Source of the DNA: a virus | DNA: 64,000 nt | Direction: 5' to 3' (one strand) | IMG/VR virus record: IMGVR_UViG_3300036859_000186 | Coordinates: 1 to 64,000 of that record | In this document: positions 1 to 64,000 of the stretch, piece by piece | Layout of the letters: each line of letters begins with the position of its first letter | Numbering within the stretch: the stretch's first letter is position 1 | Notes under the pieces: generated by a model | Seen by the model: only the letters and a program-made list of their open reading frames with translations | The model's database searches: none | Told to the model about the DNA's origin: nothing | Translations under genes and position numbers: made by a program

Positions 1-21
1 TTTTTTTTTGGTCTCTAGACG

Positions 22-411
22 CTAGTCTTCACAAATGTGAAAGCTTGAGGGGTCACTCTTAAGGAACTGAGCAAGCTTCTTATCTTCTAGTCGCTCTTTG
101 ACGTATTCTGCACCGTTGATGTTGAAGATGATTGCAGCAGCATGATCTTCGTCGGTATCACCTTGATACCACTGCATCAGATGTCGAAGGGCTGACTCCT
201 TGAACCGCTCCAGCTCTTCTTGGCCATTACCTTTCAGCCAGTTCCGCTTGCCGTATTTGACGGCACCCTTAGTGAGGTGGATAGCATAACGCTTAAACAT
301 AGGGCCGTCGATTGCAAGAGAGTAATCGATCTTCCCCTCCGTCAGGTCTCGTTTCATGCCGGACGCGAATTCCATACGCTTGCCGCTATCCTTGACCTCA
401 AATTCGTTCAT
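22..411 (-). CDS. MazZ-like dATP/dGTP diphosphohydrolase (DUF5664 family)
   Basis: The 129-residue product matches the DUF5664 pattern (named in Pfam as dATP/dGTP diphosphohydrolase, N-terminal): KYGKRNW at residues 52-58, SALRHLMQW at 73-81 and DEDHAA at 87-92, where the acidic residues and histidines would hold metal. Members hydrolyse purine dNTPs to dNMPs. MazZ supplies dGMP in phages that replace adenine by 2-aminoadenine, but the family also occurs in ordinary phages. It is followed upstream by a second NTP pyrophosphohydrolase (878-1300), so this end of the operon looks like a nucleotide-pool module. No PurZ or DatZ is visible inside the window. Confidence 0.85.
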   Translation of the reverse strand: MNEFEVKDSGKRMEFASGMKRDLTEGKIDYSLAIDGPMFKRYAIHLTKGAVKYGKRNWLKGNGQEELERFKESALRHLMQWYQGDTDEDHAAAIIFNINGAEYVKERLEDKKLAQFLKSDPSSFHICED

Positions 412-419
412 TCTGCCTC

Positions 420-659
420 CTACTTGATGACAACTACCCCATTTCGTTTGCGGGTGACGATGCCCATGCCCTTCACGATGGCACGGGGTTGCCGAGCGGT
501 GTCACCCTTGTAGATAGTCTTGGTTGGAACTTGGCAATCAACCGATCTACATGGGATGCAGCGCCCGTTTGCATGGACAGTCCAGATATCGGGCTGACCC
601 CGCTGCATACCAATGCGATTGAAGTGGTAGAAGAACGACCGAGGCTTAGATGATGACAT
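420..659 (-). CDS. small basic protein, unknown
   Basis: A 79-residue basic product with CIPC and a nearby cysteine (C-x2-C-x4-C). The ATG at 659 is chosen because it overlaps the end of the upstream gene by 14 bases, the spacing typical of this operon; an upstream in-frame ATG would overlap that gene much more. No family recognised. Confidence 0.6.
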   Translation of the reverse strand: MSSSKPRSFFYHFNRIGMQRGQPDIWTVHANGRCIPCRSVDCQVPTKTIYKGDTARQPRAIVKGMGIVTRKRNGVVVIK

Positions 660-897
660 CGCTACCGTCCAGTGTCCATTTTTGAGGAAGCGTATACTCA
701 AGAGCTTCCATGTTAACGCGATAGACCTCAAAGTCAGGAATGAGATCCTTTTCTAAGAGGGCCTGTAAAACATCTTCCTCATCAAGGCTGTGATTTTGAT
801 AGACTAAGCATCCATTTATATAGAGGCCAGTCCAGTCGCTATCCTCAGACTTGACAAGAATGATGCGTGCATCTTGCTTATTTGATGCCGCGGGCAC
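646..897 (-). CDS. hypothetical acidic protein
   Basis: An 83-residue acidic protein. Its start overlaps the end of the MazG-like gene by 20 bases, indicating translational coupling. No recognised domain. Confidence 0.6.
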   Translation of the reverse strand: MPAASNKQDARIILVKSEDSDWTGLYINGCLVYQNHSLDEEDVLQALLEKDLIPDFEVYRVNMEALEYTLPQKWTLDGSDVII

Positions 898-1300
898 CGA
901 ATCGCTCCGTTACTTTACCGAATTCGGGGTGGCGTGATTCTAGCTTCTCTCGGTTGACCTGAAGGACCTCTTCGGGAGTCAGACCCATCAGCTCAACGGT
1001 CTTGAGCCAGTAATACATCACGTCGCCAAGCTCGGAACACACGCTGTCGCGGTAGTTCTTGGCGTCCTTCGTGTGGAAGAAGAACTTCTTGAACTGGTCG
1101 GCGACTTCACCGCTCTCGCCCGCAAGGCCAAGAACAGCATTCATGAGTTCCTTGTCTGTGGTGTCACAGCGCCCGGCGAAATTCCACGAAACGTTAACCA
1201 CTTCGTCTAAGTGGCGTTTCAGCAGGTTGCTCCCCACTGCGTAGCCATTGCCTGTCCTTTCGTCGTTAGTTGACACTCGGCTCTTCCTCCTCTTGGACAA
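878..1300 (-). CDS. MazG-like nucleotide pyrophosphohydrolase
   Basis: 140 residues with the all-alpha NTP pyrophosphatase signature: GLAGESGEVAD at residues 58-68 and ELGDVMYYW at 90-98, giving the two E-x2-E/E-x2-D metal-binding pairs expected in the MazG fold. It would hydrolyse non-canonical or surplus (d)NTPs to the monophosphate and PPi. The start overlaps the upstream gene by 35 bases; a shorter start would remove the first helix. It sits beside the DUF5664 gene, so two different dNTP pyrophosphohydrolases are co-transcribed. Confidence 0.88.
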   Translation of the reverse strand: MSKRRKSRVSTNDERTGNGYAVGSNLLKRHLDEVVNVSWNFAGRCDTTDKELMNAVLGLAGESGEVADQFKKFFFHTKDAKNYRDSVCSELGDVMYYWLKTVELMGLTPEEVLQVNREKLESRHPEFGKVTERFGARGIK

Positions 1301-1496
1301 GTTTACGGACCTTCAGAGATGCAATCTGGATTGCACGGGCAGCGTCGTTGCTGTCCATGAAGGCATACATCATCATTAGGTAGAACTCTTTACCGAACAC
1401 ATCGCCAATCATTTCGATGGTGAGGTCTTGTCCGGCAGCAAGCTGCTCAGATACCGCTTTGAATGCGGCCTTACTCGGATACTTCGTCGTCGCCAT
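1266..1496 (-). CDS. hypothetical protein
   Basis: 76 residues, N-terminally basic and C-terminally acidic, predicted helical. Overlaps both neighbours (26 bases with the upstream small gene), as expected inside a compact early operon. Function unknown. Confidence 0.6.
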   Translation of the reverse strand: MATTKYPSKAAFKAVSEQLAAGQDLTIEMIGDVFGKEFYLMMMYAFMDSNDAARAIQIASLKVRKLVQEEEEPSVN

Positions 1497-1644
1497 CTAG
1501 GGCCTCCAGCTTAAAGGTGACCCAGTCAAGGTCGGTGAGGGTCAGGTCGCCAGTCTCGTCGTCGATAAAGTAGGCGTCCTGTGGCACAGCATTGATGAGT
1601 TCCTGATAATCACGTTCTGTGATCGTAATGATTGTGTGTTCCAT
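1471..1644 (-). CDS. small acidic protein (57 aa)
   Basis: A 57-residue acidic ORF beginning with ATG at 1644. It is preceded by an excellent ribosome-binding site (AGGAGGAGAC then ATG) and ends inside the next gene. Too short for family assignment; the strong Shine-Dalgarno and tight packing support translation. Confidence 0.6.
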   Translation of the reverse strand: MEHTIITITERDYQELINAVPQDAYFIDDETGDLTLTDLDWVTFKLEALDGDDEVSE

Positions 1645-1652
1645 GTCTCCTC

Positions 1653-2276
1653 CTATAGGATTATGAGTTCTGAGTTTATGAGGGCTTCAGTGACAGAGTA
1701 GACAACCTTCAGGCCCTCACGACCCTCCCGGTTGTATGGTGCATCAAACAGGTAGATGTTGTTGGTCGCGTGGAAGTCCTGATTTCCGTTGAAATGGTTG
1801 TCCACCATCCGAATGGTCTCTAGTTTGTCGTCCACAAAGAACTCGATCCCCAAATCCTTGATGAGGGGAAGCTTGTTCTTGTAATCTGACACCACGAGGA
1901 CCGATGGAAACTCCATTCCATGTGCGTAGAGCCACTCCTCAGTCTGATACTTGACCTTTTTGCCTGTCCGCTGAGTGATGAAGCACACATCGTGCTCCTC
2001 AGACAGCTTGTTCAGCTCAAAGAGGTCGTTCTCAGCGTTTGGAGTGGCTCTCAAGTTGGCCCAGAAGGTCGTAGAGGGGTGGATAACTTCGTCCCAAGCC
2101 CTCTTGACCAGTTCCTGACCGTAGTAGCGCTTGTCCCAGTCCCATTCTTGTGGGAACTTGGGATCTTCGGCCCATCCAGCAGGTAGTTGGTCCCGTCCGG
2201 CGAGTTCTTTGAGAACTCCAGCGTGCCCCCAGGTGAAATCCGCGAGCACGCCGTCGATATCAATTGCTAGCTTAAT
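1653..2276 (-). CDS. HAD-superfamily 5'-nucleotidase-like phosphatase with ATT start
   Basis: The sequence holds all HAD signatures: DIDGVLADF (motif I, nucleophile Asp), FITQRTG (motif II Thr), a lysine in the segment after LVVSDYK, and FFVDDK (motif IV), resembling deoxyribonucleotidases. The first canonical start in frame is the GTG at 2249, but it lies inside motif I and would delete the catalytic aspartates. The coding frame continues upstream to an ATT at 2276, with GGAG seven bases before it, giving a 207-residue protein starting (M)KLAIDIDGV. ATC one codon earlier is the alternative. The gene is therefore called with a non-canonical start. Probable role: dNMP turnover. Confidence 0.8.
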   Translation of the reverse strand: MKLAIDIDGVLADFTWGHAGVLKELAGRDQLPAGWAEDPKFPQEWDWDKRYYGQELVKRAWDEVIHPSTTFWANLRATPNAENDLFELNKLSEEHDVCFITQRTGKKVKYQTEEWLYAHGMEFPSVLVVSDYKNKLPLIKDLGIEFFVDDKLETIRMVDNHFNGNQDFHATNNIYLFDAPYNREGREGLKVVYSVTEALINSELIIL

Positions 2277-2291
2277 GATCGGACTCCTTTC

Positions 2292-2525
2292 CTAGATAGC
2301 ACGATACAAAGTTCTCTTGTGTAAAACATTTGGTGTGGCTTTGTCTAAACGGGCTTCCTCTTTGTCAAGTGCTGCCATTGCAGACTCAAGAGAACCATAA
2401 TCGTTTACATACTCCCAATAATTATTCTTGGCATTAAAACACTGAATAACGAACACAGCAGTTTTGTCAATGCTCTGTTTTCTTATGACCCGATAGCATC
2501 CAGCAATAGTACGATCAACTCCCAT
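2292..2525 (-). CDS. hypothetical protein
   Basis: 77 residues of mixed alpha/beta character with an ATG preceded by a GAGGAGAC ribosome-binding site. No recognised family. Confidence 0.65.
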   Translation of the reverse strand: MGVDRTIAGCYRVIRKQSIDKTAVFVIQCFNAKNNYWEYVNDYGSLESAMAALDKEEARLDKATPNVLHKRTLYRAI

Positions 2526-2540
2526 ATTGTCTCCTCTTCT

Positions 2541-2711
2541 CTAATGCAGCAAACCCCATCGTTGTCTAATGAGATAGTTTTCGCTATGTTTGCCTGTCAA
2601 CATGTATTGTGCGGCTGGGCAGAGTTGTTCGTGCTTGAGCTTTTCTTCTTCGGTTGAAAACGATGCCCCACAGATTGCCTGATGTTCACACTTTAGTGCA
2701 TCTGACCCCAT
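2541..2711 (-). CDS. small zinc-finger-like protein (56 aa)
   Basis: A 56-residue ORF starting at the ATG at 2711, overlapping the polymerase stop by 19 bases (GAGG six bases upstream). It carries C-x5-C and H-x3-C spacings (Cys8, Cys14, His27, Cys31), suggesting a single zinc-binding finger. It fills what otherwise looks like a 150-base gap. Confidence 0.5.
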   Translation of the reverse strand: MGSDALKCEHQAICGASFSTEEEKLKHEQLCPAAQYMLTGKHSENYLIRQRWGLLH

Positions 2712-5488
2712 CTGTAACCTCGTTTGGCCTCAGTGAGAATGTTTAGGCATGGTCCCATGTCATAGGAGGCTGGTAGGGCTAGCTCTGGAATGGGTTTCTC
2801 CATTTCTTCCAGCATAACAGCATCCACGCGGTCTGTCAACTCTTCAGGCACTTCTGTGAACAGCTCATCATGGATGAGGAGTCGCAGATACTGTCCGGCC
2901 TCTTCAAAGCGGTCAAAGTAGAGCCTCAGCATGGCCTCTTTGATGATACCAGCCGCTGTGGACTGTGGCCCGAAAGCAATGACCTTGTTAGCGTCGGGTC
3001 CAGGCTCCTTTTGCCACTCTCCCCCCACTTTCTCCCAATCGTAAACGCGGGAGAATCTGTGAACGTAGCCGAATGGGTTTCGGACGAAGCCGTCCTTGTC
3101 TGCTTGGGCCAGAACATCCTTGTGCCACTGCTTGATGCCGGGGAACAGTTCAAAGTAGACCCCCATAACCCGACCAACAAGGGCCACATTATATGAGATA
3201 CCCGTTTCTAGCAGGATCTTCTCGGCTGCGCCCTTTGGACCCTGCATGAAGTTGGCCCCGTGGACCAAATGTTTATAGAGACTGTTACGATCCTTCTTGA
3301 ACTCGCTTTTAATCTCCCCTAAACGCTTGGCTAGCTTATGATCGTCCCACGAAAGGAGGGGTAGATCGTTCGCACTGATACGCCCATCCAGCTGATGCAG
3401 CGCATATGCAGTATAGAAGCTGTGGACATCCATCTTCGCAAGCCGGATATAATCCTTTAGCCTTGCAAAGTAACCCACCAAGACGGCCTCGATACCCGAG
3501 TAGTCCCTAGCCAGGAATATGTGACCTGGACGAGCCACAATCATGTTACGAATGATTGAGTTACGATCATCTGGCCCTGCAGGACGCGGCAGCTGTTGAA
3601 GGGGTGGATTTTGACATGCCGAACGCAGCGTGCTTGGATTATGGGTAAAAGTTGGCTTGATCACACCATCTTTATCCGTAGTGAGTCCGCCACGTATCCT
3701 CCCATTTTCTGTGATCCCAATGTATTTGCTCAGTAGGCCCTGAACTTGGCGGTGTTCGAGGATGAAAGGATACATGCGGTCCTCAGGATACTTCTTGAGC
3801 AGCCGTAGGATGGCCTTCTCATCGAACGTGATGGTGCCCTTCTTCGCGTCTCGGATGGCTTGGTGCTTGACTGCCTTCTGATACGACTGCATGGCCTTGT
3901 TGGAGATTTTGAACTCCAACGGCTTGGCCCAGAACTCCTTGGTGACCTCAATTTCGAGCTTGTCAGCCCCCAAACATGGGTTCTCGGGCTCGCCAGCCTT
4001 CAGTTTCTTCTTCCCAATCGACTTAAAATGGGCCGCTTTGGGCTCTGGAAGGCCGCAGGAGCGACAACCGGGGACCACAACGACTTGAACCACCTTTTGA
4101 AGGCCGTCCGTCGATTTGGGGGTCTTCTTGTAGACTTTGACCTTCCTCACTTCGTTGGGAAGGACGGCTTCCATGCTCTCTTTGATACCAACTAGCTCAG
4201 CAGCTAGCTTCGTCTCAGCCTCATCACGCATCTGACGGTCGAGGAGGACGCCCTGAGAGCGCATGTAAGCGAAGATTTTGTTAAGTTGGATGACATGCCG
4301 GTCAAAGACGTGCCATAGGTCGTTGTTCTTTAGGTCCTCTCTTATGCCAACGTAATTACGTAGCGCCATGTCGGCGTCTTTTGCGTTGTAAAAGGCTGGC
4401 TCAGAGTCTGCGAGGTGCTTCCACATCGAAGAATTTTGAGCGTAGAAAGGTGTGACGAATCCAAGAGCCTTTGGTAGCGACGTGTTAAGGACGTGCCACG
4501 CCAGCATTCCGTCAATAGAGATACCATTGAAGGGCATTTGTGCACGAACGCGTGGATCGTCGTAGTTTTCGTTGTTCCACCCCAGCTTAGCGACGTTTGA
4601 CGTGAAAAGTCGCTCAATATGGGGGATATATTCAGCAGTCCAGGGAACCGAAACAGTGGATGATGGACGATACGAAAAGGAACATCGGAGGATCGTGTAA
4701 TCGTCATCGGACTCCTTGCTTACGGTTTCCTCATCCTTCCCCTTCTTGAAGGGAGTCTCAATATCGTATGAGAGGACGATTTCCGACTCGTCATGGCCCT
4801 CAATGATGCCTAGGAACGTGTCGACCCACGCTCCGAAGTCCTTAGGTTGGGGATCGAGGGAGTATTCGATCTTCTCGTGCTCGTAACCACGTTCGGCAAT
4901 CTCCACCGCACGCTTTGCGGCGAACTGCAAGACGGGAATCAGGTGATTGTAGCCCCTAATGAGGTATGCCGGATGGTAGGTGGCGACGACCCATGCCTCA
5001 TACTTCTGGGACCACATCGGATAGTTGATGTAGTCGTGCTTGAAGAACGGATCTTTGGGATCTTCGAACCCCATGATCCGCATGAACGCAGTTTTGCCCA
5101 GGGTCAGGATGGTGAAGGTCCGACCGTTGGCTTTGGCGGCCTCGCGGGCGCGTGCGTTATCAGCGTCTAGATTCGGGGCACAGTGCTTAATGCAGACTCG
5201 CTCCCAGGGCATCCCCGACAGCTTGTTGTTCGGAGGGCGGCACTTCAGGACGTTCGAAATGGTGAAGTGCTCCCTTTTGAGGCCCACCCGGTTAAGGGCG
5301 TTGAAGAGATAGTGGCCGGACTTGCCCACGAAGGCCATGCCAGCCTTCTCTTCATTCTCACCAAGGGCCTCCCCAACGATCATGACGCCGTATGAGCCAT
5401 CTCCGTCGGGAAAAGAAAAGCCCACCTTCTGACCGTAGGGCGGTTCAAAAAGTGGGCAACCTTCGCAAGTTTTAGGTTTCGGTATCAT
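2693..5488 (-). CDS. uracil-DNA glycosylase / family A DNA polymerase fusion
   Basis: 931 residues in three parts. Residues 1-190 resemble family-4 uracil-DNA glycosylase: Cys8, Cys11, Cys83 and Cys99/103 for the Fe-S cluster, GEALGENEEKAG and FVGKSG for base binding. Next comes a 3'-5' exonuclease with DIET, NxxxD-like and YxxxD-like motifs, so proofreading looks intact. The C-terminal polymerase has motif A (RDYSGIE), an O-helix of HGANF type, and motif C (HDE). A Cys-rich insert (CRSCG...C) interrupts the thumb region. In the O-helix, histidine stands where Pol I has the dNTP-contacting lysine, a variant I believe also occurs in other phage enzymes. It is the likely replicative polymerase. 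Confidence 0.93.
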   Translation of the reverse strand: MIPKPKTCEGCPLFEPPYGQKVGFSFPDGDGSYGVMIVGEALGENEEKAGMAFVGKSGHYLFNALNRVGLKREHFTISNVLKCRPPNNKLSGMPWERVCIKHCAPNLDADNARAREAAKANGRTFTILTLGKTAFMRIMGFEDPKDPFFKHDYINYPMWSQKYEAWVVATYHPAYLIRGYNHLIPVLQFAAKRAVEIAERGYEHEKIEYSLDPQPKDFGAWVDTFLGIIEGHDESEIVLSYDIETPFKKGKDEETVSKESDDDYTILRCSFSYRPSSTVSVPWTAEYIPHIERLFTSNVAKLGWNNENYDDPRVRAQMPFNGISIDGMLAWHVLNTSLPKALGFVTPFYAQNSSMWKHLADSEPAFYNAKDADMALRNYVGIREDLKNNDLWHVFDRHVIQLNKIFAYMRSQGVLLDRQMRDEAETKLAAELVGIKESMEAVLPNEVRKVKVYKKTPKSTDGLQKVVQVVVVPGCRSCGLPEPKAAHFKSIGKKKLKAGEPENPCLGADKLEIEVTKEFWAKPLEFKISNKAMQSYQKAVKHQAIRDAKKGTITFDEKAILRLLKKYPEDRMYPFILEHRQVQGLLSKYIGITENGRIRGGLTTDKDGVIKPTFTHNPSTLRSACQNPPLQQLPRPAGPDDRNSIIRNMIVARPGHIFLARDYSGIEAVLVGYFARLKDYIRLAKMDVHSFYTAYALHQLDGRISANDLPLLSWDDHKLAKRLGEIKSEFKKDRNSLYKHLVHGANFMQGPKGAAEKILLETGISYNVALVGRVMGVYFELFPGIKQWHKDVLAQADKDGFVRNPFGYVHRFSRVYDWEKVGGEWQKEPGPDANKVIAFGPQSTAAGIIKEAMLRLYFDRFEEAGQYLRLLIHDELFTEVPEELTDRVDAVMLEEMEKPIPELALPASYDMGPCLNILTEAKRGYRWGQMH

Positions 5489-5912
5489 CTGACCTCTTGT
5501 AAGTTTTCCAGTATTCGTGTAGATACGACTTCATATACGCTTTTCTGTTTGGTCGTAAATGTCTCGGGACTGGATTCTGAGGGTGATGAATATAAGCATG
5601 CTTTACCATATCCACGCACTCTAGATTGGCAATTTCATTATTAGTGAAATCACCATCTTTATGATGGATATGGTGTCCTGGAGGAATCGGGCCGTGGATT
5701 CTGATCCAAATCTTTCGGGCCTGTGCTCGACAAGTTCGCCAGTGTGTTGTAGCCTTTAAAGGCTTAGCTAGCCGTATTGCTTCTGATCTAGAGCGACAAT
5801 GTCCCTTACAAATTCTGTGAATTGTAGATTTGCCATAACCAGTTTGAGCAGCAATTTGCCTTGTGCTTAAACCTTGTTCGTATAGCTTTAGAATATCAGG
5901 TTTTGGAATCAT
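5472..5912 (-). CDS. HNH homing endonuclease with N-terminal HTH
   Basis: 146 residues: an N-terminal resolvase-like helix-turn-helix (about residues 10-40) followed by an HNH core with HHIHHKDGD and the downstream N...NLE segment. It lies exactly between the macro-domain gene and the polymerase and overlaps both by 17 bases. Its first five residues (MIPKP) are the same as those of the polymerase, because the junction is duplicated (see repeat at 5474). It is more A+T-rich than its neighbours, consistent with recent insertion. Confidence 0.85.
   Translation of the reverse strand: MIPKPDILKLYEQGLSTRQIAAQTGYGKSTIHRICKGHCRSRSEAIRLAKPLKATTHWRTCRAQARKIWIRIHGPIPPGHHIHHKDGDFTNNEIANLECVDMVKHAYIHHPQNPVPRHLRPNRKAYMKSYLHEYWKTYKRSDDTET
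5474..5488 (-). repeat. imperfect direct repeat flanking the HNH gene (partner 5898-5912)
   Basis: ATGATACCGAAACCT at the polymerase start and ATGATTCCAAAACCT at the HNH start (5898-5912) match at 13 of 15 bases. The two differences are synonymous third-codon positions in the MIPKP reading frame. Read as a target-junction duplication that let the inserted gene take over the old overlap while the polymerase kept its own start. Confidence 0.7.
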
Positions 5913-6330
5913 TCGGGAAGTCTATGACGTGGACGTTATCCGGTAGATTGTAGAGGAAAGGTTGAATCTCTTTCCAGGTGCGACCCCCATTCCCACATCC
6001 GGGCCGGGGCATCACATACGTTTTGTCTTGTTCTAGCTGGGCCATGAACTCGCCCACCGAACGCTCTATAAGGTCCAGGTTAGCTCGCTCATACCAGTGA
6101 TGCTTCACCGGAAAGGTGAAAAGTCTCTGCGGGGTGAACTTGTGGACATGGTTTCCATGTCTTAGAATGCGTTCACCAAGCCATGTGGGGAACTTGGGAT
6201 ACATTTTGGCTGCCTCTTTAGCACAGCCACGCCCCATCACGCATTCACCATTCGTTTTGATGGTGCCGTTGGTCGTAATGACCCGCCAATCAGCAGGATA
6301 GGTCCACAGATTCCCCTTAACTTCGATCAT
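5896..6330 (-). CDS. macro-domain protein (ADP-ribose binding/hydrolysis-like)
   Basis: 144 residues starting at the ATG that overlaps the upstream stop as ATGA. TNGECVMGRGCAKEA (substrate loop) and RPGCGNGG (phosphate loop) are the macro-domain signatures, closest in style to Poa1p/DUF-type phage macro domains. Such domains bind or remove ADP-ribose from proteins, nucleic acids or ADP-ribose-1''-phosphate. In a phage this could counter host ADP-ribosylation defences or serve NAD metabolism; the sequence does not tell which. Confidence 0.8.
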   Translation of the reverse strand: MIEVKGNLWTYPADWRVITTNGTIKTNGECVMGRGCAKEAAKMYPKFPTWLGERILRHGNHVHKFTPQRLFTFPVKHHWYERANLDLIERSVGEFMAQLEQDKTYVMPRPGCGNGGRTWKEIQPFLYNLPDNVHVIDFPNDSKT

Positions 6331-6605
6331 TCGAGCCCCCACAGTCGCTTGACCCTCTTAACACATCCCATTGGGATAGTGTGGACGATACCGAAGGTGT
6401 CATCGAAAGTTGGAGATTGTTTCTGCACTAGGACGATGTAGTCGTCGGTCTGTTTGAAGACGTAGCCGACGGAACGGCAGATAGCGATCTTGTATTCCTT
6501 CTCGACCTCTTCGCGGGTCATCCAGCCCTGATTTTGGGTGGTAATGTCTTCCCATTCGACCTCTACTAGACGCTTCAGAGGGAATTTAGCCTTCTCCGGG
6601 TTCAT
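6327..6605 (-). CDS. hypothetical protein
   Basis: 92 residues from an ATG that overlaps the methylase stop as ATGA. Mixed alpha/beta, no recognised domain; coupled to the methylase and the macro-domain gene. Confidence 0.65.
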   Translation of the reverse strand: MNPEKAKFPLKRLVEVEWEDITTQNQGWMTREEVEKEYKIAICRSVGYVFKQTDDYIVLVQKQSPTFDDTFGIVHTIPMGCVKRVKRLWGLE

Positions 6606-7090
6606 TCGTTTCTCCAATCCCAGACCGAATACCCACCGGGTATGTCTGGTCCGTAGAGAAGGATTGCACAGTCTTTCGGGTAGGGGTCAGAGGCCCCCAC
6701 AAATGTCGGTCGTCCGTTCAGGAATAGGACATGCGCGACGTTGTGAACATGGTCCCGCCACCAGTTTGAACCAACAGCGGCTGGGACGAGCATGACGACG
6801 TGGGCTGCATTGTTCTCAACCTCAGCCATGGCTTTGAGGGTCCAAGGGGCGATACGGCCGAAGGGTGGGTTACAGTAGGCCCACCCATAGCCAACTGTCC
6901 ATCGCTGAACTAGGCTGTTCAATTGCTCGTCATAGAACATCGGTGCCACGGCGTTCTTGGTGTCCGCTGCTAGGTCTATGGTGAAGTCCTCAATACCCAA
7001 GCGGCGTTTGATTGCCCTGAGGAGTATGGGAGGGGTGCAATAGTCCTGTTTGGACTTACCCGGTTTCTGACGAGGGAAACTTTTAGCCAC
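6602..7090 (-). CDS. Dam-type DNA N6-adenine methyltransferase
   Basis: Phage Dam family (PF05869 type): DYCTPP near the N-terminus, FTIDLAAD for the SAM pocket, YCNPPFG as catalytic motif IV, and VPAAVGSNWW. Start taken as GTG at 7090 because GAGG lies eight bases upstream; a TTG six bases further out is possible. Likely self-methylates phage DNA against host restriction. It overlaps the end of the LAGLIDADG gene by eight bases. Confidence 0.88.
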   Translation of the reverse strand: MAKSFPRQKPGKSKQDYCTPPILLRAIKRRLGIEDFTIDLAADTKNAVAPMFYDEQLNSLVQRWTVGYGWAYCNPPFGRIAPWTLKAMAEVENNAAHVVMLVPAAVGSNWWRDHVHNVAHVLFLNGRPTFVGASDPYPKDCAILLYGPDIPGGYSVWDWRNE

Positions 7091-7544
7091 CAACAATTCC
7101 TCTCTGATTAAGCTGTTTCATGCTGTTATATATCTGTGACTGATCATCATGCTCTTCTACAGATAATCCAACTGATCCAGTTCGTCTTCCATGCTTGTCT
7201 AGGTATGATAACAACAATATAGCTCTATCTCGTTTCAACCTTAAATATGGAAAGATTGGAACTAGAACTTTACGTATTTGTTGACCCCAAACAGTCCAGC
7301 TATAACCTTGCTTGCGGTTAGAAGCATTCATCTTTTTAGCACGTATAGATCCTACACTAAAATACTCTTGCAAATCCTTTAGTAGTTGAAGATCAGTATT
7401 GCTGACATCTAGATATGGACAAAATCTGAACCCTATTTTAGAGGTTTTACTCTTGTGTCTGGTGATAGTAAGACACCCTTCCCCATCAATTATACCTGCA
7501 ACGTATGCATGACATAATTCTTTTTGACGAGGCATCGTTGACAT
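7083..7544 (-). CDS. LAGLIDADG homing endonuclease
   Basis: 153 residues with a single LAGLIDADG helix (AGIIDGEGC near residue 16), so it would act as a homodimer. A+T-rich relative to the neighbours. Its stop codon falls eight bases inside the methylase gene, the same arrangement as the other endonuclease genes here. Confidence 0.85.
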   Translation of the reverse strand: MSTMPRQKELCHAYVAGIIDGEGCLTITRHKSKTSKIGFRFCPYLDVSNTDLQLLKDLQEYFSVGSIRAKKMNASNRKQGYSWTVWGQQIRKVLVPIFPYLRLKRDRAILLLSYLDKHGRRTGSVGLSVEEHDDQSQIYNSMKQLNQRGIVGG

Positions 7545-7547
7545 AGC

Positions 7548-7832
7548 TTAGTTCAGTGTGATTTTGGGGTCGTTGGGGTCGCCCACGATTGGGCCGTTCA
7601 TGACCTCTGCACCATGCAGGATCAACACGATGAACTGAGAGACTTCTTGCACCTTCTCTTGAAGCTCTTGCGGGGTGATTTCCGGCTTCATTGAGATTAG
7701 GATCATGGAGATAAGTGCCATCAGCGCATGAGCCATGGGGACCCCATCAAGCACGTCATCGACGCGCATGATGATTTCGCCAATTTCCTTGCCTGTTGCT
7801 GATGTTCTGATAAGTGTTGGTGTATCGCTCAT
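7548..7832 (-). CDS. hypothetical helical protein
   Basis: 94 residues from the ATG at 7832 (GGAAAGG five bases upstream); an in-frame ATG at 7856 with AAGGG upstream is an equally possible start. Central part is methionine/isoleucine-rich and hydrophobic, the rest helical. Unknown function. Confidence 0.6.
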   Translation of the reverse strand: MSDTPTLIRTSATGKEIGEIIMRVDDVLDGVPMAHALMALISMILISMKPEITPQELQEKVQEVSQFIVLILHGAEVMNGPIVGDPNDPKITLN

Positions 7833-7876
7833 TAGAGCCTTTCCAAAGGGGTTCATATTCGCCCTTAAATAAGGAT

Positions 7877-7913
7877 GCCCGGCATTGCACCGGGCTGAGG
7901 GTTTCTAAACCCT
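7877..7913 (-). other. two adjacent stem-loops between genes
   Basis: GCCCGG/CCGGGC (6 bp, 7-base loop) and AGGGTTT/AAACCCT lie side by side downstream of the 7937-8530 gene. Neither is followed by a clear U-run, so they may be mRNA-stabilising or weakly terminating. Confidence 0.45.
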
Positions 7914-7936
7914 TAAGTCTTTCTTGATGGGGTGTT

Positions 7937-8530
7937 TTATGCCCCGGCTGGAATGTAACGGTCCACTTGAAGATTGGCTCGGAGGCGTAGGGGTTTACCG
8001 TCCTCACCCTTCTCTGTGGGGTCTTCCACCCACGACTGGTATCCACCAATGACGTTGCCGTCCTTGTCACGTCGTGGAGGGAAATTCTTCATGCCTTCGA
8101 CCGTGAAACCAGTGTTCTTGTTATATGCGCGCCAGTCAACGTCTACCTGATAGACTGCGTTGGCTGTGCGCTCAACCGCATCGGCTAGCGACTGTGGGTC
8201 GCCAGTAACCTGAACCCTCATTCCGCAGGCTCGGAGGTAGTCTCCAAGCTGTGAAACGTCAGCACCTGATCGCTTGTAGGTCTTTGCTGAGACTTTAGTG
8301 AATCGGATTTGGAAGCCCTCGTTAGTTGGGCCAACAATCGTGGGGTCAATCTGGGCGGACAGGAAGCCAGCCTTAGTTGCACCAAACGCCGTATCTGGAA
8401 AGGACTCGGGAGCCCGCACCGTATATCGGCCAGCCTCAGGCAGCTGGAACCCCGTCTTCACATCAGCGTAGATTTCGAGGTCCAGCGGTGCCGACGTGTT
8501 CAGTTGTCCGAGACGAGAAATATCAGCCAT
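7937..8530 (-). CDS. hypothetical protein next to RecA-like ATPase
   Basis: 197 residues, SD AGGAG seven bases before ATG. Mixed beta-rich protein with a basic C-terminal third. It has its own promoter (8584-8612) and follows the RecA-like ATPase, a position often held by ssDNA-binding proteins in phages, but no OB-fold motif can be named, so the role is only a guess from context. Confidence 0.75.
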   Translation of the reverse strand: MADISRLGQLNTSAPLDLEIYADVKTGFQLPEAGRYTVRAPESFPDTAFGATKAGFLSAQIDPTIVGPTNEGFQIRFTKVSAKTYKRSGADVSQLGDYLRACGMRVQVTGDPQSLADAVERTANAVYQVDVDWRAYNKNTGFTVEGMKNFPPRRDKDGNVIGGYQSWVEDPTEKGEDGKPLRLRANLQVDRYIPAGA

Positions 8531-8583
8531 TCATTCACTCCTATTGTTCACGATTTGTAAAGCAAGTGGTTGTCAGCAAGAGA

Positions 8584-8612
8584 AGCATACCATGCTTATC
8601 CTTTGATGTCAA
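8584..8612 (-). promoter_or_regulatory. sigma-70-like promoter TTGACA-N17-TATGCT
   Basis: On the minus strand TTGACA (8612-8607) and TATGCT (8589-8584) are separated by 17 bases. The predicted start near 8577 gives a ~47-base leader to the 7937-8530 gene. Confidence 0.65.
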
Positions 8613-9477
8613 GCCGCTTGCGGATTGCGTCAATGGCCGTCTTCTTGCCTCCCTCCAGGAGGGTAAGTGCCTTGACGATTGATGCAGGTTCTATTTGAAT
8701 TGCTTCGAGTTTAGCTGCATCGAGGGGCAGTCGAATATTGCCTAGACCGGCAGCGTTCCCTGCTCCCACATCTACGTGGTTGCCCATGTAGAGGATATGA
8801 CGCTCAGGCTTGCCCTGCTGGGCAGGTAGAACGTCGATTCTGAAGGTGTAATTAAACCACCGGGGGACCTCAGATGTGAGGGCCTTACCGATGACATCGG
8901 GACCGAGCACCTTACCAGCAGCGGTGGCGTCCTCATCCTTCGAGACTGAGGATGTCCACATGATATAGGATGCATCGAGCTTCTGGGATGCCCAAATCTT
9001 CTCAGTCATGAACCCCTGTGCCACACCGAAGTGTGCCATGTTCGAGCCGCTGACCTTGAGCGTTTCGTTGTCGCCGGATACCTGGAAACTAATGTTTGCG
9101 CCCCCACCGATGTTCACGTTCTGGGCTGCCTTGGCCTTCATGTCTTCCATGAGTTCCTCAGCGAAGGACCGCATCGACTCAAAGGCGAACATGCCAATCT
9201 GACCGTTCTCTCCCTTCACCCACTTGCCTGCACTGTCACGAACGTTGCCCTGGACAGCGTTATTCAAGAAGATCCAAGGAGATGTGGTCCCCAATTGAAT
9301 GGGCTCGATGAGTCCAAGCTCGATATATGGTGTAACTGTGTCGATACCACCCTTATCGGCAGTATAGAGGCGGGTCTTCTTGCCGGTTGTCTTGTAGACG
9401 AACTCGGCCATCTCTCCCACCATTGCTGTCTTACCGCTATTTGTGCGGCCGTAAAGTAGGATGGTCTTCTTAGACAT
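8596..9477 (-). CDS. RecA-like P-loop ATPase (Sak4/AAA-type)
   Basis: 293 residues with Walker A GRTNSGKT at residues 10-17. The size and the position beside a possible SSB-like gene suit the phage Sak4-like or AAA_24 ATPases used in recombination and annealing. The Walker B is not sharply defined by eye. Overlaps the next upstream gene by eight bases. Confidence 0.75.
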   Translation of the reverse strand: MSKKTILLYGRTNSGKTAMVGEMAEFVYKTTGKKTRLYTADKGGIDTVTPYIELGLIEPIQLGTTSPWIFLNNAVQGNVRDSAGKWVKGENGQIGMFAFESMRSFAEELMEDMKAKAAQNVNIGGGANISFQVSGDNETLKVSGSNMAHFGVAQGFMTEKIWASQKLDASYIMWTSSVSKDEDATAAGKVLGPDVIGKALTSEVPRWFNYTFRIDVLPAQQGKPERHILYMGNHVDVGAGNAAGLGNIRLPLDAAKLEAIQIEPASIVKALTLLEGGKKTAIDAIRKRLDIKG

Positions 9478-9703
9478 GCTTCCTCATCACTTCGTATGGA
9501 GATCCAGGCTCTTCACCTTCCAGTTGTCCCATGTGGGTTACTTCAATAGCTCCCACACCCTCCATGAAGGATACACCATCGGTAAGTTTGTTGATGAGGG
9601 TGTCGATACTTGGTCCTTTTGCTCCTCGTTCACATTCAATGGCGATAAGGAAGCCGTGGGTTTCAAGCGGCACCTCTTCTCCACTATCTTTACGTTGTAA
9701 CAT
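9470..9703 (-). CDS. hypothetical protein, start uncertain
   Basis: 77 residues from the ATG at 9703, but that ATG has GAAGGG directly abutting it. The same frame stays protein-like upstream to an ATT at 9739 with GAGG before it, so the true product may be about 89 residues. It overlaps the alternative-frame gene 9538-9822 almost completely in its 5' half. Confidence 0.5.
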   Translation of the reverse strand: MLQRKDSGEEVPLETHGFLIAIECERGAKGPSIDTLINKLTDGVSFMEGVGAIEVTHMGQLEGEEPGSPYEVMRKHV

Positions 9704-9822
9704 CCCTTCAAATCCCTTCTTCGTAGGGCTTTCTCCAATGCAACCTCATCTTTGTTAGCACGAACGATGACGGTCTTTTTGGTAGAATGCCAACTCGCTT
9801 TGATTACGTAGTCGTATTCCAT
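9538..9822 (-). CDS. hypothetical protein overlapping 9470-9703
   Basis: 94 residues from an ATG at 9822, only about five bases after the predicted transcription start of the promoter at 9834-9862. The first 50 residues look like ordinary protein; the rest is Ser/Pro-rich and overlaps 9470-9703 in another frame. Either two overlapping genes or one gene joined by a -1 shift. Confidence 0.4.
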   Translation of the reverse strand: MEYDYVIKASWHSTKKTVIVRANKDEVALEKALRRRDLKGCYNVKIVEKRCRLKPTASLSPLNVNEEQKDQVSTPSSTNLPMVYPSWRVWELLK

Positions 9823-9833
9823 CGAGTCCAACG

Positions 9834-9862
9834 ATGATAGCACACCTAATAGGGTCTGTCAA
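9834..9862 (-). promoter_or_regulatory. sigma-70-like promoter TTGACA-N17-TATCAT
   Basis: Minus-strand TTGACA (9862-9857), 17-base spacer, TATCAT (9839-9834). It would read into the ATPase operon with a nearly leaderless first gene. Confidence 0.65.
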
Positions 9863-10010
9863 GGCACCAGTCGTAATCTGGAGTCCACTTGTGGGTGTCG
9901 CTCCATTTCTTGGGTTTAGGACCGTAGTGTCGAGTCTTATAGACTTTTGAGCGTCCACACACAGGACACTCAAACACTTCGATCAAGCACCAATATTTAC
10001 GTTTCTTCAT
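9846..10010 (-). CDS. small CPVC zinc-ribbon-like protein
   Basis: 54 residues starting at an ATG that overlaps the phosphoesterase stop as ATGA; AAAGGGA ribosome-binding site. Contains FECPVC plus an isolated Cys near the C-terminus. Unknown function. Confidence 0.6.
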   Translation of the reverse strand: MKKRKYWCLIEVFECPVCGRSKVYKTRHYGPKPKKWSDTHKWTPDYDWCLDRPY

Positions 10011-10558
10011 ATGGAGTCCCTTTCGTAGACCGGCGGTGCCCACTCTCCGACACGCGCGGGCAGGCGCGAAATCGCGTCTTCCAAGGTTATCGGAGTGTAA
10101 TTGATCCGTTCGACGGAGACATTGTAATACGGACCGGCCGGTGAAGGCTTTTCGTGAATGTGACCATGCAGGTTGCCCCTAAATCGCCCCAATGAATCGG
10201 GATGAATAGGTGCATGGGTGAGCATGGTATTGTTGAGGACCCGCATACCGTAGATTTCCGAGAATCCGGCTGCAAGATAAAGTCGGGTGCGGAAGATGTC
10301 ATGGTTCCCTCGCACAAGGCGCTTGTGGCCGTGTAGACGCTTGCACAGAGGCAAAGCATTGGCGACCATAGCTACGTCGCCTAGATGGTAGACATGGTCC
10401 TGTGGGCGAACCACAGCGTTCCACCGCTCAATCATGTGCTCGTCCATCTCATGGACATCTTTGAAGCCAGGACGGACGTAGACGCCATGAGAGTTGTGGA
10501 ACTTGAGAATGTTGGCGTGCCCGAAGTGCGTATCGGACACGACCCAAACGGTTGGCAC
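10007..10558 (-). CDS. calcineurin-like metallophosphoesterase
   Basis: 183 residues with the full metallophosphoesterase set: SDTHFGH, GDV, RGNHD, and HGHIH. Predicted two-metal phosphodiesterase; phage homologues act on nucleotides or nucleic acids, substrate unknown here. It sits between the tRNA cluster and the replication genes. Confidence 0.88.
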   Translation of the reverse strand: MPTVWVVSDTHFGHANILKFHNSHGVYVRPGFKDVHEMDEHMIERWNAVVRPQDHVYHLGDVAMVANALPLCKRLHGHKRLVRGNHDIFRTRLYLAAGFSEIYGMRVLNNTMLTHAPIHPDSLGRFRGNLHGHIHEKPSPAGPYYNVSVERINYTPITLEDAISRLPARVGEWAPPVYERDSI

Positions 10559-10581
10559 GAATTACTCCTAAAAAGTGTGGT

Positions 10582-10653
10582 AGCGGGTGCCGGAATCGAA
10601 CCGACCATACGTGGCTTATGAGACCACCGTGTCCACCATGTTCACCTACCCGC
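10582..10653 (-). tRNA. tRNA-Met (CAT)
   Basis: Six-pair acceptor stem (GCGGGT/ACCCGC), anticodon loop CTCATAA, five-pair T stem with loop TTCGATT. The seventh acceptor pair is mismatched. CAT may be read as Met (initiator or elongator) or, after lysidine modification, Ile. Confidence 0.8.
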
Positions 10654-10677
10654 AAAAATGGCACGGATGAAAAGAGC

Positions 10678-10737
10678 AGCAGGGATGCGGGTTTGAACTG
10701 CGCGGCTTATGAGGCCGTTCAACCATGATAACCCTAC
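10678..10737 (-). tRNA. tRNA-like remnant with CAT anticodon loop
   Basis: A 60-base segment keeps an acceptor-like stem (GTAGGG/CCCTGC with one wobble) and an anticodon arm CGGC-CTCATAA-GCCG, but the D arm is about seven bases short and the T stem does not pair. A promoter -10 box lies inside its 5' part. Probably a decayed copy of the neighbouring CAT tRNA. Confidence 0.35.
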
Positions 10738-10754
10738 AAAACGACCCGTGTCAA
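10725..10754 (-). promoter_or_regulatory. promoter TTGACA-N18-TATCAT inside the tRNA cluster
   Basis: Minus-strand TTGACA (10754-10749) and TATCAT (10730-10725). It would start a transcript through the remnant tRNA, tRNA-Met and the phosphoesterase operon. Confidence 0.5.
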
Positions 10755-10757
10755 AAA

Positions 10758-10834
10758 TGGTGGAATCGACAGGAATTGAACCTGCAACCCCCTGCGTGCA
10801 AGGCAGGCGCTCTACCATGTTGAGCTATCCCCGC
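10758..10834 (-). tRNA. tRNA-Ala (TGC) with non-pairing acceptor stem
   Basis: D stem GCTC/GAGC, anticodon arm CCTGC-CTTGCAC-GCAGG (TGC), T arm GCAGG-TTCAATT-CCTGT and encoded CCA are all present. However the 5' acceptor GCGGGGA does not pair with the 3' strand CGATTCC (only one Watson-Crick pair plus wobbles). As written it could not form a standard acceptor arm. Confidence 0.6.
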
Positions 10835-10838
10835 AAAT

Positions 10839-10914
10839 TGGCCCAATCGGCACGGATTGAACGTGCGACCTCCGGCTCTTCAGACCAGCGCTCTACCAGC
10901 TGAGCTACGATTGG
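10839..10914 (-). tRNA. tRNA-Phe (GAA)
   Basis: Perfect seven-pair acceptor CCAATCG/CGATTGG, D stem GCTC/GAGC, anticodon loop CTGAAGA, T arm with TTCAATC loop, encoded CCA. Confidence 0.92.
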
Positions 10915-10920
10915 AAAGGC

Positions 10921-11127
10921 AACACGGACAAGTTGGGAATGAGGAAGTGGGAGCCATCACGCTTCCCTGTTTGCGATGATAATCCTCACTCATCGGCCCG
11001 TGCTTAAAGCTTTGCAGTCATCACCACGCGCTACCCATCCCGGAGTCCACTACTATGTAGTAGGTTACTGTTTCGTGCATACCGGGCTTTAAGATCGGGC
11101 CTACAAACCCTCAAGCCTTGTCCGTGT
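10921..11127 (-). ncRNA. highly structured ~205-nt RNA in the tRNA cluster, class unknown
   Basis: No ORF. The ends pair perfectly over 11 bp (10922-10932 with 11117-11127). Nested inside are GGCCCG/CGGGCC (10995-11000 with 11096-11101), CTTAAAGC/GCTTTAAG (11003-11010 with 11086-11093), CCCGG/CCGGG (11039-11043 with 11082-11086), and hairpins at 11050-11063, 10975-10994 and 10943-10966. All stems are mutually compatible, giving a multi-branched fold closed by the terminal helix. It matches no RNA family known to me; tmRNA, RNase P and 6S signatures were not found. Confidence 0.65.
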
Positions 11128-11137
11128 GACTGCAAAT

Positions 11138-11216
11138 TGGGTGCCCCCGGCTAGATTCGAACTAGCACTGAACCGCTTCTGAGGCGGATATCTCTGCCAT
11201 TTGGATTACAGGGGCA
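11138..11216 (-). tRNA. tRNA-Leu (CAG), short variable loop
   Basis: Seven-pair acceptor TGCCCCT/GGGGGCA, anticodon loop CTCAGAA, T arm GCTAG-TTCGAAT-CTAGC, encoded CCA. The variable region is about six bases, unusual because leucine tRNAs normally have a long variable arm, so the charged amino acid is not certain. Confidence 0.8.
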
Positions 11217-11257
11217 TACGTAGGCGTTTGATCGGGTCTTTGTGTGGCATATATAGT

Positions 11258-11332
11258 TGGCTATGGCGGATGGAATCGAACCATCATTACAGGATTCAGA
11301 GTCCTGAGTCCTACCAGTTGAACGACGCCACA
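11258..11332 (-). tRNA. tRNA-Gln (CTG)
   Basis: Acceptor TGTGGCG/CGCCATA, anticodon arm CAGGA-CTCTGAA-TCCTG, T arm GATGG-TTCGATT-CCATC, encoded CCA. Confidence 0.9.
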
Positions 11333-11333
11333 A

Positions 11334-11408
11334 TGGAAGGCGGTGCTGGGATCGAACCAGCCTTAGATGTTTTGCAGACACCCGTCTCAACCGACTGACT
11401 CACTGCCC
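11334..11408 (-). tRNA. tRNA-Cys (GCA)
   Basis: Anticodon arm GGTGT-CTGCAAA-ACATC, T arm GCTGG-TTCGATC-CCAGC, encoded CCA. Acceptor GGGCAGT/ACCGCCT has one A:C mismatch and one G:U. Its 5' end overlaps the last 22 bases of the resolvase gene, so transcription of the two must be continuous. Confidence 0.85.
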
Positions 11409-11725
11409 GAATTTGAGGCCCACGACGTTACGGTCTGACGAGTAGAAGAGACGTAAACTTCGATGTGCTGTTGAAACTTTTGACCCCACTTCAATGGAAT
11501 CGGGGGCTTGGCTTTGAAAGCTTCAATAAGGCGGTTGGCTGCCGCAAGCGTCTCAACACGCTTACACTGGATGAACATTACCGGGTCAGAGCCCAGCGGG
11601 ACAACTATAAGATCGAAGGGGCCGTGACTTCCTGCAGTGCGAAGGACCTCATAGGCATGATTGCGCCAGAATTTCATTCTAGCATATTCATAAGCCCTGC
11701 CTCTGTTATAGTTCTTATTTGGCAT
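11387..11725 (-). CDS. Holliday-junction-resolvase-like PD-(D/E)XK nuclease
   Basis: 112 residues: NRGRAYEYA with the first acidic residue, TAGSHGPFDLIV holding the central Asp, and FIQCKR as the (E/Q)xK motif. This is the archaeal Hjc-like arrangement found in many phages for resolving recombination intermediates. The C-terminal tail runs into tRNA-Cys. Confidence 0.8.
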   Translation of the reverse strand: MPNKNYNRGRAYEYARMKFWRNHAYEVLRTAGSHGPFDLIVVPLGSDPVMFIQCKRVETLAAANRLIEAFKAKPPIPLKWGQKFQQHIEVYVSSTRQTVTSWASNSGSESVG

Positions 11726-11740
11726 TTAGAAGTCCTGTCG

Positions 11741-11902
11741 TCATATGACCTCCTGTCCATGCGATTGCTCAGGAGACCACCCACAAAGTAGGCAGTAGGT
11801 GGTGTCTTGGAAGACATGGCTACAACGCACTGCACGTTGTAGTTTCAGGTGCCGTTCATAGGCAGCCCTTGAAGGGAATGCCTCTCGTGGCAGATCTAGG
11901 AT
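11741..11902 (-). CDS. small CxxC protein, non-canonical start suspected
   Basis: About 53 residues ending in RCSHVF...CLLCGW, a zinc-finger-like pattern. Downstream of the nuclease stop the frame has no ATG, GTG or TTG; an ATC at 11902 or CTG at 11893 are the only plausible starts. Extending to the first ATG (12169) would run through 260 bases that encode the nuclease in another frame. Confidence 0.5.
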   Translation of the reverse strand: MLDLPREAFPSRAAYERHLKLQRAVRCSHVFQDTTYCLLCGWSPEQSHGQEVI

Positions 11903-11909
11903 CTTACGT

Positions 11910-13157
11910 CTAGATCCCGAAGCCGTAGCCTTCTTCTTGTTCTTTGATAGAGCGATCTTTGCGCTCGTGGCGTTCGGCTTCCATCGGGTGGTGGCTTTCT
12001 CGCCAGTTGTATCCGAGAGCCAGTGGGTTATCTGAGTTACTGAAGCAGAGCGACCTGTAGGCACAGGGGTTGCCGAACGCCGGGTAGCACTGCTCGAACT
12101 TCTGCGGGAAGTAGGCGTCGAGACCTGCTGCCCGTGTTTCCTTGTCGTCGATTTCATAGGTTCCCTCAATCAGGAACATGCCCATCTGGATTTCTCGTTC
12201 CCGGATGGCGCGCTGATTAAAGAAGGCGTTGACTAGGTCTTCGTTAATGAATATCGGCGCGGTTCTGGGGAATTGCTCGACAAGGGTATTGTCTGGCATA
12301 TTGGCGACCCATTCACGAACTCCACCTTCCATTTCCCATACAGGTGCCCGTTTGAATCCTGGAGCGTAATCGTAGCGCACTTCTCCTGAGATAAAAGGAG
12401 GTTGAGCAGAGCGTGCGTAACCGTAACAGAAAGGACTTGACTGTTTTCCATATGACTCATAGCCTTTGTAGAGGCCCTGAACAATGACTGCGGCTACGGG
12501 CTGGCCGAGCTTCGCTTCGATGGCCTTAATGGAGGAGTGGACCTGCACCGCAGTGTTCCACGAGTTGATCCACTTGTCCTTCTTGGACATAGTGGACTTG
12601 TATTCGATGTAGAAGGCATCCCCGTCTCTGCCTAGCACCAAGTCGGGCTTCGACATGAATCTTATACCGTCATGGTCGTAGGTAAGCTCCTGCTCGATGA
12701 GCAGAATCTCCGGGTATTCCGCGATGAGGGCGGGCCAGACAGCCTTATGGAACCCTCGAACAAGCCCCTCAACAAGAGTAGACTGTTCCTTCGCAAAAAC
12801 GATGGTTTCGAACTCGTCGCCAGTATCACCCGATGTGATTTGATTGGCGATAGAGTCATACATGTGCTTTCGGGCGGCATCAGCGATAGCGTCGATGTCG
12901 ATCCCACCTTCCTTGTGTTGGAAGGCAATGGCTGCAAGGGCATCATGAATGGCAGTGCCCATGTAGAGATAGAAGTCGGTGGATTCTGGCACGACACCGC
13001 GACCACCAAACTCGTAGTTCCAGTAACGCTTGCGTGGACACGACCAGTCCGTAGTAGAGCGGGTTCGGTCATACAGGAGAAGTTCGTGAACCGATGGGGT
13101 GTTCTGCTGTTGAATTATGGCAGCAGGGACAAAATGCGCGTCGTTTTTCTCGGACAT
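11910..13157 (-). CDS. RecB/Cas4-like PD-(D/E)XK nuclease
   Basis: 415 residues from the ATG at 13157 (GAGG upstream); an earlier ATG at 13220 adds an unlikely basic leader. It has SCPRKRYW near the N-terminus, a central SKPDLV...YIEYKST nuclease core, and a C-terminal C-x6-C-x5-C cluster. Together with the N-terminal Cys these would bind a 4Fe-4S cluster as in Cas4/AddB-type exonucleases. Likely processes DNA ends during recombination. Confidence 0.83.
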   Translation of the reverse strand: MSEKNDAHFVPAAIIQQQNTPSVHELLLYDRTRSTTDWSCPRKRYWNYEFGGRGVVPESTDFYLYMGTAIHDALAAIAFQHKEGGIDIDAIADAARKHMYDSIANQITSGDTGDEFETIVFAKEQSTLVEGLVRGFHKAVWPALIAEYPEILLIEQELTYDHDGIRFMSKPDLVLGRDGDAFYIEYKSTMSKKDKWINSWNTAVQVHSSIKAIEAKLGQPVAAVIVQGLYKGYESYGKQSSPFCYGYARSAQPPFISGEVRYDYAPGFKRAPVWEMEGGVREWVANMPDNTLVEQFPRTAPIFINEDLVNAFFNQRAIREREIQMGMFLIEGTYEIDDKETRAAGLDAYFPQKFEQCYPAFGNPCAYRSLCFSNSDNPLALGYNWRESHHPMEAERHERKDRSIKEQEEGYGFGI

Positions 13158-13320
13158 CTTAAGCGGGCCTCGTAGGCGGTTCCCAGGGAATTGACACGAT
13201 AAACAGTGCAATTGTAACAACGGTAAGGACGATTAGAACCATGAGTTCCTTCTAGGAACCGAAAGGTTCCTTGTAAACGGCCGGTGACGCCCGGTCGTGG
13301 GACGGTTGTTGTGTTGAGGA

Positions 13321-13350
13321 AGCTTAGCACAAACGGCCCAAGAATGTCAA
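13321..13350 (-). promoter_or_regulatory. leftward promoter TTGACA-N18-TAAGCT
   Basis: TTGACA at 13350-13345 and TAAGCT at 13326-13321 with an upstream TG (extended -10). It would drive the RecB-like nuclease, resolvase and tRNA operon. It shares its -35 box with the palindrome at 13345-13360. Confidence 0.5.
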
Positions 13351-13360
13351 GTCCTTGACA
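13345..13360. promoter_or_regulatory. palindromic operator between divergent promoters
   Basis: TGTCAAG-TC-CTTGACA is a near-perfect 16-bp palindrome whose arms are the -35 boxes of both divergent promoters. A dimeric repressor here would block both directions. Confidence 0.5.
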
Positions 13361-13384
13361 TACAGGCGGTTACCATGCTATGAT
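13355..13384 (+). promoter_or_regulatory. rightward promoter TTGACA-N18-TATGAT
   Basis: Consensus -35 at 13355-13360 and TATGAT at 13379-13384. Predicted leader of about 60 bases to the helicase, containing CACCC/GGGTG and an SD-containing hairpin CTCCC-TGGA-GGGAG (13438-13451). Confidence 0.75.
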
Positions 13385-13452
13385 CCTGCCCTAACTGCGG
13401 AAACCTCACCCACTAAGGGTGGCTCTTAAGGGTTAGTCTCCCTGGAGGGAGC

Positions 13453-14445
13453 ATGAACCTGTTTGATACGAACGCATCACCAATTCCTCCTCTAGAAAAG
13501 GTTGGAACACCTATCACTGCCCCTATCGAAGAGGGGCCTGTAGACTTAATTCCTGGACTGCTGCCACGAAAGGGCCAGCTCGTTATTGCGGGTGAGACCA
13601 ACGTAGGTAAGTCCCTCGTCGCTCTCGAAATTTGCTCCGCCCTGATTACTGGCGGGCCGCTCTGGGGTGAACTTCAACCGACCGCCCAGGCAAAGAAGAT
13701 CCTCTACATTCTTGGGGAGCACTACAACGAGGTCATTCAGAGATTGTGGCAGTATACTCACCTGCCTATGACGGACCAAGTATATCTCATCGGTCCTGAG
13801 CAGCTCGGATACGACAAGTGGCTGGTCGTCAATGGACGACCGAACCCTACGGGCATAAACAAGCTGACGCGATGGTCTGAGGGCGTTGATTTGGTGGTGT
13901 TTGACCCACTCGCGGCCTTCGTTTCTGGGGTCGATACCGAGAATGACAATATCACAATGCGTCTTGTCCTCGACAGCATGAGCGTCATCACGCAGAGGAC
14001 TGGGGCGAGCTGCCTTATCCTTGCACATCAGGGTAAGCCAATGATGGACAAGTTTGGAGCAGAGCATTCCCGCAAGAGCTACGCTATCAGGGGGGCCAGC
14101 GGTATCGAGGATGCGGCCACGAACATCTTCTATCTCAGCATGGCTGAGAAGGGGTCGTCGCAGGCCGCTCAGGAAACGGCTGACACCAAGATTCTCTCGC
14201 TCAGGTGCCGCAAGTATAAGGGGCTTGCTCCAGAGGAATACAAGCTCTCTCGGGACGAGAACACGTTGGTTCATACGCTCCTCGGCAACCGGCCTCACAC
14301 TGAAGTGCGGGCGATGGAAACGAAGAACAAATCAGGAAGGCTTCAGGCCGCGTTCCCTGAGATGAAGACCTCTGAGATCATCAAGATCTTGGCGGCAATC
14401 AACAACCAGTCAGACAATACAATCAGAAGCTACCTTGCCTCGTAA
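13453..14445 (+). CDS. RepA/DnaB-like hexameric helicase (AAA_25)
   Basis: 330 residues. Walker A GETNVGKS near residue 47, Walker B LVVFDPLAAF, and ILAHQGK as the following conserved strand, the order seen in RSF1010 RepA-like and AAA_25 phage ATPases. Probable replicative or accessory DNA helicase partnering the polymerase encoded on the opposite strand. SD GGAGGGAGC precedes ATG. It has its own promoter and terminator, so it is a single-gene transcription unit. Confidence 0.85.
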   Translation: MNLFDTNASPIPPLEKVGTPITAPIEEGPVDLIPGLLPRKGQLVIAGETNVGKSLVALEICSALITGGPLWGELQPTAQAKKILYILGEHYNEVIQRLWQYTHLPMTDQVYLIGPEQLGYDKWLVVNGRPNPTGINKLTRWSEGVDLVVFDPLAAFVSGVDTENDNITMRLVLDSMSVITQRTGASCLILAHQGKPMMDKFGAEHSRKSYAIRGASGIEDAATNIFYLSMAEKGSSQAAQETADTKILSLRCRKYKGLAPEEYKLSRDENTLVHTLLGNRPHTEVRAMETKNKSGRLQAAFPEMKTSEIIKILAAINNQSDNTIRSYLAS

Positions 14446-14462
14446 GGCGAGGCAGTAAGAAC

Positions 14463-14496
14463 AAGGCTCCACTCGAAAGGGTGGGGCCTTTTTTAT
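14463..14496 (+). terminator. rho-independent terminator of the helicase gene
   Basis: AAGGCTCCAC (14463-14472) pairs with GTGGGGCCTT (14481-14490) apart from one G:U, and is followed by a T-run to 14496. Confidence 0.88.
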
Positions 14497-14693
14497 TTCA
14501 TAGGGTTTGTCACGTTGATCCACTCGCCTTCGCTGCTACCGACAAATATCGGACCTCCATAAGGCTGGAAGCGTTGGGTGATGAAACAGTAGCGACACCA
14601 ACGTTTCTGTTGTGGGTTAGATTGACTTGTGGTGTAGTGCCAGGTGTGCCAATCAAGGAAACGGCAGGCAAACCAGCGCAAGAAGTCGAACAT
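14493..14693 (-). CDS. small protein with CRYC motif
   Basis: 66 residues from ATG 14693 (GAGG upstream), convergent to the helicase gene and ending inside its terminator. Aromatic-rich, with a CRYC pair. The protein-like composition (WCRYC, PYGGPIFVG) favours this strand over the overlapping plus-strand frame. Function unknown. Confidence 0.55.
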   Translation of the reverse strand: MFDFLRWFACRFLDWHTWHYTTSQSNPQQKRWCRYCFITQRFQPYGGPIFVGSSEGEWINVTNPMK

Positions 14694-14784
14694 ATAGGAA
14701 ACCTCGTGTATTTCATCGGATGCACTCCGTCCGGGGAGGAGGGGGCGTGTCGGTGGACGCCCCTCCAAGACGAGACCAATAGTG

Positions 14785-14876
14785 TGCACAGAATAGCAAG
14801 AAAAACTCAAAGTTCCCCTTACTTATAAGGGGATCAAAGATTGAGTTTTTAGTATTTGCAAGATAAGAACTTGCGT
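14785..14876. repeat. structured repeat element, copy 1 (copy 2 at 42385-42476)
   Basis: A 92-base noncoding element aligning without gaps to 42385-42476, about 74% identical over its last 76 bases. Copy 1 folds as AAAAACTCAA/TTGAGTTTTT enclosing CCCCTT/AAGGGG, followed by hairpin GCAAG/CTTGC. In copy 2 the last stem is GCAAG/TTTGC, preserving pairing by G:U. Both copies precede rightward genes. Confidence 0.7.
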
Positions 14877-14905
14877 AATAGCTCGTTCTATGTTATCTTT
14901 GCAAG

Positions 14906-15316
14906 ATGAGAATAGCAAAGAATCCAGCGTATTTGAAGAACCCTGAAGCCTACAACCGACGGGCCAAGGCTTGGAGGGAGGCTAACAAGGAACGCCACGA
15001 CTTTTTAAAGAAGAGGTGGGCCGTTAACAATGTTGATAAAGTTAAAGCTTATCAAGCAGAGGCTCGATGGAAGCGTCATGGGATCGTTGGAGCAACTATA
15101 GAGGTCTATAGGAAACTCCAAGTAGAACAAAAGGACTGTTGTGCCATCTGCATAAAGCCTCGTGTGGAACGAGCCCGAGCACTAGCTCTCGATCACAACC
15201 ATGAGACAGGCAAGATTCGTGGGCTCCTCTGTCAATCTTGCAACTACCGTATTGGAATTATTGAGCAATTCAGACGAGATAACTTGCTTGACAAGGTGTT
15301 GGACTACATTCAGTAG
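14906..15316 (+). CDS. recombination endonuclease VII family nuclease
   Basis: 136 residues with C-x2-C (CCAIC), ALDHNHETG and RGLLCQSCN, the zinc-binding His-Me core of T4 endonuclease VII-like enzymes. N-terminal region is Lys/Ala-rich as in homing-type members. It may resolve DNA junctions or act as a mobile endonuclease; the isolated position between two hairpins fits either. Confidence 0.85.
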   Translation: MRIAKNPAYLKNPEAYNRRAKAWREANKERHDFLKKRWAVNNVDKVKAYQAEARWKRHGIVGATIEVYRKLQVEQKDCCAICIKPRVERARALALDHNHETGKIRGLLCQSCNYRIGIIEQFRRDNLLDKVLDYIQ

Positions 15317-15322
15317 GCAGGA

Positions 15323-15348
15323 GGGAGGGATGGGCAGGCATCCCTCCC
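15323..15348 (+). terminator. strong stem-loop after endonuclease VII gene
   Basis: GGGAGGGATG pairs perfectly with CATCCCTCCC (10 bp, 6-base loop). The tail is CTCTTTGGG rather than a pure U-run, so termination efficiency is uncertain. Confidence 0.6.
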
Positions 15349-15417
15349 CTCTTTGGGAGGTTCCCTAGTCCAGAACCTAGCGGAGAGCGCCTTAGGGCGG
15401 GTTTCTCTAGCTGGTGT

Positions 15418-15759
15418 TCAGGTCCTCAACCAAATCCAACCTAAGCGGTCACGATAGAAGGTTTGGGCACACGCACGCACGAACCTCTGGCAGTCTTCGC
15501 AAGGACGCGCGGTCACAGTGCTCTTCGACTTACGCCTTAGGGCAGCCACATACAAGGTGGCGTTCTTCAGGCGTCTAGGGTTCGCGCGGGAGAATGCGTG
15601 TGCCTCCGCGTGCATGCCTAGGCCATTTGAGCCCATGTGGTTGTGGCCCCAGGCAAAAATACCATGCTTATCTGCAAGCACTGCACCCACTTGAACAGCA
15701 CAAGTTGAGCGGGAAGCAATTGCAATAGCAAGTTCTCGTGGGTCTTCAGGTTTTCGCAT
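15418..15759 (-). CDS. cytidine/deoxycytidylate deaminase family protein
   Basis: 113 residues from the ATG at 15759 (AGGA seven bases upstream). HAEAH supplies the Zn ligand and catalytic Glu, PCEDC the other two Zn ligands. Likely converts dCMP to dUMP or edits a related substrate. It is shorter than T4-type dCMP deaminases and lacks a visible allosteric domain. Confidence 0.8.
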   Translation of the reverse strand: MRKPEDPRELAIAIASRSTCAVQVGAVLADKHGIFAWGHNHMGSNGLGMHAEAHAFSRANPRRLKNATLYVAALRRKSKSTVTARPCEDCQRFVRACAQTFYRDRLGWIWLRT

Positions 15760-16159
15760 GAGTATTCCTAGGTCTTCGTTTGACTCCAGAACGCCCCAAA
15801 GCAAGTATTTCTTTAGCACGTTCTTGCCGTCTATGACTAAGCCAAGGCCACATGTAAGCTATTACAGCTTGGACATACTCAAAGCTGGTTACTCGCCAAG
15901 CCCATTGGGATTTTCTGGTTTTGATTGTTTCGTAGCTATAAATTCGAGGGGGTCGGTAGTAGATATTTCCACAACCAAGGATATGCTGAAGTCTAATGAG
16001 CAAATCTTTGTCAGACAACTGCATACCCAAGCTTACACCCTTGCCTTGGACACTAAACCATCCTTCACCTTCGAATAAGCCAGCGGCCCAAATGACATCC
16101 TCTCTTGAGGAGAAAGGCTTAACAGCATCTAGTATAACTGAGTTCGTGTCTATTTCCAT
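15746..16159 (-). CDS. LAGLIDADG homing endonuclease
   Basis: 137 residues with one LAGLIDADG helix (AAGLFEGEGW) and a second conserved block. It ends 14 bases inside the deaminase gene. Its ATG lies at the predicted transcription start of the promoter at 16167-16195, so the message would be leaderless. Confidence 0.83.
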   Translation of the reverse strand: MEIDTNSVILDAVKPFSSREDVIWAAGLFEGEGWFSVQGKGVSLGMQLSDKDLLIRLQHILGCGNIYYRPPRIYSYETIKTRKSQWAWRVTSFEYVQAVIAYMWPWLSHRRQERAKEILALGRSGVKRRPRNTHAKT

Positions 16160-16166
16160 AGATCAG

Positions 16167-16195
16167 ACTCTATCATACTAAGATTTAATTGTCAA
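16167..16195 (-). promoter_or_regulatory. promoter TTGACA-N17-TAGAGT
   Basis: Minus-strand TTGACA (16195-16190) and TAGAGT (16172-16167), 17-base spacer. Start predicted at about 16160, one or two bases before the endonuclease ATG. Confidence 0.5.
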
Positions 16196-16209
16196 TGGCC
16201 CCAATTAAA

Positions 16210-16656
16210 CTACCATCGCTCCCACCCAGGTAGCTGAATTTCGGTGTGGCACTTTGGGCACTGGTTCATGGGCCAGCCACCCTTGACTTGATTATCACGG
16301 GTGAATTCGAACTTCATGCCGCAAGGACATTGAACAATGGACAGCTCCATGTTCATTTCCTGAACGAGTTTGATGCACTTCGCGGCCATGGCCTTGTCGT
16401 AGCAGATGACAATAGGCTTTTCCAGGCCCTTGTCGGGGTCAGGTCCTACAAACCACCCTTCCCAGACACCGTAATACATCTGGCTGCCACATGAGCCACA
16501 CATGTGGCGAGTTTGGGGGTCATGGAAGCCGTCATAGTAGCCCTGAGCATCAAGGTAGCAGCTGCGGCCGCAATGCCTACACTCCACGAGATACTTGTCT
16601 CGCTCCTTTTCAATGAAGCGGGTGACTAGGCTGCCTCTTTTCTCTGTCCAAATCAT
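16210..16656 (-). CDS. multi-zinc-ribbon protein
   Basis: 148 residues with four Cys pairs: CRHC, CGSC, CPC and CPKC. Two zinc ribbons are likely, at residues 26-60 and 110-140. Such proteins often bind nucleic acids or RNA polymerase, but no specific family is recognised. Confidence 0.7.
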   Translation of the reverse strand: MIWTEKRGSLVTRFIEKERDKYLVECRHCGRSCYLDAQGYYDGFHDPQTRHMCGSCGSQMYYGVWEGWFVGPDPDKGLEKPIVICYDKAMAAKCIKLVQEMNMELSIVQCPCGMKFEFTRDNQVKGGWPMNQCPKCHTEIQLPGWERW

Positions 16657-16658
16657 GA

Positions 16659-16718
16659 CTAGCCTCCCAATGCGTCGTTCATCAGGTCCTTCAGGTCCTG
16701 CTCATACTGAGGGTCCAT
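16659..16718 (-). CDS. mini-ORF, 19 aa acidic peptide
   Basis: ATG at 16718 with AGAAGGA ribosome-binding site encodes a 19-residue acidic peptide ending just before the next gene's start. May be a leader peptide for coupling. Confidence 0.35.
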   Translation of the reverse strand: MDPQYEQDLKDLMNDALGG

Positions 16719-16754
16719 CGTCCTTCTCCGTTCTTATAGGGCGGACTATGCCCT

Positions 16755-16988
16755 TTAGTCGTATCGGCGGGTCAGACGGTCGAGGTCGTCGATGTCGTAG
16801 CCCGCGTTGCCGGAAGAGACTTCGAGTTCGGTGAGGCGCTCTTCGATCCGCTCCAGCGTGTCCAAGATGTCAGAGAACATCTTCAGGACTTCCGTCTCTT
16901 GAACCGTGGAAGTTGATGATTCCGTCTGACTCGATTGGATCGGGGTCTCGGGGAGGAGCGGGGATGTGTCTTTCAGCTTGTCGGTCAT
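16755..16988 (-). CDS. small coiled-coil protein
   Basis: 77 residues from ATG 16988 (GGAG upstream). Ser/Thr-rich first half and a heptad-type helix in the second half (LERIEERLTELE). Overlaps the upstream gene by 119 bases. Confidence 0.6.
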   Translation of the reverse strand: MTDKLKDTSPLLPETPIQSSQTESSTSTVQETEVLKMFSDILDTLERIEERLTELEVSSGNAGYDIDDLDRLTRRYD

Positions 16989-17178
16989 GGATGCGTCTCC
17001 GAATATCTTCTTTCTTGATGAGTGGAACGAGGTGGTAGACAGCCAGGGATGTGACTTCCTGACCTTGTTCTTCGAGGCGTTTCTTAGCACGACGGATCAG
17101 GTCATCGTAGTCAAGCATCATAGGATCGCGCCACTTGCTCTCCTTCTGGCGCTTCTTGTGCTTTCCTTTCTTACCCAT
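16870..17178 (-). CDS. hypothetical basic N-terminal protein
   Basis: 102 residues: Lys/Arg-rich start, helical middle, proline-rich tail. Its last 119 bases overlap the coiled-coil gene in another frame, so the C-terminus may be shorter in nature or the overlap genuine. Confidence 0.55.
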   Translation of the reverse strand: MGKKGKHKKRQKESKWRDPMMLDYDDLIRRAKKRLEEQGQEVTSLAVYHLVPLIKKEDIRRRIHDRQAERHIPAPPRDPDPIESDGIINFHGSRDGSPEDVL

Positions 17179-17189
17179 TGTCGGCCACC

Positions 17190-17417
17190 TTATCTGAGAA
17201 CTGCGCCTACGACTGTGCCGGTTGCGGCTGCCAGTGCGTAGAGAACGCCCATCTTCCACGACTTGTGGTTGTCGATACGGAATCCCATATTGACCCACCA
17301 CAGACACTGCTGAACGATGGACGCGACGAAAACCAGCTCCAGATGCCCCGTTGCGATAGCCTTAATACCGAGGCCGACGCAAATCTGTTGGCAGAACACC
17401 AGGAATAGCATGAACAT
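17190..17417 (-). CDS. small membrane protein
   Basis: 75 residues with three hydrophobic segments (about 1-22, 27-45, 55-73). No charged active-site motif; could be a holin-like or immunity-type membrane protein, not assignable. Confidence 0.6.
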   Translation of the reverse strand: MFMLFLVFCQQICVGLGIKAIATGHLELVFVASIVQQCLWWVNMGFRIDNHKSWKMGVLYALAAATGTVVGAVLR

Positions 17418-17438
17418 TAACGCTAAGCGATCCTTTCC

Positions 17439-17624
17439 CTAGATGAGGATGCGTTGCCTATCATTTCCAGGGTGAACCTCAGGGAGAGCTTGCTCAAGCA
17501 GCCGTTGGAGGACATCCCAATCAATCAAGTGGGGCTCAACGGCGATGTTGACCTTACGGGGCTCACGTTCACCCTCGTTAAGGACTGCCGCTCTCACGAT
17601 GAGGGCAACGATTGTTTGTTTCAC
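17439..17624 (-). CDS. hypothetical protein
   Basis: 61 residues starting in an ATGA overlap with the preceding gene. Unknown. Confidence 0.55.
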   Translation of the reverse strand: MKQTIVALIVRAAVLNEGEREPRKVNIAVEPHLIDWDVLQRLLEQALPEVHPGNDRQRILI

Positions 17625-17797
17625 GGAATGATCTCCATCCTTGCCACTTGTGGCACGGTCATCGTGGCATTACCGCCTCCGGCATATTCGAATACGAGCC
17701 GCTGGACTTGTGTGTTACGCACCCCCTTTACAGCGATGCTAACAATGTCGTAGAACACGTCGATGTGACCGTTCCGGTGAGTGACAAGTATGGTCAT
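17621..17797 (-). CDS. hypothetical protein (58 aa)
   Basis: 58 residues, beta-rich, from ATG 17797 with GGAG nine bases upstream. Its stop overlaps the next start. Unknown. Confidence 0.55.
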   Translation of the reverse strand: MTILVTHRNGHIDVFYDIVSIAVKGVRNTQVQRLVFEYAGGGNATMTVPQVARMEIIP

Positions 17798-17804
17798 GAT
17801 CGTA

Positions 17805-18386
17805 TCACTCCATGATGAAAACGTCAATACGCAGGCCGGACCAGTTGAACTTGACCCGGTGAGCGTATCGGGAATCCTCGGCAGGCTCTGGATAGTCAGG
17901 GATTTTATCCTGAACGATCTCCATACGCCCACGATGATCAGGTGCGTTTCTCCACTCAACGACAGCTTGAGCACCTTCGCCTCCTGCCGCAGCCCACTGC
18001 ACAAACTGGTTACGTCCTATGTGCTGGCGTTCGCCGTTGACAATGATAAACTGTGCAGCGCCTGCCGGTGGAAGAGGAGGGGCTTCGTCGTGGACCAATA
18101 CTCTTGGGTCTCTTTCTTTCTTCTCAGGCCGAGGGGGGCCAATCTCTTCACATGTGCCCCAAGTGTCCTTGAGGAAGGACAACATGCCATCGCAGTCGGT
18201 CTTGAACTTTTGCGACTCGAGAGGAAGGAAGTAGAGATCGAGATCCTTGCCAGACTTTCCGTTGTTGAGGACACCGCCGCCAAGGGCTAGATGGTAGCCG
18301 TAAGACCTCGTATGGGGCTGTATGCCACGAATGAGAGGGAGGGCATCTTCCAGTGTCCAGTAAGGGTCCAGTGAAAGTGTAGACAT
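17805..18386 (-). CDS. putative nucleotidyltransferase-fold protein
   Basis: 193 residues. LALGGGVLNNGKSGKDLDLY matches the Pol-beta-type nucleotidyltransferase signature (GG/GS followed by D-x-D), and RIDVFI near the C-terminus can supply the third carboxylate. Between them lies a proline-rich insert containing PAG and QFIIVNGER. It may transfer nucleotides to RNA, protein or small molecules; the target is unknown. Phage examples include tRNA-modifying enzymes and toxin-like transferases. Confidence 0.6.
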   Translation of the reverse strand: MSTLSLDPYWTLEDALPLIRGIQPHTRSYGYHLALGGGVLNNGKSGKDLDLYFLPLESQKFKTDCDGMLSFLKDTWGTCEEIGPPRPEKKERDPRVLVHDEAPPLPPAGAAQFIIVNGERQHIGRNQFVQWAAAGGEGAQAVVEWRNAPDHRGRMEIVQDKIPDYPEPAEDSRYAHRVKFNWSGLRIDVFIME

Positions 18387-18902
18387 TTAGACGCCCTCCT
18401 TTGCCGCCATGCGCTCACGAAGCGCACGTTCCTGTTCTCGCCGCTCATCATCCCATACCTTGCGGCAGGGCTCACATAGGGTCCGAATCCATCCCGAGGT
18501 CTCGGAGCCGCTGGTAATGGCGAGGTATCTAACCTTTTGCTTTTCCAGGTCGTAGCCGCTTTGACCGTCCTCCCCACACTCTTCACAGGTGTGGTAGGAA
18601 GCGTTCTCGACGGCTCGAATGATGGCATCCAGCGTCTTTGCGTAGGCTGGGTTGGTGTGCTTGTAGTCGACGTTCCCAACGTAGATGCGGAGGCCACCGA
18701 ACTTCTCTTTGATCTGGAAGATTTCGACGCCATGCAGCGCAGCAAGCTCGATGACTGGCTCGTAGAGCTTGGCCCACCCCTTGGCACACTCGATGCCGAA
18801 CATCTGATAGGAGGTCACGCGACCCTTGGCCTTCTGCTCGTCTGCCCAGGTGGTCTTGGTCAGACGAGGAAGCTTACCAATCCAATTACTTATGATGTTC
18901 AT
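18387..18902 (-). CDS. conserved phage protein with zinc-finger C-terminus
   Basis: 171 residues from the ATG in an ATGA overlap. IKEKFGGLRIYV is a motif I recognise from many phage hypothetical proteins; followed by CEECG and CEPC, a zinc pair. Function unknown. Confidence 0.7.
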   Translation of the reverse strand: MNIISNWIGKLPRLTKTTWADEQKAKGRVTSYQMFGIECAKGWAKLYEPVIELAALHGVEIFQIKEKFGGLRIYVGNVDYKHTNPAYAKTLDAIIRAVENASYHTCEECGEDGQSGYDLEKQKVRYLAITSGSETSGWIRTLCEPCRKVWDDERREQERALRERMAAKEGV

Positions 18903-19213
18903 GGCTTTATCTCTTTCTTGCCAACGAGGGCCAATGTCTGATCCTTCGTAAGTTTGAGGCACGAGTCGGGAGGAATTCTTATACCCAGCCTTCGGGTTAC
19001 AGATTCACTTTTGAGAGTGACGACGGTCTCTCCGCCAGTGTAGATGGTGACGGCTAGAACGAAGGGCGCATTTGTGCTGCGCCACTGTCCCGTCCAGTCG
19101 TCGTATCTCAGTTTCTTTCCAGGAATCTTGGCTGAGCTTTTCCTCGGTATAGGCTCCTTAGCTGCCTTGCGTATTTCGACCCAACCCTTCATCCCGATGG
19201 CATAGTAGTTCAT
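18899..19213 (-). CDS. hypothetical protein
   Basis: 104 residues, beta-rich with a basic N-terminal third. No family recognised. Confidence 0.6.
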   Translation of the reverse strand: MNYYAIGMKGWVEIRKAAKEPIPRKSSAKIPGKKLRYDDWTGQWRSTNAPFVLAVTIYTGGETVVTLKSESVTRRLGIRIPPDSCLKLTKDQTLALVGKKEIKP

Positions 19214-19221
19214 GCCGTCTC

Positions 19222-19398
19222 CTAGCGGACAATCAGCTGTCCAGGTTGTGGCACAACGATCTTTGCAAGGACTAGGCCGATTTCCTTGGCTCGCTTGCAG
19301 ATTCTTGCGTGTTCAACGAGGCCGTCCGCGTCGATGTAGAACTCTTCGCCGCAGCTCTTACAGCCACGAATCTTCGTCGCGTTCGCTTGTGATCCCAT
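19222..19398 (-). CDS. small C2HC zinc-finger protein (58 aa)
   Basis: ATG at 19398 with GAAGG three bases before. Contains CKSCGEEF followed by H-x3-C, a classic C2HC finger, then a basic helix. Fills the space between 19213 and 19358. Confidence 0.62.
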   Translation of the reverse strand: MGSQANATKIRGCKSCGEEFYIDADGLVEHARICKRAKEIGLVLAKIVVPQPGQLIVR

Positions 19399-19711
19399 TG
19401 GCCTTCCCCCACTTGTTAAGAGCCGTCCAGTTGATGGTCCAGATATAAGCTCGGACCCGGTTGCCAGTGTTGGGATTTTTGTTCCATGATGTGAAGATCA
19501 CAGAGCCAAGGTCATTCTTCTCAATGAACTGGCGGAAGTTGTCGCCATACTTAGCGTTGGTTCCTGCTTCCGAAAAGACCGCGTATCGGAAGCGCTGGCC
19601 GTCACCCTCAGATTCCCGTAGGAATTCGAGCATGGCATCCTCGGAGTGGCGTATGCCGGAGAGGTTGTCGATCTCTCTCATCCCGCAGCACTGCATGTCT
19701 TGGAGATACAT
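19358..19711 (-). CDS. hypothetical protein, paralogue of 27113-27502
   Basis: 117 residues. The CG-x2-EI-x2-L start and the C-terminal half (F-x-FI...LG-VI...NP...W...LNK) align with the product of 27113-27502, so the phage has two copies flanking the amidoligase cluster. Unknown function; the shape (about 120 residues, conserved Trp/Asn) suggests a small alpha/beta domain. Confidence 0.65.
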   Translation of the reverse strand: MYLQDMQCCGMREIDNLSGIRHSEDAMLEFLRESEGDGQRFRYAVFSEAGTNAKYGDNFRQFIEKNDLGSVIFTSWNKNPNTGNRVRAYIWTINWTALNKWGKANGITSERDEDSWL

Positions 19712-19714
19712 CGG

Positions 19715-20659
19715 CTACTCCCTTCCCTGCGCCCATTGCCTAATGGCGTTGGCGTAAACGTCCACGCTTCCACCCTCAAGACCAGGAGCCCGGTTGACTT
19801 CCAGAACGATGAGGCTGCCATCGCGCTTTTCGCCGATGTCCACCGCACCGAAATCGAGACCAAGGGCCTCGACGGCTTCGTGGGCCAGATCACGGTGGGC
19901 CTGTCTAGAGGTTTGCCCATCGTAAAGGATGCGCCAACCCCCGTCCCATGACCTGATCCATGCGTGAGCACGTCGAGTCCCATTGGCACCGTCGAGAGAG
20001 AAGCCCTCTCTCAATGCCTTGACGCCAGCCCGGAGGCTGCGTCCCTTGAAGGAGTGAACCCGGACTTCCTGCACGAGGTCTTCCTTCTTTGCGTAGTAGT
20101 CGCCGCCACGGTTGGCGAGCAGGTCGTTCCCACCGACGTGACTGTTGGAGCGGCTGAGCCATTCTCCCACAGGTCGGCCCGGTTGTGCAACCGGAGCCGC
20201 GATTGCCAGGGCTCCAGTCAGTCCGTTCAGCTTGGCGAGGAGGTCGCGGACACCGTCCACGAGTGGTCCTCGACGGGGAAGAGGTCCCGCAGGGAGTGTC
20301 AGATTGACCAGTTCCTCGGCCGCTTCCTGGGCATCGCGCATGATGGCGATTGCAGGATCGACCGCAGCAGCCACCGGAGGAGGCGCTGCTGGGCGCTGGA
20401 GTGAGACCTGAATTGTTGGAACCCCTTCCCGCGCCAAGAGTTCGGCGTCGGAAAACTTGTTGCGGATGGTCGTGCCGTTCAGAACACGCACACCACGGAT
20501 TTCTGGGACCGCTTCACCCCAGGCAATGACCACGTCACCGGCACGGGCCTTGCGTTCGATGGGAACCTCAGTTCCTCGAAAGCGGCGAGCACCCTGTCCA
20601 AGCGCTTCCGCAAGCAGACGAGCCCCCGTAGAGGCGTTCTTTCTGTAAACGTAAATCAC
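19715..20659 (-). CDS. ATP-grasp ligase (RimK/phage amidoligase-cluster type)
   Basis: 314 residues starting at GTG 20659, chosen because GGAGG lies seven bases upstream and the fold begins VIYVYRKN. The C-terminal half carries the ATP-grasp landmarks: EVRVHSFKG, DFGAVDIG and IVLEVNRAPG with the Mg-binding Glu and Asn. ATP-grasp ligases make amide or ester bonds from carboxylates. With the amidotransferase and two amidoligases downstream it resembles the phiEco32-type predicted peptide-modification clusters. Confidence 0.82.
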   Translation of the reverse strand: MIYVYRKNASTGARLLAEALGQGARRFRGTEVPIERKARAGDVVIAWGEAVPEIRGVRVLNGTTIRNKFSDAELLAREGVPTIQVSLQRPAAPPPVAAAVDPAIAIMRDAQEAAEELVNLTLPAGPLPRRGPLVDGVRDLLAKLNGLTGALAIAAPVAQPGRPVGEWLSRSNSHVGGNDLLANRGGDYYAKKEDLVQEVRVHSFKGRSLRAGVKALREGFSLDGANGTRRAHAWIRSWDGGWRILYDGQTSRQAHRDLAHEAVEALGLDFGAVDIGEKRDGSLIVLEVNRAPGLEGGSVDVYANAIRQWAQGRE

Positions 20660-20690
20660 GACTATCCTCCCCGGCGCAGAAATCGCGCCG

Positions 20691-21008
20691 CTAATACCCT
20701 TGCCGTTTTCGGTAATTAACCCTCTTCTGCTCACGCTGCTTCCAACCACTGAGCCACTGTGTGTAACGGTAGGGCCACGTCGGAAAGATGAAGCCGAACG
20801 TCACAATTGTCACTGCGTAAGAGACTACGCAGACTATCGCCGCAACCCACGTCAGAACGAGGTCAAAGAACGATATGGGATAGAACGTCACGAACGCCTT
20901 ACCGGGAGACTGGCCATGGATTACGAGGAAGCCAATGAGCCGGAGAAGGAACAAGGCCGCAGCGGCCAAGCCAATTATGACGAGGATAAGAGCCACGATT
21001 CCCCACAT
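20691..21008 (-). CDS. membrane protein with three hydrophobic segments
   Basis: 105 residues from ATG 21008 with AAGGAG upstream. Hydrophobic spans at about 2-30, 45-65 and 70-88, then a basic tail. Unknown. Confidence 0.65.
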   Translation of the reverse strand: MWGIVALILVIIGLAAAALFLLRLIGFLVIHGQSPGKAFVTFYPISFFDLVLTWVAAIVCVVSYAVTIVTFGFIFPTWPYRYTQWLSGWKQREQKRVNYRKRQGY

Positions 21009-21009
21009 G

Positions 21010-21165
21010 TTAGGCTCCTTTCTTGGCCCCACAGACGGTGCAGACCCAGCCGTTGTCTTTGGCGGCAAGGTTGTGGACCCTCATGCCAGGACCATACTTC
21101 TTGTCCTGGTATTCGTGAACGCAAGTGCAACCTCGCACGGAGGTAGCTTTCTTAGGATCAGCCAT
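21010..21165 (-). CDS. small zinc-ribbon protein (51 aa)
   Basis: ATG 21165 with AGGAGGAG upstream. CTC near residue 14 and VCTVCG at the end form a zinc ribbon. Confidence 0.65.
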   Translation of the reverse strand: MADPKKATSVRGCTCVHEYQDKKYGPGMRVHNLAAKDNGWVCTVCGAKKGA

Positions 21166-21481
21166 AGGACTCCTCCTTTGTAGCGGGGCTGCCTTTGTCA
21201 TCTTCCCACTGATCAAGAAACATTTGCACATCAACAGTGATGTTCTTGAGATCGGTCAAAGCCGTGCCACTCACAGGTCGTTTGGCCATTGCTCGTTTAA
21301 TTTGACTCTCGAAACTGTCGAGACACTCGTCCAGAAGTTCAAGGGCTACCTGAAGGTCTGCTTCCAGACTTTCAGTATAAGCGACGTATTGATCGTCGTG
21401 CTCAATGCTCACCTCGACGACCGTCTCACCTTCTTTGGCTGGCGGTTTGTCGGGCTCCGGCACCATGTCGCATAGTCGCAT
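21158..21481 (-). CDS. hypothetical acidic helical protein
   Basis: 107 residues from ATG 21481 (GAGGG upstream), Glu/Asp-rich with a coiled-coil-like middle. Unknown. Confidence 0.6.
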   Translation of the reverse strand: MRLCDMVPEPDKPPAKEGETVVEVSIEHDDQYVAYTESLEADLQVALELLDECLDSFESQIKRAMAKRPVSGTALTDLKNITVDVQMFLDQWEDDKGSPATKEESYG

Positions 21482-21482
21482 G

Positions 21483-22592
21483 TTAACCCTCATCATCCCC
21501 AATGAGCGGAGCATTATTCCAAGCAATACGCTCATCGGGCTGGAGTGCTTGAGGAGGAGCCGCAGGTTGCGGCATACGACCCTCTTCAAGAATCATCCGA
21601 CGAAGTTGCTCCATTGCCAGGGCATGATCTTCTTGCTGTTGTGCTTGGATTTCACCTCGTCCGATTCCCGCCCATTCCCGGCGGTTCAGCACTGGTCGTG
21701 GATCATCCGGCTCAAGCCGATCTCGCTCAAATGGAGCAGGTTCGGGGAACGGTTGAGGGGGTGCTGGCATATGGAATACCGCTGCACCACCACGTCCTAC
21801 TGCACGACCGGCCCGACCAACCTGTGCAGGTCGTGGGACATCAAAGGGACCATCGAGGTCCAGGCCCAAGCGACGGCCCGCTACGGCTCCACCGAATTGT
21901 GCATCAGGTGGTCGCACCGGCTGAGGAAGCGGTTGCCCGTCCTCGGTGTGCTGACCGCAGTTGACCTTCTTCGAGTGCAGATTCTTGTAGCCTCGACCCA
22001 ACGTGACTGGCGCTTCACAGAAGTCACATGCCACAGCTTGGGGTCGAACACAGTGGTGGCAGTAGAGGATGGTCCGCCCATCATCCCGACCCACAGTGAC
22101 CATTTCACCCTCGTTTAGCTTCCGGGAGCAAACGCCACACTGAGTTTCGGTGAGATTGGAGGCCGCCAACTTGGCCATCTCGTCGGGTCGCAGGAGAACT
22201 TGACGCAACTGACGGATGACCTTCCCAGACAGAGTGTTGGCTGGAAATGGAAGCTGAAGGACCGCAGCGAGTTTGTCGATGAGGTCTCCATCCTCTCCTT
22301 TGTATTCCTGCCCAAGCTGCTCCAGAGCAAGGTTGATCATGGTCTTCCACGAGGTCCGACCCGGATCTTCGTCCGTGCCGTCGTAGAACTGGAGATGACC
22401 CCAGTTGCCGAACTTGAAGACCCCGTCCAACTGTTTGTAAGGGTCCACATAGTCTCGTGAACTGAACCGCCCGTCCTTGTAACTACGCCAGACGTTGGCG
22501 TGGACATCCTCAAAGCGTGCGCCAGCACCGTGCTCCAGGTAGAGCATGGCGATAACAGCTCGCTTCAGGTAGTCGTTGTAAAGCCTGATCAT
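21483..22592 (-). CDS. zinc-finger protein with proline-rich tail
   Basis: 369 residues from ATG 22592 (GGGAGGAAC upstream). First ~100 residues are a helical domain (MIRLYNDYLKRAV...), then CGVC, CHHC and CDFC pairs at about 150-190. The last half is low-complexity Pro/Arg/Ala. An upstream GTG (22670) is in frame but lacks an SD. Unknown; lies directly after the glutamine amidotransferase gene. Confidence 0.7.
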   Translation of the reverse strand: MIRLYNDYLKRAVIAMLYLEHGAGARFEDVHANVWRSYKDGRFSSRDYVDPYKQLDGVFKFGNWGHLQFYDGTDEDPGRTSWKTMINLALEQLGQEYKGEDGDLIDKLAAVLQLPFPANTLSGKVIRQLRQVLLRPDEMAKLAASNLTETQCGVCSRKLNEGEMVTVGRDDGRTILYCHHCVRPQAVACDFCEAPVTLGRGYKNLHSKKVNCGQHTEDGQPLPQPVRPPDAQFGGAVAGRRLGLDLDGPFDVPRPAQVGRAGRAVGRGGAAVFHMPAPPQPFPEPAPFERDRLEPDDPRPVLNRREWAGIGRGEIQAQQQEDHALAMEQLRRMILEEGRMPQPAAPPQALQPDERIAWNNAPLIGDDEG

Positions 22593-22602
22593 TGTTCCTC
22601 CC

Positions 22603-23817
22603 TTACAACCGTCCTTGAAAATGGACCCCACGGACGAAGTCGTTTCGGCGTCGTTCTCGCTCCGACTCACAATCTGGCATTACACCGGATGCGAGCTGTT
22701 GTTCTAATGGAAGGTCCCGGTGCCGTCCTGCGACCCATCGTTGGGCAGAGCGAGCCACGACCCCTGCTGGCGGAGTTCGTCTCTCAGCCATCTCAGGAAT
22801 TTCGGGAATTGATGGATCGGTGGCGGGGGCCGCATCGCCGGTCCAGTGTTTCTGAGCGGCGGCAGAGTTCCCCCCTGCCGCACTTTTGTAATGGGCGGGT
22901 AGAACCCCTAGTGGATCAGGGTTTTGCCGCCCTTCTGCTCCAACTTCGTTTGCATCACGAACAAGGCTTCCAAGTCTTTGTGATACGCCTTCTTCGCCGC
23001 CTTCCACTTCCTCCGACCGATCTTCTTCGCCCGATACAGCCTCGTCGCCTCGGCGAAAGGTTGTCCCAGGCGGGAGGGAACCTCCGGTCCCCTTAGTCCG
23101 TTTCGTGGATTCTTGTGAGGCCCCAGGGCTCCTGGACCCATTCTTGTCCGTTCCAGTGCTGTCTCCCGTTGCCCCCACCGTAGGGCGGTCATCGTCCTTG
23201 CGACCTCCCTGGTTGTTCACATATCCCACGTTCCGGGATACGCCCCGAAACTCCCAGTGCTTGTTGCTGCACCACACCTCCTCACTCATCGACCAGGGTC
23301 CGCCGAACAATTCCAGCTGGCCCTTGGGCGTGAAGACGACGACCTTCTCGTCGATCATTTCGAGGATGCCAAGACCGTAGTGATGGGCGAGCCAGGCCAT
23401 CGTGCGGCTGTCGCTCCACTTCCCGGAGGGAAGCTTGAATCCCACGTTCTTGACGGCGGCTTCAAGGGCAACGTCCTTGTATTTGCCCCAGTGGCCGTTG
23501 TGAAACAGCACCGGATTGGGTCCTTGACCCTCGATGGTTGTGGTCGCGTTCTCGTCCACCACGAACGGGTGGGTGAGGAAGCGAGATGGCCCACCGCAGC
23601 TTGCGATGCGAAAGTGGAGCACGTAAGGCAGCGGAATCTCTTTGGCAAGGTCCTGGATTTCCCCAAGTTCCATGCCCTTCTTCCACTGCACCCAGGGCTC
23701 ACCCTTGGGACCCTCGACACGCCAAGCGGCACCGGCCCCCTCAGCGTTCGTTTCGTAGGCCCTCTCGATCATGCTCTCGGTTGGGCGCTTCTTCTCTGCA
23801 ATGAAAATGACACACAT
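22603..23817 (-). CDS. class II glutamine amidotransferase
   Basis: 404-residue frame beginning MCVIF, so the processed N-terminal Cys2 is the catalytic nucleophile. LHFRIAS and LFHNGHWG follow in the order of class II (Ntn) glutaminases. The first ~190 residues are this domain; it would release ammonia from glutamine for the neighbouring ligases. After about residue 200 the frame becomes low-complexity, and codon bias moves to another frame that ends at 22908, so the native C-terminus is doubtful (see findings). Confidence 0.82.
   Translation of the reverse strand: MCVIFIAEKKRPTESMIERAYETNAEGAGAAWRVEGPKGEPWVQWKKGMELGEIQDLAKEIPLPYVLHFRIASCGGPSRFLTHPFVVDENATTTIEGQGPNPVLFHNGHWGKYKDVALEAAVKNVGFKLPSGKWSDSRTMAWLAHHYGLGILEMIDEKVVVFTPKGQLELFGGPWSMSEEVWCSNKHWEFRGVSRNVGYVNNQGGRKDDDRPTVGATGDSTGTDKNGSRSPGASQESTKRTKGTGGSLPPGTTFRRGDEAVSGEEDRSEEVEGGEEGVSQRLGSLVRDANEVGAEGRQNPDPLGVLPAHYKSAAGGNSAAAQKHWTGDAAPATDPSIPEIPEMAERRTPPAGVVARSAQRWVAGRHRDLPLEQQLASGVMPDCESERERRRNDFVRGVHFQGRL
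22704..22883 (-). CDS. hidden small protein (59 aa) within the amidotransferase frame
   Basis: A GTG at 22883 opens a 59-residue frame with G/C-rich third positions and a normal amphipathic composition (FPKFLRWLRDEL). It begins 25 bases after the alternative stop at 22908. Likely real if the amidotransferase ends at 22908. Confidence 0.4.
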   Translation of the reverse strand: MRQGGTLPPLRNTGPAMRPPPPIHQFPKFLRWLRDELRQQGSWLALPNDGSQDGTGTFH

Positions 23818-23889
23818 GGTGAATGCTGCCTCCTAGGGGCACAAAGCGCCCCGTTAAAGTGCCAGTTAACGGACTTCTACCCCTTCTTT

Positions 23890-24630
23890 CTAGACGTTGA
23901 CTCTCCGATGAACGATGAGCGGCTCGTCGTCGAGAGCGACACCCCCCACCACTGCACGCTCTCTCCTGGCCGTTGCCACCAGGAAAGCATTCGTGATTCT
24001 CATGATCTCCTGCACCGCTTCCAACCCTTGTTCGGGGGTCTTCATCATTGGCAGGAGTCTGCACTCAGCCGTCGTGTAACGGCCATAGCAGTAGTTGACG
24101 ACCGAATACCGATTGCCCTCACGGTTCTGGTCGAAATCCTTGGCCGCGTTCGTCGCTTGTTCGTCGGCACTGAAGATGTGCTGACAATAGCGGCTCTTCC
24201 CAGCAAGGCGGTCCCAGATGGCGTGGTCTTTGGGAAGACCAACCTTCTTGGCCCATAGCTCCACCTCAGCCAGAATCGTGGCCGGGTAGGTGTTCACCAT
24301 GATGCGCTGGTAGCTCATGGCGTTCTTGAACGATAGATGGACGTGCATGCCGCAGGTCTGGTTCACAGCCTGCGGATAGAACTTCGCCATCCATCCGGGC
24401 AGCTCTTCGGGTGACAGTGGTGGAGACGGCAGCTCTCCTATGTGGACAATGGGATGATCCTGATCGAGAGAATCCCCATGTCCCACATGAACAGAGCCGT
24501 CGTGACCGATGCGTGTTCCTGCAGGGATCTTAGTCCAACCCCCCTCCAGCTCCACGCCAACCTTGTAAACCCGATTGAACCTCACCCGAATGCCGCTCAA
24601 ATCAATCGGCTTTCCGAGTTTCCCTGCCAT
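23890..24630 (-). CDS. amidoligase (PF12224-type, glutamine-synthetase-like fold)
   Basis: 246 residues: VGVELEGG at 24-31 (Mg-binding Glu), HDGSV at 43-47, CGMHVHLS at 93-100 and TAECRLLP later. These are the conserved strands of the phage amidoligase family, distantly related to glutamine synthetase. They are predicted to join an amino group to a carboxylate with ATP. SD GAGGAAAAG before ATG. Co-transcribed with the GAT-II gene. Confidence 0.85.
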   Translation of the reverse strand: MAGKLGKPIDLSGIRVRFNRVYKVGVELEGGWTKIPAGTRIGHDGSVHVGHGDSLDQDHPIVHIGELPSPPLSPEELPGWMAKFYPQAVNQTCGMHVHLSFKNAMSYQRIMVNTYPATILAEVELWAKKVGLPKDHAIWDRLAGKSRYCQHIFSADEQATNAAKDFDQNREGNRYSVVNYCYGRYTTAECRLLPMMKTPEQGLEAVQEIMRITNAFLVATARRERAVVGGVALDDEPLIVHRRVNV

Positions 24631-24754
24631 TGCTTTTCCTCCCCTCCCCCAAAGATGAGGGAAAAATCCACCTCGACCCTCTCAACAAACGACGTTGGCG
24701 ACGCTTTGCGTTCTCTCGCAAGCGTCTCTCCATATCGGCAGAGCGCTTGGTCAT
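24602..24754 (-). CDS. small Arg-rich protein (50 aa)
   Basis: ATG at 24754 with AGGA upstream; extremely Arg/Lys-rich first half (ERRLRENAKRRQRR). It ends inside the start of the amidoligase gene. Possibly nucleic-acid-binding. Confidence 0.42.
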   Translation of the reverse strand: MTKRSADMERRLRENAKRRQRRLLRGSRWIFPSSLGEGRKSNGRETRKAD

Positions 24755-24755
24755 G

Positions 24756-25286
24756 TTACGGCATTTCCTGGGTGCTCACGAGGACATACATGTCCACGGG
24801 CTTCAGGAACTCCTGGTAGAGCGCCCTTGAGGCGTCCTCGATCTTCTTTGCGATGGCTTGCACCATCTCAGTGGTGTAGACGCCCTTGACGCTGAAGGTC
24901 ACACCCTCAGCTTCAGAGATGCCCACGAGCCTCAGGAAGCTCATGTTAATGCAGTCGTATTCGTCATGGAACAGCAGCCGATCTCCAGGCTTGTCCAAAC
25001 GATACGCGGAGCCCAGCTTCCGGCCGACGATGTTCGTCAGGCCCCCATCATTCGCCATGTGATAGCAAGCAAGAGGCTTCGCATCCTCCCCAGTCTGGCC
25101 GACCCAGTAGCGAGCCATAGCCCGCACTTCCATGATATCGCCGGTTCCGATGGCCTTCATGAAGGCTTCGACTTTGGGGTGAGCCCAGATATTGATGCTC
25201 AGTCCTTCGTGGTTGCGGCGAATCCGTGTTCTGATGCACTGCTCGCCACGGGCGTTCTTCTCGATCTGGATGATGTTCGGTTCCAC
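24756..25286 (-). CDS. hypothetical protein in amidoligase cluster
   Basis: 176 residues, mixed alpha/beta, no recognisable motif. Its place between the two amidoligase-family genes suggests a partner or substrate protein, by context only. Confidence 0.65.
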   Translation of the reverse strand: MEPNIIQIEKNARGEQCIRTRIRRNHEGLSINIWAHPKVEAFMKAIGTGDIMEVRAMARYWVGQTGEDAKPLACYHMANDGGLTNIVGRKLGSAYRLDKPGDRLLFHDEYDCINMSFLRLVGISEAEGVTFSVKGVYTTEMVQAIAKKIEDASRALYQEFLKPVDMYVLVSTQEMP

Positions 25287-25297
25287 TGCAGTCCTCC

Positions 25298-25492
25298 CTA
25301 AAAACTGAACGGCTTCGCCTCAACAGGGACGCCGGGGTCTTGAATGACGGGACGGACGACACCATCCTTGCATCGGACAGTGCCATTCTCGTTGAATTTA
25401 TGTTCGCACTGATAGCATCCACCGCACCGCGAGCAGCGATACGGGAAGATCCTATCATCGTGTTCATCGTGCACTTGGCACTTTAAGTTCAT
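25298..25492 (-). CDS. Cys/His-rich small protein
   Basis: 64 residues with C-x2-H-x2-H and CSRCGGCYQC, enough ligands for two zinc ions. Unknown. Confidence 0.6.
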   Translation of the reverse strand: MNLKCQVHDEHDDRIFPYRCSRCGGCYQCEHKFNENGTVRCKDGVVRPVIQDPGVPVEAKPFSF

Positions 25493-25715
25493 GAAGCAAC
25501 CTCGTTCTGGTTTCGAGATCGACTTGCAAGGCTTCCATCATCTGGAGGGACGCACCAAGCCTCTTTGACAGGTCATTGAGACTCTGCCCGGCTCCAGTAG
25601 CGGCACGAACGTTGTCGATGACAATAGACGCCTCTTCAAGCGTGTTCCTTACAGAGTGCCACGGATGAAGGACCATCCGCCGAAGAGTCGCTTTGTTGCG
25701 TCGGTTTATGTCCAT
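25464..25715 (-). CDS. hypothetical helical protein
   Basis: 83 residues, basic N-terminus and amphipathic helices. ATG at 25715 preferred; a GTG at 25736 is in frame. Overlaps both neighbours. Confidence 0.55.
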   Translation of the reverse strand: MDINRRNKATLRRMVLHPWHSVRNTLEEASIVIDNVRAATGAGQSLNDLSKRLGASLQMMEALQVDLETRTRLLHELKVPSAR

Positions 25716-25870
25716 GGCGTTTGGATTCCCAGGCACGCTCCATGATTGGCCGTCTCGAAGTAGAGCCCAAAGGCACCCTCGTAAGAGAAGACTCGAATCA
25801 TGAGCTGACCAGTGGGCCGCTTTTTGAAGCGTCCGATCTTCCAGAGGTCAACGATGAGGGGATTTCTCAT
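25706..25870 (-). CDS. hypothetical protein (54 aa)
   Basis: ATG at 25870 overlaps the stop of the COOH-NH2 ligase gene as ATGA. Beta-rich, unknown. Confidence 0.55.
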   Translation of the reverse strand: MRNPLIVDLWKIGRFKKRPTGQLMIRVFSYEGAFGLYFETANHGACLGIQTPWT

Positions 25871-26907
25871 GATCGAGCCACCGTCTTCTGGAGGAAGTTT
25901 TCCCATCCGCACTCGTGGCCCTCGGGCAGCGTCGTCCAATGCTTCATGGGATCATCAGGGAACCATGCTTCGAGTCCGTCGGTATCGATCTTGGCAACGA
26001 ACTTCTGGAACTGCTTCAGTTCGTGACCAGCCGATAGCCCTCGGTCCGTATTTCCTCCGACGTGGGCTTCGAGGAATTGGGAGAACTTCTCGAAGTTTGC
26101 CTTGGCAAGCCCCACGTCATTGAGGTTGATGGCCCGTCGAACCCTTGGGAGCGGCACCATTCCACGGAGAGTCTTCTCCGCTTCCCAGCGCTTCTCGCCC
26201 ATGATGTCGCTCACCAAACGCCCCAACCCCATCACGAAGGACATGAGCGGGTAAGCTCGAAGCCAGGTGTTGGAGAGCGTTCGGTATTCGACGCCGAAGG
26301 GTTGCTCACGGAACTCACCAGCCCGTCCGTAGACGCGCCGACGAGTTCGCATGAGAGGGTGTCGGTCAAACAGCACCGCTGTGTTGCCGATCACGATGTC
26401 ACAGAGCGCAACGAAGCGCTCATAGCCATCCTCCTCGTGAAGGAGTTCGTTGATGTTGCCGAAGTGCAGGTGCCCACCAGCGGACCGCGTTCGATACGTG
26501 AACGGGTTCACACGGACACCAACCTGCCGCTTGTAAATGCTCTTGCTTGGATTGCACCCAAGCATCTTGACCCGATCAGGCATGGCGTCCATGTCCCGTT
26601 TCGGGATGCGAATCACCGGAGTCCAACAGACCGTGAGGTCGGTGTCTTCCAGTTTGTGCTGAAGGCGACGCATGATGTCGGCCATCATATTGCCAATCTC
26701 AGCACGACAGAACGCTGCCTGTGGGTTGATCTCCAGCTGGATGCCGTCTCGGACGATCTTGCCGAGCCCCTTGAGTTTCATCCCTGCTTCTGGAATCAGC
26801 TCGGACGATGGAACGATGTGACCGTTCCGCGCCAAGAACAACTCTGGGTCCGAACCGAACGATGGATCGGAGTTGTTCTCCACCAATTTCGCATACTGCA
26901 AAGCCAC
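25867..26907 (-). CDS. phage COOH-NH2 ligase type 2 (amidoligase superfamily)
   Basis: 346 residues starting at GTG 26907 (GGGGAGGAAG upstream). GSDPELFL at 18-25, DGIQLEINP at 54-62, AGGHLHFG near 145 and GVEYRTLS near 220 match the phiEco32-like COOH-NH2 ligase family (PF14395). The acidic and histidine residues correspond to the metal/ATP site. With the ATP-grasp, GAT-II and PF12224 genes it completes a predicted amide-bond-forming system. Confidence 0.87.
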   Translation of the reverse strand: MALQYAKLVENNSDPSFGSDPELFLARNGHIVPSSELIPEAGMKLKGLGKIVRDGIQLEINPQAAFCRAEIGNMMADIMRRLQHKLEDTDLTVCWTPVIRIPKRDMDAMPDRVKMLGCNPSKSIYKRQVGVRVNPFTYRTRSAGGHLHFGNINELLHEEDGYERFVALCDIVIGNTAVLFDRHPLMRTRRRVYGRAGEFREQPFGVEYRTLSNTWLRAYPLMSFVMGLGRLVSDIMGEKRWEAEKTLRGMVPLPRVRRAINLNDVGLAKANFEKFSQFLEAHVGGNTDRGLSAGHELKQFQKFVAKIDTDGLEAWFPDDPMKHWTTLPEGHECGWENFLQKTVARS

Positions 26908-27112
26908 GACTTCCTCCCCGCCGCGAAAATCGCGGCACCAACGCTGCCTTTACTCAGCACTGGCTTGTGTGAAATGTGTGGACAAGAGATTGCGAGGGAC
27001 CATTTTTATCGCCAAAGATAACGGTCCCAATTCGGCCCACAACGGTTTCTGACACACAAAGGGATTTCAACGGCCCAGTCTAAGGCCCCTTGTAGCTGAC
27101 TCCGCCGACTGA

Positions 27113-27502
27113 CTAGTAACGTTCTGTCGTCTTGCTGACTTTCCCTTCCTTCGTCCACTGCGCGATCAGCTTGTTCAGCTGAGTGTAGTCCGGGTTCCAC
27201 ACCACCACGGTTGAGCTGTGGGGAGGATGCACCGGATTCTTGACGAACTCAGAGCGAATGACCGCTCCGAGCTTGTGCTCGGTGACGAACGCCATGAAGG
27301 CGTCCGCATAGAACTTGTGTTCCCCGAGCCACTTCTTGTAGTTCGTGCCCCAGTCCGTCACGTCGGCGAGACACAAGATGATGCACGGCGACCGCATACC
27401 CTTCTTGAGGGCGGCAGCCAGATACGTCTCAAGACTGTCGGCATGGCACAGCCCGCCGATCTCCTGGACGCCACAGTTCTCGACGTAACCCGTTTGTCCC
27501 AT
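27113..27502 (-). CDS. hypothetical protein, paralogue of 19358-19711
   Basis: 129 residues from ATG 27502 (GAGGAG upstream), whose N-terminus then lines up with the paralogue. An ATG at 27541 touching the Rsr stop is the alternative. Located between the Rsr gene and the amidoligase genes. Confidence 0.65.
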   Translation of the reverse strand: MGQTGYVENCGVQEIGGLCHADSLETYLAAALKKGMRSPCIILCLADVTDWGTNYKKWLGEHKFYADAFMAFVTEHKLGAVIRSEFVKNPVHPPHSSTVVVWNPDYTQLNKLIAQWTKEGKVSKTTERY

Positions 27503-27540
27503 GGTCAGCGCTCTCCTCGGTGAAAGTGATGGCTCATACA

Positions 27541-29145
27541 TTAGACTCTCTCCGCGATGAAGTCGCTGACGATCTGGGGAGCGGCAGAATCGAATCCAGC
27601 CACGTCCAGCGTGCGACGGTCGTCCGGGTCGGCGATGGTGAAGTTCGTCGAGGTCATACCCATGACCACTTCGCAAGCGGCCGGGACGCCCATCTTCTGG
27701 CGATACTGACGGAGGGCTTGCGACGGATGGATGGCACCGGCGTAGGTCTCGTTGTCGGTGATGATGACGAAGCCATCGACCTCAACGCGGTTTTCCATGG
27801 CCCACAGGACGGGCTGAGCGCAGTCGGTGCGGCCGAAGTTGTTGCGCTGTGCAGCTCGGCACACCTCATCGAGGCGCATCTTGGGGGTGATGCCGAGGTC
27901 CACGAAGCGGTCGCAGAACCCGAACGTGTAGTAGTCCTTCTCGACCTTGGCGGTTGCCATCGCCATAGCAGCAGCACCCTCACAGGCACTCAACGGCATG
28001 TTGGCAATTGCGGCTGTCCGCATCGAGCCAGACACGTCGATGCCGAAGACGATCCGTTTGCCGGTCGGCTTCAGAGACTTGAATGCCAGGTAGAACGCAT
28101 CATCGAGAGCGTCCACAACAGCAGGCACTGGCTTCCACGCACCATCACCCCTGACGCCGTGACCAGACGCGTAGGTCTTGAGGGCGATGAGGATCTCGAT
28201 GGGGTGGACGCGTGCCTTGTTCAGCCATTCCTTGTCACCAAGGACAGCGACAACCTTGCGCGAGGCGTCCGAGAGGGGCGCGAGAAGGCCACACTTGGAG
28301 AGGTTGCCCAGGTTGCGGATCATCGCAGTTGCAGGCATCTTCTCCAAAAGAGCAGCCCACACGTCGGGGTCCTTCAGGAATTCGGTGGGGACCATCTCTC
28401 GCGTGAGGCCGTGATTCTGGATGAGTCGGCAGAGGTCACGGGCTGACTCGGCTGACTTGGCAGCCTCAAAGCCTACGATGACCTGGGGAAGCGTGGGTCC
28501 GTCTGCCTTGTGTCCCTCGATGCCATCAACGCACCATTTGAAGATAGCGTTCCGAGCTTCATCTGAAGTCTTCGGGTGCGCCAATCTGAGGACATCCGCA
28601 TTGGACCAGCCGTCCCTCGACTGATACTTGACGACGTGTTGGGCGAGCTTTTCCGTCGGAAGGTCAAGATACCAGTTCGCCAGGGAACTCCGAAGGCCGC
28701 GCCCCAACCCACGAAATGTCGTGACGAAGGCCATGAAATGAAAGAGGTGCGTGGGGATTCGGCAGACCTTCGGGAGAGCAGCCAGTGCCAGCTTTCGAGT
28801 GGCAGGATCTGCAGCAGACGCTGCAAGAGCCAAGGCGAAAATCGCAGGATCGTTCTTCGGTGCTCGTCCTTCATCGGATACCTCCACGATGGTGCGGACC
28901 ACTCTGGCACCATCCGCTTCGATACACCGGATGGTTCGTGCCGCATTCTCCCTCGTCAGTTTCTGAGGAGACGCGTAGTAGCTCCCACCCTCACTGCCGA
29001 GGATCAGGAACCGCAGGAACGCTGCGAAGTCGTCAAGGGCATAGACGTAGCCCCCGGCGCTGTTCTGAACCTGAGCCTCACCCAGGAGTGGTGAAGTCTG
29101 AGGCTGGGCAACACGCGGCCCAATCGAGCTGAACGGTCTCTTCAT
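27541..29145 (-). CDS. rsr: Ro60/Rsr-like TROVE-domain RNA-binding protein
   Basis: 534 residues. The N-terminal ~355 residues match the TROVE domain (SPLLGEAQVQNSAGGYVYAL..., then LGSEGGSYY), a HEAT-repeat ring that binds Y RNAs and misfolded RNA. Residues 366-534 are a von Willebrand A domain with an intact MIDAS: Asp370-x-Ser372-x-Ser374, Thr440 and Asp464. Bacterial Rsr works with a Y RNA and PNPase in RNA decay. A Y-RNA-like element lies at 36181-36322 on the same strand. Confidence 0.92.
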   Translation of the reverse strand: MKRPFSSIGPRVAQPQTSPLLGEAQVQNSAGGYVYALDDFAAFLRFLILGSEGGSYYASPQKLTRENAARTIRCIEADGARVVRTIVEVSDEGRAPKNDPAIFALALAASAADPATRKLALAALPKVCRIPTHLFHFMAFVTTFRGLGRGLRSSLANWYLDLPTEKLAQHVVKYQSRDGWSNADVLRLAHPKTSDEARNAIFKWCVDGIEGHKADGPTLPQVIVGFEAAKSAESARDLCRLIQNHGLTREMVPTEFLKDPDVWAALLEKMPATAMIRNLGNLSKCGLLAPLSDASRKVVAVLGDKEWLNKARVHPIEILIALKTYASGHGVRGDGAWKPVPAVVDALDDAFYLAFKSLKPTGKRIVFGIDVSGSMRTAAIANMPLSACEGAAAMAMATAKVEKDYYTFGFCDRFVDLGITPKMRLDEVCRAAQRNNFGRTDCAQPVLWAMENRVEVDGFVIITDNETYAGAIHPSQALRQYRQKMGVPAACEVVMGMTSTNFTIADPDDRRTLDVAGFDSAAPQIVSDFIAERV

Positions 29146-29324
29146 TGCATTGTCTCCCCTCTGTTGTGTTGAACGAGTTTCTGAGCTTGCGTTGCCGCCG
29201 CAATCATGGCCTGATCAGACAGCTCGCGCCACACCCTTGCCCATTGCGACAAGGGAGCCCGAACGTCCTTGGGCATGCCAGCGATGGCATCTTCAACCGC
29301 TCTCTTCAACTCTTGATCGGTCAC
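29142..29324 (-). CDS. hypothetical helical protein (60 aa)
   Basis: Short alanine-rich helical product whose stop overlaps the Rsr start. Co-translated with Rsr; unknown. Confidence 0.6.
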   Translation of the reverse strand: MTDQELKRAVEDAIAGMPKDVRAPLSQWARVWRELSDQAMIAAATQAQKLVQHNRGETMQ

Positions 29325-29333
29325 GGCCCCCTC

Positions 29334-29753
29334 CTAGTCGGTCATGTCCTGGTCTACATCGAGCATCCCAGGCGCATCGCCCAGGATGAGAGTGTTTTGA
29401 TTCGTTCGCACGTCCCCATCGTTGAAGCGGATGAAGAAGTGGTCAGGATTGATTGTGCACCTGTAGTAAGTGAGTTTCGAGCCCTCAATAAGTGGAGGGT
29501 CCACCTTGATTACGTGGTGGCACGTAGGGCATGACAACTTGGCTAGACAGTTTTGCACATGACGGTGCCACGCATCGCCAAAGCGCGTTATCCCCATGGG
29601 CTGCCCAGGAACAATCGTGGGCGCATTGGCTATTGGAGTTATCCTCTGGAGGAAGTCTCTGGCCGGTTCCCGGTATGGAGGGAGGGCCAGCTGAGTAGGG
29701 CGGCGTTCCACCCTCGGCTTCCTCTGTTCCTCCTTGAAGTCGTCCATCTTCAT
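29334..29753 (-). CDS. hypothetical zinc-ribbon protein
   Basis: 139 residues with CPTCH and a later YYRC, a possible zinc ribbon, preceded by a proline/arginine-rich region. Unknown. Confidence 0.62.
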   Translation of the reverse strand: MKMDDFKEEQRKPRVERRPTQLALPPYREPARDFLQRITPIANAPTIVPGQPMGITRFGDAWHRHVQNCLAKLSCPTCHHVIKVDPPLIEGSKLTYYRCTINPDHFFIRFNDGDVRTNQNTLILGDAPGMLDVDQDMTD

Positions 29754-29755
29754 TT

Positions 29756-29959
29756 CTACCGCCTCTCCTCATCGACACGCAGTAGCTCTTCCTGTCGCCG
29801 TCGCCGTCTTGCGATGGGCACTAGGTATTGTCGCTCCAGTGACTCCAACGCGTTCCTTAGTTCCAGGGACGCATCTATCGCATCTTCGCGGCCTCCATTT
29901 TCTTGGGCAAGAGCATATTTGACGAAAGCAACAAGGAGTCGTTCTTGGCGCTGGTTCAT
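29756..29959 (-). CDS. small helical protein, Arg-rich C-terminus
   Basis: 67 residues from ATG 29959 with AAAGGAGAG upstream; helical with an RRRRR stretch. Unknown. Confidence 0.6.
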   Translation of the reverse strand: MNQRQERLLVAFVKYALAQENGGREDAIDASLELRNALESLERQYLVPIARRRRRQEELLRVDEERR

Positions 29960-29961
29960 GG

Positions 29962-30141
29962 TTAGCTCTCCTTTTGGCATGCGCCAACATCCCCATGAGC
30001 TGGTGTCAGGTCGGCCCCACAGTAGGGGCACAGGCCAGCCTCAACACATACTCGGATGTAGCGCTCCAGCTCACGGCGCTGACTTAGACGATCCTCTGCC
30101 TTCAGGAGGATGCGAGTATCGAGTATGGGGCTCTTCAACAT
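29962..30141 (-). CDS. small CPYC zinc-finger protein (59 aa)
   Basis: ATG at 30141 (GAGG six bases upstream). Helical first half, then C-x5-CPYCG...H...C, a single zinc site. Ends just upstream of the next gene's SD. Confidence 0.6.
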   Translation of the reverse strand: MLKSPILDTRILLKAEDRLSQRRELERYIRVCVEAGLCPYCGADLTPAHGDVGACQKES

Positions 30142-30191
30142 GAGCTACCTCAAAAGTGCGTCGGATAAATTTCGTAGGCAGCGGTTTTATC

Positions 30192-30428
30192 TTAGAAGGA
30201 TAACGCTACCAGAGCGACCCGACACGTCAAATTTGGTGGAGGCTTGATAGGCATATGGACAGAGCGGAGCGGTGATGAGGAGACACAATGCTCGTCAATC
30301 GTTGCTGCGTAATCTGCCGCCAACCCACAACAGCCCCCATAAATAGTGGAGCCAAGGACAAGTGTTTGCAGAGGGGTATTCCTGTGCGCTGCCTTTCGGC
30401 CCGCTTCTAGGTGCCAGATAACCCTCAT
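30192..30428 (-). CDS. possible small protein, weak evidence
   Basis: 78-residue frame with no obvious SD. Composition is plausible but unremarkable. It occupies the only part of 30142-30450 without another gene; otherwise that stretch shows nothing clear. Confidence 0.25.
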   Translation of the reverse strand: MRVIWHLEAGRKAAHRNTPLQTLVLGSTIYGGCCGLAADYAATIDEHCVSSSPLRSVHMPIKPPPNLTCRVALVALSF

Positions 30429-30450
30429 GCGTCGGCCCTAGGCTCCAAGC

Positions 30451-30591
30451 TTACTTCCTTGATTCTGGATACAGCACGTCGAGAACTTTCTTTTGCTCAC
30501 CCTTCGCAAGGTCGGGGAGCATGGTCAGTAGGAGCCTTTCTAGCTCCTTCACGCGTGCCTCCAGAACTTGAACGTGCTTGAAATAGTCCAT
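30451..30591 (-). CDS. small coiled-coil protein (46 aa)
   Basis: ATG at 30591 with AGGGA upstream, directly after the GNAT stop. Leu/Glu/Lys heptads (VLEARVKELERLLL). Unknown. Confidence 0.55.
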   Translation of the reverse strand: MDYFKHVQVLEARVKELERLLLTMLPDLAKGEQKKVLDVLYPESRK

Positions 30592-30593
30592 GG

Positions 30594-31037
30594 CTATTCA
30601 TCCCTTATGGTCTTGTGCCAGAAGGCAACGGTGTTCTTGGTCCGCTTGTTGAAAAATTCGAACCCCTTCCACCAGCCAAACTTTTCGAGGATGTGAGCCT
30701 CAGCTGGGTTGCCAGTCATGTTGACCGTAGCAGCGAGGCTCGAATATCCGAACTCTCTGGCGATGGCTTCCTTGAAGGGCATCAGTGCTTGAGCAATACC
30801 CTGCTTTTGATGCTTCGTTTCGACCCATGTCTTGGTGCTCACGAGCACACCGCAACAGTTGACCTGCTCGACGAGGGTAAAGCCGCATGCCCGTTCGTTG
30901 TTCAGGAAGCCCGTGAACTCCAACAGGAACGGACTCTTGCGGATGCGGATCTGCACGTCGCCCCACTCGTAGAACTCCTCACTGAGGGTTCTAATAGATG
31001 CAACGGCCTTTGGCACGTCACGAATTGAGAATGGCAT
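30594..31037 (-). CDS. GNAT-like acyltransferase
   Basis: 147 residues; QKQGIAQALMPFKE is the acetyl-CoA-binding motif A (Q/R-x2-G-x-G/A variant) and AATVNMTGNPAEAHILEKFGW the motif B region with the usual N-x3-A...LEK.GF. Probably acetylates an amine; GNATs occur with amidoligase clusters in phages, but this one lies 4 kb from the ligases. Confidence 0.75.
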   Translation of the reverse strand: MPFSIRDVPKAVASIRTLSEEFYEWGDVQIRIRKSPFLLEFTGFLNNERACGFTLVEQVNCCGVLVSTKTWVETKHQKQGIAQALMPFKEAIAREFGYSSLAATVNMTGNPAEAHILEKFGWWKGFEFFNKRTKNTVAFWHKTIRDE

Positions 31038-31162
31038 TAGAGGGTCCTCCGCAATGCTTCGCAGACCATTTCGATCTTGGTCTGGATGTCTTCCAGATCA
31101 GCGATCTGATCTAGGGTGGCGATGCGTTCTTTCAGATCGAGGGTAAATGGAGCGTGGCGCAT
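31037..31162 (-). CDS. small helical protein (41 aa)
   Basis: From ATG 31162, downstream of tRNA-Trp. A longer frame from 31297 would translate through the tRNA and is rejected. No SD seen. Confidence 0.42.
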   Translation of the reverse strand: MRHAPFTLDLKERIATLDQIADLEDIQTKIEMVCEALRRTL

Positions 31163-31176
31163 GGCACCATTGGGGG

Positions 31177-31251
31177 TGGCGGGACGGCGTGGACTCGAAC
31201 CACGAACCTTTCGTTTTGGAGACGAACACTCTGCCATTGAGCTACCGACCC
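31177..31251 (-). tRNA. tRNA-Trp (CCA)
   Basis: Anticodon arm TTCGT-CTCCAAA-ACGAA, T arm CGTGG-TTCGAGT-CCACG, encoded CCA. Acceptor GGGTCGG/CCGTCCC has one T:T mismatch at the fourth pair. Confidence 0.88.
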
Positions 31252-31280
31252 CTTTCGCAAAATGCGCGAAGTAAAATTCC

Positions 31281-31496
31281 CTAGATTTTGCCACCAAGAC
31301 GAACGATTTCGAGTTCGACTTCCTCAGCGGCTTTAGTTATGGCCTTTGCTACACACTGATGGCCATCTTCATCTGCTTTCGTGGCAAGGCGAGCCAAGAC
31401 ATCCCAATAGCCACTATCAGTCACGATCTTATCGAGTTCCACTTTGTGTTGGTGTCGCATGATTCTCTCGACAGTCAGGGCTATTTCTACAAGCAC
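31281..31496 (-). CDS. hypothetical helical protein
   Basis: About 71 residues from GTG 31496; coding character continues a few codons upstream, so the start is unsure. Overlaps the lipoprotein-like gene by 68 bases. Unknown. Confidence 0.5.
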   Translation of the reverse strand: MLVEIALTVERIMRHQHKVELDKIVTDSGYWDVLARLATKADEDGHQCVAKAITKAAEEVELEIVRLGGKI

Positions 31497-31650
31497 AATT
31501 CTTTGCAGATTGTGTGCCTCTGAGAATCCTCTGACACTCCGCGACGATGGCGTCTTCGGTTGACAACGAGTAGTGCTCCATCTCACAGCCTCCAGTGTAG
31601 ACCACGTAGAAGACCAGAGCGATGAAGACTACCCGATGCCAGTGAATCAT
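31429..31650 (-). CDS. small lipoprotein-like membrane protein
   Basis: 73 residues. Short basic start, hydrophobic core (VVFIALVFYVVY) and TGGC resembling a lipobox. The tail after residue 50 lies in the overlap. Possible Rz1-like or inner-membrane protein. Confidence 0.5.
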   Translation of the reverse strand: MIHWHRVVFIALVFYVVYTGGCEMEHYSLSTEDAIVAECQRILRGTQSAKNCACRNSPDCRENHATPTQSGTR

Positions 31651-31737
31651 CTACTTGACCGATCCCAGCTGAATGAGCGGCGCCGTCGAGGTGAGAAGTG
31701 ACGCGATGAACAATCCTGCCCAGAACTTCGATCTCAT
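31651..31737 (-). CDS. 28-aa hydrophobic peptide
   Basis: ATG 31737 with GGAGG eight bases upstream; basic start and a single hydrophobic stretch ending in an Ala-Pro turn, like a signal peptide. Its stop abuts the next ATG. Confidence 0.45.
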   Translation of the reverse strand: MRSKFWAGLFIASLLTSTAPLIQLGSVK

Positions 31738-31934
31738 GACATGAGCCTCCAGAGGTAACGAAACAAGCGGACGAACCAGAAGCCTGGCGCGGCCACAGCG
31801 AGTATGACACCCGCCAACACAGCGGCATCATTGGGTCGGCTGATCAGGTAGAGCGCTTGGGTGAGCGCCAGTGATGTGAGCAGCACGAGAAGGACTTCAC
31901 GAAGGACCCGAAGGACGGACCAGTATGTCGGCAT
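31734..31934 (-). CDS. small two-TM membrane protein
   Basis: 66 residues from ATG 31934 (GGAG upstream). Two hydrophobic segments, at about 12-30 and 37-55, with basic ends. Could be holin-like; not provable. Confidence 0.6.
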   Translation of the reverse strand: MPTYWSVLRVLREVLLVLLTSLALTQALYLISRPNDAAVLAGVILAVAAPGFWFVRLFRYLWRLMS

Positions 31935-31950
31935 AGTGTCTCCAAACACG

Positions 31951-32033
31951 AAAAAGGGAGGTGACATGGATGAGTGGTTGTCCAGGGAACATTTGGAAGG
32001 TAACCCTAGAACGCCGACCCATGTCATCTCCCC
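31951..32033 (-). terminator. long-loop terminator-like inverted repeat
   Basis: On the minus strand a 13-base arm (32031-32019) pairs with 31969-31957 at 12 of 13 positions and is followed directly by TTTTT (31955-31951). The loop is about 50 bases. Lies just after the HD-domain gene. Confidence 0.5.
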
Positions 32034-32054
32034 AGCGGGGCACAACGGCAACTT

Positions 32055-32873
32055 CTAACGACTTGGCATGAGAATTGGATGACCCTCGTCACCAACCTCC
32101 TTGTAAAGCGCTTCTTTCAGCTGATACATAGCTCGTGCCCACAGCGCTACTGCGTCCGGTGAGGCCGCTTGCAGCACCATTGGGAATTCCCGAGCTGTCT
32201 TCTTGAAGTAGTTCTCTGCCCAACGACGGGCATCCTTCGGCTTGATTCGACAGCCCTCAGGCTTCGTGAGCATTCGAGTCATGTCGTTCAGGTTGTCGGC
32301 CCGGTCTAGAGTCTTAAGTGAGGCCGCGTCCTGATCGTTCGATATCTTCGAGTAGTAGACCACCTTCATGGCCGCTTGAAGGTCTTCGGGCGTCTCGTCC
32401 TTCCAATCCTTCGTGAGGAGCATGACAAGATCGACCGTTCGGTCTGGGAACTTTAACGCAATGAGGTCGTGCTGCATGATATAAGTGTCTTCCACCACAT
32501 CGTGGAGCAATGCTGCTGCCTGTGCTTCCTCATTGAGGCCGATGTCACGAGCCATCTCGAACACCCGAATGGGATGCACGATGTATGGGTCATCGAAGGC
32601 TTTACGCTTCTGTGAGATGTGTGCAGCCGTCGCACACTCCAGCGCTACATTGATGAGCGTATCGCCTTCAGGTTCAGCCACAGGAATCTCCGTATAGGGT
32701 GGTCGCGTCCTAATCAAGTGGTGCTTGCAGACAGGGCAGTCGCCCCAGCTGTAAGTCTCTGAATGGACGGGGTGAGCGATGGGGATTAGGCACCACTCAC
32801 ACCACAATTCATCTGCCATAGCACTAGTTCCTTCGAGGAACAAAAGCTTTTCGTCGAGTGAGCGCCAAGGCAT
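32055..32873 (-). CDS. zinc-ribbon plus HD-domain phosphohydrolase ((p)ppGpp hydrolase-like)
   Basis: 272 residues. N-terminal CEWC...CPVC zinc ribbon (about 23-50), then a RelA/SpoT-type HD domain: HISQKRKAFDDPYIVHP, LLHDVVEDT and TLDRADNLNDM, providing the His, His-Asp and Asp metal ligands. MESH1-like proteins with this core hydrolyse (p)ppGpp or related nucleotides. The start in a TGATG overlap is used; ATG 32819 is the alternative. Confidence 0.8.
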   Translation of the reverse strand: MPWRSLDEKLLFLEGTSAMADELWCEWCLIPIAHPVHSETYSWGDCPVCKHHLIRTRPPYTEIPVAEPEGDTLINVALECATAAHISQKRKAFDDPYIVHPIRVFEMARDIGLNEEAQAAALLHDVVEDTYIMQHDLIALKFPDRTVDLVMLLTKDWKDETPEDLQAAMKVVYYSKISNDQDAASLKTLDRADNLNDMTRMLTKPEGCRIKPKDARRWAENYFKKTAREFPMVLQAASPDAVALWARAMYQLKEALYKEVGDEGHPILMPSR

Positions 32874-33313
32874 CAGTGCTTGATGTCGTCGCCGCTGATG
32901 TCGATGTCCACCGCTGGCAACACCTCAGCCACATCGCTCTCGACAACCTCACCATCGATCACTGGCTCGGGCTTCTGTCCAGCCTTCGGATCTTTCGGAC
33001 GAGGCCGATTGAAGTAGGTCGTCCAGATGACCTCACGGTCTTCCTTCGAGAACGTCTCGTCACCAGTTGCGGCAAGAGCGAAGGTGATGGCCGATTTACG
33101 GCCCTTTTCCTTGTTGAAGACATCCTGACGAGAGCACACCGCAGTCGCAGAGGTGATGAGGTTCGCCGTGACGAGCTTGCCGTCCTTCTGAACGGTCTCC
33201 CAGATGTCACAGATCGTCGTTCGACGCCCCGGTCGCTTTCCGCGTGGTTTCTCTTGCTGGCGTTCGAATGCCAGAGCAATCGTTCTGTTCTTTGGCAATG
33301 TGACGTGTATCAC
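32873..33313 (-). CDS. hypothetical protein
   Basis: 146 residues with GTG start; basic middle and acidic C-terminal third (DIDISGDDIKH). Its stop overlaps the HD gene start. Unknown. Confidence 0.65.
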   Translation of the reverse strand: MIHVTLPKNRTIALAFERQQEKPRGKRPGRRTTICDIWETVQKDGKLVTANLITSATAVCSRQDVFNKEKGRKSAITFALAATGDETFSKEDREVIWTTYFNRPRPKDPKAGQKPEPVIDGEVVESDVAEVLPAVDIDISGDDIKH

Positions 33314-33361
33314 GGCTGACTCCTCCTGATAGGCGCATTTAACGCCGCGCCCTTAGCGGCT

Positions 33362-33440
33362 TGGTGGGTCGTGGTGGATTCGAACCTGCCCAGATCCCTC
33401 TCCCGTGGACATCTATCGTTACCCCACTACTGTTGCCGAG
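33362..33440 (-). tRNA. tRNA-like remnant (3' half recognisable)
   Basis: GGTTCGAATCC T-loop core, 3' acceptor strand ACGACCC, discriminator A and CCA are present. No matching 5' acceptor, no normal anticodon loop, and the T stem has two mismatches. A GCCGC/GCGGC hairpin follows at 33344-33360. Probably a decayed tRNA. Confidence 0.35.
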
Positions 33441-33494
33441 GAGGCCCCAGCAGTGACGATAGCCCAGCCGTCCCAGCTGGCTGACGACCCAAAC

Positions 33495-33833
33495 TTACTC
33501 GCCCTTATGACATAGGGTTGAGATGTATCGGCGTTCCTTCTGATGGTTGTGGGCTGGCCCTTCGCACCATGGACACCACATCCATGCGTTGACGGAGTTC
33601 TGCGACATGGGGCGTAGGACGTGCCAGATGTGACCACAGACAACCCACTTTAGGTATTGCAATGGTAGATACCAATGCAGATACAGAGCGAGTCGCTCTT
33701 GCCACGTCTTCTGACGCTTCCCAATGCAGCCACACTTAGCACAGTGGGGCACAGGGGCGTCGTGGCATTCGTCGGTGACGAGTGGGCCGCCACACTCGCA
33801 GGTTCCGATTCTATCGGTCACGGTCCTTGTCAC
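33495..33833 (-). CDS. Cys-rich zinc-binding protein
   Basis: 112 residues with CECGG, CAKCGC, and CPWC, likely two zinc sites flanking a Trp-rich helix. Unknown. Confidence 0.62.
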   Translation of the reverse strand: MTRTVTDRIGTCECGGPLVTDECHDAPVPHCAKCGCIGKRQKTWQERLALYLHWYLPLQYLKWVVCGHIWHVLRPMSQNSVNAWMWCPWCEGPAHNHQKERRYISTLCHKGE

Positions 33834-34005
33834 CTTTCCAACCCCGCTTGAGCTGTTCGAGGTTGTATTTTGCCATGATGTCGTTCAATGCTCGGATGGT
33901 CATGAAAACTGCCAACTCGTTGGGTTCACCATAGTGGAGCTGGTCCCACAGCTTCTGAGACTCATCCTTGAGCAGTTCATGGGCGGGATGCTTCAACAGT
34001 GGCAT
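33811..34005 (-). CDS. small helical protein
   Basis: 64 residues from ATG 34005, AAGGAG upstream. Helical, basic C-terminus. Unknown. Confidence 0.6.
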   Translation of the reverse strand: MPLLKHPAHELLKDESQKLWDQLHYGEPNELAVFMTIRALNDIMAKYNLEQLKRGWKGDKDRDR

Positions 34006-34120
34006 TGCTTCTCTCCTTATCCCAACGCCAGACACCGTCCTCGTAGATCATGACGGTGATGCAGTCGAACTTGCACTTGTGGATGGTGCCGTTGGCCGGG
34101 GGCTCGTTCTGTGTGCTCAT
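33977..34120 (-). CDS. hypothetical protein (47 aa)
   Basis: From ATG 34120; contains CKFDC. The upstream in-frame start at 34201 has poorer context. Unknown. Confidence 0.5.
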   Translation of the reverse strand: MSTQNEPPANGTIHKCKFDCITVMIYEDGVWRWDKERSNATVEASRP

Positions 34121-34194
34121 AAAGTCCCCAAGGGACGAGAGGCAACACCTGAAAAGCCCACCTTGAGCAATGCCGTAAGGCACGCGGCTACCCA

Positions 34195-34443
34195 TTACCA
34201 TTCCTCATCGTTGTCGGGAAAGGCTCGGGTCTCCTTGGCATAGCGCTTGCACTTGGTGCAGAAAGCAGGCCAACAGTCCCCAGTCATGCCAAGTAACACA
34301 CGATGGCTCTCACCGTCGTCGCAGGTGCCGCTTTCCAACTCTTCGCTGGTGGTCAGGAGAGCGGGATCAGGAGGCTTCTCATCGTTGTCACAGGCTCCGG
34401 CCTCTATGACTTCGAGGGCCTCACGCATGTCATCGAGGTTCAT
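34195..34443 (-). CDS. acidic Cys-containing protein
   Basis: 82 residues from the ATG overlapping the preceding stop (TGATG). Highly acidic with CTKC near the end. Unknown. Confidence 0.6.
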   Translation of the reverse strand: MNLDDMREALEVIEAGACDNDEKPPDPALLTTSEELESGTCDDGESHRVLLGMTGDCWPAFCTKCKRYAKETRAFPDNDEEW

Positions 34444-34631
34444 CACCACATCACCTTTTTACAGCGCCTACATTGTGCGAACGCCTCAGAGAGGAGCACC
34501 GGCCCATGAAAGAGCGGTGGATACCACACCGGATCGTGTCCCCACACATTGCATTGGGTCATGAGGGGCATCAGCTCCCAATAGAGCAAGAGCGCAATGA
34601 ATGTGAGGACAAAGATACCGAGCAGGTCCAT
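34443..34631 (-). CDS. membrane-anchored small protein with CRRC
   Basis: 62 residues: N-terminal TM segment (LLGIFVLTFIALLLYW) and C-terminal CRRCKK. Unknown. Confidence 0.6.
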   Translation of the reverse strand: MDLLGIFVLTFIALLLYWELMPLMTQCNVWGHDPVWYPPLFHGPVLLSEAFAQCRRCKKVMW

Positions 34632-34789
34632 TAGCCCTTCCGTCGATTCTGGCGGTTGATGGCACGCTTCGACAAGATGCGGCCACGGTTGTGGCGCTTC
34701 GATGCCTGACGAGCAGCCCAGCCCACACCAGCCTTCTCAGTGCCAATGCGGTTCAGTTCCCGCTTGATTCGTTTCTCTCTTTTCCGCAT
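34631..34789 (-). CDS. small highly basic protein (52 aa)
   Basis: From ATG 34789; Arg/Lys make up about 40% of residues. Nucleic-acid binding likely by charge only. Confidence 0.55.
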   Translation of the reverse strand: MRKREKRIKRELNRIGTEKAGVGWAARQASKRHNRGRILSKRAINRQNRRKG

Positions 34790-34790
34790 G

Positions 34791-35006
34791 TCAGCCCCGG
34801 TCTCGCTGGTGAAGGTCGTCGGTGTATTCGACATCGTCGATCTTGAAGTTCTCCAGCACCTTCGTGAGGGCGATCTTGGCATCGACCAGTTGGGCTTGCG
34901 TCTGTTGAGCGGCCTTAATCTGGTCGTCGATCACGATGATTTGACGGTCGAGGGCCAACTGAGCATCACGAAGCTTGAGAAGGGCACTGTTGTTCATCGT
35001 AAACAC
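34791..35006 (-). CDS. coiled-coil protein
   Basis: 71 residues from GTG 35006, eight bases after AGGAGGAG. Long heptad helix (ALLKLRDAQLALDRQIIVID). Unknown. Confidence 0.6.
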   Translation of the reverse strand: MFTMNNSALLKLRDAQLALDRQIIVIDDQIKAAQQTQAQLVDAKIALTKVLENFKIDDVEYTDDLHQRDRG

Positions 35007-35095
35007 GGTAGTCTCCTCCTTGAGAAAAAGGCAGCACTGATCGTCATTGGGGCACAACCTCACCCCATCCCTACAAATGAGGGTGCAGCGCAGCG

Positions 35096-35344
35096 TCATG
35101 AGAGGTTGAACCTCACCTTGCCGAAGTCCACGACACGGCCGAAGATGCGGCGTCTAGCGAGGGAGCCCATGCTCTCTTCCATAGCTTCGGCACAGTCGCG
35201 CAGCATGATGTATTCCTCAACGGAGACGGGCACAGATATTTGGAGGCCACGGCCGCCGTTGGCCATCTTTTGACGAACGCTCTTAACGTGGCGCTTAGTC
35301 GAGGGTAGGCCACCCAAACGCCGACGAAAGACTTCTAAGAGCAT
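35096..35344 (-). CDS. hypothetical basic protein
   Basis: 82 residues from ATG 35344. A longer frame to 35674 exists but its upstream half reads as the shadow of 35295-35582 (Ser/Thr repeats). Basic N-terminus, SVPVSVEEY helix. Unknown. Confidence 0.55.
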   Translation of the reverse strand: MLLEVFRRRLGGLPSTKRHVKSVRQKMANGGRGLQISVPVSVEEYIMLRDCAEAMEESMGSLARRRIFGRVVDFGKVRFNLS

Positions 35345-35582
35345 GTCCGGTCTCTGCCTCAGAAAGCCTGTCAAAATCTTCCTCTCCGTCTTCGAGCCTG
35401 AGAGCCTGTTGACGATGGTTGAGAGGCTCTGACCCTTCATCAGATCCTTCGACCTCAAGAGCCCTGAGCTTTCCAAGCTCGCGTTCGAGTTCGAAGTAGT
35501 CGTCGGGGCTGAGTTTGTCTTCTTCGCCATGCCTGAGCACGTCCTCGATGTCTGTGATACGCTGAGTGTATCGGCTAGGCAC
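35295..35582 (-). CDS. acidic helical protein
   Basis: 95 residues from GTG 35582 overlapping the upstream stop. Glu/Asp-rich. Overlaps 35096-35344 by 50 bases. Unknown. Confidence 0.55.
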   Translation of the reverse strand: MPSRYTQRITDIEDVLRHGEEDKLSPDDYFELERELGKLRALEVEGSDEGSEPLNHRQQALRLEDGEEDFDRLSEAETGHALRSLSSAFGWPTLD

Positions 35583-35862
35583 GGTCGCGTTCCTTGAGCC
35601 GGGGGGCACGAACCTTGTGGATGCGTTCGACAAGGAGCTTGTGGTTGACCTGGGGCTGAAGCTCCTCGCCGCATCGATCGACGAGGATGGCTAGTCCTTC
35701 GGGGCTGACCCTCAACTCCTTGACAATCTCGGTGCCCTTACTGACGAGGGTTTCGCCGTTGGGCAGCAGGTTTCTGTAGGTGACGGGTCGCACAATGGCG
35801 ATCACCTTTCGCATAGGGACGCCGAGCTTTGTCACTTCTTGTGTTACTTCGCAACGGAACAT
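35575..35862 (-). CDS. hypothetical protein
   Basis: 95 residues from ATG 35862 (AGGAG six bases upstream). Beta-rich first half, helical basic C-terminus. The 300 bases upstream (35870-36180) hold no gene I can support, only a start-less protein-like frame. Confidence 0.6.
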   Translation of the reverse strand: MFRCEVTQEVTKLGVPMRKVIAIVRPVTYRNLLPNGETLVSKGTEIVKELRVSPEGLAILVDRCGEELQPQVNHKLLVERIHKVRAPRLKERDRA

Positions 35863-36180
35863 CACGAACTCCTTGTAGCTTCATCTCATGAAGGTGTTGC
35901 TGCTCACTATCATGCAAGAGATATGCACGATTGTGAGGATTTAAGTCTCCTTGCAGTATGAGGGCTGCAGCGTTCTTGTCTCGCACGACCTTTGGAAAGT
36001 GTGACCACATGAGAACCTTATTGGAGTGCTGGGGGTTCAGACTCTCAAACTTTAGGGACCTATCCGCCTACGAACGACTTCCACCATTGTCGAGCGAACC
36101 CAACACACGTGTCCATCGAGTGACAGCTATAATAATGGAATCCCACTCAATTACCATGGTCAGTGAGCTTCGATTCCCAA

Positions 36181-36322
36181 GGCAAATCCTCTCTACTCCA
36201 GCTCCCCTTGTTATCGCAAATGCTTTACCGCTAAGCTACCAGCCCCATTGCTGGGGCCGGGGTGGGTTCGAACCACCGACCTTTTGCGAACTTGGGCACG
36301 CTTCGTTCAAGAATGATTGCCC
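36181..36322 (-). ncRNA. Y-RNA (YrlA-like) with permuted tRNA-like domain
   Basis: Read on the minus strand, a T arm (GGTGG-TTCGAAC-CCACC) comes first. Then an 8-bp acceptor-like stem CCGGCCCC/GGGGCTGG is closed by the six-base loop AGCAAT. A D arm follows (GCTT-AGCGGTA-AAGC, with the GG pair). The anticodon-side strands TTTGC/GCAAA do not close but continue into an imperfect long stem ending GGCAATC/GATTTGCC. So the molecule is a circularly permuted tRNA mimic on a terminal stem, the architecture described for bacterial YrlA RNAs that partner Rsr. No ORF covers it. Confidence 0.82.
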
Positions 36323-36334
36323 GTCCCCCCAACC

Positions 36335-36550
36335 TTAGCCGTGAATGAGCCATCCAATGACGAGAGATGCCTCTTCAGGGTTCATTTTCCCTTGGGCTCG
36401 CAACTCTTCGGCGAATTCTTTCTTGATCTCCGACGGTACCTCATCGTAGCGGTGGTCTTTGCCAGTGAGGTTGTCGCGGAGCCACGGCTCGTCAAAGAAA
36501 GCACCCTCATCGCTCAAAATTGAGAAGCGACGATCCTGTTTCACGCTCAT
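36335..36550 (-). CDS. hypothetical protein
   Basis: 71 residues from an ATGA-overlap start with AAGGAG upstream. Helical, acidic. Ends 13 bases before the Y-RNA-like element, so the RNA may be processed from this transcript. Confidence 0.6.
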   Translation of the reverse strand: MSVKQDRRFSILSDEGAFFDEPWLRDNLTGKDHRYDEVPSEIKKEFAEELRAQGKMNPEEASLVIGWLIHG

Positions 36551-36855
36551 GACTGCTCCTTGAACAATTCTCGATATTGCGTGTGCCAGAGACATTCATC
36601 GGGGAACACGTTCAGAATGTGCCGCCCAAGCCTGCGAAGAGCATGCTTCTCACGGTAGCTACCGTGAATGTCAGCATCGCCCAACAGTTGAGCGATAGCA
36701 GCGAGCACTTGCGACACATGCCTCATCGGAGATCCTCGCATCTCGTCGCAGTAGTGATTGGAATACCAGACCAATTCGAGACCAAAGTATTCGTAGATGG
36801 CGAACAACTTATGACAGAAGTCACACTTCACCCAAACGCCACGACGAATCCTCAT
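36547..36855 (-). CDS. hypothetical protein with CDFC
   Basis: 102 residues; KCDFC near the N-terminus plus a later HYC could bind zinc. Unknown. Confidence 0.6.
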   Translation of the reverse strand: MRIRRGVWVKCDFCHKLFAIYEYFGLELVWYSNHYCDEMRGSPMRHVSQVLAAIAQLLGDADIHGSYREKHALRRLGRHILNVFPDECLWHTQYRELFKEQS

Positions 36856-36950
36856 CGGTTAGTCCTCCGTGATGCTTTCTGCATCTTGGACACGGACTTG
36901 TTTCGCTTCTTGCGTCCACGACGGCAGTGGAGCCTAGATGTTGGAATCAC
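36852..36950 (-). CDS. 32-aa basic peptide
   Basis: GTG 36950 to a TGA overlapping the next ATG. Arg/Lys-rich (CRRGRKKRNK). No strong SD. Confidence 0.38.
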   Translation of the reverse strand: MIPTSRLHCRRGRKKRNKSVSKMQKASRRTNR

Positions 36951-37167
36951 AGGCTGCAGTGACGAGAGGGGATGACCTGTGAGAGCGGCCATCAGCAGAA
37001 AGCTTGTCAGGTTTCGAGCCATCGAGCACCTCAGTCTGAATGGTCTTGCACTTCTTGCAGGTATGGATCGCCCAATACTCAGCCACTGTGTCGGCTAAGT
37101 GCTTGTGTTCCCACTCATGCCCACATTCGGGGCACCTATGTCGAAAGAGCACGGCTACCAATACCAC
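36934..37167 (-). CDS. small zinc-ribbon protein
   Basis: 77 residues with CPECGHEW and CKKC, a textbook zinc ribbon (about residues 12-40). Unknown role. Confidence 0.65.
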   Translation of the reverse strand: MVLVAVLFRHRCPECGHEWEHKHLADTVAEYWAIHTCKKCKTIQTEVLDGSKPDKLSADGRSHRSSPLVTAACDSNI

Positions 37168-37271
37168 CGATGCACATGACGGCCCACAACGATGTAGACG
37201 TATCCTATACCAATCTCAAAGCCGAATGAGCGGCATGTCTCGTCTTGAACGAAGTGGTCATGATACACCAT
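37155..37271 (-). CDS. 38-aa protein
   Basis: ATG 37271 with AGGGG upstream; aromatic/beta-rich small product overlapping the next gene by 13 bases. Confidence 0.45.
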   Translation of the reverse strand: MVYHDHFVQDETCRSFGFEIGIGYVYIVVGRHVHRWYW

Positions 37272-37275
37272 TGGG

Positions 37276-37545
37276 TTAGCCCCTGAATTTGGGAGGCATC
37301 TGGACAGTGCCCTTGCCCGCTTTGCAGGCTTGTGGCTTACTCATGAGGAGGCCATGCTCTTGTCGAATGTTGATGACGTAGTTGCGTTGGCACCGGATAG
37401 CGCTGTCGTAGTCACCATGCGCCTTATAGTCCTTGGGGCCGCCCTTATTCGTCGATTTGGCAGCACCCTTGCAAGATTCTGGGGGCACGCCACAATCCCA
37501 TGCTACTTTGCGAGGGCCTTGCCGTTTGCCTGCGAATGCGGCCAT
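37276..37545 (-). CDS. basic hypothetical protein
   Basis: 89 residues from the ATG overlapping the previous stop (TAATG). Lys/Gly-rich with scattered cysteines. Unknown. Confidence 0.6.
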   Translation of the reverse strand: MAAFAGKRQGPRKVAWDCGVPPESCKGAAKSTNKGGPKDYKAHGDYDSAIRCQRNYVINIRQEHGLLMSKPQACKAGKGTVQMPPKFRG

Positions 37546-37697
37546 TAGACGATATTCCTTCCCCTGACAAACCGCATTCCAACGAGAAACGCGGGTAATA
37601 GGAACCAAGGCCCAAACCAGTAGCAGCCCCAGATCAACCCAATGATGTTCACTACGGGGGTCTTCCAGCCCTTAGGGAATGTAATGACATCGCCCAT
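37545..37697 (-). CDS. small membrane protein (50 aa)
   Basis: ATG in TAATG overlap with the upstream gene. One aromatic-rich hydrophobic span (VNIIGLIWGCYWFGPWFLL). Fills the apparent gap at 37609-37696. Confidence 0.58.
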   Translation of the reverse strand: MGDVITFPKGWKTPVVNIIGLIWGCYWFGPWFLLPAFLVGMRFVRGRNIV

Positions 37698-37903
37698 TAG
37701 CTCGGTTCCTCTTGAGGCGTGACTTCGTTCTTGGCCTCAGTGATGGTCACATCGATGTTGTCGCCCTTACGGACTACAACAAAGGTGACGTTGATAAGAC
37801 CTTTACATAGCTGAACCAACGCGGGTCCAGCGATGTTGAGGTCGAGGCCATCGTCCATACTGATTTGTTCGATCTCAGTGGACAGGTTGATCGTGCGAGG
37901 CAT
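37697..37903 (-). CDS. hypothetical protein
   Basis: 68 residues, beta-rich, acidic ends. Start touches the stop of the gene upstream. Unknown. Confidence 0.6.
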   Translation of the reverse strand: MPRTINLSTEIEQISMDDGLDLNIAGPALVQLCKGLINVTFVVVRKGDNIDVTITEAKNEVTPQEEPS

Positions 37904-38160
37904 CAGTGGGCCTTTCCCTTTATTGGCGTCTCGGCGAGGAGGACCGCTTCGAGTTCATCTTTGTATTCCGCCGCAACTTCAACGGCGGCATCGACCAATT
38001 CCTTGATGATCTTCCAATCCTTGGCGTCACCACCGTTGACGTTGATGGTAGTGGCAACGGCACGGGCCAACACAATGTGGCGAGGGGAAGCCTCTATCTT
38101 GGCCACACGCTCCTCAAGATCCTTGATGAGGGCCTCAGACACTTCACTAATGGCGCTCAT
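37903..38160 (-). CDS. hypothetical helical protein
   Basis: 85 residues, two amphipathic helices separated by a beta segment. Unknown. Confidence 0.6.
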   Translation of the reverse strand: MSAISEVSEALIKDLEERVAKIEASPRHIVLARAVATTINVNGGDAKDWKIIKELVDAAVEVAAEYKDELEAVLLAETPIKGKAH

Positions 38161-38311
38161 GACTTCTCCTTATCTTCTTTGCACGAATACCAGCACGCTT
38201 TGGCTTTGCCTTCGTGGCGAGTTCTCTTAGCGTAGCCAAGTGCTCATTCGTCACGGCGTAGGACGTAGAGACATCATACATCGGTCTCTTGTCCTCGAAC
38301 TTGAACCTCAT
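38147..38311 (-). CDS. small basic protein (54 aa)
   Basis: From ATG 38311; Lys/Arg-rich C-terminus (KAKPKRAGIRAKKIRR). Unknown. Confidence 0.55.
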   Translation of the reverse strand: MRFKFEDKRPMYDVSTSYAVTNEHLATLRELATKAKPKRAGIRAKKIRRSHERH

Positions 38312-38342
38312 GACACCTCCATGTCCCAAACCTTACGTGTGT

Positions 38343-38411
38343 TTAGCTGCTGCGTGTCTTCACGAACGATGCTGCTATCAGGAGCAGCGTGGCACATGCC
38401 ATGTAAAGCAT
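38343..38411 (-). CDS. 22-aa hydrophobic peptide
   Basis: ATG 38411 directly after the preceding gene; one hydrophobic stretch and a basic end. Possible small membrane peptide. Confidence 0.35.
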   Translation of the reverse strand: MLYMACATLLLIAASFVKTRSS

Positions 38412-38414
38412 CGA

Positions 38415-38627
38415 CTACCTCGCAAGGAAGTAATCTCGCGTTTTTGGGTATTGACCCCAGTTAGGGGCTTTTGATGAGTTCTTGGGGTCATGTAGCCATG
38501 CGAGTATGGCCTTGCGACCTTGCTCCAGGGGCTTGGCCATCTGTTTTGCTAACCCCTTGACGAAGATGTCCTCCATCTGCCGAAGGACAGTATCAAGCTC
38601 AGGGGTTGTAGACGATTGATTGGCCAT
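38415..38627 (-). CDS. hypothetical protein
   Basis: 70 residues, amphipathic helix (LRQMEDIFVKGLAKQM). First gene after the tandem terminators. Unknown. Confidence 0.62.
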   Translation of the reverse strand: MANQSSTTPELDTVLRQMEDIFVKGLAKQMAKPLEQGRKAILAWLHDPKNSSKAPNWGQYPKTRDYFLAR

Positions 38628-38644
38628 TTCCCTCTCTCAACACC

Positions 38645-38678
38645 AAAAGGCCCACCCCAACATTATCAGAGGTAGGCC
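38645..38678 (-). terminator. rho-independent terminator, minus strand
   Basis: Minus-strand GGCCTACC pairs with GGGTGGGCC (one G:U), followed by TTTT (38648-38645). Confidence 0.65.
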
Positions 38679-38722
38679 AATCAGTGTGCGCTTGCATGGA
38701 GGTGCGATGCGCTTACAAATGG

Positions 38723-38750
38723 CAAAAGGCCACGCCCATAGGGGTGGCCT
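38723..38750 (-). terminator. second tandem terminator, minus strand
   Basis: AGGCCAC/GTGGCCT stem (38750-38727) followed by TTTT (38726-38723), 45 bases upstream of the first terminator. The 170-base gap 38628-38798 holds just these two structures. Confidence 0.65.
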
Positions 38751-38798
38751 CAAGGCTCTCTCCCAGCACGGAAGGGCTCAACCCCCACCGTAAAGAGC

Positions 38799-38921
38799 CT
38801 AACAGGATTGCAAGACGGCAGCAACGATCAAAGCAATGACTATGATGGCACGCATAGCCCAAACGCCCCAGTTGGGGTCTCCAGTGTCAAGCAGGATCGG
38901 GGCCATCGCTGTTACGTGCAT
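38799..38921 (-). CDS. small C-terminally membrane-anchored protein
   Basis: 40 residues from ATG 38921 (or 38906) ending in a hydrophobic segment AIIVIALIVAAVL and SC. Overlaps the upstream gene by 35 bases. Confidence 0.5.
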   Translation of the reverse strand: MHVTAMAPILLDTGDPNWGVWAMRAIIVIALIVAAVLQSC

Positions 38922-39078
38922 GGAGTATGTCAGTCTCACCGTCCGCTGATTCCCTTCCACCTTCCAGTGAATGAGGCGAACCGCTTTCAGATGAGACTGG
39001 CACAACCCACCACATCTGACGATCACGCTCAAGGACAATCTCAATGCCCATGAGGAAGTCAAGGATGGCGTTAATCAT
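38887..39078 (-). CDS. hypothetical protein
   Basis: 63 residues with GGGGA upstream of ATG 39078. Hydrophobic helix first, Ser/Glu-rich tail. Unknown. Confidence 0.55.
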   Translation of the reverse strand: MINAILDFLMGIEIVLERDRQMWWVVPVSSESGSPHSLEGGRESADGETDILHARNSDGPDPA

Positions 39079-39305
39079 CAGCTTTCCCCAAAGATGATGA
39101 TAGGGCTTGTGCGTTGGATTCTCCCCAATTGAATCACGGGGTAGTCCCCACGCTCAATCAATTGGAGGAACGCCCTGTCCATCGTCTCCACATCGGTGGT
39201 GTATGAGCGACACTCAAACACCTGCCCTAAGAGCATCTCTTGTGGGCTCTCTGATAGCCAGATGGTGTATGTTTGCTGAGGTGCGAACATTACTCCATAC
39301 TCCAT
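39078..39305 (-). CDS. hypothetical protein
   Basis: 75 residues from ATG 39305, inside the end of the upstream membrane peptide gene. Beta-rich, unknown. Confidence 0.58.
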   Translation of the reverse strand: MEYGVMFAPQQTYTIWLSESPQEMLLGQVFECRSYTTDVETMDRAFLQLIERGDYPVIQLGRIQRTSPIIIFGES

Positions 39306-39385
39306 CGTGCTACGCCTACCATGATGCTGATTGCCAAGGTGAGGTAGAGCACTGCAACGCCGATAGACCAAAGGATCTCGCCCAC
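39290..39385 (-). CDS. 31-aa membrane peptide
   Basis: GTG 39385 with GGAGG seven bases upstream; a single TM span (SIGVAVLYLTLAISIMVGVA). Confidence 0.5.
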   Translation of the reverse strand: MGEILWSIGVAVLYLTLAISIMVGVARWSME

Positions 39386-39386
39386 C

Positions 39387-39614
39387 TTAGCACCTCCCCA
39401 GTTTGCGAAGCTCGACTGTCTCTGCGCTCAAGTAACGAGCAGTGAGGAGAGCATCATGTGCGTCATTGGTGTAATACGCACGAGCCTCGGTATCCTCAAC
39501 ACTCAAGTCCTTGACTGTGATGCGAAACTCTTGCACCTCAGGCTTCCAGTTTGCCATCATGTATGGCAATTCACGGATTAGCCTTAGGGCCTCCATCTTC
39601 GATAGTGGGCTCAT
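39387..39614 (-). CDS. hypothetical protein
   Basis: 75 residues from the second of two adjacent ATGs. Helical, Ala/Leu/Arg-rich. Unknown. Confidence 0.6.
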   Translation of the reverse strand: MSPLSKMEALRLIRELPYMMANWKPEVQEFRITVKDLSVEDTEARAYYTNDAHDALLTARYLSAETVELRKLGRC

Positions 39615-39735
39615 CACTGGCCTCCAGATTGGGGGGCAACCTGAACATGTAACTGAACGCGATCCAACCTATGGAGATTGAAGCACAATGCAGGCAGAGA
39701 TGCAAGTCAAGCCTGAAGTGTGTGTTGTCCTCCAT
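39571..39735 (-). CDS. small membrane-associated protein (54 aa)
   Basis: ATG 39735 with GAGG nine bases upstream. C-x2-C-type CLHC then a hydrophobic helix. Overlaps the downstream gene by 44 bases. Confidence 0.5.
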   Translation of the reverse strand: MEDNTHFRLDLHLCLHCASISIGWIAFSYMFRLPPNLEASDEPTIEDGGPKANP

Positions 39736-39816
39736 TGCGAAGCGCCTCACCGAAGCCTTCCGATCTCAATCATGTCGAGGGTGTTCTCACTCACTCGTCA
39801 GTAGGGCCAAGTAGCT

Positions 39817-40023
39817 CTACCTTAACGACCCAAGACCATACAGGCGAAGCGCATTGGGGCTATCACCCATGATTATAGTCCACCACAGCACATTCTCTAA
39901 GTGGGATACTTGCTTACTATCTCCCATATAGTAATCAACCGTATTAGGCTTCGATCCACTACGAACAAGAGAGACATGCCCGATTGTCTCAATCTTATGA
40001 GGGAGCCAAGCTATTAAGGTCAT
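39817..40023 (-). CDS. hypothetical protein
   Basis: 68 residues starting in an ATGA overlap with the zinc-finger gene. Unknown; the pair is more A+T-rich than surrounding genes. Confidence 0.58.
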   Translation of the reverse strand: MTLIAWLPHKIETIGHVSLVRSGSKPNTVDYYMGDSKQVSHLENVLWWTIIMGDSPNALRLYGLGSLR

Positions 40024-40931
40024 TTGCGAGTGCCCCATCCCTTGGTAGATGGTGATTGTTGACCTGTTACCTTGACATTAGCCCTTCGTCTTGGCTTAGT
40101 GAAGTCAGGTGGCGTAGGTCTAACGTGTATCATGAAGCACTTCTGACACTCGTTAAGCATAACCTTACGGTTACGGATATTGAGTCTTGCCTCTTCCCAT
40201 GTAGTGTAGCTCTCTAAGTCTTTACACTCAACCTTAGGCACATAACGCCTTGTGGGAATGTCAGCTAAGAGCCCCAACTTAATGAGGGGAGACTTAAGCG
40301 TTTGGTCCTTTAAGGGGACGCCAATGGGTTCTCTCTCACTCATACCTAATGCTGTGTGATCAGGTCTAAGTGGGATGATCTGAGTATTGCGTTCCTCAAT
40401 ACGTCTTACACAAGCCCAAGGGCCACGGTTACTACCTGTATAGGGATGTTCTTTGTCGGGTATGTGATTGATCAGAGTGACATGAAAGTGACTAGTATCG
40501 TTGATACAAGCTTTACACAAGTCACCTTGCTTATACTTGGGAACGTATGATATGATCTTCACCACATCACCCGTTAGGGGATCTAGTGTGCCGCTAGGAT
40601 CGTCTATTTCTCTCTTGACGAACCTATCAATCATTGTGACTGGTAGAGAAGTGCTTACTTCTACATTACCGCCACAAACGATACACTTAATGAGTGAATC
40701 ACTAACCTTAGCGATGAGTGTTTCAAGGTCAGCGAAAAGGCTAGAGTCTTTCACTCTAGTGCCTTGATTCTTGATCTGTGGGGCAGTATGAATGACTTCA
40801 CACACTGTAGGATGGGAGTTTAGAACCGTCTTACCCTTAACAGTGTGAGTCTGTAAGGTGCCACACTGAGCACAAGTGAAACGGCCATACCGTTTCTTGC
40901 TGTGCTTAGTGTTACACTCTATACAGTTCAC
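40020..40931 (-). CDS. multi-zinc-finger protein, unknown
   Basis: 303 residues starting at GTG. Four Cys pairs: CIEC, CAQC, CIVC and CKAC, plus CQKC near the end, so two or three zinc sites. The layout (zinc pair, linker, zinc pair, linker, zinc pair) resembles phage HNH-like or transcription-factor proteins, yet no catalytic motif is evident. Codon use is A/T-richer than the block to its left, and it is the first gene after a repeat-rich boundary, so it may be imported. Confidence 0.62.
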   Translation of the reverse strand: MNCIECNTKHSKKRYGRFTCAQCGTLQTHTVKGKTVLNSHPTVCEVIHTAPQIKNQGTRVKDSSLFADLETLIAKVSDSLIKCIVCGGNVEVSTSLPVTMIDRFVKREIDDPSGTLDPLTGDVVKIISYVPKYKQGDLCKACINDTSHFHVTLINHIPDKEHPYTGSNRGPWACVRRIEERNTQIIPLRPDHTALGMSEREPIGVPLKDQTLKSPLIKLGLLADIPTRRYVPKVECKDLESYTTWEEARLNIRNRKVMLNECQKCFMIHVRPTPPDFTKPRRRANVKVTGQQSPSTKGWGTRK

Positions 40932-41014
40932 ATCACACCATAGAGGGTAAGGGTTAATCTTTAGTTCCCTATATGTCCCTACTACTAATGGTATTATATA
41001 GGAAACTGGACACG
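40932..41014 (-). promoter_or_regulatory. A+T-rich upstream region of the zinc-finger gene
   Basis: TATATAAT-like -10 sequence near 40995-40990 on the minus strand, no convincing -35. Another -35/-10 pair (TTGACA, N17, CATCAT) lies further upstream at 41109-41081 within repeat copy 1. Confidence 0.35.
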
Positions 41015-41116
41015 GCTAGCGCCCGGTTGCCGCTGGCGCTCCGGGCGGTCGGCGCGGGTGGTCTGCTGACCGACCTGCCGATGATGCGCCCGGTTTTGGC
41101 GGTTGTCAAGCCTGCC
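41015..41116. repeat. intergenic repeat element, copy 1
   Basis: G+C-rich element bounded by GCTAGCGCCCGGT (41015-41027) and GCGGTTGTCAAGCCTGCC (41099-41116). The same two boundary sequences bound 41940-42016, so the two elements flank the gene 41408-41917. Confidence 0.6.
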
Positions 41117-41345
41117 TCGGAGCGGTCGGGCGGTCGGGCTGGAATGGTCGCCAAACCGCTCAGGATGGCCCAGGACGCGCGATCGACCGTCTAGCGCGGT
41201 CAAGCGGCCTGTAGCTGGCCCGGAGTCGAACAACGGGCTTGTGAGCGGTTTTCGCTGGCAGGTCGGCTTGCGGGCTGGAATGCCGCTCTGAGCCGCTAGG
41301 ATGGCTCAGGTTGAACGATAGCAGATTTGGCAGGGTTACGTGGGG

Positions 41346-41381
41346 CAGAAAAGGAAACGGCCTAGGGGTTAGCCTAGGCCG
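41346..41381 (-). terminator. terminator of the 41408-41917 gene
   Basis: CGGCCTAGG/CCTAGGCCG perfect 9-bp stem with a six-base loop, followed on the minus strand by TTTCCTTTTC. Confidence 0.75.
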
Positions 41382-41407
41382 CTTGCCTTGCCGACGATTG
41401 CGACGTG

Positions 41408-41917
41408 CTACAGGCTGAACAGTCCAGCCCGCGCCGCGACGCCTGTGGGGTTCGACCGTGCCGCCGCTTGTTCGGGTCGCGTCGCTTGCTCCGTGAGCCA
41501 GTCCTGAAACTGATCCGAGAGCTTGTCACGGAACGCTCCATGCACGGCCGCGCCGTCGTCAACGTAGTCGAACATAGCCGTTGGCGGAGCGTTCGGGCCA
41601 GAGTAGCGACCGGGATACGAGACGACGATGCTCTGTGCTCCGCTGACGATGCCTGCCGCCGTCTTCGTGTCCGGCTGTGCAACCAACGTCACGTTGCAGG
41701 AGAATTGCGTGCCGTCGATCTGCCGAAGAATGGCGAAACCGACCTTGCGCCGTCGAACGTTGGTCTTTTCGTCGGTGTAGGTTTGCTGCGCCTTCGGTGG
41801 CAGAGCGAAACGCACGAGTGAGAACGGAAATACGGGCGCTTTCGACTCGCCCTTGTCCGCCGCCTTTGCAGCGTTTGCCGCCGCGTTTACGTTGATGATG
41901 CTATCGCCTTTCGCCAT
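41408..41917 (-). CDS. hypothetical protein in a repeat-bounded G+C-rich cassette
   Basis: 169 residues from ATG 41917 (TAGGA upstream). Ala-rich start, then a beta-rich domain (FPFSLVRFALPPKAQQTY, YPGRYSGPNAPPTAMFDYV). No family recognised. G+C content is clearly higher than that of both neighbours. It has its own promoter-like box, terminator and flanking repeats, so it looks like a separate transcription unit. Confidence 0.7.
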   Translation of the reverse strand: MAKGDSIINVNAAANAAKAADKGESKAPVFPFSLVRFALPPKAQQTYTDEKTNVRRRKVGFAILRQIDGTQFSCNVTLVAQPDTKTAAGIVSGAQSIVVSYPGRYSGPNAPPTAMFDYVDDGAAVHGAFRDKLSDQFQDWLTEQATRPEQAAARSNPTGVAARAGLFSL

Positions 41918-41939
41918 TGTCCTACCTGCCTGCCGACCA

Positions 41940-42016
41940 GCTAGCGCCCGGTATGGGCGGAAACGGTCGAACGCTCCGAGCCTAGCACGGCACCTAGCGC
42001 GGTTGTCAAGCCTGCC
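41940..42016. repeat. intergenic repeat element, copy 2
   Basis: Bounded by the same GCTAGCGCCCGGT (41940-41952) and GCGGTTGTCAAGCCTGCC (41999-42016) as copy 1. Includes minus-strand TTGACA (42009-42004) upstream of the 41408-41917 gene, with TAGGCT 19 bases further as a weak -10. Confidence 0.6.
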
Positions 42017-42384
42017 CGTTGAAGCGTGCAATACCATGTTAAACGCTACGCCTTGCAATGGCCTAACCCTGCCCTACCTATTGCTACCTAGCAGCGTAGA
42101 CTAGCTATGCTACGTAAGTGTATGCGTATGCTAGGGTTACTGACTAGTTAGCAGTGACGAAGGCGTGACATGACACAGACTGACAGAGCTAGCGCCTATG
42201 GAGCGTAGGCTGACATAGTAGAAGTGTGCAACTAACTGACAGGAGGGGACCCCCTCACACTCTTTGGGACTCCTGCGACTCCGCCGGGGGGTCCATTTAC
42301 CAGAAAAAACTCAAAAAGGGTCAATGTGACTCTAAGTCCTTTACTTTCAGTCACTTAACTCACAACGCATTGCTAAGAGGAGAC
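42017..42384. other. noncoding spacer
   Basis: No gene supported. Contains short tandem-like words (CTAGC, TACCTA) and a GGACCCCC...GGGGGGTCC inverted repeat around 42247-42293, but no clear promoter. Confidence 0.4.
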
Positions 42385-42476
42385 TGCACAGTCTGGCACA
42401 AAAAACGCAAAATTCCCCCTCTTATATACTAGAACAAACACTGAGTTTTTGGGATTTGCAAGAGAGGAATTTGCGT
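42385..42476. repeat. structured repeat element, copy 2 (copy 1 at 14785-14876)
   Basis: Aligns base for base at a constant offset of 27,600 with copy 1; conserved blocks are TGCACAG, AAAAAC-CAA, TGAGTTTTT, ATTTGCAAGA and TTGCGT. Located 150 bases before the late promoter. Confidence 0.7.
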
Positions 42477-42534
42477 CGGGGGTCCCATCTAGCCGACCTT
42501 TAAGACCACCCCAAACTGAGCCCAAAATGGCGCA

Positions 42535-42571
42535 TTGCATGGCCCCTGCGAGACTCGCTAGTCTCATGCAA
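42535..42571 (+). other. bulged stem-loop upstream of the late promoter
   Basis: TTGCAT/ATGCAA and GAGACT/AGTCTC form a 12-bp stem with a nine-base bulge and CGCT loop. The word GGCCCCTG of the bulge recurs at 42573-42580. Confidence 0.4.
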
Positions 42572-42633
42572 CGGCCCCTGGGAGTCACTACGCAATCCCA
42601 AATGGCCCTTTGGAGCCTCTTGTGGTCTTTTCC

Positions 42634-42662
42634 TTGACAACCCCCATATATCGTGTTATAAT
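42634..42662 (+). promoter_or_regulatory. consensus late promoter TTGACA-N17-TATAAT
   Basis: Perfect sigma-70 consensus boxes with optimal spacing, reading into tRNA-Gly and the terminase/structural operon. Confidence 0.85.
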
Positions 42663-42882
42663 CACTCCTACTGGCTGACAATTATCCCTTTCCTGTCACC
42701 TCCCCGCCCCTGAGGCTTCGAGAGAAGCCGATTTTGCCACTGGCTTCCTCCCCTCCCTCCTAAGCCGGGCTCGGCAGGGCAAATTGCGTTAGGGTTGAAT
42801 ATCGGAGCTTACAGCTCCTTCGCGGCGGGAACCCTACATTCTCGGGGGCCAGGTCTAAAGCCTGTGTCCCCGGCCATTTTGA

Positions 42883-42957
42883 GCCACTGTAGTATAACGG
42901 TAGTATCCTTGCCTTCCAAGCAGGTGGGTGCGAGTTCGACTCTCGCCAGCCGCTCCA
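42883..42957 (+). tRNA. tRNA-Gly (TCC)
   Basis: Anticodon arm CTTGC-CTTCCAA-GCAGG, T arm GCGAG-TTCGACT-CTCGC, encoded CCA. Acceptor GCCACTG/CAGCCGC has two central mismatches (C:C and A:C). It is the only tRNA on the plus strand and lies in the late leader. Confidence 0.82.
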
Positions 42958-43123
42958 TGCCGGGGCGGTGCACACAAACTCTTCCCCGGCCCCAATCTAT
43001 TTAGCAGCGTCCGAAACTACCTTGATTGGTCAACACCAAGCGACGCCTCCGGTGAATCCCGGCCCTGGTTGGTGATCCTAACTCCAGGCTGCTAACTACC
43101 TTTTAATCACGAGCATCTCTCGC

Positions 43124-43876
43124 ATGGCCTTTCCTAAGGCAACTCGCCGATATACTCAATTGGCCCTTGAAGAGGCTCAGAAGCACGAAGATGACACCTC
43201 TCGAAGAACTGGACCTCTTTTGCCAGAACCAACTCCAACGACTCCAAGAAAGTCTAGGGGCGGACCCGATTTCCATAAGCCCGGCTGCGGCTGTATTGCC
43301 TGCCGTGCACGCCGTCGGAAGGCGGAAGCCCTCGCTGGACCAACTAGAAGCGATACCAGCCTTGAGGATTACGCCCAGGCCGTGGTCAACACGCCTGCGG
43401 AAGAAGTTCTAGACGCCGATCTCCCGGTCCACGTCTTCCGAGACAAGACGCCTCGCGCCCGAGTAGCTCAATGGATGGCTATCAAGGCCCAAAACCCCAA
43501 GCTCAACAACCGAGAAATCTCGGAGGAAATGGGGATTGCCTACTCAACTCTTAAATCCATCCTCTCTCGTGCCAACAAAGCGGGCTGGCTGGTCTTCGAT
43601 GACCCCCTCTCTCGGATTGAGCACGAGATTATCCCCCAAGCTCTTGACAACGTCGCCTACTGGCTTGCCAAAAAGGACAAGTCGGTCACGATTGAGACCG
43701 TCAAGAACACCGTCTACCGCCAATATCTCGACTCTAAGGGTATTTCTGAGACGCCTAACAACGTTATTGCCCTGAAAATTGAGATGCCCCCCACTCTGAG
43801 CGGTCCAGTAAACTCCCTTCCCATCATTACCGGCCAAATCGTCGGTAAACCACGCCTTCCTGAGGGTGAGAGCTAG
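43124..43876 (+). CDS. putative terminase small subunit
   Basis: 250 residues. A CGCIACR motif in the N-terminal basic region, then a helix-turn-helix (NREISEEMGIAYSTLKSILSRA, about 125-146) suited to recognising packaging sites, and a C-terminal helical region. Position two genes before TerL supports the role. No strong SD before ATG. Confidence 0.7.
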   Translation: MAFPKATRRYTQLALEEAQKHEDDTSRRTGPLLPEPTPTTPRKSRGGPDFHKPGCGCIACRARRRKAEALAGPTRSDTSLEDYAQAVVNTPAEEVLDADLPVHVFRDKTPRARVAQWMAIKAQNPKLNNREISEEMGIAYSTLKSILSRANKAGWLVFDDPLSRIEHEIIPQALDNVAYWLAKKDKSVTIETVKNTVYRQYLDSKGISETPNNVIALKIEMPPTLSGPVNSLPIITGQIVGKPRLPEGES

Positions 43877-43915
43877 AAATCAGCTCATTAAATTCGGCAA
43901 GAAAGCGAATTTTTT

Positions 43916-44086
43916 ATGCCATGGAAATCTAGAGCCCAAGCGGCCTTCATGCACATTCACCATCCTGAGATTGCTGAACATTTTGACGAGGAAACTCGCA
44001 AAGCTGGCAAGAAAAAGCTTCCCTACAAGGTCGGAAAGCGCGCCGTGGATGGTCTAAAATCGGCTCACAAGCGTAAAAAGGACTAA
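43916..44086 (+). CDS. small basic protein between terminase subunits (56 aa)
   Basis: ATG 43916 to TAA 44086. Starts MPWKSRAQAAFMH and ends Lys-rich; this short Lys-rich type recurs next to terminase genes in phages. Role unknown. Confidence 0.62.
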   Translation: MPWKSRAQAAFMHIHHPEIAEHFDEETRKAGKKKLPYKVGKRAVDGLKSAHKRKKD

Positions 44087-44099
44087 ACGACGAGTTTCT

Positions 44100-45557
44100 A
44101 TGGCTAAGTGGACCCCAATAACTGCTGAGCCATTCTTCTATCAGCCAGACCAGCAGGCATTCCTTGCTGGAATGAAGAAACGCTGGTGCAAAACCTGCAA
44201 AGAGCCCTACCAAACAGTCCCGCCAATCGTAGCATGCCCAAAATGTCTACTTAAGGGCTCCCGAATGTTTGACCGGATGACAATCATCGCCGGACGACGT
44301 TGGGGCAAGTCCAAAGTAGGCTCCGTAGCGGGAGTTGAAGAGGCTACAGTTCCAGGAACCATCGGATGGGCCTGTGCTCCTACCAATCAGAAGCTCCACC
44401 GCTACGTAATTCCTGCCTTCGAAGAACTGATCCCAGAAAATTGGGTCAAAAGCTGGTCAGCTGAGTTCAATGATCTCCGACTCATCAACAATTCCTTAAT
44501 TCACTTCCAGACACTCGAAGATCCCGACCAGGGACGAGGGCAGGGACTGGATTGGCTATGGATTGATGAGGTCTGCGAGCTTACTCGTAAGCACTGGGAC
44601 ATTATCCGACCCTCTCTAGCTGGTGATACGGTCGCTTTCTTCACAACCTCTCCCCGTTCTTACGACTGGGTCTATGAGGAACTCTACAAACCCGCTGAAG
44701 ATGGTCTTCCAGGCTACTGGGCCTGCCACGCCCGAACCGCAGACTCTGCAAACCCTCGAATCAACGCCGAATTCCTGGCGAGAGAGCGTGAGCAGATGTC
44801 TGAGACGATGTATCGGCAGGAATATGAAGCCGACTTCGTTCACTTTACTGGATCGGTGTATGGGGATGCCCTCTCTGGTCAGATTCTGCGAACAGATGCA
44901 GAAATCAAGCGGCTCATTCCTGAATGGCCCGAGGTGGCCGGGTGGCGACAGGTTATCGTCGGAATCGACACCGGAGCAGACCACCCTTTCGGCGCAGTCA
45001 AGCTCGTCAACACCGAATCCGGCCTCGTTGTCATCGGAGACTACCTCGAACGGCACCGCACGTTCATGACGCACTGCTCTGACCTCCACAGACTTGCTGC
45101 AAGCACCTCCACACGGTGGGCATGCAACAAAAATGAGCGTCAGGGTATGCTAGAACTCTCTCAGCACAACATTACATGCTGGCCCGCCAACAACGACGTT
45201 GTTGCTGGCACAGAACGAGTCAAATCGTGGCTGGAACACAAGCAGCTCTTCTTTTACGAGCCAATGTGTCGTCGGACCATCCAACAGATGATGGCCTACC
45301 GCTGGGCCGAGAACACATCACCCAAAACTGACGAAAAGCGCACGGAAAAGGTCTTCAAGAAGGATGACGAACTTCCAGACTGCCTCCGCTACGCCCTCAT
45401 GACCTGGCCACAGCTTCCAGGCCCTCGTCTCGTTGCGAAACCCCAACGAGACATCACAAACCTTCCACCAGAAATGCGTAGCGCCATCGAAAGGATGCGC
45501 CGCATCGACGCGGAACCAGAACCGGCCAAAGATACCACTGGCGACTTCTGGAAATAG
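44100..45557 (+). CDS. terL: terminase large subunit
   Basis: 485 residues. Walker A IAGRRWGKSK, Walker B LDWLWIDEVCEL, coupling segment FFTTSPRSYDW. The C-terminal RNase H-like nuclease has GIDTGADHPFGAV giving the first Asp. An unusual zinc-ribbon-like insert (CKTC...CPKC, about residues 36-60) precedes the Walker A. It would cut and package concatemeric DNA through the portal. Confidence 0.93.
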   Translation: MAKWTPITAEPFFYQPDQQAFLAGMKKRWCKTCKEPYQTVPPIVACPKCLLKGSRMFDRMTIIAGRRWGKSKVGSVAGVEEATVPGTIGWACAPTNQKLHRYVIPAFEELIPENWVKSWSAEFNDLRLINNSLIHFQTLEDPDQGRGQGLDWLWIDEVCELTRKHWDIIRPSLAGDTVAFFTTSPRSYDWVYEELYKPAEDGLPGYWACHARTADSANPRINAEFLAREREQMSETMYRQEYEADFVHFTGSVYGDALSGQILRTDAEIKRLIPEWPEVAGWRQVIVGIDTGADHPFGAVKLVNTESGLVVIGDYLERHRTFMTHCSDLHRLAASTSTRWACNKNERQGMLELSQHNITCWPANNDVVAGTERVKSWLEHKQLFFYEPMCRRTIQQMMAYRWAENTSPKTDEKRTEKVFKKDDELPDCLRYALMTWPQLPGPRLVAKPQRDITNLPPEMRSAIERMRRIDAEPEPAKDTTGDFWK

Positions 45558-45565
45558 CTACTATT

Positions 45566-46006
45566 ATGTATAGAAAGTTAGCTGGAGAAAAACTTGTTGC
45601 TTACCGTGCTTATCAGCGTGAGTGGATGAAAAAGTATAGGCAAAATCCATTGATCGCTAAACGTGGTTCTCAGCAAGCTCGTGAATGGCAGCTTAAAAAT
45701 CCAATTAGATTTGCATTTAGTTCATATAGTAGACGAGCTAAAAGAAAGCAATATGAATTCGAGTTTACTATTAAAGAATTTGAGCAAATGCTAAAAGCAT
45801 CTTGTTATTATTGTGGAGCAATACCACCTCCCTTTAATGGCATTGATCGTATTGACAGCTCTATAGGCTATACCAAACTAAATTCTGTTACTGCATGTCA
45901 GACTTGTAATTTAGCAAAAAATGATTTGTCAATAAGAGAATTCACAAGTTGGATTGAAAGAGTATCCAATCACATGCTTGGAGGCGCAAATGGCGTCTTA
46001 TGTTAA
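45566..46006 (+). CDS. HNH homing endonuclease
   Basis: 146 residues, markedly A+T-rich. CYYCG, FNGIDRID (HNH-type His replaced by Asn-Gly context), ACQTCN, LAKNDLS are the zinc-HNH pattern of phage homing enzymes. Inserted between TerL and the next structural gene; its 3' end contains the SD and start of that gene (17-base overlap). Confidence 0.85.
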   Translation: MYRKLAGEKLVAYRAYQREWMKKYRQNPLIAKRGSQQAREWQLKNPIRFAFSSYSRRAKRKQYEFEFTIKEFEQMLKASCYYCGAIPPPFNGIDRIDSSIGYTKLNSVTACQTCNLAKNDLSIREFTSWIERVSNHMLGGANGVLC

Positions 46007-46421
46007 GATACTTGATTTCGTGGAGCAACTAGGTCTTGCTAAGCACAATTGCAACACCGATACGTTCAAGGTCATGCTCACAAACGTGGCCCCAGTTGCC
46101 ACGAACACGGTGAAGGCCGACCTAACCGAAATCTCTGCCGGTTCCGGCTATACAGCCGGTGGAGAGGACGCCCAGAACACCTATGCTGAGGCTGCCGGCA
46201 CAGCAACCTGCACCTGCACCAAGATTGTTTGGACCGCTACGGGTGGGTCAATCGGACCTTTCCGTTACTTCACGATTTACAACGACACGCAGACCTCCCC
46301 AGCCGATCCACTTATCGCTTTCTGGGACTATGCCTCCTCGGTCACTCTACTAGATGGCGAAACTTTCACAATCAAATTCAACAATGGCGCAGTCACAGGA
46401 ACTCTCTTCACCATCGCCTAA
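45990..46421 (+). CDS. structural protein, unknown
   Basis: 143 residues from ATG 45990, GGAGG seven bases upstream. Ser/Thr/Ala/Gly-rich, beta-strand-like (TATCTCTKIVWTATGG...). Composition fits a virion decoration protein. Confidence 0.68.
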   Translation: MASYVKILDFVEQLGLAKHNCNTDTFKVMLTNVAPVATNTVKADLTEISAGSGYTAGGEDAQNTYAEAAGTATCTCTKIVWTATGGSIGPFRYFTIYNDTQTSPADPLIAFWDYASSVTLLDGETFTIKFNNGAVTGTLFTIA

Positions 46422-46590
46422 CACGGCCCCTAACAAGTGCTGTGCTGAATCACTTGCGGGTGAACGAGCAGTCATGTATACCCATCGTGGTGATCTCTCA
46501 ATTACCACATGTATCGAGTGTGGTCGTAAGCACTACGAGCTAACCCTAGATCCTGGGCGGTTCGGCATCAAATTCTTTGGTCCTAACTAA
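46384..46590 (+). CDS. small protein with zinc-finger pattern
   Basis: 68 residues from ATG 46384, overlapping the previous gene by 38 bases. CC near residue 19 and CIECGRKH could bind zinc. Unknown. Confidence 0.55.
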   Translation: MAQSQELSSPSPNTAPNKCCAESLAGERAVMYTHRGDLSITTCIECGRKHYELTLDPGRFGIKFFGPN

Positions 46591-46599
46591 GCTGCGCAA

Positions 46600-47736
46600 A
46601 TGGCCAATTTCAACTTCAGAACATTCACACACTCTGGCCGACTAGAGCGCTGGCTCGGACCCAACCATGTTGAGTCCATGAGCACGTCGATGAAGGACTG
46701 GTATGGTCCTCCTATTGCTGTCTCTGGCGTCCCAGGAAACGTGTGGGCAATGAAGGGCGGTGACTTCACTGGCCCTTGCAATTGGGGTCAGTTTGCTAAC
46801 ATCAAGGACTACACGACCCAACACATTAAGCGTATCCTTAGGAATGTAGCAAAGCGTCAGCTCTCCACAACCAATGCCGGCTTTGCCTCCCTTTCCGACA
46901 TCATCTCTGAAGCTACAGTTGGTGGGAAGGCTCGCTTTTTCCATTACCATAAAAATGGTGTGACTGGCGCAGTGAACGTAACTAGCTCTCTTTGGGGACT
47001 AGGAACTATGCCCACAGCTGGTGCAAATGCTGCCGCGGCACCCGGTGGAGAAGCTCCAGTCGATTCCACAGTTGGAGCTTATGCATTTACTAATCCAACG
47101 GGTGGTGACACACAACATATCATAAACCTAGCAATGGGTGGATCTGTTGCTGCTAACAATCTTCTTCTATACGATCGAATCTTCCAAGTTGATAAGACCA
47201 TGAACTCCAGTGCCACCGAGTCGGTAACAGGAGTTCCCACTCGCTATCAATCCTCTACTTCGACCGATGCCAACTATGCTGGAGGCAATTTCTTTTTCCC
47301 AGAAGTCGGTGGCACTGCTCTAGCTAATACTGCTCATAACTGGACAGTGTGCCAATACCGCAACCAGGCCGGCACGGATGCTCAAACTGCACCCTCAGCA
47401 ACAGGAGTGAACTCAGCCATTGCACGCCGTATTGATCTCAGTGCGGCGGGTGCATGGTTCATGCCACTGGCTTCAGGTGACACGGGCGCAATGGACCTGG
47501 CACAAATCCAATGTTCAGCTCTTGTGGCCACAGGTGTCATCAACTTCGTTATAGGTCACCCGATCGCGTGGTGCCCTTGCCCAGTTGCCAACATCATCAA
47601 TATCAATGACAATATCATGACTGCCTTCAATCTAGTCAGGGTATTTGATGATGCTGCTCTCGCCTGGTTAGAGGTTAATAAGCCTGCTACAACTGCTACG
47701 ACCTACACGGGAACTATTACAACGGTAAGCGGCTAG
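46600..47736 (+). CDS. structural protein, tandem paralogue A
   Basis: 378 residues. Shares long blocks with the next gene: YQSSTSTD, SVTGVPTR, FPEVGGTAL, HNWTVCQYRNQ, VATGVINFVIGHPIAW. Ala/Gly-rich, no membrane segments; likely a decoration or minor head protein. SD region is weak. Confidence 0.7.
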   Translation: MANFNFRTFTHSGRLERWLGPNHVESMSTSMKDWYGPPIAVSGVPGNVWAMKGGDFTGPCNWGQFANIKDYTTQHIKRILRNVAKRQLSTTNAGFASLSDIISEATVGGKARFFHYHKNGVTGAVNVTSSLWGLGTMPTAGANAAAAPGGEAPVDSTVGAYAFTNPTGGDTQHIINLAMGGSVAANNLLLYDRIFQVDKTMNSSATESVTGVPTRYQSSTSTDANYAGGNFFFPEVGGTALANTAHNWTVCQYRNQAGTDAQTAPSATGVNSAIARRIDLSAAGAWFMPLASGDTGAMDLAQIQCSALVATGVINFVIGHPIAWCPCPVANIININDNIMTAFNLVRVFDDAALAWLEVNKPATTATTYTGTITTVSG

Positions 47737-47751
47737 AGACTTTTCCCTAAA

Positions 47752-48870
47752 ATGTATATCCTTAACCAACGTAGCACGCATTCCTCCAGGCTAGAGAGGT
47801 GGTTAGGTCCAGAACAGGTAACTAAGCTATCTCTTAGCATGCATGGATGGTATGGTCCACCCATCGCTTTAGCTAGTGTTCCTGGTTCAGTGTGGGCTAC
47901 TGGCGATGGCGACTTTGTGGGGCCTATTACTGCGGGTCGTCTCGCCCATGCTTACGATTACCTTCGTGATCGTGTGCGAGCCCGCATCCGCCACATTGGT
48001 CGCAGCCAGATGACCAAACTTGGTTCTGGTTTTGTTGACCTAGCAGATGTCACATCCTCACTACATACAACTCAATATCTAAATTTCTACAAGGATGTCA
48101 CCACAAACGGACTTATTACAGCTTCCTATTGGGGGCTTGGTGGTGTGCCATCTGCTGGTGCCAACGCTGCAGCAGCTCCTGGCGGCGAAGCTCCTACCCG
48201 TGCCACTACAGGTGCCCTAGGTCAATACAATCCGCCGGCAAGCAATACACAGCATTTTTCTCGTGCCAATACCTTCACTGACGGACAGGCTTCATCCTAT
48301 CTTCTATATGATAGATTGTTCCAAGTGAACAAGACTATGAACTCTACCACTGCAGAATCAGTAACTGGAGTCCCTACTCGCTATCAGTCCTCAACCTCCA
48401 CTGACATGGACTATGCGGCAGGAAACTTTTGTTTCCCTGAAGTTGGTGGCACCGCTCTTGCAGCCACAGCTCACAACTGGACAGTTTGCCAATATCGTAA
48501 TCAAACAGGAACAGATGCTCAATCATTCCCATCAGTAGCCGGACGATCAGCCGCACAGGCTCGAACTATCGATCTCCCGACTTCTTCATGGTTCATGCCA
48601 CTATCCTCAGCTGATACTGGCGTAATAGACTTAGCACAAATACAGTGTGATGCTTTGGTGGCCACAGGCGTCATTAATTTCGTCATTGGCCATCCAATTG
48701 CATGGTTCACTAATCCAATCATCAATAACGTCTTCCAGTCCGACGGCATTCTAACTGCCTTCAATATGGTTAGAATATTTGATGATGCTGCCCTCACCAT
48801 ACTGGACATCTACAGAACAAATTCGACAGCATCCACAGTAACTGGAAATATTGAAACCATCTGGGGTTAA
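47752..48870 (+). CDS. structural protein, tandem paralogue B
   Basis: 372 residues, about half identical by eye to paralogue A. The N-terminal 100 residues (SSRLERWLGPEQ, MHGWYGPPIA, GDFVGPI) align throughout, so this is a whole-gene duplication rather than a domain swap. Confidence 0.7.
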   Translation: MYILNQRSTHSSRLERWLGPEQVTKLSLSMHGWYGPPIALASVPGSVWATGDGDFVGPITAGRLAHAYDYLRDRVRARIRHIGRSQMTKLGSGFVDLADVTSSLHTTQYLNFYKDVTTNGLITASYWGLGGVPSAGANAAAAPGGEAPTRATTGALGQYNPPASNTQHFSRANTFTDGQASSYLLYDRLFQVNKTMNSTTAESVTGVPTRYQSSTSTDMDYAAGNFCFPEVGGTALAATAHNWTVCQYRNQTGTDAQSFPSVAGRSAAQARTIDLPTSSWFMPLSSADTGVIDLAQIQCDALVATGVINFVIGHPIAWFTNPIINNVFQSDGILTAFNMVRIFDDAALTILDIYRTNSTASTVTGNIETIWG

Positions 48871-48872
48871 GA

Positions 48873-49391
48873 TTGGCCACCTACAATTCCTCAATTCCCA
48901 GGGGGACACTGATAGGTTCCTTAGCTTGGGCACCTACTAGCACTTCCCACAATCCTAATCCGCCCATCACTATTGAGGGAACGGGCCTTGTCAATTACGA
49001 GCTGAATCTAGAGCCGGGCACCTACACGCTCACAGGTGCCGATCTCACACTACTCCGAACTTACATTCTTAACCTGGAACCAGGTGTCTATACACTAACA
49101 GGCTTCTTTGTTTCGAACGCCAAGGATTATGAGCTAAACCTGGAACCAGGTGTCTACACCCTTACTGGCTCAGATACAACCCCATCAGTAGGTCGGTTCC
49201 TCAATCTTGAGCCTGGCACCTACACACTCACTGGCTTCTTCGTTGACAATACACCTTCAATCACCTCTCTAGCTGTGCGCGATGGCCACATGCAGCGAGC
49301 CTACGTAGCAGGAGAAATCCTCCAGTCTACACAAGTCATGGACGAGCTGCTTTCAGCCTTTGTTAGTGACGAAATTCTAGAGGAAATCTAA
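48873..49391 (+). CDS. repeat protein with four LNLEPG(T/V)YTLTG units
   Basis: 172 residues from a TTG start, GGGG upstream. Four copies of LNLEPG-x-YTLTG begin at residues 44, 66, 88 and 110, an exact 22-residue period; the rest is a helical C-terminus. This looks like a beta-solenoid or spacer module in a virion protein. Confidence 0.7.
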   Translation: MATYNSSIPRGTLIGSLAWAPTSTSHNPNPPITIEGTGLVNYELNLEPGTYTLTGADLTLLRTYILNLEPGVYTLTGFFVSNAKDYELNLEPGVYTLTGSDTTPSVGRFLNLEPGTYTLTGFFVDNTPSITSLAVRDGHMQRAYVAGEILQSTQVMDELLSAFVSDEILEEI

Positions 49392-49807
49392 TGGCATCTC
49401 CTATCAAAGATTTTGGTCCGAATGATGCTATCCCAGAAGGATCAGATCGCCGCTACAAGTGCAAGTTCTTCGAGGCAGCTGACGGCGAGCCCCAAATCGA
49501 TGACTCGGCCATCCTCACCATCACTGCTACCCTTCGAGACATCTCACCACAGGGCTCGAACAACATCATTAATAGCCGTCTCGATCAGAGCGTTCTGAAC
49601 ACGAATGGAGGCACCCTCGCCACCGACGGCACCTTTGCCCTGTTCCTCACAGGCAATACAGACAACGTCTGTATGACCCCACAAGAATCAGGCAAACTGG
49701 AACTGCACAAACTAACTATCAAGGTGACCTACACAAAGTCTGGTGGTGGCACGGGTTACCTGAATCATGAAATTCGCTTCTACGTTATGAATCTGGGAGA
49801 TGTCTAA
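49391..49807 (+). CDS. hypothetical structural protein
   Basis: 138 residues, start overlaps the previous stop (TAATG). Beta-rich, acidic. Unknown. Confidence 0.62.
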   Translation: MASPIKDFGPNDAIPEGSDRRYKCKFFEAADGEPQIDDSAILTITATLRDISPQGSNNIINSRLDQSVLNTNGGTLATDGTFALFLTGNTDNVCMTPQESGKLELHKLTIKVTYTKSGGGTGYLNHEIRFYVMNLGDV

Positions 49808-50160
49808 TGGCAGTAACCTCTACACGCCGAGAAGAAATCACCTTCGACGGGGACGTTGTTGGTGCCGAGATCCTGGAAGCAGCCGATAACCTGGTATCGC
49901 CAGGCTCCATCGAAATCAAAACACTCGCCTCAGGCTTCACCTCAATCTCGGTCCCCACGGGTGGCTCAACCGTCACCGCCTGCACAATTGTCCCGCCAGC
50001 AGGCAACTCCACCTCCATCACTCTTAAGGGTGTCACAGGGGACACAGGAATCCGTATCCACAATACGGACCCAACAACCATCGCAATCCATTCCTCGGTC
50101 ACTGCCATCGGCATCACTACAGGTGCTATCATCACTGGCGTTCGTTTCTTCTGGTCCTAA
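49807..50160 (+). CDS. hypothetical beta-rich structural protein
   Basis: 117 residues, Thr/Ile/Gly-rich beta sandwich-like (SISVPTGGSTVTACTIVPPA). Start overlaps the previous stop. Possibly a decoration protein. Confidence 0.62.
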   Translation: MAVTSTRREEITFDGDVVGAEILEAADNLVSPGSIEIKTLASGFTSISVPTGGSTVTACTIVPPAGNSTSITLKGVTGDTGIRIHNTDPTTIAIHSSVTAIGITTGAIITGVRFFWS

Positions 50161-50174
50161 GGAGCTTCCATCGT

Positions 50175-50513
50175 ATGTGGCTTTCGTCTCGTCTCGTTGA
50201 AATCTTCGGCATCTCTAAAGAATCGTTTGACGACCTCCGTCAAGAACTAGCCACCACCAAGGCTGAGCGAGACTCCTACAAAGAGGAACTCTCTCGCACG
50301 ACCATCATGGCTGACTGGCTCCGTATGCAAATCAACCAGCTCCAGATTGAGCGCACTCAGCTCCTGGACAAGGCATATGGCATCAAGACCCCAATCCCCG
50401 AGATAGCTCGGGCCAGACACGCCATCGCCCCCCACCTGGATGAATTCTCATTCGAGGACGTAGGCGATGAAATGGCTAAAAAGCTGGGTCTACCAACTTA
50501 CCACACCTCTTAA
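50175..50513 (+). CDS. coiled-coil protein before portal
   Basis: 112 residues; residues 15-60 form a strong coiled coil (LRQELATTKAERDSYKEELS). May be a chaperone or assembly factor by position. Confidence 0.6.
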   Translation: MWLSSRLVEIFGISKESFDDLRQELATTKAERDSYKEELSRTTIMADWLRMQINQLQIERTQLLDKAYGIKTPIPEIARARHAIAPHLDEFSFEDVGDEMAKKLGLPTYHTS

Positions 50514-50520
50514 GTAGCTA

Positions 50521-52815
50521 ATGGCTGACACACTTCTAGGCTCGACTAATCTGGCCCCCGCACCTCCCGCAGAGCAACAGCCTGCAGGTCCAGGACAGCC
50601 ACCAGCACAGCAGCCCATCTACGACGACGCCCGCATCCTGGAGCTATTCGACACCCTCAAGCGTGAGTCAATGGACTACCGTTGGGTGTTCGAGAAGGAA
50701 TGGCTTCGAGATCAGAACTACGTTGGCAACCGACAGTGGATCACATATCACCCATCACGGCGTGAGTGGATCGACAAGCGGCTCCACAAGTGGATTCCCC
50801 GCCCTGTCACCAACAAGATGGCCGAAATCGTGCAGTCCATCCGCACGAACTTTGGAGCCATCAACCTAACTGTCAAGGTCCGTCCAGTCGGTAACACTCC
50901 CGTCTCGCAGGCAGCAGCTGAGATTGCGGACCAGATGTCTCCCATGATCCATGAGGAGCACGACATGAACCAGGTTATGCGTGAGGCCGACTATTGGCTC
51001 ATCACCGCCGGTTCAGTCGTCCTTCAAACGTCCTGGGACCGAGACATCCGTTCTAACCGACTTTTCGTTGCATCCGAACAATGCTTGACCTGTGGGACCG
51101 TCAATACACCCAAGGTCATTCAACAATCTGGTAACATCTGCCCAACCTGCGGCGGCCAGCAGTTTCAAGCTGCTACCGACCAAGCAACTGGGCAACCCGT
51201 AGGCGAGTGGCTCGCATTCGGTAAAGGCAAGACAACCGCCCTCTCTCCTTTCGAGTGGGCCGTTCCTGTCAACATTACTCGATTCGACGAACTCCCCTAC
51301 CTAATCCGTATCCGCTGGCGTGACAAGCACTGGTTCGAGGCTAATGCCCCCGACCTCGTCCCCAAGATCACTTGGGAGAAGTCGCCCTCGGATCGGTCGA
51401 TGCAAATCTACAAGTCCCTAGCCACCTCCAACGATATTGGGGGCGTGCCAAACTTCATGGGCGTCGGCTCATCTGGTGGCCAGTCCGTCGATGGCATCAC
51501 TGAATACGAACTGTGGCTCAAACCCACTCCAGAGTTCCCACAAGGACTCGTCTGCCGCATTATCGGTGACAATCAGCCCATTGTGCTCCACATGCCCGAG
51601 GAAGGGCTCCCTGGACCGTTCCCCTACAAGGACATCCAACAGAAGCCAATCTTCCCCTTCACCTTCGCTCAATACGAGCACGTTGGAGGCCGTCTCTACG
51701 GTCGGTCCGCCATCAGTCCCCTCATTCAGAAGCAAGACCAGCTGAACCAGCTCGATTCTCTCATCCAGCTGATCGTTCAGCGTATGGCCAACCCCATCTG
51801 GGTCGTTCCAGAGGGGGCAGGCATCGACACCTTCTCAGGTGAGCCTGGCTTCGTCATGAAGTGGAACCCGCTAGCCGCTGGAGGAACCGCCAAGCCAGAA
51901 CGTATCGCAGGCTCAGAAGTCCCAACCTCCCTCCAACTCCTCCGTGCCCAAATTCTCAAGGACATCGAGGAACTTTCGGGAGCATTCGACATCATCAAGG
52001 GTCAAAAGCCCAGCGGTGTCGAAGCCTTCTCAGCTCTTCAGCTCCTTGTCGAGCGTTCCCAATCTCGTTTCACTTCGGTCTTCCAATCCCGTGGTGAGAT
52101 GTATCGGAAGTGGTTCGCAATCGCTATCGAGCTAGAGCGTCAGTTTGGTCCAGAACAGCGTGTCATGACCGTCGTGGGTCCCAACCGGGGCTTCACGTTC
52201 CAACAATTCCAGAACGCCCAACTACAGGGCGATATCACGATTGCGCTGGAAGACGGCTCAAACATGCCCAAAACCGCTCTGGGCAAGCGAGCTGCCATCG
52301 AACAAGCTAATCAACTTCGTCTCCTAGACCCCTCAGATCCCGACCAGCGTTACGCCCTTCTCAACACGTTCGGCCTCTCGGACCTCGTGCCAACCCTTGA
52401 TTATCATGTCCAGGCCGCACTCAAGGTCCAGGACGACTTCGAACGTTGGGCCGTCAATCCAATGGGACCACCTCCCCTGGTGTTCAAGCCTTGGTTTGAT
52501 CCGATGGTTCACTGGGTCGAGCACATTAAATGGCTCAACACAGACCGTATGCGTGACATGCTAGCACAGAATCCGATGCTAGAGCCTATCGTCATTCAGC
52601 ATCTGCAACAGCTACAGTTCATTATGAACCCACCAGTCCAGGTAGGACCCGACGGGCAGCCCATTCAACAGGGTCCCGGCGGCCAACCTGGAGGCCCTCC
52701 TCAACCAGGAGGCGGTGGGCGAGCAATGGCAAATTCGAACCAGAACGCAGGAGCCCCTAACAGCTCCCAGCCTTCTGGGAACAAGCAGTTTGGTCCTAAC
52801 GTTGGACCTGCGTAA
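50521..52815 (+). CDS. portal protein
   Basis: 764 residues, P22 gp1-like length. Landmarks: RDQNYVGNRQW, RPVTNKMAEIVQSI, GSVVLQTSW, then GLFPFTFAQYEHVGGRLYGRS and QDQLNQLD...QRMANP, the helical crown. It contains a zinc-ribbon-like pair (CLTCG...CPTCGG, about residues 190-215), unusual for portals, and a Pro/Gln/Gly-rich C-terminus. Twelve copies would form the DNA channel used by TerL. Confidence 0.9.
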   Translation: MADTLLGSTNLAPAPPAEQQPAGPGQPPAQQPIYDDARILELFDTLKRESMDYRWVFEKEWLRDQNYVGNRQWITYHPSRREWIDKRLHKWIPRPVTNKMAEIVQSIRTNFGAINLTVKVRPVGNTPVSQAAAEIADQMSPMIHEEHDMNQVMREADYWLITAGSVVLQTSWDRDIRSNRLFVASEQCLTCGTVNTPKVIQQSGNICPTCGGQQFQAATDQATGQPVGEWLAFGKGKTTALSPFEWAVPVNITRFDELPYLIRIRWRDKHWFEANAPDLVPKITWEKSPSDRSMQIYKSLATSNDIGGVPNFMGVGSSGGQSVDGITEYELWLKPTPEFPQGLVCRIIGDNQPIVLHMPEEGLPGPFPYKDIQQKPIFPFTFAQYEHVGGRLYGRSAISPLIQKQDQLNQLDSLIQLIVQRMANPIWVVPEGAGIDTFSGEPGFVMKWNPLAAGGTAKPERIAGSEVPTSLQLLRAQILKDIEELSGAFDIIKGQKPSGVEAFSALQLLVERSQSRFTSVFQSRGEMYRKWFAIAIELERQFGPEQRVMTVVGPNRGFTFQQFQNAQLQGDITIALEDGSNMPKTALGKRAAIEQANQLRLLDPSDPDQRYALLNTFGLSDLVPTLDYHVQAALKVQDDFERWAVNPMGPPPLVFKPWFDPMVHWVEHIKWLNTDRMRDMLAQNPMLEPIVIQHLQQLQFIMNPPVQVGPDGQPIQQGPGGQPGGPPQPGGGGRAMANSNQNAGAPNSSQPSGNKQFGPNVGPA

Positions 52816-52887
52816 GGGGCAGCGCTAATTGCCCCATACTGCTCCCCTCCGTTCTGGGGAGCCTTCCAAACGCGGACCTCACCCGCG
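52816..52887 (+). terminator. three consecutive hairpins after the portal gene
   Basis: GGGGCA/TGCCCC (52816-52835), GCTCCCC/GGGGAGC (52841-52862) and CGCGG/CCGCG (52871-52887). None has a U-tail. They may attenuate portal versus scaffold/capsid expression. Confidence 0.5.
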
Positions 52888-52906
52888 ACACCAAAGGTAA
52901 GGAAGC

Positions 52907-53770
52907 ATGTCTGACGTAAACGTGACCGATAACAACCCGCAGGGTGGAGCACCTGCGACACCAACTCCCGCTCCATCAACACCAGCGTTCGTTCCCACTC
53001 ATCTTGAGATGGGGACGGCGGTGGCACCCGCTGTTCCAGCCGCCCCAGCGATACCACAGGTAGCCACGCCCGCACCCGCGACAGATGGTGATAGAAGCAA
53101 CTGGGTTCCGCCACACCGAATCCGAGAGACCCGAGAAGCTGCAATCAGGGAGGCTACCACGCAGTTCCAACAGCGTGAGGCCGCTCTTCAAGCGCAGGTT
53201 CAAGCGGTTCAGCAACAGCTTCAGGCACTAGTAGGTGTGCGACAGCCAAGCCAGCAAGTCGCTGAGCAGGAAGCCATCAAACAGCAGTTCGCCTCTCTAT
53301 ATCCAGGACTAGCTACCCTGGAGCAGAAGCACAAAGAACTACTGGGCATCCTGGAGCGAGCTGGAGACTTCGAGCAGAGCACGAGCCATTATTGGCAGAA
53401 CTACGGTCGCCAGTCAATGGACAAGCTCTTTTCACTAGCTTCAACAGCTAATGGGGGAAGCCCTGTTACGCCCGAGGCTAAGGAACAGCTCCATGCCGCT
53501 TTCAGTGGTTGGGTTCAAGCGAGCCCAGAACGCGTTGAGCGTTATACCAATGACCCCACAATCGTGGATGACTTCTGGAAGGCTTTCACTGCCTCCTTTA
53601 TCGACCCCGCACGTCGGGCCGCAGTCACAGCACCAGCCGCACGGCTAGGCGCTCCAGTCCCACAGGACACACCAGGAGTAGCCCCAGCCCAGCGACCAGC
53701 GCCAAAGGCTGGCGACCTCGATGAGATGGTTGCTAGAGCGTGGATTAACTACCAACAGGGGGTAAAGTAG
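52907..53770 (+). CDS. scaffolding protein
   Basis: 287 residues, Ala/Pro/Gln-rich, long central coiled coil (QFQQREAALQAQVQAVQQQL) and a basic C-terminal region. Position immediately before the capsid gene is diagnostic. It would be expelled or cleaved during maturation. Confidence 0.82.
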   Translation: MSDVNVTDNNPQGGAPATPTPAPSTPAFVPTHLEMGTAVAPAVPAAPAIPQVATPAPATDGDRSNWVPPHRIRETREAAIREATTQFQQREAALQAQVQAVQQQLQALVGVRQPSQQVAEQEAIKQQFASLYPGLATLEQKHKELLGILERAGDFEQSTSHYWQNYGRQSMDKLFSLASTANGGSPVTPEAKEQLHAAFSGWVQASPERVERYTNDPTIVDDFWKAFTASFIDPARRAAVTAPAARLGAPVPQDTPGVAPAQRPAPKAGDLDEMVARAWINYQQGVK

Positions 53771-53821
53771 GCGCATAAACCGCGCCGTAAAGACCCCTTT
53801 CTATCTCATAGGTAAATACCA

Positions 53822-55123
53822 ATGGGTCTAGATCGTCAGGCACTCGATGCTGCGCTAAAAGATGTCCTAGAGGACGGCGTTGCAGAGGGTGTCAATAACA
53901 AAAACCCACTACGGGACCTAATCAAGACTGAGAAGGTTCCGTTCCGTGGTCGTGAGATTGTGCGTGTCACGCACACCACGCGTAACGTCTCGCCAATGTT
54001 CGTTGGTGAAGACTCAGCATTCGCGGATGCTGGACAGCAGGGCTACTCACGGATGAGCGTTGATCAGCGTAAGCTGATGGCGCGTATTCGTATGACCTGG
54101 GAAGTCATGGTGGACTCGACCTCTTCAGAGGGCGCGTTCGTCTCCGCACGTAAGTCAGAGATGCAATACCTCATCGACGACCTGGCTCGTCGAGACGAGT
54201 TTGCTCTAAACTCTGACGGTCGTGGTGTGCTCGCCCTTGTGGACGAGGCACCTTCAGGAACCACACTAGATGTGGACGCCCCTGCAGGAATCACCAACGA
54301 CAACTTTGGTAACCGCTTCATCTCGGCCGGGATGTTCATCGGCGCAGTCGATCCTACCTCAGGAACACTACGCACGACCATCCACAAGGTGTCAAGCGTT
54401 ACCAATGCCGGTAACCAGATCGAAGTCGATTCATCCACTCACACTGGCTGGGCTGATAACGATTTCATCGTGCAGGTTGCGAACTCAGCAGTCACTGATG
54501 TTCTCGACAGCTCATATGAGCACGCATGGTGGGGCCTGATGGCCCTGGTTGACGATGGCACGTATCGTGCATCCTACTTCGGTCTCGACCGAACACAAGT
54601 GCCCGCCTACTCGGCCTACGTTACGGCATCAACCGGCGCAATCTCGACCGACCTCATTCAGCGAGTGTCGGACGTGGTTGACCAGAAGCTCGGCGGAAAG
54701 ATTGGCATTATCCTGTGCCATCACTCAACACGCCGACTAGTCATCCAGCTAACGGATGGCGACCGTCGATACACTCAGGGAAACCTGATGCGTCCCGACC
54801 CAGCCACGGTGGCATTCAAGCAGGGCGACATCCCCTTCGGTGATGTTCCTGTGCGAGCCCTCCGTGACTTCCCTCTCGACGTGATGATGTTCCTCGACCT
54901 GCAGAACGCAGGATTCAAGGAATACGTCTCAGAGAGCGGCAAGTGGGCTGACGAAGACGGTTCAGTCCTAGCACGTATTGGCACGGGCACATCAGCTCGT
55001 GACAGCTACGAGGCATGGTATCGTATGCGTAAGCAGTATTTCCTGGAGTATCCTGCATACTGTGCCAGACTTGATGGAATTACGGGACAAAGTCTCGTGG
55101 TCCAAAGAGCAGCAGGTAGCTAA
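53822..55123 (+). CDS. major capsid protein (HK97-fold)
   Basis: 433 residues. N-arm motif (DVLEDGVAEGVNNKNPL), MARIRMTWEVMVDST spine helix region, and a C-terminal domain (EYVSESGKWADEDGSVLARI, SYEAWYRMRKQYFLEYP). No protease-type prohead domain. Ends AAGS at a TAA embedded in the direct repeat GGTAGCTA. Length equals P22-type coat proteins. Confidence 0.92.
   Translation: MGLDRQALDAALKDVLEDGVAEGVNNKNPLRDLIKTEKVPFRGREIVRVTHTTRNVSPMFVGEDSAFADAGQQGYSRMSVDQRKLMARIRMTWEVMVDSTSSEGAFVSARKSEMQYLIDDLARRDEFALNSDGRGVLALVDEAPSGTTLDVDAPAGITNDNFGNRFISAGMFIGAVDPTSGTLRTTIHKVSSVTNAGNQIEVDSSTHTGWADNDFIVQVANSAVTDVLDSSYEHAWWGLMALVDDGTYRASYFGLDRTQVPAYSAYVTASTGAISTDLIQRVSDVVDQKLGGKIGIILCHHSTRRLVIQLTDGDRRYTQGNLMRPDPATVAFKQGDIPFGDVPVRALRDFPLDVMMFLDLQNAGFKEYVSESGKWADEDGSVLARIGTGTSARDSYEAWYRMRKQYFLEYPAYCARLDGITGQSLVVQRAAGS
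55115..55122 (+). repeat. 8-bp direct repeat GGTAGCTA flanking HNH insertion (partner 55691-55698)
   Basis: Copies at 55115-55122 and 55691-55698 bracket exactly 576 bases (192 codons). Both copies sit in the same codon phase, so removing one interval would fuse the capsid frame with the downstream frame. Confidence 0.6.
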
Positions 55124-55129
55124 AGCTAA

Positions 55130-55582
55130 ATGGCTACTCCTACTCATTGTCCTCGTGGCCATGAGTATGATGAAAAGAACACGTATTGGCAGGGAAGAGC
55201 AAACGGCCATAAAACAGCCTGTTGCCGAACCTGCCAGCGTGCTCGCCTAAAAGCTAAAAAGGGTTACCACACAGCCTATATGAGAGAGTGGCGTGCATCG
55301 AATGGTGGACGCCACCGACTCACTTGGACAGAGCTACGAAAACGAAAGAAGGCGTGGCTTGAAGAATACAAGTCCCTCAACGGATGTAATAGGTGTGATG
55401 AGAACCATCCAGCTTGTCTAGACTTTCATCATAGGAATCCAGAGGATAAAACGTTCAATCTTTCGGAAGCAATTGCTCGTGCATCATTGGCACGAATTCA
55501 GGTGGAAGTCGCCAAATGCGACATCCTCTGCTCAAACTGTCATAGAAAGCTCCACTATGAGGAGCGAAAGGAAACTCACTAA
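55130..55582 (+). CDS. HNH homing endonuclease
   Basis: 150 residues: N-terminal zinc pair (CPRGH, CRTCQ), CNRCDENHPACLDFHHRN as the HNH start, KCDILCSNCHRKLHYEER as the finish. Complete, seven bases after the capsid stop. Confidence 0.85.
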   Translation: MATPTHCPRGHEYDEKNTYWQGRANGHKTACCRTCQRARLKAKKGYHTAYMREWRASNGGRHRLTWTELRKRKKAWLEEYKSLNGCNRCDENHPACLDFHHRNPEDKTFNLSEAIARASLARIQVEVAKCDILCSNCHRKLHYEERKETH

Positions 55583-55613
55583 TGCGTCTATCGGTAACAG
55601 ATCGCTTGATAGT

Positions 55614-55718
55614 ATGAAAGAAGAGATCGCTAAATGCGATATTCTTTGTTCTAATTGTCATCGTAAACTACATTACGAAGAAAGACAACGGGTAGCTATA
55701 TCAGATACGTTAAGTTAG
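55614..55718 (+). pseudogene. remnant of a second HNH endonuclease
   Basis: The encoded KCDILCSNCHRKLHYEER is identical in pattern to the end of the 55130-55582 gene but at many synonymous sites different, and only the last ~35 residues exist. An older copy of the same insertion. Confidence 0.65.
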
Positions 55719-56089
55719 TCAATAGGTCGTCCCGTGTTCTCAAGGGCGTATGGGACGGTCGTCACTACGACCTCCTACCAGGAGAGACATACTCCTTCCC
55801 GCAACAAATTGCGGAGAAGTTCAAGGAGCAGAACCCAGTGATGGGCTCTGAAGATCCTTACACATTACAAAAGCAATATCTAATCGGCATTGTGGAACTC
55901 GGCGATGACATAACGCCCATCGAGCAATCCAATGCTATTGAGCTTCAGGATCGCTCCAAGCTCAACGACGGCCGAACCTACGAAGTGGTCAAGGGCACCG
56001 GCCTTTACCGCCCAGCAACTGACAGAGCCGAACCTCTCCCATCGGGAGCAGGCGGACCAGTGTCTAGCGCCTTCGTAAACCCCAAGTAA
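55700..56089 (+). CDS. head-completion-type small protein, start codon missing
   Basis: The frame reads RYVKLVNRSSRVLKGVWDGRHYDL and continues to 56089 (~129 residues). It has no ATG, GTG or TTG until GTG 55838, which would lose the conserved N-terminal beta domain. An ATC at 55700 exactly where a start is expected is the best candidate. Context: gene just after the capsid gene, disrupted upstream by the HNH insertion. Confidence 0.6.
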   Translation: MRYVKLVNRSSRVLKGVWDGRHYDLLPGETYSFPQQIAEKFKEQNPVMGSEDPYTLQKQYLIGIVELGDDITPIEQSNAIELQDRSKLNDGRTYEVVKGTGLYRPATDRAEPLPSGAGGPVSSAFVNPK

Positions 56090-56094
56090 CGTCG

Positions 56095-56631
56095 ATGAAC
56101 AACTACATCCCAGATCAGAATCGCTTCAAGCTGACGGGACCACCTTCCTGGTGGCTCCGGCATCTCTGGGAGTTCGATAGCAGCCTGGTGGTTATTCCTA
56201 GCCGCCAGGACTGCGTTTACCGTCTGGCTCAGCGACGCCAGCCCGACCTTCGTGCCAACATCACCAACGATGCGCTCTGGAACATGAGCGACACGCAGAT
56301 GCTGGCTTCCTACAGCCTCATCCCCGTTACTACCATCATCGCCACTGCTAACTGGTCCAACCCACTCATGTGGGAAGACCTTCGTCAGCGTGCCCCATGG
56401 CGTAACGGCGGAGCTGATGCAGTCATCAAGCACATCGAAGGTAACGAACGTAAGAAAGAACTTGACATCGCTGCCAAGAACGACGCTTACAACGACTACC
56501 TTGCAAAGGATGCTTGGCGTTATTACGAAATGAAACAGGGCCTTCGTTCAAACGTCTACTCACCAAAGACACCTGACCGACGCCCCAAGATAGCTAGTAA
56601 GGCTCCCCTTATCCAGGTTGCTACAAGATAG
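56095..56631 (+). CDS. hypothetical head/connector protein
   Basis: 178 residues, Trp-rich N-terminus and basic helical C-terminus (EGNERKKELDIAAKN). Located in the connector region; no motif for a specific role. Confidence 0.65.
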   Translation: MNNYIPDQNRFKLTGPPSWWLRHLWEFDSSLVVIPSRQDCVYRLAQRRQPDLRANITNDALWNMSDTQMLASYSLIPVTTIIATANWSNPLMWEDLRQRAPWRNGGADAVIKHIEGNERKKELDIAAKNDAYNDYLAKDAWRYYEMKQGLRSNVYSPKTPDRRPKIASKAPLIQVATR

Positions 56632-56720
56632 GCGCACCCCGTGCCTAGGCGATCCGATACCCGCCTTTAGAGTATCGGCCGTTGCTCATCCGAGAAGAAT
56701 GAGCGTGCTAAGGAAACAAC
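56632..56720 (+). other. hairpin-rich spacer
   Basis: CCGATAC/GTATCGG and GCTCAT/ATGAGC stem-loops follow the previous stop; regulatory or terminator-like without U-run. Confidence 0.4.
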
Positions 56721-57191
56721 ATGGCAGTATCACTAGAGTCCGCAGGACGAGTGCGGCAGAAGGCCCGAGAAATCACCCTGGCCCCAGGCGTGTTCTATGC
56801 TCTCAAGGCTTTCTTCCTCAATCATGCGGCAAACAAGGGAAACCTGGACCTCCAGTTTATCCCCTACACGGAAGTGCAGGCGGACGTAGCCGGTGGAACG
56901 GTTCTCCTAACAGGCGCGGCACGTCTCTATTTCGCTTATGCGAAAAAGGAGAACTCAGCAACCGATAATATCACGTTCTTCTACGATGATGCTACGGACG
57001 ACACGACAGACGCCAATGCACGTATTGGTCTCTCAGTGCTCGAAGCTAACGAGTCGTGCTGGGTCTCGTATCCAAACGGTATGCCTCTTGCAACCGGAAT
57101 CGTTGTCACGCAGTATACTAGCGCCTCTGGCCTAGGTAAGGCTGACGGTTCAAACGGTGCAAACGGCTTCGTCATTGTAGGCGCAGCATAA
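56721..57191 (+). CDS. structural protein, unknown
   Basis: 156 residues, AAGGAAAC upstream of ATG. Globular, beta-rich, Ala/Gly-rich C-terminus. Could be a decoration or tail-related protein. Confidence 0.65.
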   Translation: MAVSLESAGRVRQKAREITLAPGVFYALKAFFLNHAANKGNLDLQFIPYTEVQADVAGGTVLLTGAARLYFAYAKKENSATDNITFFYDDATDDTTDANARIGLSVLEANESCWVSYPNGMPLATGIVVTQYTSASGLGKADGSNGANGFVIVGAA

Positions 57192-57305
57192 GCAGCATAA
57201 GACGCTGCTTAAGAAGACCTAGCTCAGTAGGTGCTCTATACCTCTAGCCGAGGTGGTGTGTGTAGCTGAGCCTACGCACATCGACTAAGGCAAGGAACCC
57301 ACAAC
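57190..57305 (+). other. structured spacer
   Basis: AAGCAGC/GCTGCTT (57190-57210), CCTC/GAGG, and GCTCAG...CTGAGC can pair. D-arm-like TAGCTCAGTAGG is present but no T arm, so it is not a tRNA. Confidence 0.4.
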
Positions 57306-57854
57306 ATGCCTTCACGTAATATTCGGCGTAACGCCACGGTCCAAGGACCAGTTACGCCACAGGTCGCCCCAATCTACGTCGATTCGGACGACAACAAGCT
57401 CAAGATCATCCCAGCAGGCTCCGGCACCACCGAGGAAGTCATTCCTTACGCGTCGAGCCCAGCCCTAACTGAGGCTGTAACCGCAACCAACGTCATCACA
57501 GCTGCAGAGTCGGGCAGCACCTTCTTTCTGGCAGCTGCAGGGGGTTTTGTCTCCACTTTGCCAGCTCCAGCTAATGGTCTACAGTTTAGCTTCATTGTGT
57601 CTACAGCCCCATCAGGAGGTTCTTACACAATTGTCACTGCGGGTGGAACTGATCTTATCCACGGTGCTGTAGCTTCAGCGGCTGATGCAGGTGGCTCTGT
57701 GGACTCTACTGCAGGGACAGCAGCAGACACGATTACTTTTGTGGATGGTCAGGCCCTTAAGGGTGATCGTGTAGATGTCGTTTCTGATGGCACGTCATGG
57801 TATGCAACCGGAACGTGCTCAGACGAAGATGCAGTCACATTCACACAGACGTAA
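57306..57854 (+). CDS. structural protein, unknown
   Basis: 182 residues, Thr/Ala/Gly-rich with strand repeats; typical virion protein. ATG in CCCACAACATG context, AAGGAA upstream. Confidence 0.65.
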   Translation: MPSRNIRRNATVQGPVTPQVAPIYVDSDDNKLKIIPAGSGTTEEVIPYASSPALTEAVTATNVITAAESGSTFFLAAAGGFVSTLPAPANGLQFSFIVSTAPSGGSYTIVTAGGTDLIHGAVASAADAGGSVDSTAGTAADTITFVDGQALKGDRVDVVSDGTSWYATGTCSDEDAVTFTQT

Positions 57855-57870
57855 ACCTAAAGGAGAATGA

Positions 57871-58143
57871 ATGGCATATAACAGCGCTAATATGATTCCG
57901 CAGATCCACGCAGGAGGAGACGACTCTCCGTTTATTTGGGATTACTCTACTTCCGACCCCATAGCCACAGTAGAAGGTTCTACGTATTTTGATTCTGCGT
58001 TTAACTTTCTGCGTAGAGGAGATTTGGTTAGAGTGACTGCGGACGACGGTAAAGGCATGTATTTTGTCTCTAGTGCCAGTCCTGTTTTTGAGGATACCGC
58101 CTTAATCAAGATTGCTGTTGTTACTAGCTTTCCTTCCCTGTAG
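57871..58143 (+). CDS. hypothetical protein
   Basis: 90 residues, AAAGGAGA before ATG. Ends in a beta-hairpin region. Unknown. Confidence 0.62.
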   Translation: MAYNSANMIPQIHAGGDDSPFIWDYSTSDPIATVEGSTYFDSAFNFLRRGDLVRVTADDGKGMYFVSSASPVFEDTALIKIAVVTSFPSL

Positions 58144-58150
58144 TTTGAGT

Positions 58151-58166
58151 GGGGGCTTCGGCCCCC
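58151..58166 (+). terminator. GGGGGC-TTCG-GCCCCC hairpin
   Basis: Six-pair stem with a UUCG tetraloop, followed by TCTCTCC. Stable hairpin; partial terminator. Confidence 0.55.
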
Positions 58167-58184
58167 TCTCTCCAGAACCCAAAC

Positions 58185-58619
58185 ATGGCAAATCACATTA
58201 ATCAGCCCGTTCCATCTCCACTTCCGGCGAGCTTCACAGCGGCAGGTAACACCAATATTAACGGTGTTATCTTCCCGTCAGCTTCAAGAGCGGCTGCCAC
58301 TTACGACTCGGATGTCATGTATAATCCGGGAGCAAAGGGCGTCCGCCTCTTCATCGCCATCTCAGACCCAGGTGCTGCAGGAACCGTTACCGTATCCATA
58401 CAGGTAAAAGACCCGGTCACGGACGCCTTCGTCACTATCACCGGAGCAACCAGCACCGCACTCGCGGCAGCTGCTACCACAACGCTCACGGTCTTTCCTG
58501 GCATCACCGTCTCAGCCAACGTCGACCTCTCCAATCATGTAGGACCAGAATGGCGAGTTCGTGCAGTCGTCGCAGCCAACGCCGTTGTATTCTCAATTGG
58601 CGCTGACTACCTGCTCTAA
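58185..58619 (+). CDS. structural protein, unknown
   Basis: 144 residues from ATG 58185. Beta-rich and alanine-rich (TALAAAATTTLTVFPGITV). An upstream in-frame start falls within the hairpin and is unlikely. Confidence 0.65.
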   Translation: MANHINQPVPSPLPASFTAAGNTNINGVIFPSASRAAATYDSDVMYNPGAKGVRLFIAISDPGAAGTVTVSIQVKDPVTDAFVTITGATSTALAAAATTTLTVFPGITVSANVDLSNHVGPEWRVRAVVAANAVVFSIGADYLL

Positions 58620-58637
58620 AGTTCCCTACGTGAACTC

Positions 58638-58838
58638 ATGCGCATCATCGACAAGGGGGCTCCTCTCCTCTTCGACGGAGAGGAACTTACCATCGTAGCT
58701 CCATTTCCAATTAGGCGATCATGGCTTACACGAGTGGCCGCATCTTTGCGGGCCAGAAAACGGGCATCACGGGAACGGCTGGCCAGCTGGATACAGCGAC
58801 TACGAACATTCGTGAAGTCATTGTTCAGTCAGACGTAG
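58638..58838 (+). CDS. small protein overlapping the next gene
   Basis: 66 residues; first half acidic/beta, second half Arg-rich. Overlaps 58721-58993 by 118 bases in another frame, so the C-terminus may not be used. Confidence 0.45.
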   Translation: MRIIDKGAPLLFDGEELTIVAPFPIRRSWLTRVAASLRARKRASRERLASWIQRLRTFVKSLFSQT

Positions 58839-58993
58839 CCAACACCACAAACCTTCTAATCGGTGACGTGACTGGCCAGTTCATTGCCCTAACGCCCGGC
58901 CAAGCTATCACGATTCCCATCATTTCGATGCGCCTAATCTATGTCAAGATGGCCTCCTTAACGGGAACCGCCAACTGGATTGCCAGGGATTAA
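58721..58993 (+). CDS. hypothetical structural protein
   Basis: 90 residues, beta-rich (ITGTAGQLDTATTNIREVIVQ). Unknown. Confidence 0.62.
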   Translation: MAYTSGRIFAGQKTGITGTAGQLDTATTNIREVIVQSDVANTTNLLIGDVTGQFIALTPGQAITIPIISMRLIYVKMASLTGTANWIARD

Positions 58994-58995
58994 AG

Positions 58996-60021
58996 ATGCC
59001 TGATCTTTTTCTCTCACTTGGAAGTGATAATGATTCAGCTGCGGTATGGGGAAACATTACTGGGACCCTAACGAACCAGACTGATCTACAAGCATCACTC
59101 ACGGCTGCCGCAACCACTGCGGTTTGGGGCAGCATTTCTGGGACGCTCTCTGCTCAAACGGATCTCCAAACTGCCCTCAACGCCAAGATTACAGCCTTTG
59201 CTGATCCGAACGCTGACCGAATCGTATTCTGGGACGACTCAGCTGGAGCCTTTGCAGCCTTAGCTCCCGACTCTACTCTCACGGTCTCAGGAACCACTCT
59301 CTCAGTAACTGGCCCAACCGAAGCCACCACTACCTCAACTGGCACCCAGGACAATTTCTCCTTTTCGAACGCTTCCGTCCTCCGCTGCAACAACGCCTCC
59401 CTCCTCACGATTCGTGGGCTGGTCGCAGGCGTGACCGGACAAATCCTGCATATCGTTTCTGTGGGGGCTGGTAACGTCGAACTCGCTCATCAGAATAGCA
59501 ACTCAACTGATGTCAATCGCCTAGTTAACCAGGCAACCTCAGCCAACACTCCACTGTTTGCGGGTAATGGCACAGCAACCTATGTCTACGATGGCACCAC
59601 CCAACGGTGGCGACTCATAGCTCACGATCAAGGTGGGTGGATCACTCCTACCTTCTCAGCCGGCGACTACACAGCCAATGGCTCTATGACCTGGACAGTA
59701 GAGTCGGGTGATGTCACAACTATGGCATACTGGTTAAAGCATAAGACCCTTTTCCTTAACTTCCGTGTTCTGACTACCTCCATCGGTGGCACACTCAACA
59801 CACAGCTTCTCCGTGTCATCCCAGGTGGCTTCACGAATGTTAACTCCATCTTGACACCTATCTCCATTCAGAGCAATGGAGTTGCTGCAGTTGGACTAGT
59901 TGTTATTGCAGCTGCAGCCACGAACCTAAGCTTCCGAACTACTCAGGATGGTGCGACTAACTGGACTGCATCGACTAACAACGCCTCAGTGAATGGCTGC
60001 ATCACACTAGAAGTTTCCTAA
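58996..60021 (+). CDS. tail-fibre-like/structural protein with VWG repeats
   Basis: 341 residues. Two 26-residue repeats of VWG-x-I-x-GTL-x2-QTDLQ (residues 17 and 43), then Thr/Ser/Asn-rich beta segments and a C-terminal domain. Likely a fibre or appendage protein; the repeat type is common in phage tail spikes. Confidence 0.68.
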   Translation: MPDLFLSLGSDNDSAAVWGNITGTLTNQTDLQASLTAAATTAVWGSISGTLSAQTDLQTALNAKITAFADPNADRIVFWDDSAGAFAALAPDSTLTVSGTTLSVTGPTEATTTSTGTQDNFSFSNASVLRCNNASLLTIRGLVAGVTGQILHIVSVGAGNVELAHQNSNSTDVNRLVNQATSANTPLFAGNGTATYVYDGTTQRWRLIAHDQGGWITPTFSAGDYTANGSMTWTVESGDVTTMAYWLKHKTLFLNFRVLTTSIGGTLNTQLLRVIPGGFTNVNSILTPISIQSNGVAAVGLVVIAAAATNLSFRTTQDGATNWTASTNNASVNGCITLEVS

Positions 60022-60023
60022 AC

Positions 60024-60731
60024 ATGGCCACACAAATCTCCGCCATTGAAACCCTCGCTCGCCAGCGCCTTGTTGAGGCCACGCCCAATTTCTGGTCCTC
60101 CCAGGAAATCGTGGACATCATCGCTGCAGGAATCCGGGACCTGTGGCGCGACATCGCCGATCTTAAGCAGGAACACTTCCTAACCATCGACGACACGGTT
60201 ACATTAGCGGCCAACGACGACGAGCTGACCAGCCTTCCCACGGATATCCACAAAATCTATCTCATCGAGCCACTTGACATCTCAATAAATGGCTCGAATC
60301 GGGGACTGGTCTTCCGGCCCATGGACTACAACCATACTACCTTCCAGGCGGCTCGCTCCCAGACCGCTGTAGATCCATCCAACACCATCATTTATTACTC
60401 GATCATTGGGCAAGGCGCACCGACCAGCAGCGGACCATCGATCAAAATCGCACCGCAAGTCACTGCAGCAGTCGATATCTCACTGAGCTATGTCCCCACT
60501 CTAGGATCGTTTACAGCAGCAGACGAAGTTCCCATCCCAGGTGAAGCGGATAACGCCCTCGTTGCCTGGACCGTCGCTTTCGCACGGGCGAAGGAACGGG
60601 AAGATCGCTCTCCTGACGCCAATTGGCTCGCCATCTATGCGACAGAGAAGGAGCATCTCCTTCAATCACTAGGACTCCGGCAATATCAGGAGCCCTCTTT
60701 CGCAGAGGCCGTCTTCGAGGACCTCTGGTAG
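60024..60731 (+). CDS. head-tail connector (gp4/adaptor-like)
   Basis: 235 residues; N-terminal helices (ARQRLVEATPNFWSSQEIVDIIAAGIRDLWRDIADL) resemble the connector adaptors found after capsid genes. The C-terminus is helical and acidic. Assignment rests on pattern and position. Confidence 0.6.
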   Translation: MATQISAIETLARQRLVEATPNFWSSQEIVDIIAAGIRDLWRDIADLKQEHFLTIDDTVTLAANDDELTSLPTDIHKIYLIEPLDISINGSNRGLVFRPMDYNHTTFQAARSQTAVDPSNTIIYYSIIGQGAPTSSGPSIKIAPQVTAAVDISLSYVPTLGSFTAADEVPIPGEADNALVAWTVAFARAKEREDRSPDANWLAIYATEKEHLLQSLGLRQYQEPSFAEAVFEDLW

Positions 60732-60732
60732 G

Positions 60733-60747
60733 ACCTCCTAAGGAGGT
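60733..60747 (+). promoter_or_regulatory. SD-sequestering palindrome ACCTCCTAAGGAGGT
   Basis: A perfect inverted repeat that includes the AGGAGG of the next gene, so the ribosome-binding site can fold closed. A similar hairpin precedes the helicase gene (13438-13451). Confidence 0.6.
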
Positions 60748-60751
60748 TACC

Positions 60752-61030
60752 ATGCTAGAGCTAGAATCAGATAAGAGTTCAGAGTTCACGGCTACAGACC
60801 CAATCATGGTGGAAACCTTGGTTGTCGCTGCCGCACGAGCCATCCATGACCACAGCATTCCTGACGTGACTACGCCATCCGAAGTGCTATCGGCTACCTT
60901 CACTCTTTTAGATCGAACGCTCCGAGCAATCTCGCGTATGCAGCTCCCAGAGGAGCGCATGCACAATGCCAAACAAGTTGAACTTGCTCTACAAGCTATG
61001 ATTATAGAGCACGGAAAAGTTCCAAACTAG
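60752..61030 (+). CDS. hypothetical helical protein
   Basis: 92 residues from ATG 60752 just after the palindrome. All-alpha, Glu-rich. Unknown. Confidence 0.65.
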   Translation: MLELESDKSSEFTATDPIMVETLVVAAARAIHDHSIPDVTTPSEVLSATFTLLDRTLRAISRMQLPEERMHNAKQVELALQAMIIEHGKVPN

Positions 61031-61064
61031 ACCTAAAAATTAGGTCATCAATACACCATCTTTT

Positions 61065-61295
61065 ATGTCTCAGAGCCTGGCCGTTTACAATCTTGGCCAA
61101 AATGGTGTTGATCTAGTGAATAGCCCTATTCAGGTTTCTGATGGGGCTCTTCTCCAATGCCAGAACGGTCAAATCTTTCCCAACGATGCCGACCTTGCCA
61201 TCCGCAAGCGCGATGGCATCGTCAAAATCAACCAGTCGCAAGCTCCTGGCACCATTCTCGCAATCGCTAACATTCCTCTCGCGGACCCTTCCTAA
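61065..61295 (+). CDS. stand-alone copy of the N-terminal domain of 61297-62505
   Basis: 76 residues. LGQ-x-GV...SPIQV-x-DG-x-LLQ-x-QN...KRDG...KIN-x-SQAPG-x-IL aligns with the first 76 residues of the next gene. Either a duplicated domain now separate, or a gene truncated by a stop. Confidence 0.62.
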   Translation: MSQSLAVYNLGQNGVDLVNSPIQVSDGALLQCQNGQIFPNDADLAIRKRDGIVKINQSQAPGTILAIANIPLADPS

Positions 61296-61296
61296 C

Positions 61297-62505
61297 ATGG
61301 GCGCCAAGCTCGACGTGTATTCTCTAGGGCAGGTGGGAGTCAATCGCACTCGCTCACCTATCCAAGTCAAGGATGGTGAACTCCTCCAGTCCCAGAACGC
61401 CACCGTCCGCCCTGTTCGAGCCCAACTCGCCCTCACCAAGCGTGACGGCATGGCCAAAATCAACTCCTCACAGGCCCCAGGCTCAATTCTTTCCATCACT
61501 AACCTGCCCTTTGTCGACCCGGGCTCTGGGGCAGCTGAATTCGCCTTCTACATTGCAACAAATACCAACCCACTGTTCGGTTGGATGTATACTGAGGACG
61601 GCACAACCTTCCAGGAAATTACGACTGGCGAAGATGTCCAAAATGCCAACGCTAATGGCAAAGTCAATCAATCACTTGGCCCCGACGACCTACTTTATTT
61701 CATTAGCCTCAATACTGACACAGTCTGGTCATGGGATGGCACAACACCAACTGAACTAGCCGGTGCTCCTGCTGAAGTTGTAACCTATATCCATTACGAC
61801 TCTGTTGATGACCGGCTCTATGCTGGTGCAGAAGCCGGAGCTTCGGACAAGGTCTTCTACTGGGACGGCGCGTCCTGGACCATCGTTGACGACACGGGGC
61901 TGGCTGCTGGTTTCAACGGCAACCTTGCTACAGCGAACGGTGATCTCTTTGGCATGAACGCTACTGGAGGAGATGTTTACATCTTCGACGGTGTCTCATC
62001 ATGGTCCATCGACCTAGATGTGTCAGTCACGGTCACTGCCAACGCGGTCCGCACCGACTTCTGCCGCGCCCTAAACACTACCGATCTTATGTGGTTTGGT
62101 AACGACGACGTTACCAACCAGCTTCTAGTGTGGAAGCGCAACAGCTCAGGTGTCTGGTCAGACGTGACCCCAGCCGGTTACGGCGACAGTATTGTCAACA
62201 ATGGCTTTGCAATCGATGGAACCATATATATCTCCATCTTCAATCTCGGCACTTCAGACATGTTCGTCCTTTCCTACGACGGCACATCCTGGACTGAACT
62301 TGCCGATGTTGTGGCCAATATCGATGCCGGGGCCTTCGACGTAAATTATCTTTACGTGTGGGATGACAAACTCTACGTTACCATGGGCTCGAACACTCAA
62401 GGTGGCACAAATACTGTTGGGTTCACTGAGCTATCAGCAATCTCTTGGTCGCTCATTCCCGCTTGTGACGGCTACTTCTTCTCCGAAGGGCCACTGATAC
62501 CCTAA
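61297..62505 (+). CDS. tail/appendage protein with beta-propeller-like repeats
   Basis: 402 residues. N-terminal domain shared with 61065-61295, then repeated WDG-type beta strands (YWDGASW, IFDGVSSW, SYDGTSW), suggesting a propeller. Likely tail-hub or fibre protein. ATG 61297 chosen because the upstream frame reads as a shadow of 61065. Confidence 0.66.
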   Translation: MGAKLDVYSLGQVGVNRTRSPIQVKDGELLQSQNATVRPVRAQLALTKRDGMAKINSSQAPGSILSITNLPFVDPGSGAAEFAFYIATNTNPLFGWMYTEDGTTFQEITTGEDVQNANANGKVNQSLGPDDLLYFISLNTDTVWSWDGTTPTELAGAPAEVVTYIHYDSVDDRLYAGAEAGASDKVFYWDGASWTIVDDTGLAAGFNGNLATANGDLFGMNATGGDVYIFDGVSSWSIDLDVSVTVTANAVRTDFCRALNTTDLMWFGNDDVTNQLLVWKRNSSGVWSDVTPAGYGDSIVNNGFAIDGTIYISIFNLGTSDMFVLSYDGTSWTELADVVANIDAGAFDVNYLYVWDDKLYVTMGSNTQGGTNTVGFTELSAISWSLIPACDGYFFSEGPLIP

Positions 62506-64000
62506 TGGCATTCTATCTAGCACACGCAGGCACCACACTTCAGAAGGTCTCCGTCGAAGGAGACTTAGTGGCTATCACACTCCCATCTGGAGTTACGATG
62601 GTTGATACTCGGCCAGCACGGTTTGCCGTTCTGGCCAATAGTGTCGTGGTAGTGAATGCCCCTAGCGTCAACATTGTCATCAATCCTGCCGACCTCACCA
62701 CCCGTCGCCTCTCGATTGCCGGTCCCACAACCGGCCTGACAGCGGTCTCGGGTGGAGCTGGAACGCTTTCGGGTGATTATCGGTGGGCATATACCTTCGC
62801 TATCCTCGATGGTAGTGGGGATATTCTCACTGAATCGCCCATGTCGGCGACCTTTGGCCCTCTCACACTCAACGACAACGATGCTGACCTGGCCTCCATT
62901 GACACCTCAGGAACTGCTGGCGTTAATGCTCGAATCATCTACCGCACAACTAACGGCGGGACAGCCTTCTTCGAAGTCGATAGAATCGAAGACAACGTCA
63001 CCACAACCTTCACCGACAACATCTCAGACTACGACCTAGCCCTCCTAGCCAGTGCTGAACCCAAGGGCAACCCCCCTGGCGTAGACGGCACAAACCGCTT
63101 CCGACTCATCACGACCTGGAAGGACCGGCTCTGGGCCGCAGAAGCTAACGACCCGGACAATGTTTGGATCTCGGGTAACCGGGAAATCTACTCGTGGTCG
63201 GAGCAGCGCAAGTTCACGGTCAAATCGGCTGGCGAGGATTCCTACGGTGTCACTGCCTTCATGGCACGCCGTGATGAACTCGTCATCGCCAAGCGCCGGA
63301 AGCTCTGGAAAGTCATCGGCAACTCTCCCTCGGATTTCGAGCAAATCCTGATCGCTGACGGCATTGGAGCGGTCTCACAAGACGCTGCTATTGTCATTCG
63401 CGATACCTGCTACTTCCTAGGCGAGGACGGCTTCTACGAATACGGCAATGAAGGCGTTAAGCGCCTCAGCCGTGAGAAGGTTCAGCCCTGGTTCACCACG
63501 GAGGAATTCTTCAATCGCGCCAAGTTCGACATTGCCTTTGCCAAATATAACGCACTTTATGACAAAATCGAGATCCACCTTGCCGCTCCAGAATCTGAGG
63601 ACATTGACCGATGGGTCGAGTTCGACCTCAAACAAAATGAGTGGTTCGGACCCCATCTCACGAACGCTTTCACGCCTACCTGTGGTGGAGCAATGGACAA
63701 TGAGGATGGGTTCTCTACTCCAGTCATGGGTGCCTCCAATGGTTTCATTTATCGACAGAACCAATCCGATTGCACTGACGCCGGGACGCCTATTCCAATG
63801 GACATCATTACCAAGTTCCATAACGGAAATGCGCCCGACATCGAACATTACTGGGGTGAACTAGCTCTCCTCACCAAACCTGAGGAAGATGGCACCCTCG
63901 AAGTCATCCCAACTGTGGGTGACCTCGACGCCATCGCCCAGTCATCAATCGATGTGGATCTGACAGAAGACCGGCACCGTCTTCGTCGCCTTGGAGTAGG
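62505..64000 (+). CDS. tail hub-like protein (partial, runs off window)
   Basis: Starts in a TAATG overlap and is open to the window end (~498 codons). TSGTAGVNARIIYR, KDRLWAAEANDPDNVWISG and FYEYGNEGVKRLS give a propeller-like pattern similar to P22 gp10-like tail-hub proteins. Assignment moderate because the end is missing. Confidence 0.62.
   Translation, partial: MAFYLAHAGTTLQKVSVEGDLVAITLPSGVTMVDTRPARFAVLANSVVVVNAPSVNIVINPADLTTRRLSIAGPTTGLTAVSGGAGTLSGDYRWAYTFAILDGSGDILTESPMSATFGPLTLNDNDADLASIDTSGTAGVNARIIYRTTNGGTAFFEVDRIEDNVTTTFTDNISDYDLALLASAEPKGNPPGVDGTNRFRLITTWKDRLWAAEANDPDNVWISGNREIYSWSEQRKFTVKSAGEDSYGVTAFMARRDELVIAKRRKLWKVIGNSPSDFEQILIADGIGAVSQDAAIVIRDTCYFLGEDGFYEYGNEGVKRLSREKVQPWFTTEEFFNRAKFDIAFAKYNALYDKIEIHLAAPESEDIDRWVEFDLKQNEWFGPHLTNAFTPTCGGAMDNEDGFSTPVMGASNGFIYRQNQSDCTDAGTPIPMDIITKFHNGNAPDIEHYWGELALLTKPEEDGTLEVIPTVGDLDAIAQSSIDVDLTEDRHRLRRLGV

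What the first reader, a model, noticed from the sequence alone, without database searches (positions are those of the whole stretch)
19358..27502. Amide-bond-forming cluster: ATP-grasp, GAT-II and two amidoligases
Within 8 kb on one strand lie an ATP-grasp ligase (19715-20659), a class II glutamine amidotransferase (22603-23817), a PF12224-type amidoligase (23890-24630) and a COOH-NH2 ligase type 2 (25867-26907). Several unknown zinc proteins are interspersed, and a GNAT lies at 30594. Such combinations were predicted in phages like phiEco32 to make peptide-like tags or modify proteins or surfaces, but their products are not established. Here an additional paralogous pair (19358 and 27113) brackets the set.
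Basis: partly seen in the sequence, partly recalled or inferred. Interest (0 to 1): 0.75.

Follow-up and report, generated by a model that had tools for sequence, protein, structure and literature searches.

The report
Divergent phage amide-bond ligase cassette
This phage carries a distant version of a known but never biochemically solved set of phage genes that join amino acids by amide bonds, together with a small protein family that turns out to be a repeated partner of that set and gives a new handle on what it does.

Summary
The COOH-NH2 ligase and the ATP-grasp are certain (PHROG 1.6e-35 and 4.9e-25). The amidoligase and class II GAT miss curated cut-offs, but relatives, profile comparison and (amidoligase) a glutamine-synthetase-like model support both. 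Of 80 IMG/VR loci fetched with the ligase, 59 hold all four enzymes, always on one strand, median span 4.8 kb. The gene order is that of Pseudomonas phage tf and the phiEco32-like Bas87. So this is a divergent member of a published cassette whose predicted role (envelope or peptide modification) I found no test of. It differs: no gamma-glutamyl cyclotransferase or C26 hydrolase was found, and the bracketing pair (19358, 27113) are true paralogues of a family without Pfam or PHROG entry. That 'CCG' family recurs with the cassette (8 of 13 close loci; 15 of 15 loci found with a second subfamily's own profile) and is predicted as a small, tentatively Alba-like domain. The GNAT at 30594 is not part of the set. 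The product stays unknown. The GAT gene seems to change frame near 23.15-23.2 kb, after its catalytic domain.

The parts
25867..26907 (-). COOH-NH2 ligase type 2 (glutamine-synthetase-like), subfamily with a C-terminal extension
   Evidence: PF14395 2.2e-10, phrog_3815 1.6e-35; alignments A3 and A17 keep GxDPExF, ExxP, RSAGGHxH, EYRTLSN
24756..25286 (-). 176-aa unknown protein between the ligase and the amidoligase; relatives in 5 of 88 loci, just before the amidoligase in all 5; not related by sequence to the ~200-aa protein in this slot elsewhere
   Evidence: hhalign to the H200 family 1.7%
23890..24630 (-). amidoligase_2-like enzyme, predicted glutamine-synthetase / YbdK-type fold
   Evidence: AlphaFold pTM 0.73; best Z 9.6 to glutamine synthetase, rmsd 3.6 over 171; YbdK first in Foldseek, E 7.6e-3
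22603..23817 (-). class II glutamine amidotransferase; catalytic domain about 23240-23817; the C-terminal part of this frame is probably not the real tail
   Evidence: Cys2 and GAT-II motifs; profile match to phage GATs; 1te5 is the only solved relative found; frame question
22908..23192 (-). overlapping frame that carries a tail resembling the GAT tails of L012 and L014
21483..22592 (-). 369-aa protein with two conserved CxxC pairs (zinc-binding type); same slot in L012, L014, L023
19715..20659 (-). ATP-grasp carboxylate-amine ligase, RimK / D-Ala-D-Ala ligase-like C-terminal end
   Evidence: phrog_2599 4.9e-25, 99.9% to the Klebsiella phage Asterion enzyme, solved relatives D-Ala-D-Ala ligase and RimK
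19358..19711 (-). CCG-family protein, copy 1, predicted small alpha/beta domain, tentatively Alba-like
   Evidence: 8 of 13 close loci; AlphaFold pLDDT 86, pTM 0.78; fold search
27113..27502 (-). CCG-family protein, copy 2 (paralogue of 19358), upstream of the ligase
   Evidence: hhalign 98.2% to the family built without it; alignment A14

Best explanation
The region is a divergent copy of the phage amidoligase cassette known from phiEco32-, LUZ24- and tf-like phages. It most likely encodes a soluble pathway, made in the infected cell, that builds one or a few amide (gamma-glutamyl or isopeptide type) bonds. The two glutamine-synthetase-like enzymes would activate a carboxylate as an acyl phosphate and join it to an amine. 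The class II GAT would release ammonia from glutamine for one of them, most simply the amidoligase encoded next to it. The ATP-grasp enzyme would add a further amino acid or attach the product to its target. The most likely target is a cytosolic peptide such as a cell-wall precursor or another small glutamate-containing peptide. In this lineage CCG-family proteins accompany the set while the usual cyclotransferase and hydrolase are missing; they are probably a partner that binds a substrate, the product or an enzyme. SHOWN: enzyme families, gene order, conservation of the set, recurrence of the CCG family. INFERRED: chemistry per enzyme, division of labour, cytosolic action. NOT KNOWN: substrate, product, benefit.
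For: Family matches. Gene order equal to tf and Bas87, and close to Slicky01, Asterion and RIO-1. All four enzymes in 59 of 80 loci and at least three in 65 of 80, one strand in 59 of 59, spans 3.9-9.5 kb. Close clade with the window's own order in L012, L014, L021, L023. Catalytic motifs kept. Amidoligase model glutamine-synthetase-like. ATP-grasp nearest to solved D-Ala-D-Ala ligases and RimK, all carboxylate-amine ligases. Gamma-glutamyl-cleaving families beside the cassette elsewhere, cyclotransferase in 36 of 80 and C26 in 40 of 80 loci, point to a gamma-glutamyl product.
Against: The amidoligase and the GAT of this window do not reach Pfam cut-offs by themselves. The GAT frame may be interrupted after its catalytic domain. 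The window lacks the cyclotransferase and hydrolase, so the gamma-glutamyl argument comes only from relatives. The ATP-grasp glycine-rich loop is diverged (HVGGND against HSGxGI). No expression, substrate or product data exist here. Cell-wall targeting rests on others' predictions.
Confidence: 0.6

Rival explanations
1. Peptide tag on proteins: the ATP-grasp and the ligases add glutamate or other residues to a host or phage protein (RimK-like tagging), and the GAT amidates the tag.
For: ATP-grasp nearest to RimK among NCBIfam models and to RimK and D-Ala-D-Ala ligase among solved structures; R2K-type ATP-grasps of phages are predicted to modify host proteins (PMC7824862 passages; PMC4431377 passages).
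Against: No conserved acceptor protein with a fixed C-terminus was noticed in the neighbourhoods; cyclotransferase and C26 families (36 and 40 of 80 loci) fit small peptides better than proteins.
Confidence: 0.2
2. Glutathione-like small molecule: the ligases make a soluble gamma-glutamyl peptide used for redox balance or detoxification during infection, which the cyclotransferase and C26 enzyme recycle.
For: The amidoligase model matches YbdK and bifunctional glutathione synthetase chains in Foldseek; RIO-1 has a glutaredoxin gene two genes after the ATP-grasp; cyclotransferase and C26 neighbours.
Against: Glutaredoxin was seen in one phage record only; most of the fold matches are glutamine synthetases, a fold that serves many substrates; the window itself lacks the recycling enzymes.
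Confidence: 0.2
3. Nitrogen salvage: the genes only raise glutamine or amino-acid supply (auxiliary metabolic genes).
For: Proposed for the ZRK32 phage, which carries the same set (PMC10945688 passages; L010 order).
Against: Two dedicated amidoligase-type enzymes and an ATP-grasp in fixed order are not needed for bulk nitrogen supply; in the passages read, the ZRK32 claim rests on growth with phage preparations, not on the enzymes.
Confidence: 0.08
4. Decayed cassette: in this phage the genes are a relic with a frame-shifted GAT.
For: The conserved GAT tail lies in another frame.
Against: The catalytic domain is intact in one open frame; the other three enzymes are full length and keep their motifs; a single assembly error would explain the tail.
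Confidence: 0.07

Closest known systems
phiEco32 / LUZ24 / tf-type phage amidoligase cassette (called peptidoglycan modification cassette in PMC5498523)
   Same: COOH-NH2 ligase, unknown protein, amidoligase_2, class II GAT, ATP-grasp in the same order and strand (UFV-P2 table in PMC3890496)
   Different: window enzymes are only 16-31% identical to those of the aligned phage records; no cyclotransferase or C26 found; extended ligase C-terminus; 369-aa CxxC protein and CCG proteins added
GAT/amidoligase pair of OM43 phage MEP402
   Same: the only GAT of the compared phage records found by phmmer with the window GAT (8.2e-5); an amidoligase is encoded just before it
   Different: no COOH-NH2 ligase or ATP-grasp found in the MEP402 stretch examined (8,897 bases)
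Glutamine synthetase / YbdK (glutamate-cysteine ligase type) fold
   Same: amidoligase model Z 9.6, rmsd 3.6 over 171 residues, to glutamine synthetase
   Different: much smaller (246 aa) and only about 9-16% identical over the aligned residues
Alba-type nucleic-acid-binding proteins
   Same: best fold matches of the CCG model (Z 8.0, rmsd 5.3 over 101; Z 7.6, rmsd 3.0 over 89)
   Different: no sequence match; extra CCG and NPN motifs; Z not far above unrelated GNAT rows (6.0)

Membership tests
phage amidoligase cassette (phiEco32/LUZ24 type) | COOH-NH2 ligase type 2 (PF14395) | tested here: met
   40.7 bits, cut-off 25
phage amidoligase cassette (phiEco32/LUZ24 type) | collinear order ligase > unknown > amidoligase > GAT > ATP-grasp on one strand | tested here: met
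   window against tf and Bas87 and L012, L014, L021, L023
phage amidoligase cassette (phiEco32/LUZ24 type) | gamma-glutamyl cyclotransferase and/or C26 hydrolase nearby (present in 36 and 40 of 80 loci, so not universal and not taken as defining) | tested here: not met
   family HMMs give no hit in the window or in L002; the record may be incomplete
phage amidoligase cassette (phiEco32/LUZ24 type) | placed just before the primase/helicase | tested here: inconclusive
   a helicase-type gene lies at 13453-14445 but on the other strand, about 5 kb beyond the set
Amidoligase_2 (PF12224) | direct match to the Pfam model | tested here: not met
   no hit for the window protein; 4 of 10 members of alignment A9 match, best 2e-27. 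I therefore write amidoligase_2-like
Amidoligase_2 (PF12224) | family motif columns and profile similarity | tested here: met
   14 of 19 invariant columns; profile 94.8%, E 5.2e-8
glutamine-synthetase-like fold | fold of the amidoligase model | tested here: met
   all 50 rows shown are glutamine synthetases or complexes of them, except YbdK
class II glutamine amidotransferase | Cys after the initiator Met, HxR, HPF, HNG, D in the SDSR motif (motif roles recalled) | tested here: met
   alignments A5 and A11
class II glutamine amidotransferase | direct match above a Pfam GATase cut-off | tested here: not met
   GATase_6 12.3 bits against 27; 6 of 8 aligned members match GATase_6 at E 0.01 or better
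ATP-grasp carboxylate-amine ligase | C-terminal ATP/metal motif (FGAVDI ... EVNxAPG; role recalled) | tested here: met
   alignments A4 and A13
R2K ATP-grasp clade | two lysines in the RAGNYA part | not tested
   R2K_3 and RimK score alike and below cut-off; the lysines were not mapped
Alba superfamily (CCG protein) | Alba fold | tested here: inconclusive
   top rows are Alba proteins, Z 8.0 and 7.6, Foldseek E no better than 9e-3, no sequence match

The most novel reading that the evidence does not exclude
The CCG protein is a working part of the cassette that has gone unrecognised: an acceptor, carrier or specificity subunit (invariant Cys and Asn, Alba-like nucleic-acid-binding type fold) that brings the ligases to their target. 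The target could then be an RNA or nucleoprotein, or a peptide carried on the protein itself, rather than the cell wall as predicted since 2009.
Probability: 0.15. Interest if true: 0.8.

Novelty: new variant of a known kind. Interest (0 to 1): 0.5.

Why it matters
The cassette is widespread: 311 of 50,697 phage records hold a relative of this ligase. Its product has been a prediction since 2009, and I found no experimental test of the enzymes in the passages of the papers read or in the search listings. The window adds a distant lineage that shows which parts are kept (two amidoligase-type enzymes, GAT, ATP-grasp) and which can be lost, and a small protein family whose recurrence with the cassette makes it a natural bait for finding the substrate. 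If the function were solved, hypothetical proteins in many Pseudomonas and Escherichia phages would gain one.

Tried and rejected
GNAT 30594 as a cassette member: no relative in 88 loci. The small ORFs between the enzymes (20691, 21010, 21158, 25298, 25464, 25706) as conserved parts: none found in the 88 loci, apart from one hit for 21010. H176 as the same protein as the ~200-aa protein of that slot elsewhere: hhalign 1.7%. A cyclotransferase or C26 gene elsewhere in the phage: no hit. The top two viral fold matches of the CCG model are proteins of LUZ24 and tf; tf carries the cassette and LUZ24 is named as a carrier in PMC5498523. I guessed that the tf one is tf_13 from its length of 125 aa; by sequence tf_13 is not supported as a relative (hhalign 1.2%, E 0.044, though best of 14 tf proteins), so this stays a lead. 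Defence system: no PADLOC match for 8 window proteins. Close relatives of the ligase by a single-protein scan: none. CCG proteins in annotated phage records: none for two probes. Solved relatives of the COOH-NH2 ligase and the CCG family by sequence: none credible. Ro60-linked Y RNA near 27-33.5 kb: only the tRNA plus chance-level rows. RIO-1 as a carrier of the CCG protein: no gene annotated between its cyclotransferase and GAT. Iyer 2009 and Hardies 2013 are not held; I know them only through citing papers and recall.

Counts include near-duplicates: L011 and L015 encode the same CCG protein, L049 and L051 the same one, L112 and L113 show the same coordinates. The 80 loci are the best 80 of 455 confirmed, so they lean towards relatives of this ligase; many are cut by contig ends and none was dropped for that. 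The close clade (L011-L023) was set by the gap in E-values. Alignment A14 left out the CCG ORF L014:16443-17033, and A18 also left out two of the four CCG ORFs of L094.
Full report
OBSERVATION. The window is bases 1-64000 of a 76,344-base virus record with phage genes: a P22-like portal, a terminase, a capsid protein, DNA polymerase A and a Dam methylase. The COOH-NH2 ligase passes its Pfam cut-off (PF14395, 2.2e-10) and matches phrog_3815 (1.6e-35). The ATP-grasp matches phrog_2599 (4.9e-25); its Pfam matches are below cut-off. The amidoligase has no direct family match and the GAT only a sub-threshold one.

TESTING THE WEAK ONES. Against seven phage amidoligases the window protein keeps 14 of 19 invariant columns. 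The profile of the window and its five closest relatives matches the phage profile at 94.8%, E 5.2e-8. A wider set of ten (A9, four of whose members match PF12224 themselves) gives 99.1%. The AlphaFold model (pTM 0.73) finds YbdK first in Foldseek, though at E 7.6e-3, and VIA-align gives glutamine synthetases at Z 9.6-8.4, rmsd about 3.4-4.0 over 165-183 residues. The GAT keeps Cys2 and the HFR, HPF, HNG and SDSR motifs and its clade matches other phage GATs at 87.8%, E 3.3e-6, over 79 columns; the only solved relative by profile is 1te5 (E 0.002). The ATP-grasp clade matches the Asterion enzyme at 99.9% and solved D-Ala-D-Ala ligases and RimK.

THE SET IS A KNOWN CASSETTE. In Pseudomonas phage tf and Escherichia phage Bas87 the order is COOH-NH2 ligase, unknown, amidoligase, GAT, small unknowns, ATP-grasp, then the cyclotransferase. 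Klebsiella phage Asterion, Slicky01 and RIO-1 have the same enzymes with the GAT first. The UFV-P2 paper lists the same row of genes (PMC3890496, passages). PMC5498523 (passage) describes a seven-gene peptidoglycan modification cassette in RIO1-like phages with a predicted role against superinfection. PMC10580990 and PMC11318856 (passages) repeat the phiEco32 superinfection idea citing Iyer 2009, which is not held. PMC10945688 (passages) proposes nitrogen metabolism for the ZRK32 phage. PMC3517423 and PMC6209634 (passages) only name the genes. None of the passages I read reports an assay of the enzymes.

HOW CONSERVED. A scan of IMG/VR with the ligase alignment gave 455 confirmed relatives, of which 80 were kept. 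Of those 80: amidoligase 64, GAT 69, ATP-grasp 60, all four 59, three or more 65, ligase alone 11. In the 59 full sets all genes are on one strand and span 3.9-9.5 kb, median 4.8 kb. Among named phages, 311 of 50,697 records hold a match to the ligase and 311 to the ATP-grasp; I did not check that they are the same 311.

WHAT IS DIFFERENT HERE. Thirteen loci (L011-L023) are much closer to the window's ligase than the rest (E 1e-77 to 1e-43 against 6e-26 and weaker). Four of them (L012, L014, L021, L023) repeat the window's order including the 176-aa protein, and three of these also hold the 369-aa CxxC protein. The cyclotransferase and C26 families occur in 3 and 2 of these 13, against 33 and 38 of the other 67, and the ~200-aa H200 protein in 0 against 51. 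None of the three was found in the window or the last 13 kb of the record.

THE CCG FAMILY. The proteins at 19358-19711 and 27113-27502 are paralogues (98.2% when the second is left out of the profile; alignment). The family has an invariant Cys in a CCG/NCG/SCG motif near the N-terminus and an invariant Asn in an NPNxGN-type motif. By the iterated search from the window protein it is in 8 of 13 close loci and 0 of 67 others; with a wider profile that includes the second subfamily, 5 of 67 others. It also lies near the ligase in L101, a bacterial MAG contig found with the ligase, and in L094, found with the ATP-grasp. Of the three MAG loci, the other two showed no CCG hit. A scan with four CCG proteins gave 4 loci: 3 on contigs already known and L100, where it sits beside a cyclotransferase and the ligase. 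A second subfamily (HGGxCCG) was seen in seven loci. A scan with its own profile gave 15 loci, 11 on new contigs; 12 of 15 show the ligase, and the other three (L106, L107, L111), which end soon after, show the cyclotransferase beside the CCG gene, so 15 of 15 hold cassette genes. In 13 of the 15 the cyclotransferase lies just before the CCG gene; it is missing in L108, whose stretch starts there, and in L118, where the CCG profile itself did not score at 1e-4. The two subfamilies are related: profile comparison 94.2%, E 1.2e-7 over 102 columns; an earlier comparison with seven members aligned only the first 22 columns (64.9%). The seeds came from cassette loci, so near relatives share context by descent; this is strong recurrence, not proof of function.

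CCG FOLD. The model is good (pLDDT 86, pTM 0.78). The best fold matches are Alba-type proteins: Z 8.0 (rmsd 5.3 over 101), 7.6 (3.0 over 89), 6.9 (2.8 over 89); the first unrelated row, an acetyltransferase-type protein, has Z 6.0. Foldseek E-values are no better than 9e-3. I treat Alba-like as tentative. Among viral models the first two are proteins of LUZ24 and tf (E 3.0e-3 and 5.5e-3), both cassette carriers, but the sequence test with tf_13 failed. The family has no credible Pfam, PHROG or NCBIfam match (chance-level scores only) and no match in the annotated phage records for two probes. Whether it is in print I cannot say beyond one paper search that used the word Alba.

MECHANISM. From the families (established knowledge, recalled): glutamine-synthetase-like and ATP-grasp ligases activate a carboxylate as acyl phosphate and transfer it to an amine; class II GATs release ammonia from glutamine. 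Two such ligase types, a GAT and an ATP-grasp in one gene row imply successive amide bonds on one substrate. Cyclotransferase and C26 enzymes in related cassettes cleave gamma-glutamyl bonds, so a gamma-glutamyl product is likely. I noticed no conserved acceptor protein or transporter among the recurrent families, so a soluble substrate is the simplest. Cell-wall precursor, protein tag and small peptide remain open.

A FLAW IN THE GENE. After its catalytic domain the GAT frame diverges from its relatives, and an overlapping frame (22908-23192) carries a tail like those of L012 and L014 (PFAEATRLYRAKKIGRRKWKAAKKAY against PFEQAITLFQEKKISKKQFKKARRVY in L012). Either the contig has an indel near 23.15-23.2 kb or the tail is a separate reading. 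The catalytic part is not affected.

VERDICT. A real, well-placed observation of a known but unsolved cassette, in a divergent form, with one new element, the CCG family. Interest 0.5; new variant of a known kind.

Noticed in passing
window 27541-29145 (-): A Ro60/TROVE RNA-binding protein with its vWA domain (PF25045 1.6e-60, PF05731 4.2e-40) lies directly upstream of the set. Such genes are in 360 of 50,697 phage records, mostly actinobacteriophages, best 48% to Gordonia phage Cashline. No Y RNA was found nearby.
   Followed up: partly
window 22908-23192 (-), inside 22603-23817: Probable frame change in the GAT gene after its catalytic domain; the conserved tail is in another frame.
   Followed up: partly
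window 30594-31037 (-): GNAT acetyltransferase (PF00583 2.8e-5) without relatives in the 88 cassette loci.
   Followed up: yes
window 53822-55123 (+): The major capsid protein matches only 5 of 50,697 phage records, best 36% to an unnamed spring-water phage, others from Microbacterium and Cellulosimicrobium phages. With the Ro60 match this hints at an actinobacterial host, unproven.
   Followed up: partly
window 2693-5488 (-): DNA polymerase A with an N-terminal uracil-DNA-glycosylase-like domain in one protein (PF00476 1e-26, PF03167 1.7e-18).
   Followed up: no
window 16210-16656 (-): Small protein with a weak match to the LysW-type zinc ribbon (PF21344 E 0.0026, below cut-off), of interest because LysW is an amino-group carrier for an ATP-grasp ligase (recalled).
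   Followed up: no
L094:12777-15048: Four CCG-family ORFs in a row downstream of a cassette.
   Followed up: no
L004:8998-9591: The ~200-aa unknown protein family (phrog_11055, no function) occurs in 51 of 80 cassette loci, typically between ligase and amidoligase.
   Followed up: partly
window 32055-32819 (-): HD-domain protein (HD_4 1.9e-10), possibly a nucleotide phosphohydrolase.
   Followed up: no

What the first reader, a model, noticed from the sequence alone, without database searches (positions are those of the whole stretch)
27541..36322. Phage-encoded Ro60 (Rsr) with its own Y RNA
The 534-residue product at 27541-29145 is a full TROVE-plus-vWA protein with intact MIDAS residues. At 36181-36322 on the same strand an RNA folds as T arm, acceptor-like stem closed by a hexaloop, then D arm, with the anticodon side opening into a long terminal stem. 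That permuted tRNA mimic is the described architecture of bacterial YrlA RNAs, the partners of Rsr. All tRNA-like stems were checked by hand (5, 8, 4 and 5 bp). A phage carrying both protein and RNA could redirect host PNPase-type RNA decay or tRNA-processing enzymes, or protect its own tRNAs.
Basis: partly seen in the sequence, partly recalled or inferred. Interest (0 to 1): 0.85.

Follow-up and report, generated by a model that had tools for sequence, protein, structure and literature searches.

The report
Phage Ro60 with seven Y-like RNAs

Summary
27541-29145 encodes a 534-aa Ro60/Rsr: TROVE + Ro60-vWA, MIDAS intact, Y-RNA-contact residues kept, predicted ring matches solved Ro60 at TM 0.93. 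At 36181-36322 a permuted tRNA-like core (T arm, 9-bp acceptor hairpin, D arm) is real: a model built only from relatives scores it 58.6 bits, E 1.5e-16, against 29 bits for the best tandem tRNAs in the window. Rfam YrlA hits it below its gathering score (34.8 vs 69).

In relatives such cores sit on a stem with a conserved Rsr-docking signature (GYCG...GTTAYC // YTTRYCC), within 2 kb of rsr. This RNA lacks the signature and lies 7.1 kb away. A second independent model finds six other RNAs with the signature on the rsr strand: four flanking rsr (26971-32027) and two weaker ones between tRNA genes (10656-10754, 10917-11006). In the phage's own family, Y RNAs occur only in records that have rsr.

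Phage Rsr and phage Y RNAs are known (about 350 phage records; reported from mycobacteriophages). This is a rich new member of a known kind. Function (Y-RNA-directed RNA decay or tRNA decoys) is inferred, not shown.

The parts
27541..29145 (-). rsr: 534-aa Ro60 orthologue, TROVE (HEAT-repeat ring) + Ro60-type vWA with intact MIDAS
   Evidence: Pfam; D. radiodurans Rsr 2nvo E 7.6e-134; AlphaFold model pLDDT 92.3, TM 0.93 to Ro60-RNA structures 9nfa/1yvp; K173/R177/H190 = human K170/R174/H187
36181..36322 (-). tRNA-mimic (YrlA-type) RNA: permuted T arm 36277-36261, acceptor hairpin 36260-36239, D arm 36236-36222, on a long imperfect terminal stem without the Rsr-docking signature
   Evidence: relatives-only model R2 58.6 bits, E 1.5e-16 at 36216-36284; Rfam YrlA 34.8 bits, E 8.4e-6, gathering 69; fold z -3.36; no docking-stem match; lies between the stop at 36335 and the next minus ORF at 36010
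30154..30227 (-). canonical Y RNA (GGGTCG...GTTATC//TTTATCC; hairpin TTATC-CTTCTAA-GATAA), about 1.0 kb upstream of rsr
   Evidence: relatives-only model R1 52.2 bits, E 1.7e-9; fold z -3.27
30347..30445 (-). canonical Y RNA (GGGCCG...GGTTATC//CTTGTCC) with a longer distal part, about 1.2 kb upstream of rsr
   Evidence: R1 27.6 bits, E 4.2e-4; fold z -2.40
31959..32027 (-). canonical Y RNA (GGGTCG...GGTTACC//CTCATCC), 2.8 kb upstream of rsr
   Evidence: R1 41.2 bits, E 4.3e-7; sub-threshold Rfam match to nematode Y-RNA homologue RF01656, 26.9 bits, E 0.023; fold z -2.13
26971..27045 (-). canonical Y RNA (GGGCCG...CGTTATC//CTTGTCC), about 0.5 kb downstream of rsr
   Evidence: R1 41.6 bits, E 3.5e-7; loop GTTATCTTTGGCGATAAAAATG recurs exactly in one other IMG/VR contig, which also has rsr; fold z -1.93
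10917..11006 (-). candidate Y RNA between tRNA-Phe and tRNA-Leu genes
   Evidence: R1 27.7 bits, E 3.8e-4; 9 bp lower and 9 bp upper stem, z -2.41
10656..10754 (-). candidate Y RNA between two tRNA genes; distal hairpin GGC-CTCATAA-GCC has the same 7-nt loop as the neighbouring tRNA-Met
   Evidence: R1 22.7 bits, E 4.9e-3; weakest of the set, z -0.88; sequence
31177..31251 (-). tRNA-Trp (cca) lying between the Y RNA genes upstream of rsr
   Evidence: ARAGORN, Rfam tRNA
10578..11408 (-). array of six tRNA genes in which two Y RNA candidates are interleaved
   Evidence: ARAGORN, Rfam tRNA, sequence

Best explanation
The phage carries a complete Ro60/Rsr ribonucleoprotein system: one Rsr ring protein, several canonical Y RNAs (four confident, two likely), and one separate tRNA-mimic RNA of the YrlA type. 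Shown by sequence: the identity and predicted fold of Rsr; the docking-stem signature in six RNAs; the tRNA-like core of the seventh; strand and genomic association with rsr in relatives. Inferred from work on Deinococcus and Salmonella: the Y RNAs dock by their basal stem on the outer face of the Rsr ring, control what single-stranded RNA end may enter it, and use their differing distal parts as adaptors to other enzymes (PNPase in Deinococcus). Having several Y RNAs would let one ring be directed to several partners or substrates. The tRNA mimic most likely occupies tRNA-recognising enzymes or PNPase; whether Rsr carries it is open, because its docking signature is missing. The likely benefit in infection is clearance or quality control of structured and damaged RNA, tied to the phage's own tRNA supply.
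For: Rsr. tRNA-like core: R2 E 1.5e-16; arms covary in relatives (98.3% paired, covariation 0.785 vs 0.191 shuffled and at most 0.201 slid). Canonical Y RNAs: R1, made only from relatives, finds six, all on the rsr strand. R1 specificity: 106 hits in 73 Rsr-bearing viral loci, all on the rsr strand. Lower stem covaries (7 of 9 pairs with changes on both sides); the Y of GYCG couples with the R of TTRYCC 28 C-G and 12 T-A against 1 exception, p 1.6e-9, and all six window RNAs obey it (sequences). Co-occurrence: of 16 related phage records only G012 has TROVE and only G012 has R1 hits, four of them. A loop pattern searched without reference to rsr hit a further rsr phage with five Y RNAs.
Against: No expression, binding or infection data. 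The two RNAs in the tRNA array are weak (22.7 and 27.7 bits; z -0.88 and -2.41). The 41 RNAs behind R1 were picked by a motif scanner, so the motif's invariance in that alignment is by construction; strand bias, co-occurrence and the Y/R coupling are not. The tRNA mimic has no docking signature and is far from rsr. No clear promoter or terminator was seen. The record is a 76-kb fragment, and the family records without rsr are also fragments. E-values of these models are rough.
Confidence: 0.78

Rival explanations
1. The RNA at 36181-36322 is a Y RNA whose Rsr-docking stem has diverged, closer to the Salmonella type, so that Rsr still binds it and it is an ordinary YrlA.
For: Rfam YrlA aligns over its full length 1-114 with a two-part stem; the 3' strand AUAACAAG resembles the consensus aAaAcUuG; strong core.
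Against: The 5' strand matches the consensus AUGCU poorly; score 34 bits below gathering; no YCGR or GTTAY motif; R1 null; 7.1 kb from rsr.
Confidence: 0.45
2. The RNA at 36181-36322 works without Rsr, as a free tRNA decoy for tRNA-modifying, tRNA-processing or tRNA-cleaving enzymes.
For: T-loop and D-loop tertiary residues kept while the docking signature is lost; detached from rsr. YrlA is known to be a substrate of tRNA-modifying enzymes (PMC8394870), and a role as competitive inhibitor of an anticodon nuclease was suggested for it (PMC7790460).
Against: The same core without rsr was not found in the 15 related records (R2 hits there look like tandem tRNAs); a single example.
Confidence: 0.3
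3. The core is a remnant of two tandem tRNA genes, or a permuted tRNA gene.
For: Tandem tRNAs in arrays score up to 42.6 bits with R2.
Against: No tRNA on either side; one perfect 9-bp hairpin with a GNRA loop joins the two acceptor strands; the anticodon stem opens into a long stem with no anticodon loop; 58.6 bits.
Confidence: 0.04
4. The six canonical Y RNAs are chance hairpins or mRNA attenuators, not Rsr partners.
For: Some have modest fold z-scores (-0.88 to -2.4).
Against: E 1e-9 to 5e-3 with a model blind to the window; all on the rsr strand, in gaps between plausible genes; signature coupling kept in all six; absent from rsr-less relatives.
Confidence: 0.06

Closest known systems
Deinococcus radiodurans Rsr / Y RNA / PNPase (RYPER)
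   Same: Rsr closest solved relative by sequence (2nvo, E 7.6e-134); Y RNA with basal stem and distal module
   Different: phage-borne; six canonical Y RNAs; no phage PNPase was noticed among the genes scanned
YrlA (Rfam RF02553; Salmonella rsr-yrlBA-rtcBA operon)
   Same: permuted T arm - acceptor hairpin - D arm on a long stem
   Different: 34.8 bits against a gathering score of 69; Rsr-docking signature not found; 7.1 kb from rsr; no RtcB or RtcA in the genes scanned around rsr
'Ro-like RNA binding protein' genes of mycobacterio-, Gordonia, Streptomyces and Microbacterium phages, with Y RNAs
   Same: mostly 35-48% identical Rsr; YrlA-type RNAs beside rsr, often among tRNA genes
   Different: there the tRNA-like core and the docking signature are on one RNA, mostly 0.1-0.3 kb upstream of rsr
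Phage G012 (IMGVR_UViG_3300036852_000182)
   Same: same phage family (major head protein 81%), Rsr 57% identical, four canonical Y RNAs among tRNA genes
   Different: no tRNA-like Y RNA seen in its 31.7-kb fragment
Vertebrate Y RNAs and nematode stem-bulge RNAs
   Same: basal stem with bulged C and the UUAUC loop motif (PMC4726728, PMC4030889); 31963-32026 matches RF01656 weakly
   Different: different upper stems; bacterial RNAs were described as not homologous to the vertebrate clades (PMC4726728)
Ro60 of Thermus phage phiLo (PDB 9l5y)
   Same: phage TROVE protein with solved structure
   Different: 20% identity, TM 0.58, a divergent branch

Membership tests
Ro60/Rsr | TROVE domain | tested here: met
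   PF05731 E 4.2e-40
Ro60/Rsr | Ro60-type vWA with MIDAS DxSxS...T...D | tested here: met
   PF25045 E 1.6e-60; D370, S372, S374, T440, D464
Ro60/Rsr | ring fold of Ro60 | tested here: met
   pLDDT 92.3; TM 0.93, rmsd 1.8 to 9nfa_A
Ro60/Rsr | RNA-contact residues (human K170, R174, H187) | tested here: met
   K173, R177, H190; H187 essential per PMC4030889; the other two from memory
Ro60/Rsr | binds Y RNA | not testable with these tools
   needs protein and RNA
YrlA (36181-36322) | permuted tRNA-like domain with T, acceptor and D arms | tested here: met
   R2 58.6 bits, E 1.5e-16
YrlA (36181-36322) | Rfam RF02553 gathering score | tested here: not met
   34.8 vs 69 bits; none of 15 other Rsr phages reach it either
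YrlA (36181-36322) | basal stem with the conserved Rsr-docking signature | tested here: not met
   R1 nothing above 4.5 bits, filters off; motifs absent. A long stem does fold
YrlA (36181-36322) | encoded beside rsr | tested here: not met
   7,084 nt away; relatives at most 1,952 nt; same strand is met
Canonical Y RNA (six loci) | docking stem GYCG...GTTAY//TTRYCC | tested here: met
   R1 52.2, 41.6, 41.2, 27.7, 27.6, 22.7 bits
Canonical Y RNA (six loci) | paired coupling C-G or T-A inside the signature | tested here: met
   six of six (sequences); 40 of 41 relatives
Canonical Y RNA (six loci) | same strand as and near rsr | tested here: met
   all minus strand; four within 2.9 kb; two are about 16-17 kb downstream in the tRNA array
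Canonical Y RNA (six loci) | expressed small RNA bound to Rsr | not testable with these tools
   no RNA data
tRNA gene or tandem tRNA remnant (36181-36322) | tRNA call or neighbouring tRNA genes | tested here: not met
   ARAGORN, Rfam

The most novel reading that the evidence does not exclude
Phage Y RNAs as a family present interchangeable tRNA parts (acceptor/T/D core, or anticodon-loop hairpins) on an Rsr platform and act as decoys or sensors against host anticodon nucleases. In relatives, 27 of 66 tRNA-like Y RNAs carry a 7-nt anticodon-like loop between the docking motif and the T arm, giving a four-armed permuted tRNA (0.75 expected, shuffle maximum 4). In this window the RNA at 10656-10754 displays CTCATAA, the loop of the neighbouring tRNA-Met, and 30154-30227 displays CTTCTAA. 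Here the tRNA core has moved onto an RNA of its own.
Probability: 0.15. Interest if true: 0.8.

Novelty: new member of a known kind. Interest (0 to 1): 0.5.

Why it matters
Why phages keep Ro60 is unknown. A compact phage with a complete Rsr, several Y RNAs and close relatives lacking both gives a clean natural comparison. If the Y RNA set lets one ring serve several partners, it would show in a genetically simple system how Y RNAs act as adaptors. The signature GYCG...GTTAYC//TTRYCC with its C-G/T-A coupling is a practical key to Y RNAs that Rfam misses in phages and bacteria, and the shared UUAUC element bears on whether bacterial and animal Y RNAs are homologous.

Tried and rejected
Rfam at gathering thresholds: only tRNAs. 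RF02553 at low thresholds: rings in 9 of 14 control genomes, probably on tRNA clusters, so not used as proof. Single-protein search of IMG/VR: nothing; an alignment was needed. Tandem-tRNA reading of 36181-36322: rejected. Permuted tRNA gene: rejected, no anticodon loop closes. An upstream docking motif missed by regular expressions: sought with R1, filters off, not found. Promoter and terminator scans: uninformative. Strong R2 hits in G009, G012 and G015: tRNA arrays, not Y RNAs.
Full report
What was claimed and what is there. The window is part of a 76,344-bp IMG/VR virus record. The two features of the finding are real and lie on the minus strand. The 534-aa product of 27541-29145 is a full Ro60/Rsr: vWA_Ro60 1.6e-60 and TROVE 4.2e-40, Deinococcus Rsr 2nvo as best solved relative by sequence (E 7.6e-134), human and Xenopus Ro60 close behind. 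MIDAS residues are intact, and K173, R177 and H190 correspond to human K170, R174 and H187; H187 is reported as essential for Y RNA contact (PMC4030889). An AlphaFold model from 32 sequences (pLDDT 92.3) superposes on Ro60-RNA complexes with TM 0.93. Terminase, portal, major head protein and DNA polymerase show that it is a phage.

The tRNA-like RNA. Rfam YrlA aligns over its whole length at 34.8 bits, E 8.4e-6 in the 701-base search and 2.1e-7 in the genome search, below the gathering score of 69. None of 15 other Rsr phages reaches that score either, so the Rfam threshold is not a fair test here, while sub-threshold RF02553 hits also ring in control genomes. I therefore built model R2 from 45 tRNA-like cores of relatives, without any window sequence. 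Its arms are supported by covariation (98.3% of cells paired; score 0.785 against 0.191 shuffled). It scores the window RNA 58.6 bits, E 1.5e-16; the next window hits, tRNA genes, reach 29.3 bits. Tandem tRNAs in related phages reach 42.6 bits. The tRNA mimic is real.

Relatives. 350 phage records, mainly Mycobacterium and Streptomyces phages, hold an Rsr relative; 403 IMG/VR contigs matched an alignment of phage Rsr proteins, 80 kept, and 75 bacterial loci were fetched. A strict scanner for permuted T-acceptor-D cores gave 74 hits on the rsr strand and none on the other over 2.0 Mb, and none in 6 Mb of shuffled sequence; a few of the 74 were tRNA clusters and were set aside. In 24 viral loci all such cores lie within 1,952 nt of rsr. 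Upstream of the cores two motifs recur, GYCGR and GTTAYC, with YTTRYCC or CACGYCC downstream: GTTA[TC] in 61 of 72 (8.6 expected), both 5' motifs in 50 of 72 (2.3 expected), the 3' motif in 47 of 72 (7.7 expected). I read this as the Rsr-docking basal stem. That Rsr binds the lower stem of bacterial Y RNAs is published (PMC4726728; PMC8394870); that these motifs are the contact is my inference.

Forty-one RNAs with this stem from relatives gave model R1; seven of its nine lower-stem pairs show changes on both sides. The Y of GYCG pairs with the R of TTRYCC: 28 C-G, 12 T-A, one exception, p 1.6e-9. R1 finds six RNAs in the window, all on the minus strand: 30154-30227 (1.7e-9), 26971-27045 (3.5e-7), 31959-32027 (4.3e-7), 10917-11006 (3.8e-4), 30347-30445 (4.2e-4), 10656-10754 (4.9e-3). 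All six keep the coupling, three with C-G and three with T-A (sequences). Four flank rsr; two sit between genes of the tRNA array at 10.6-11.4 kb. In 73 viral loci R1 gives 106 hits, every one on the rsr strand. The 41 RNAs were chosen with a motif scanner, so motif invariance in that alignment is not evidence; strand bias, coupling and co-occurrence are.

Family test. Sixteen records that share this phage's terminase or major head protein were searched whole. Only one, G012, has a TROVE gene, and only that one has R1 hits, four of them. The others, including records of 63-74 kb, have neither; they are fragments, so this is supportive rather than final. A loop pattern from these Y RNAs, searched in IMG/VR without reference to rsr, hit five contigs; three have rsr, one of them not seen before, with five R1 hits.

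The odd point. Tested as a YrlA it meets the tRNA-like-domain feature and fails the docking signature and the adjacency. It works like a YrlA tRNA mimic; whether it is an Rsr partner is open.

Mechanism. Inferred from Deinococcus and Salmonella: Y RNAs dock on the outer face of the ring, gate access and tether partners such as PNPase (PMC8394870, PMC6340977, PMC4726728). Several Y RNAs would give several adaptors for one ring. The tRNA-like core is a known substrate of tRNA-modifying enzymes (PMC8394870), and a role as competitive inhibitor of an anticodon nuclease was suggested for YrlA in Salmonella (PMC7790460). In relatives 27 of 66 tRNA-like Y RNAs also carry a 7-nt anticodon-like loop just 5' of the T arm (0.75 expected), so many are four-armed permuted tRNAs; I found no description of this in the held papers, but the key papers (RNA 2014, Annu Rev Microbiol 2020) are not held. 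In the window, 10656-10754 shows the loop CTCATAA, identical to that of the adjacent tRNA-Met. This makes an anti-nuclease decoy role worth testing, at low probability.

Known or new. Phage Ro genes are widely annotated; Y RNAs were reported from mycobacteriophages (Chen et al. 2014 as cited in PMC12282133) and several phages (Sim and Wolin 2018 as cited in PMC7765460); jumbo phages with TROVE proteins are described (PMC7824862); a phage Ro60 structure exists (9l5y). The case is a new, unusually rich member of a known kind.

Noticed in passing
window 10656-10754 (-) and 10917-11006 (-): Two Y RNA candidates are interleaved with tRNA genes of the phage tRNA array; the first displays the tRNA-Met anticodon loop CTCATAA in its distal hairpin.
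   Followed up: partly
L008 5643-5780, L010 14180-14310, L017 4684-4821, L040 11399-11541 and others: tRNA-like Y RNAs of phages and bacteria often carry a fourth, anticodon-like arm (stem plus 7-nt loop such as CTGCTAA, CTGTTAA, CTCATAA) between GTTAYC and the T arm: 27 of 66 against 0.75 expected.
   Followed up: partly
window 31959-32027 (-): Sub-threshold match to the nematode stem-bulge RNA family RF01656 (26.9 bits, E 0.023); the UUAUC loop motif of animal Y RNAs recurs in phage and bacterial Y RNAs.
   Followed up: partly
L007 11187-11265: The annotated tRNA-Thr(tgt) of prophage prophiGD43A-5 overlaps a tRNA-like Y RNA core and is probably a misannotated Y RNA; the locus has three such cores in a row upstream of rsr.
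   Followed up: partly
L011 7717-7779: The annotated tRNA-Leu(gag) of Gordonia phage BlueNGold overlaps a YrlA-type core (RF02553 52 bits, R2 52.7 bits) and is probably a Y RNA inside the tRNA array.
   Followed up: no
window 11008-11131 (-): Perfect 8-bp arms TGCAGTCA/TGACTGCA enclose about 110 nt between a Y RNA candidate and tRNA-Leu; possibly a further structured RNA.
   Followed up: no
window 33365-33390 (-): Isolated T-arm-like stretch followed by an acceptor-like end and CCA (GCAGGTTCGAATCCACCACGACCCACCA) without a tRNA call.
   Followed up: no
window 2693-5488 (-): Family A DNA polymerase fused to an N-terminal uracil-DNA-glycosylase-superfamily domain.
   Followed up: no
window 25867-26907 (-): phiEco32-like COOH-NH2 ligase-type protein encoded downstream of rsr.
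   Followed up: no
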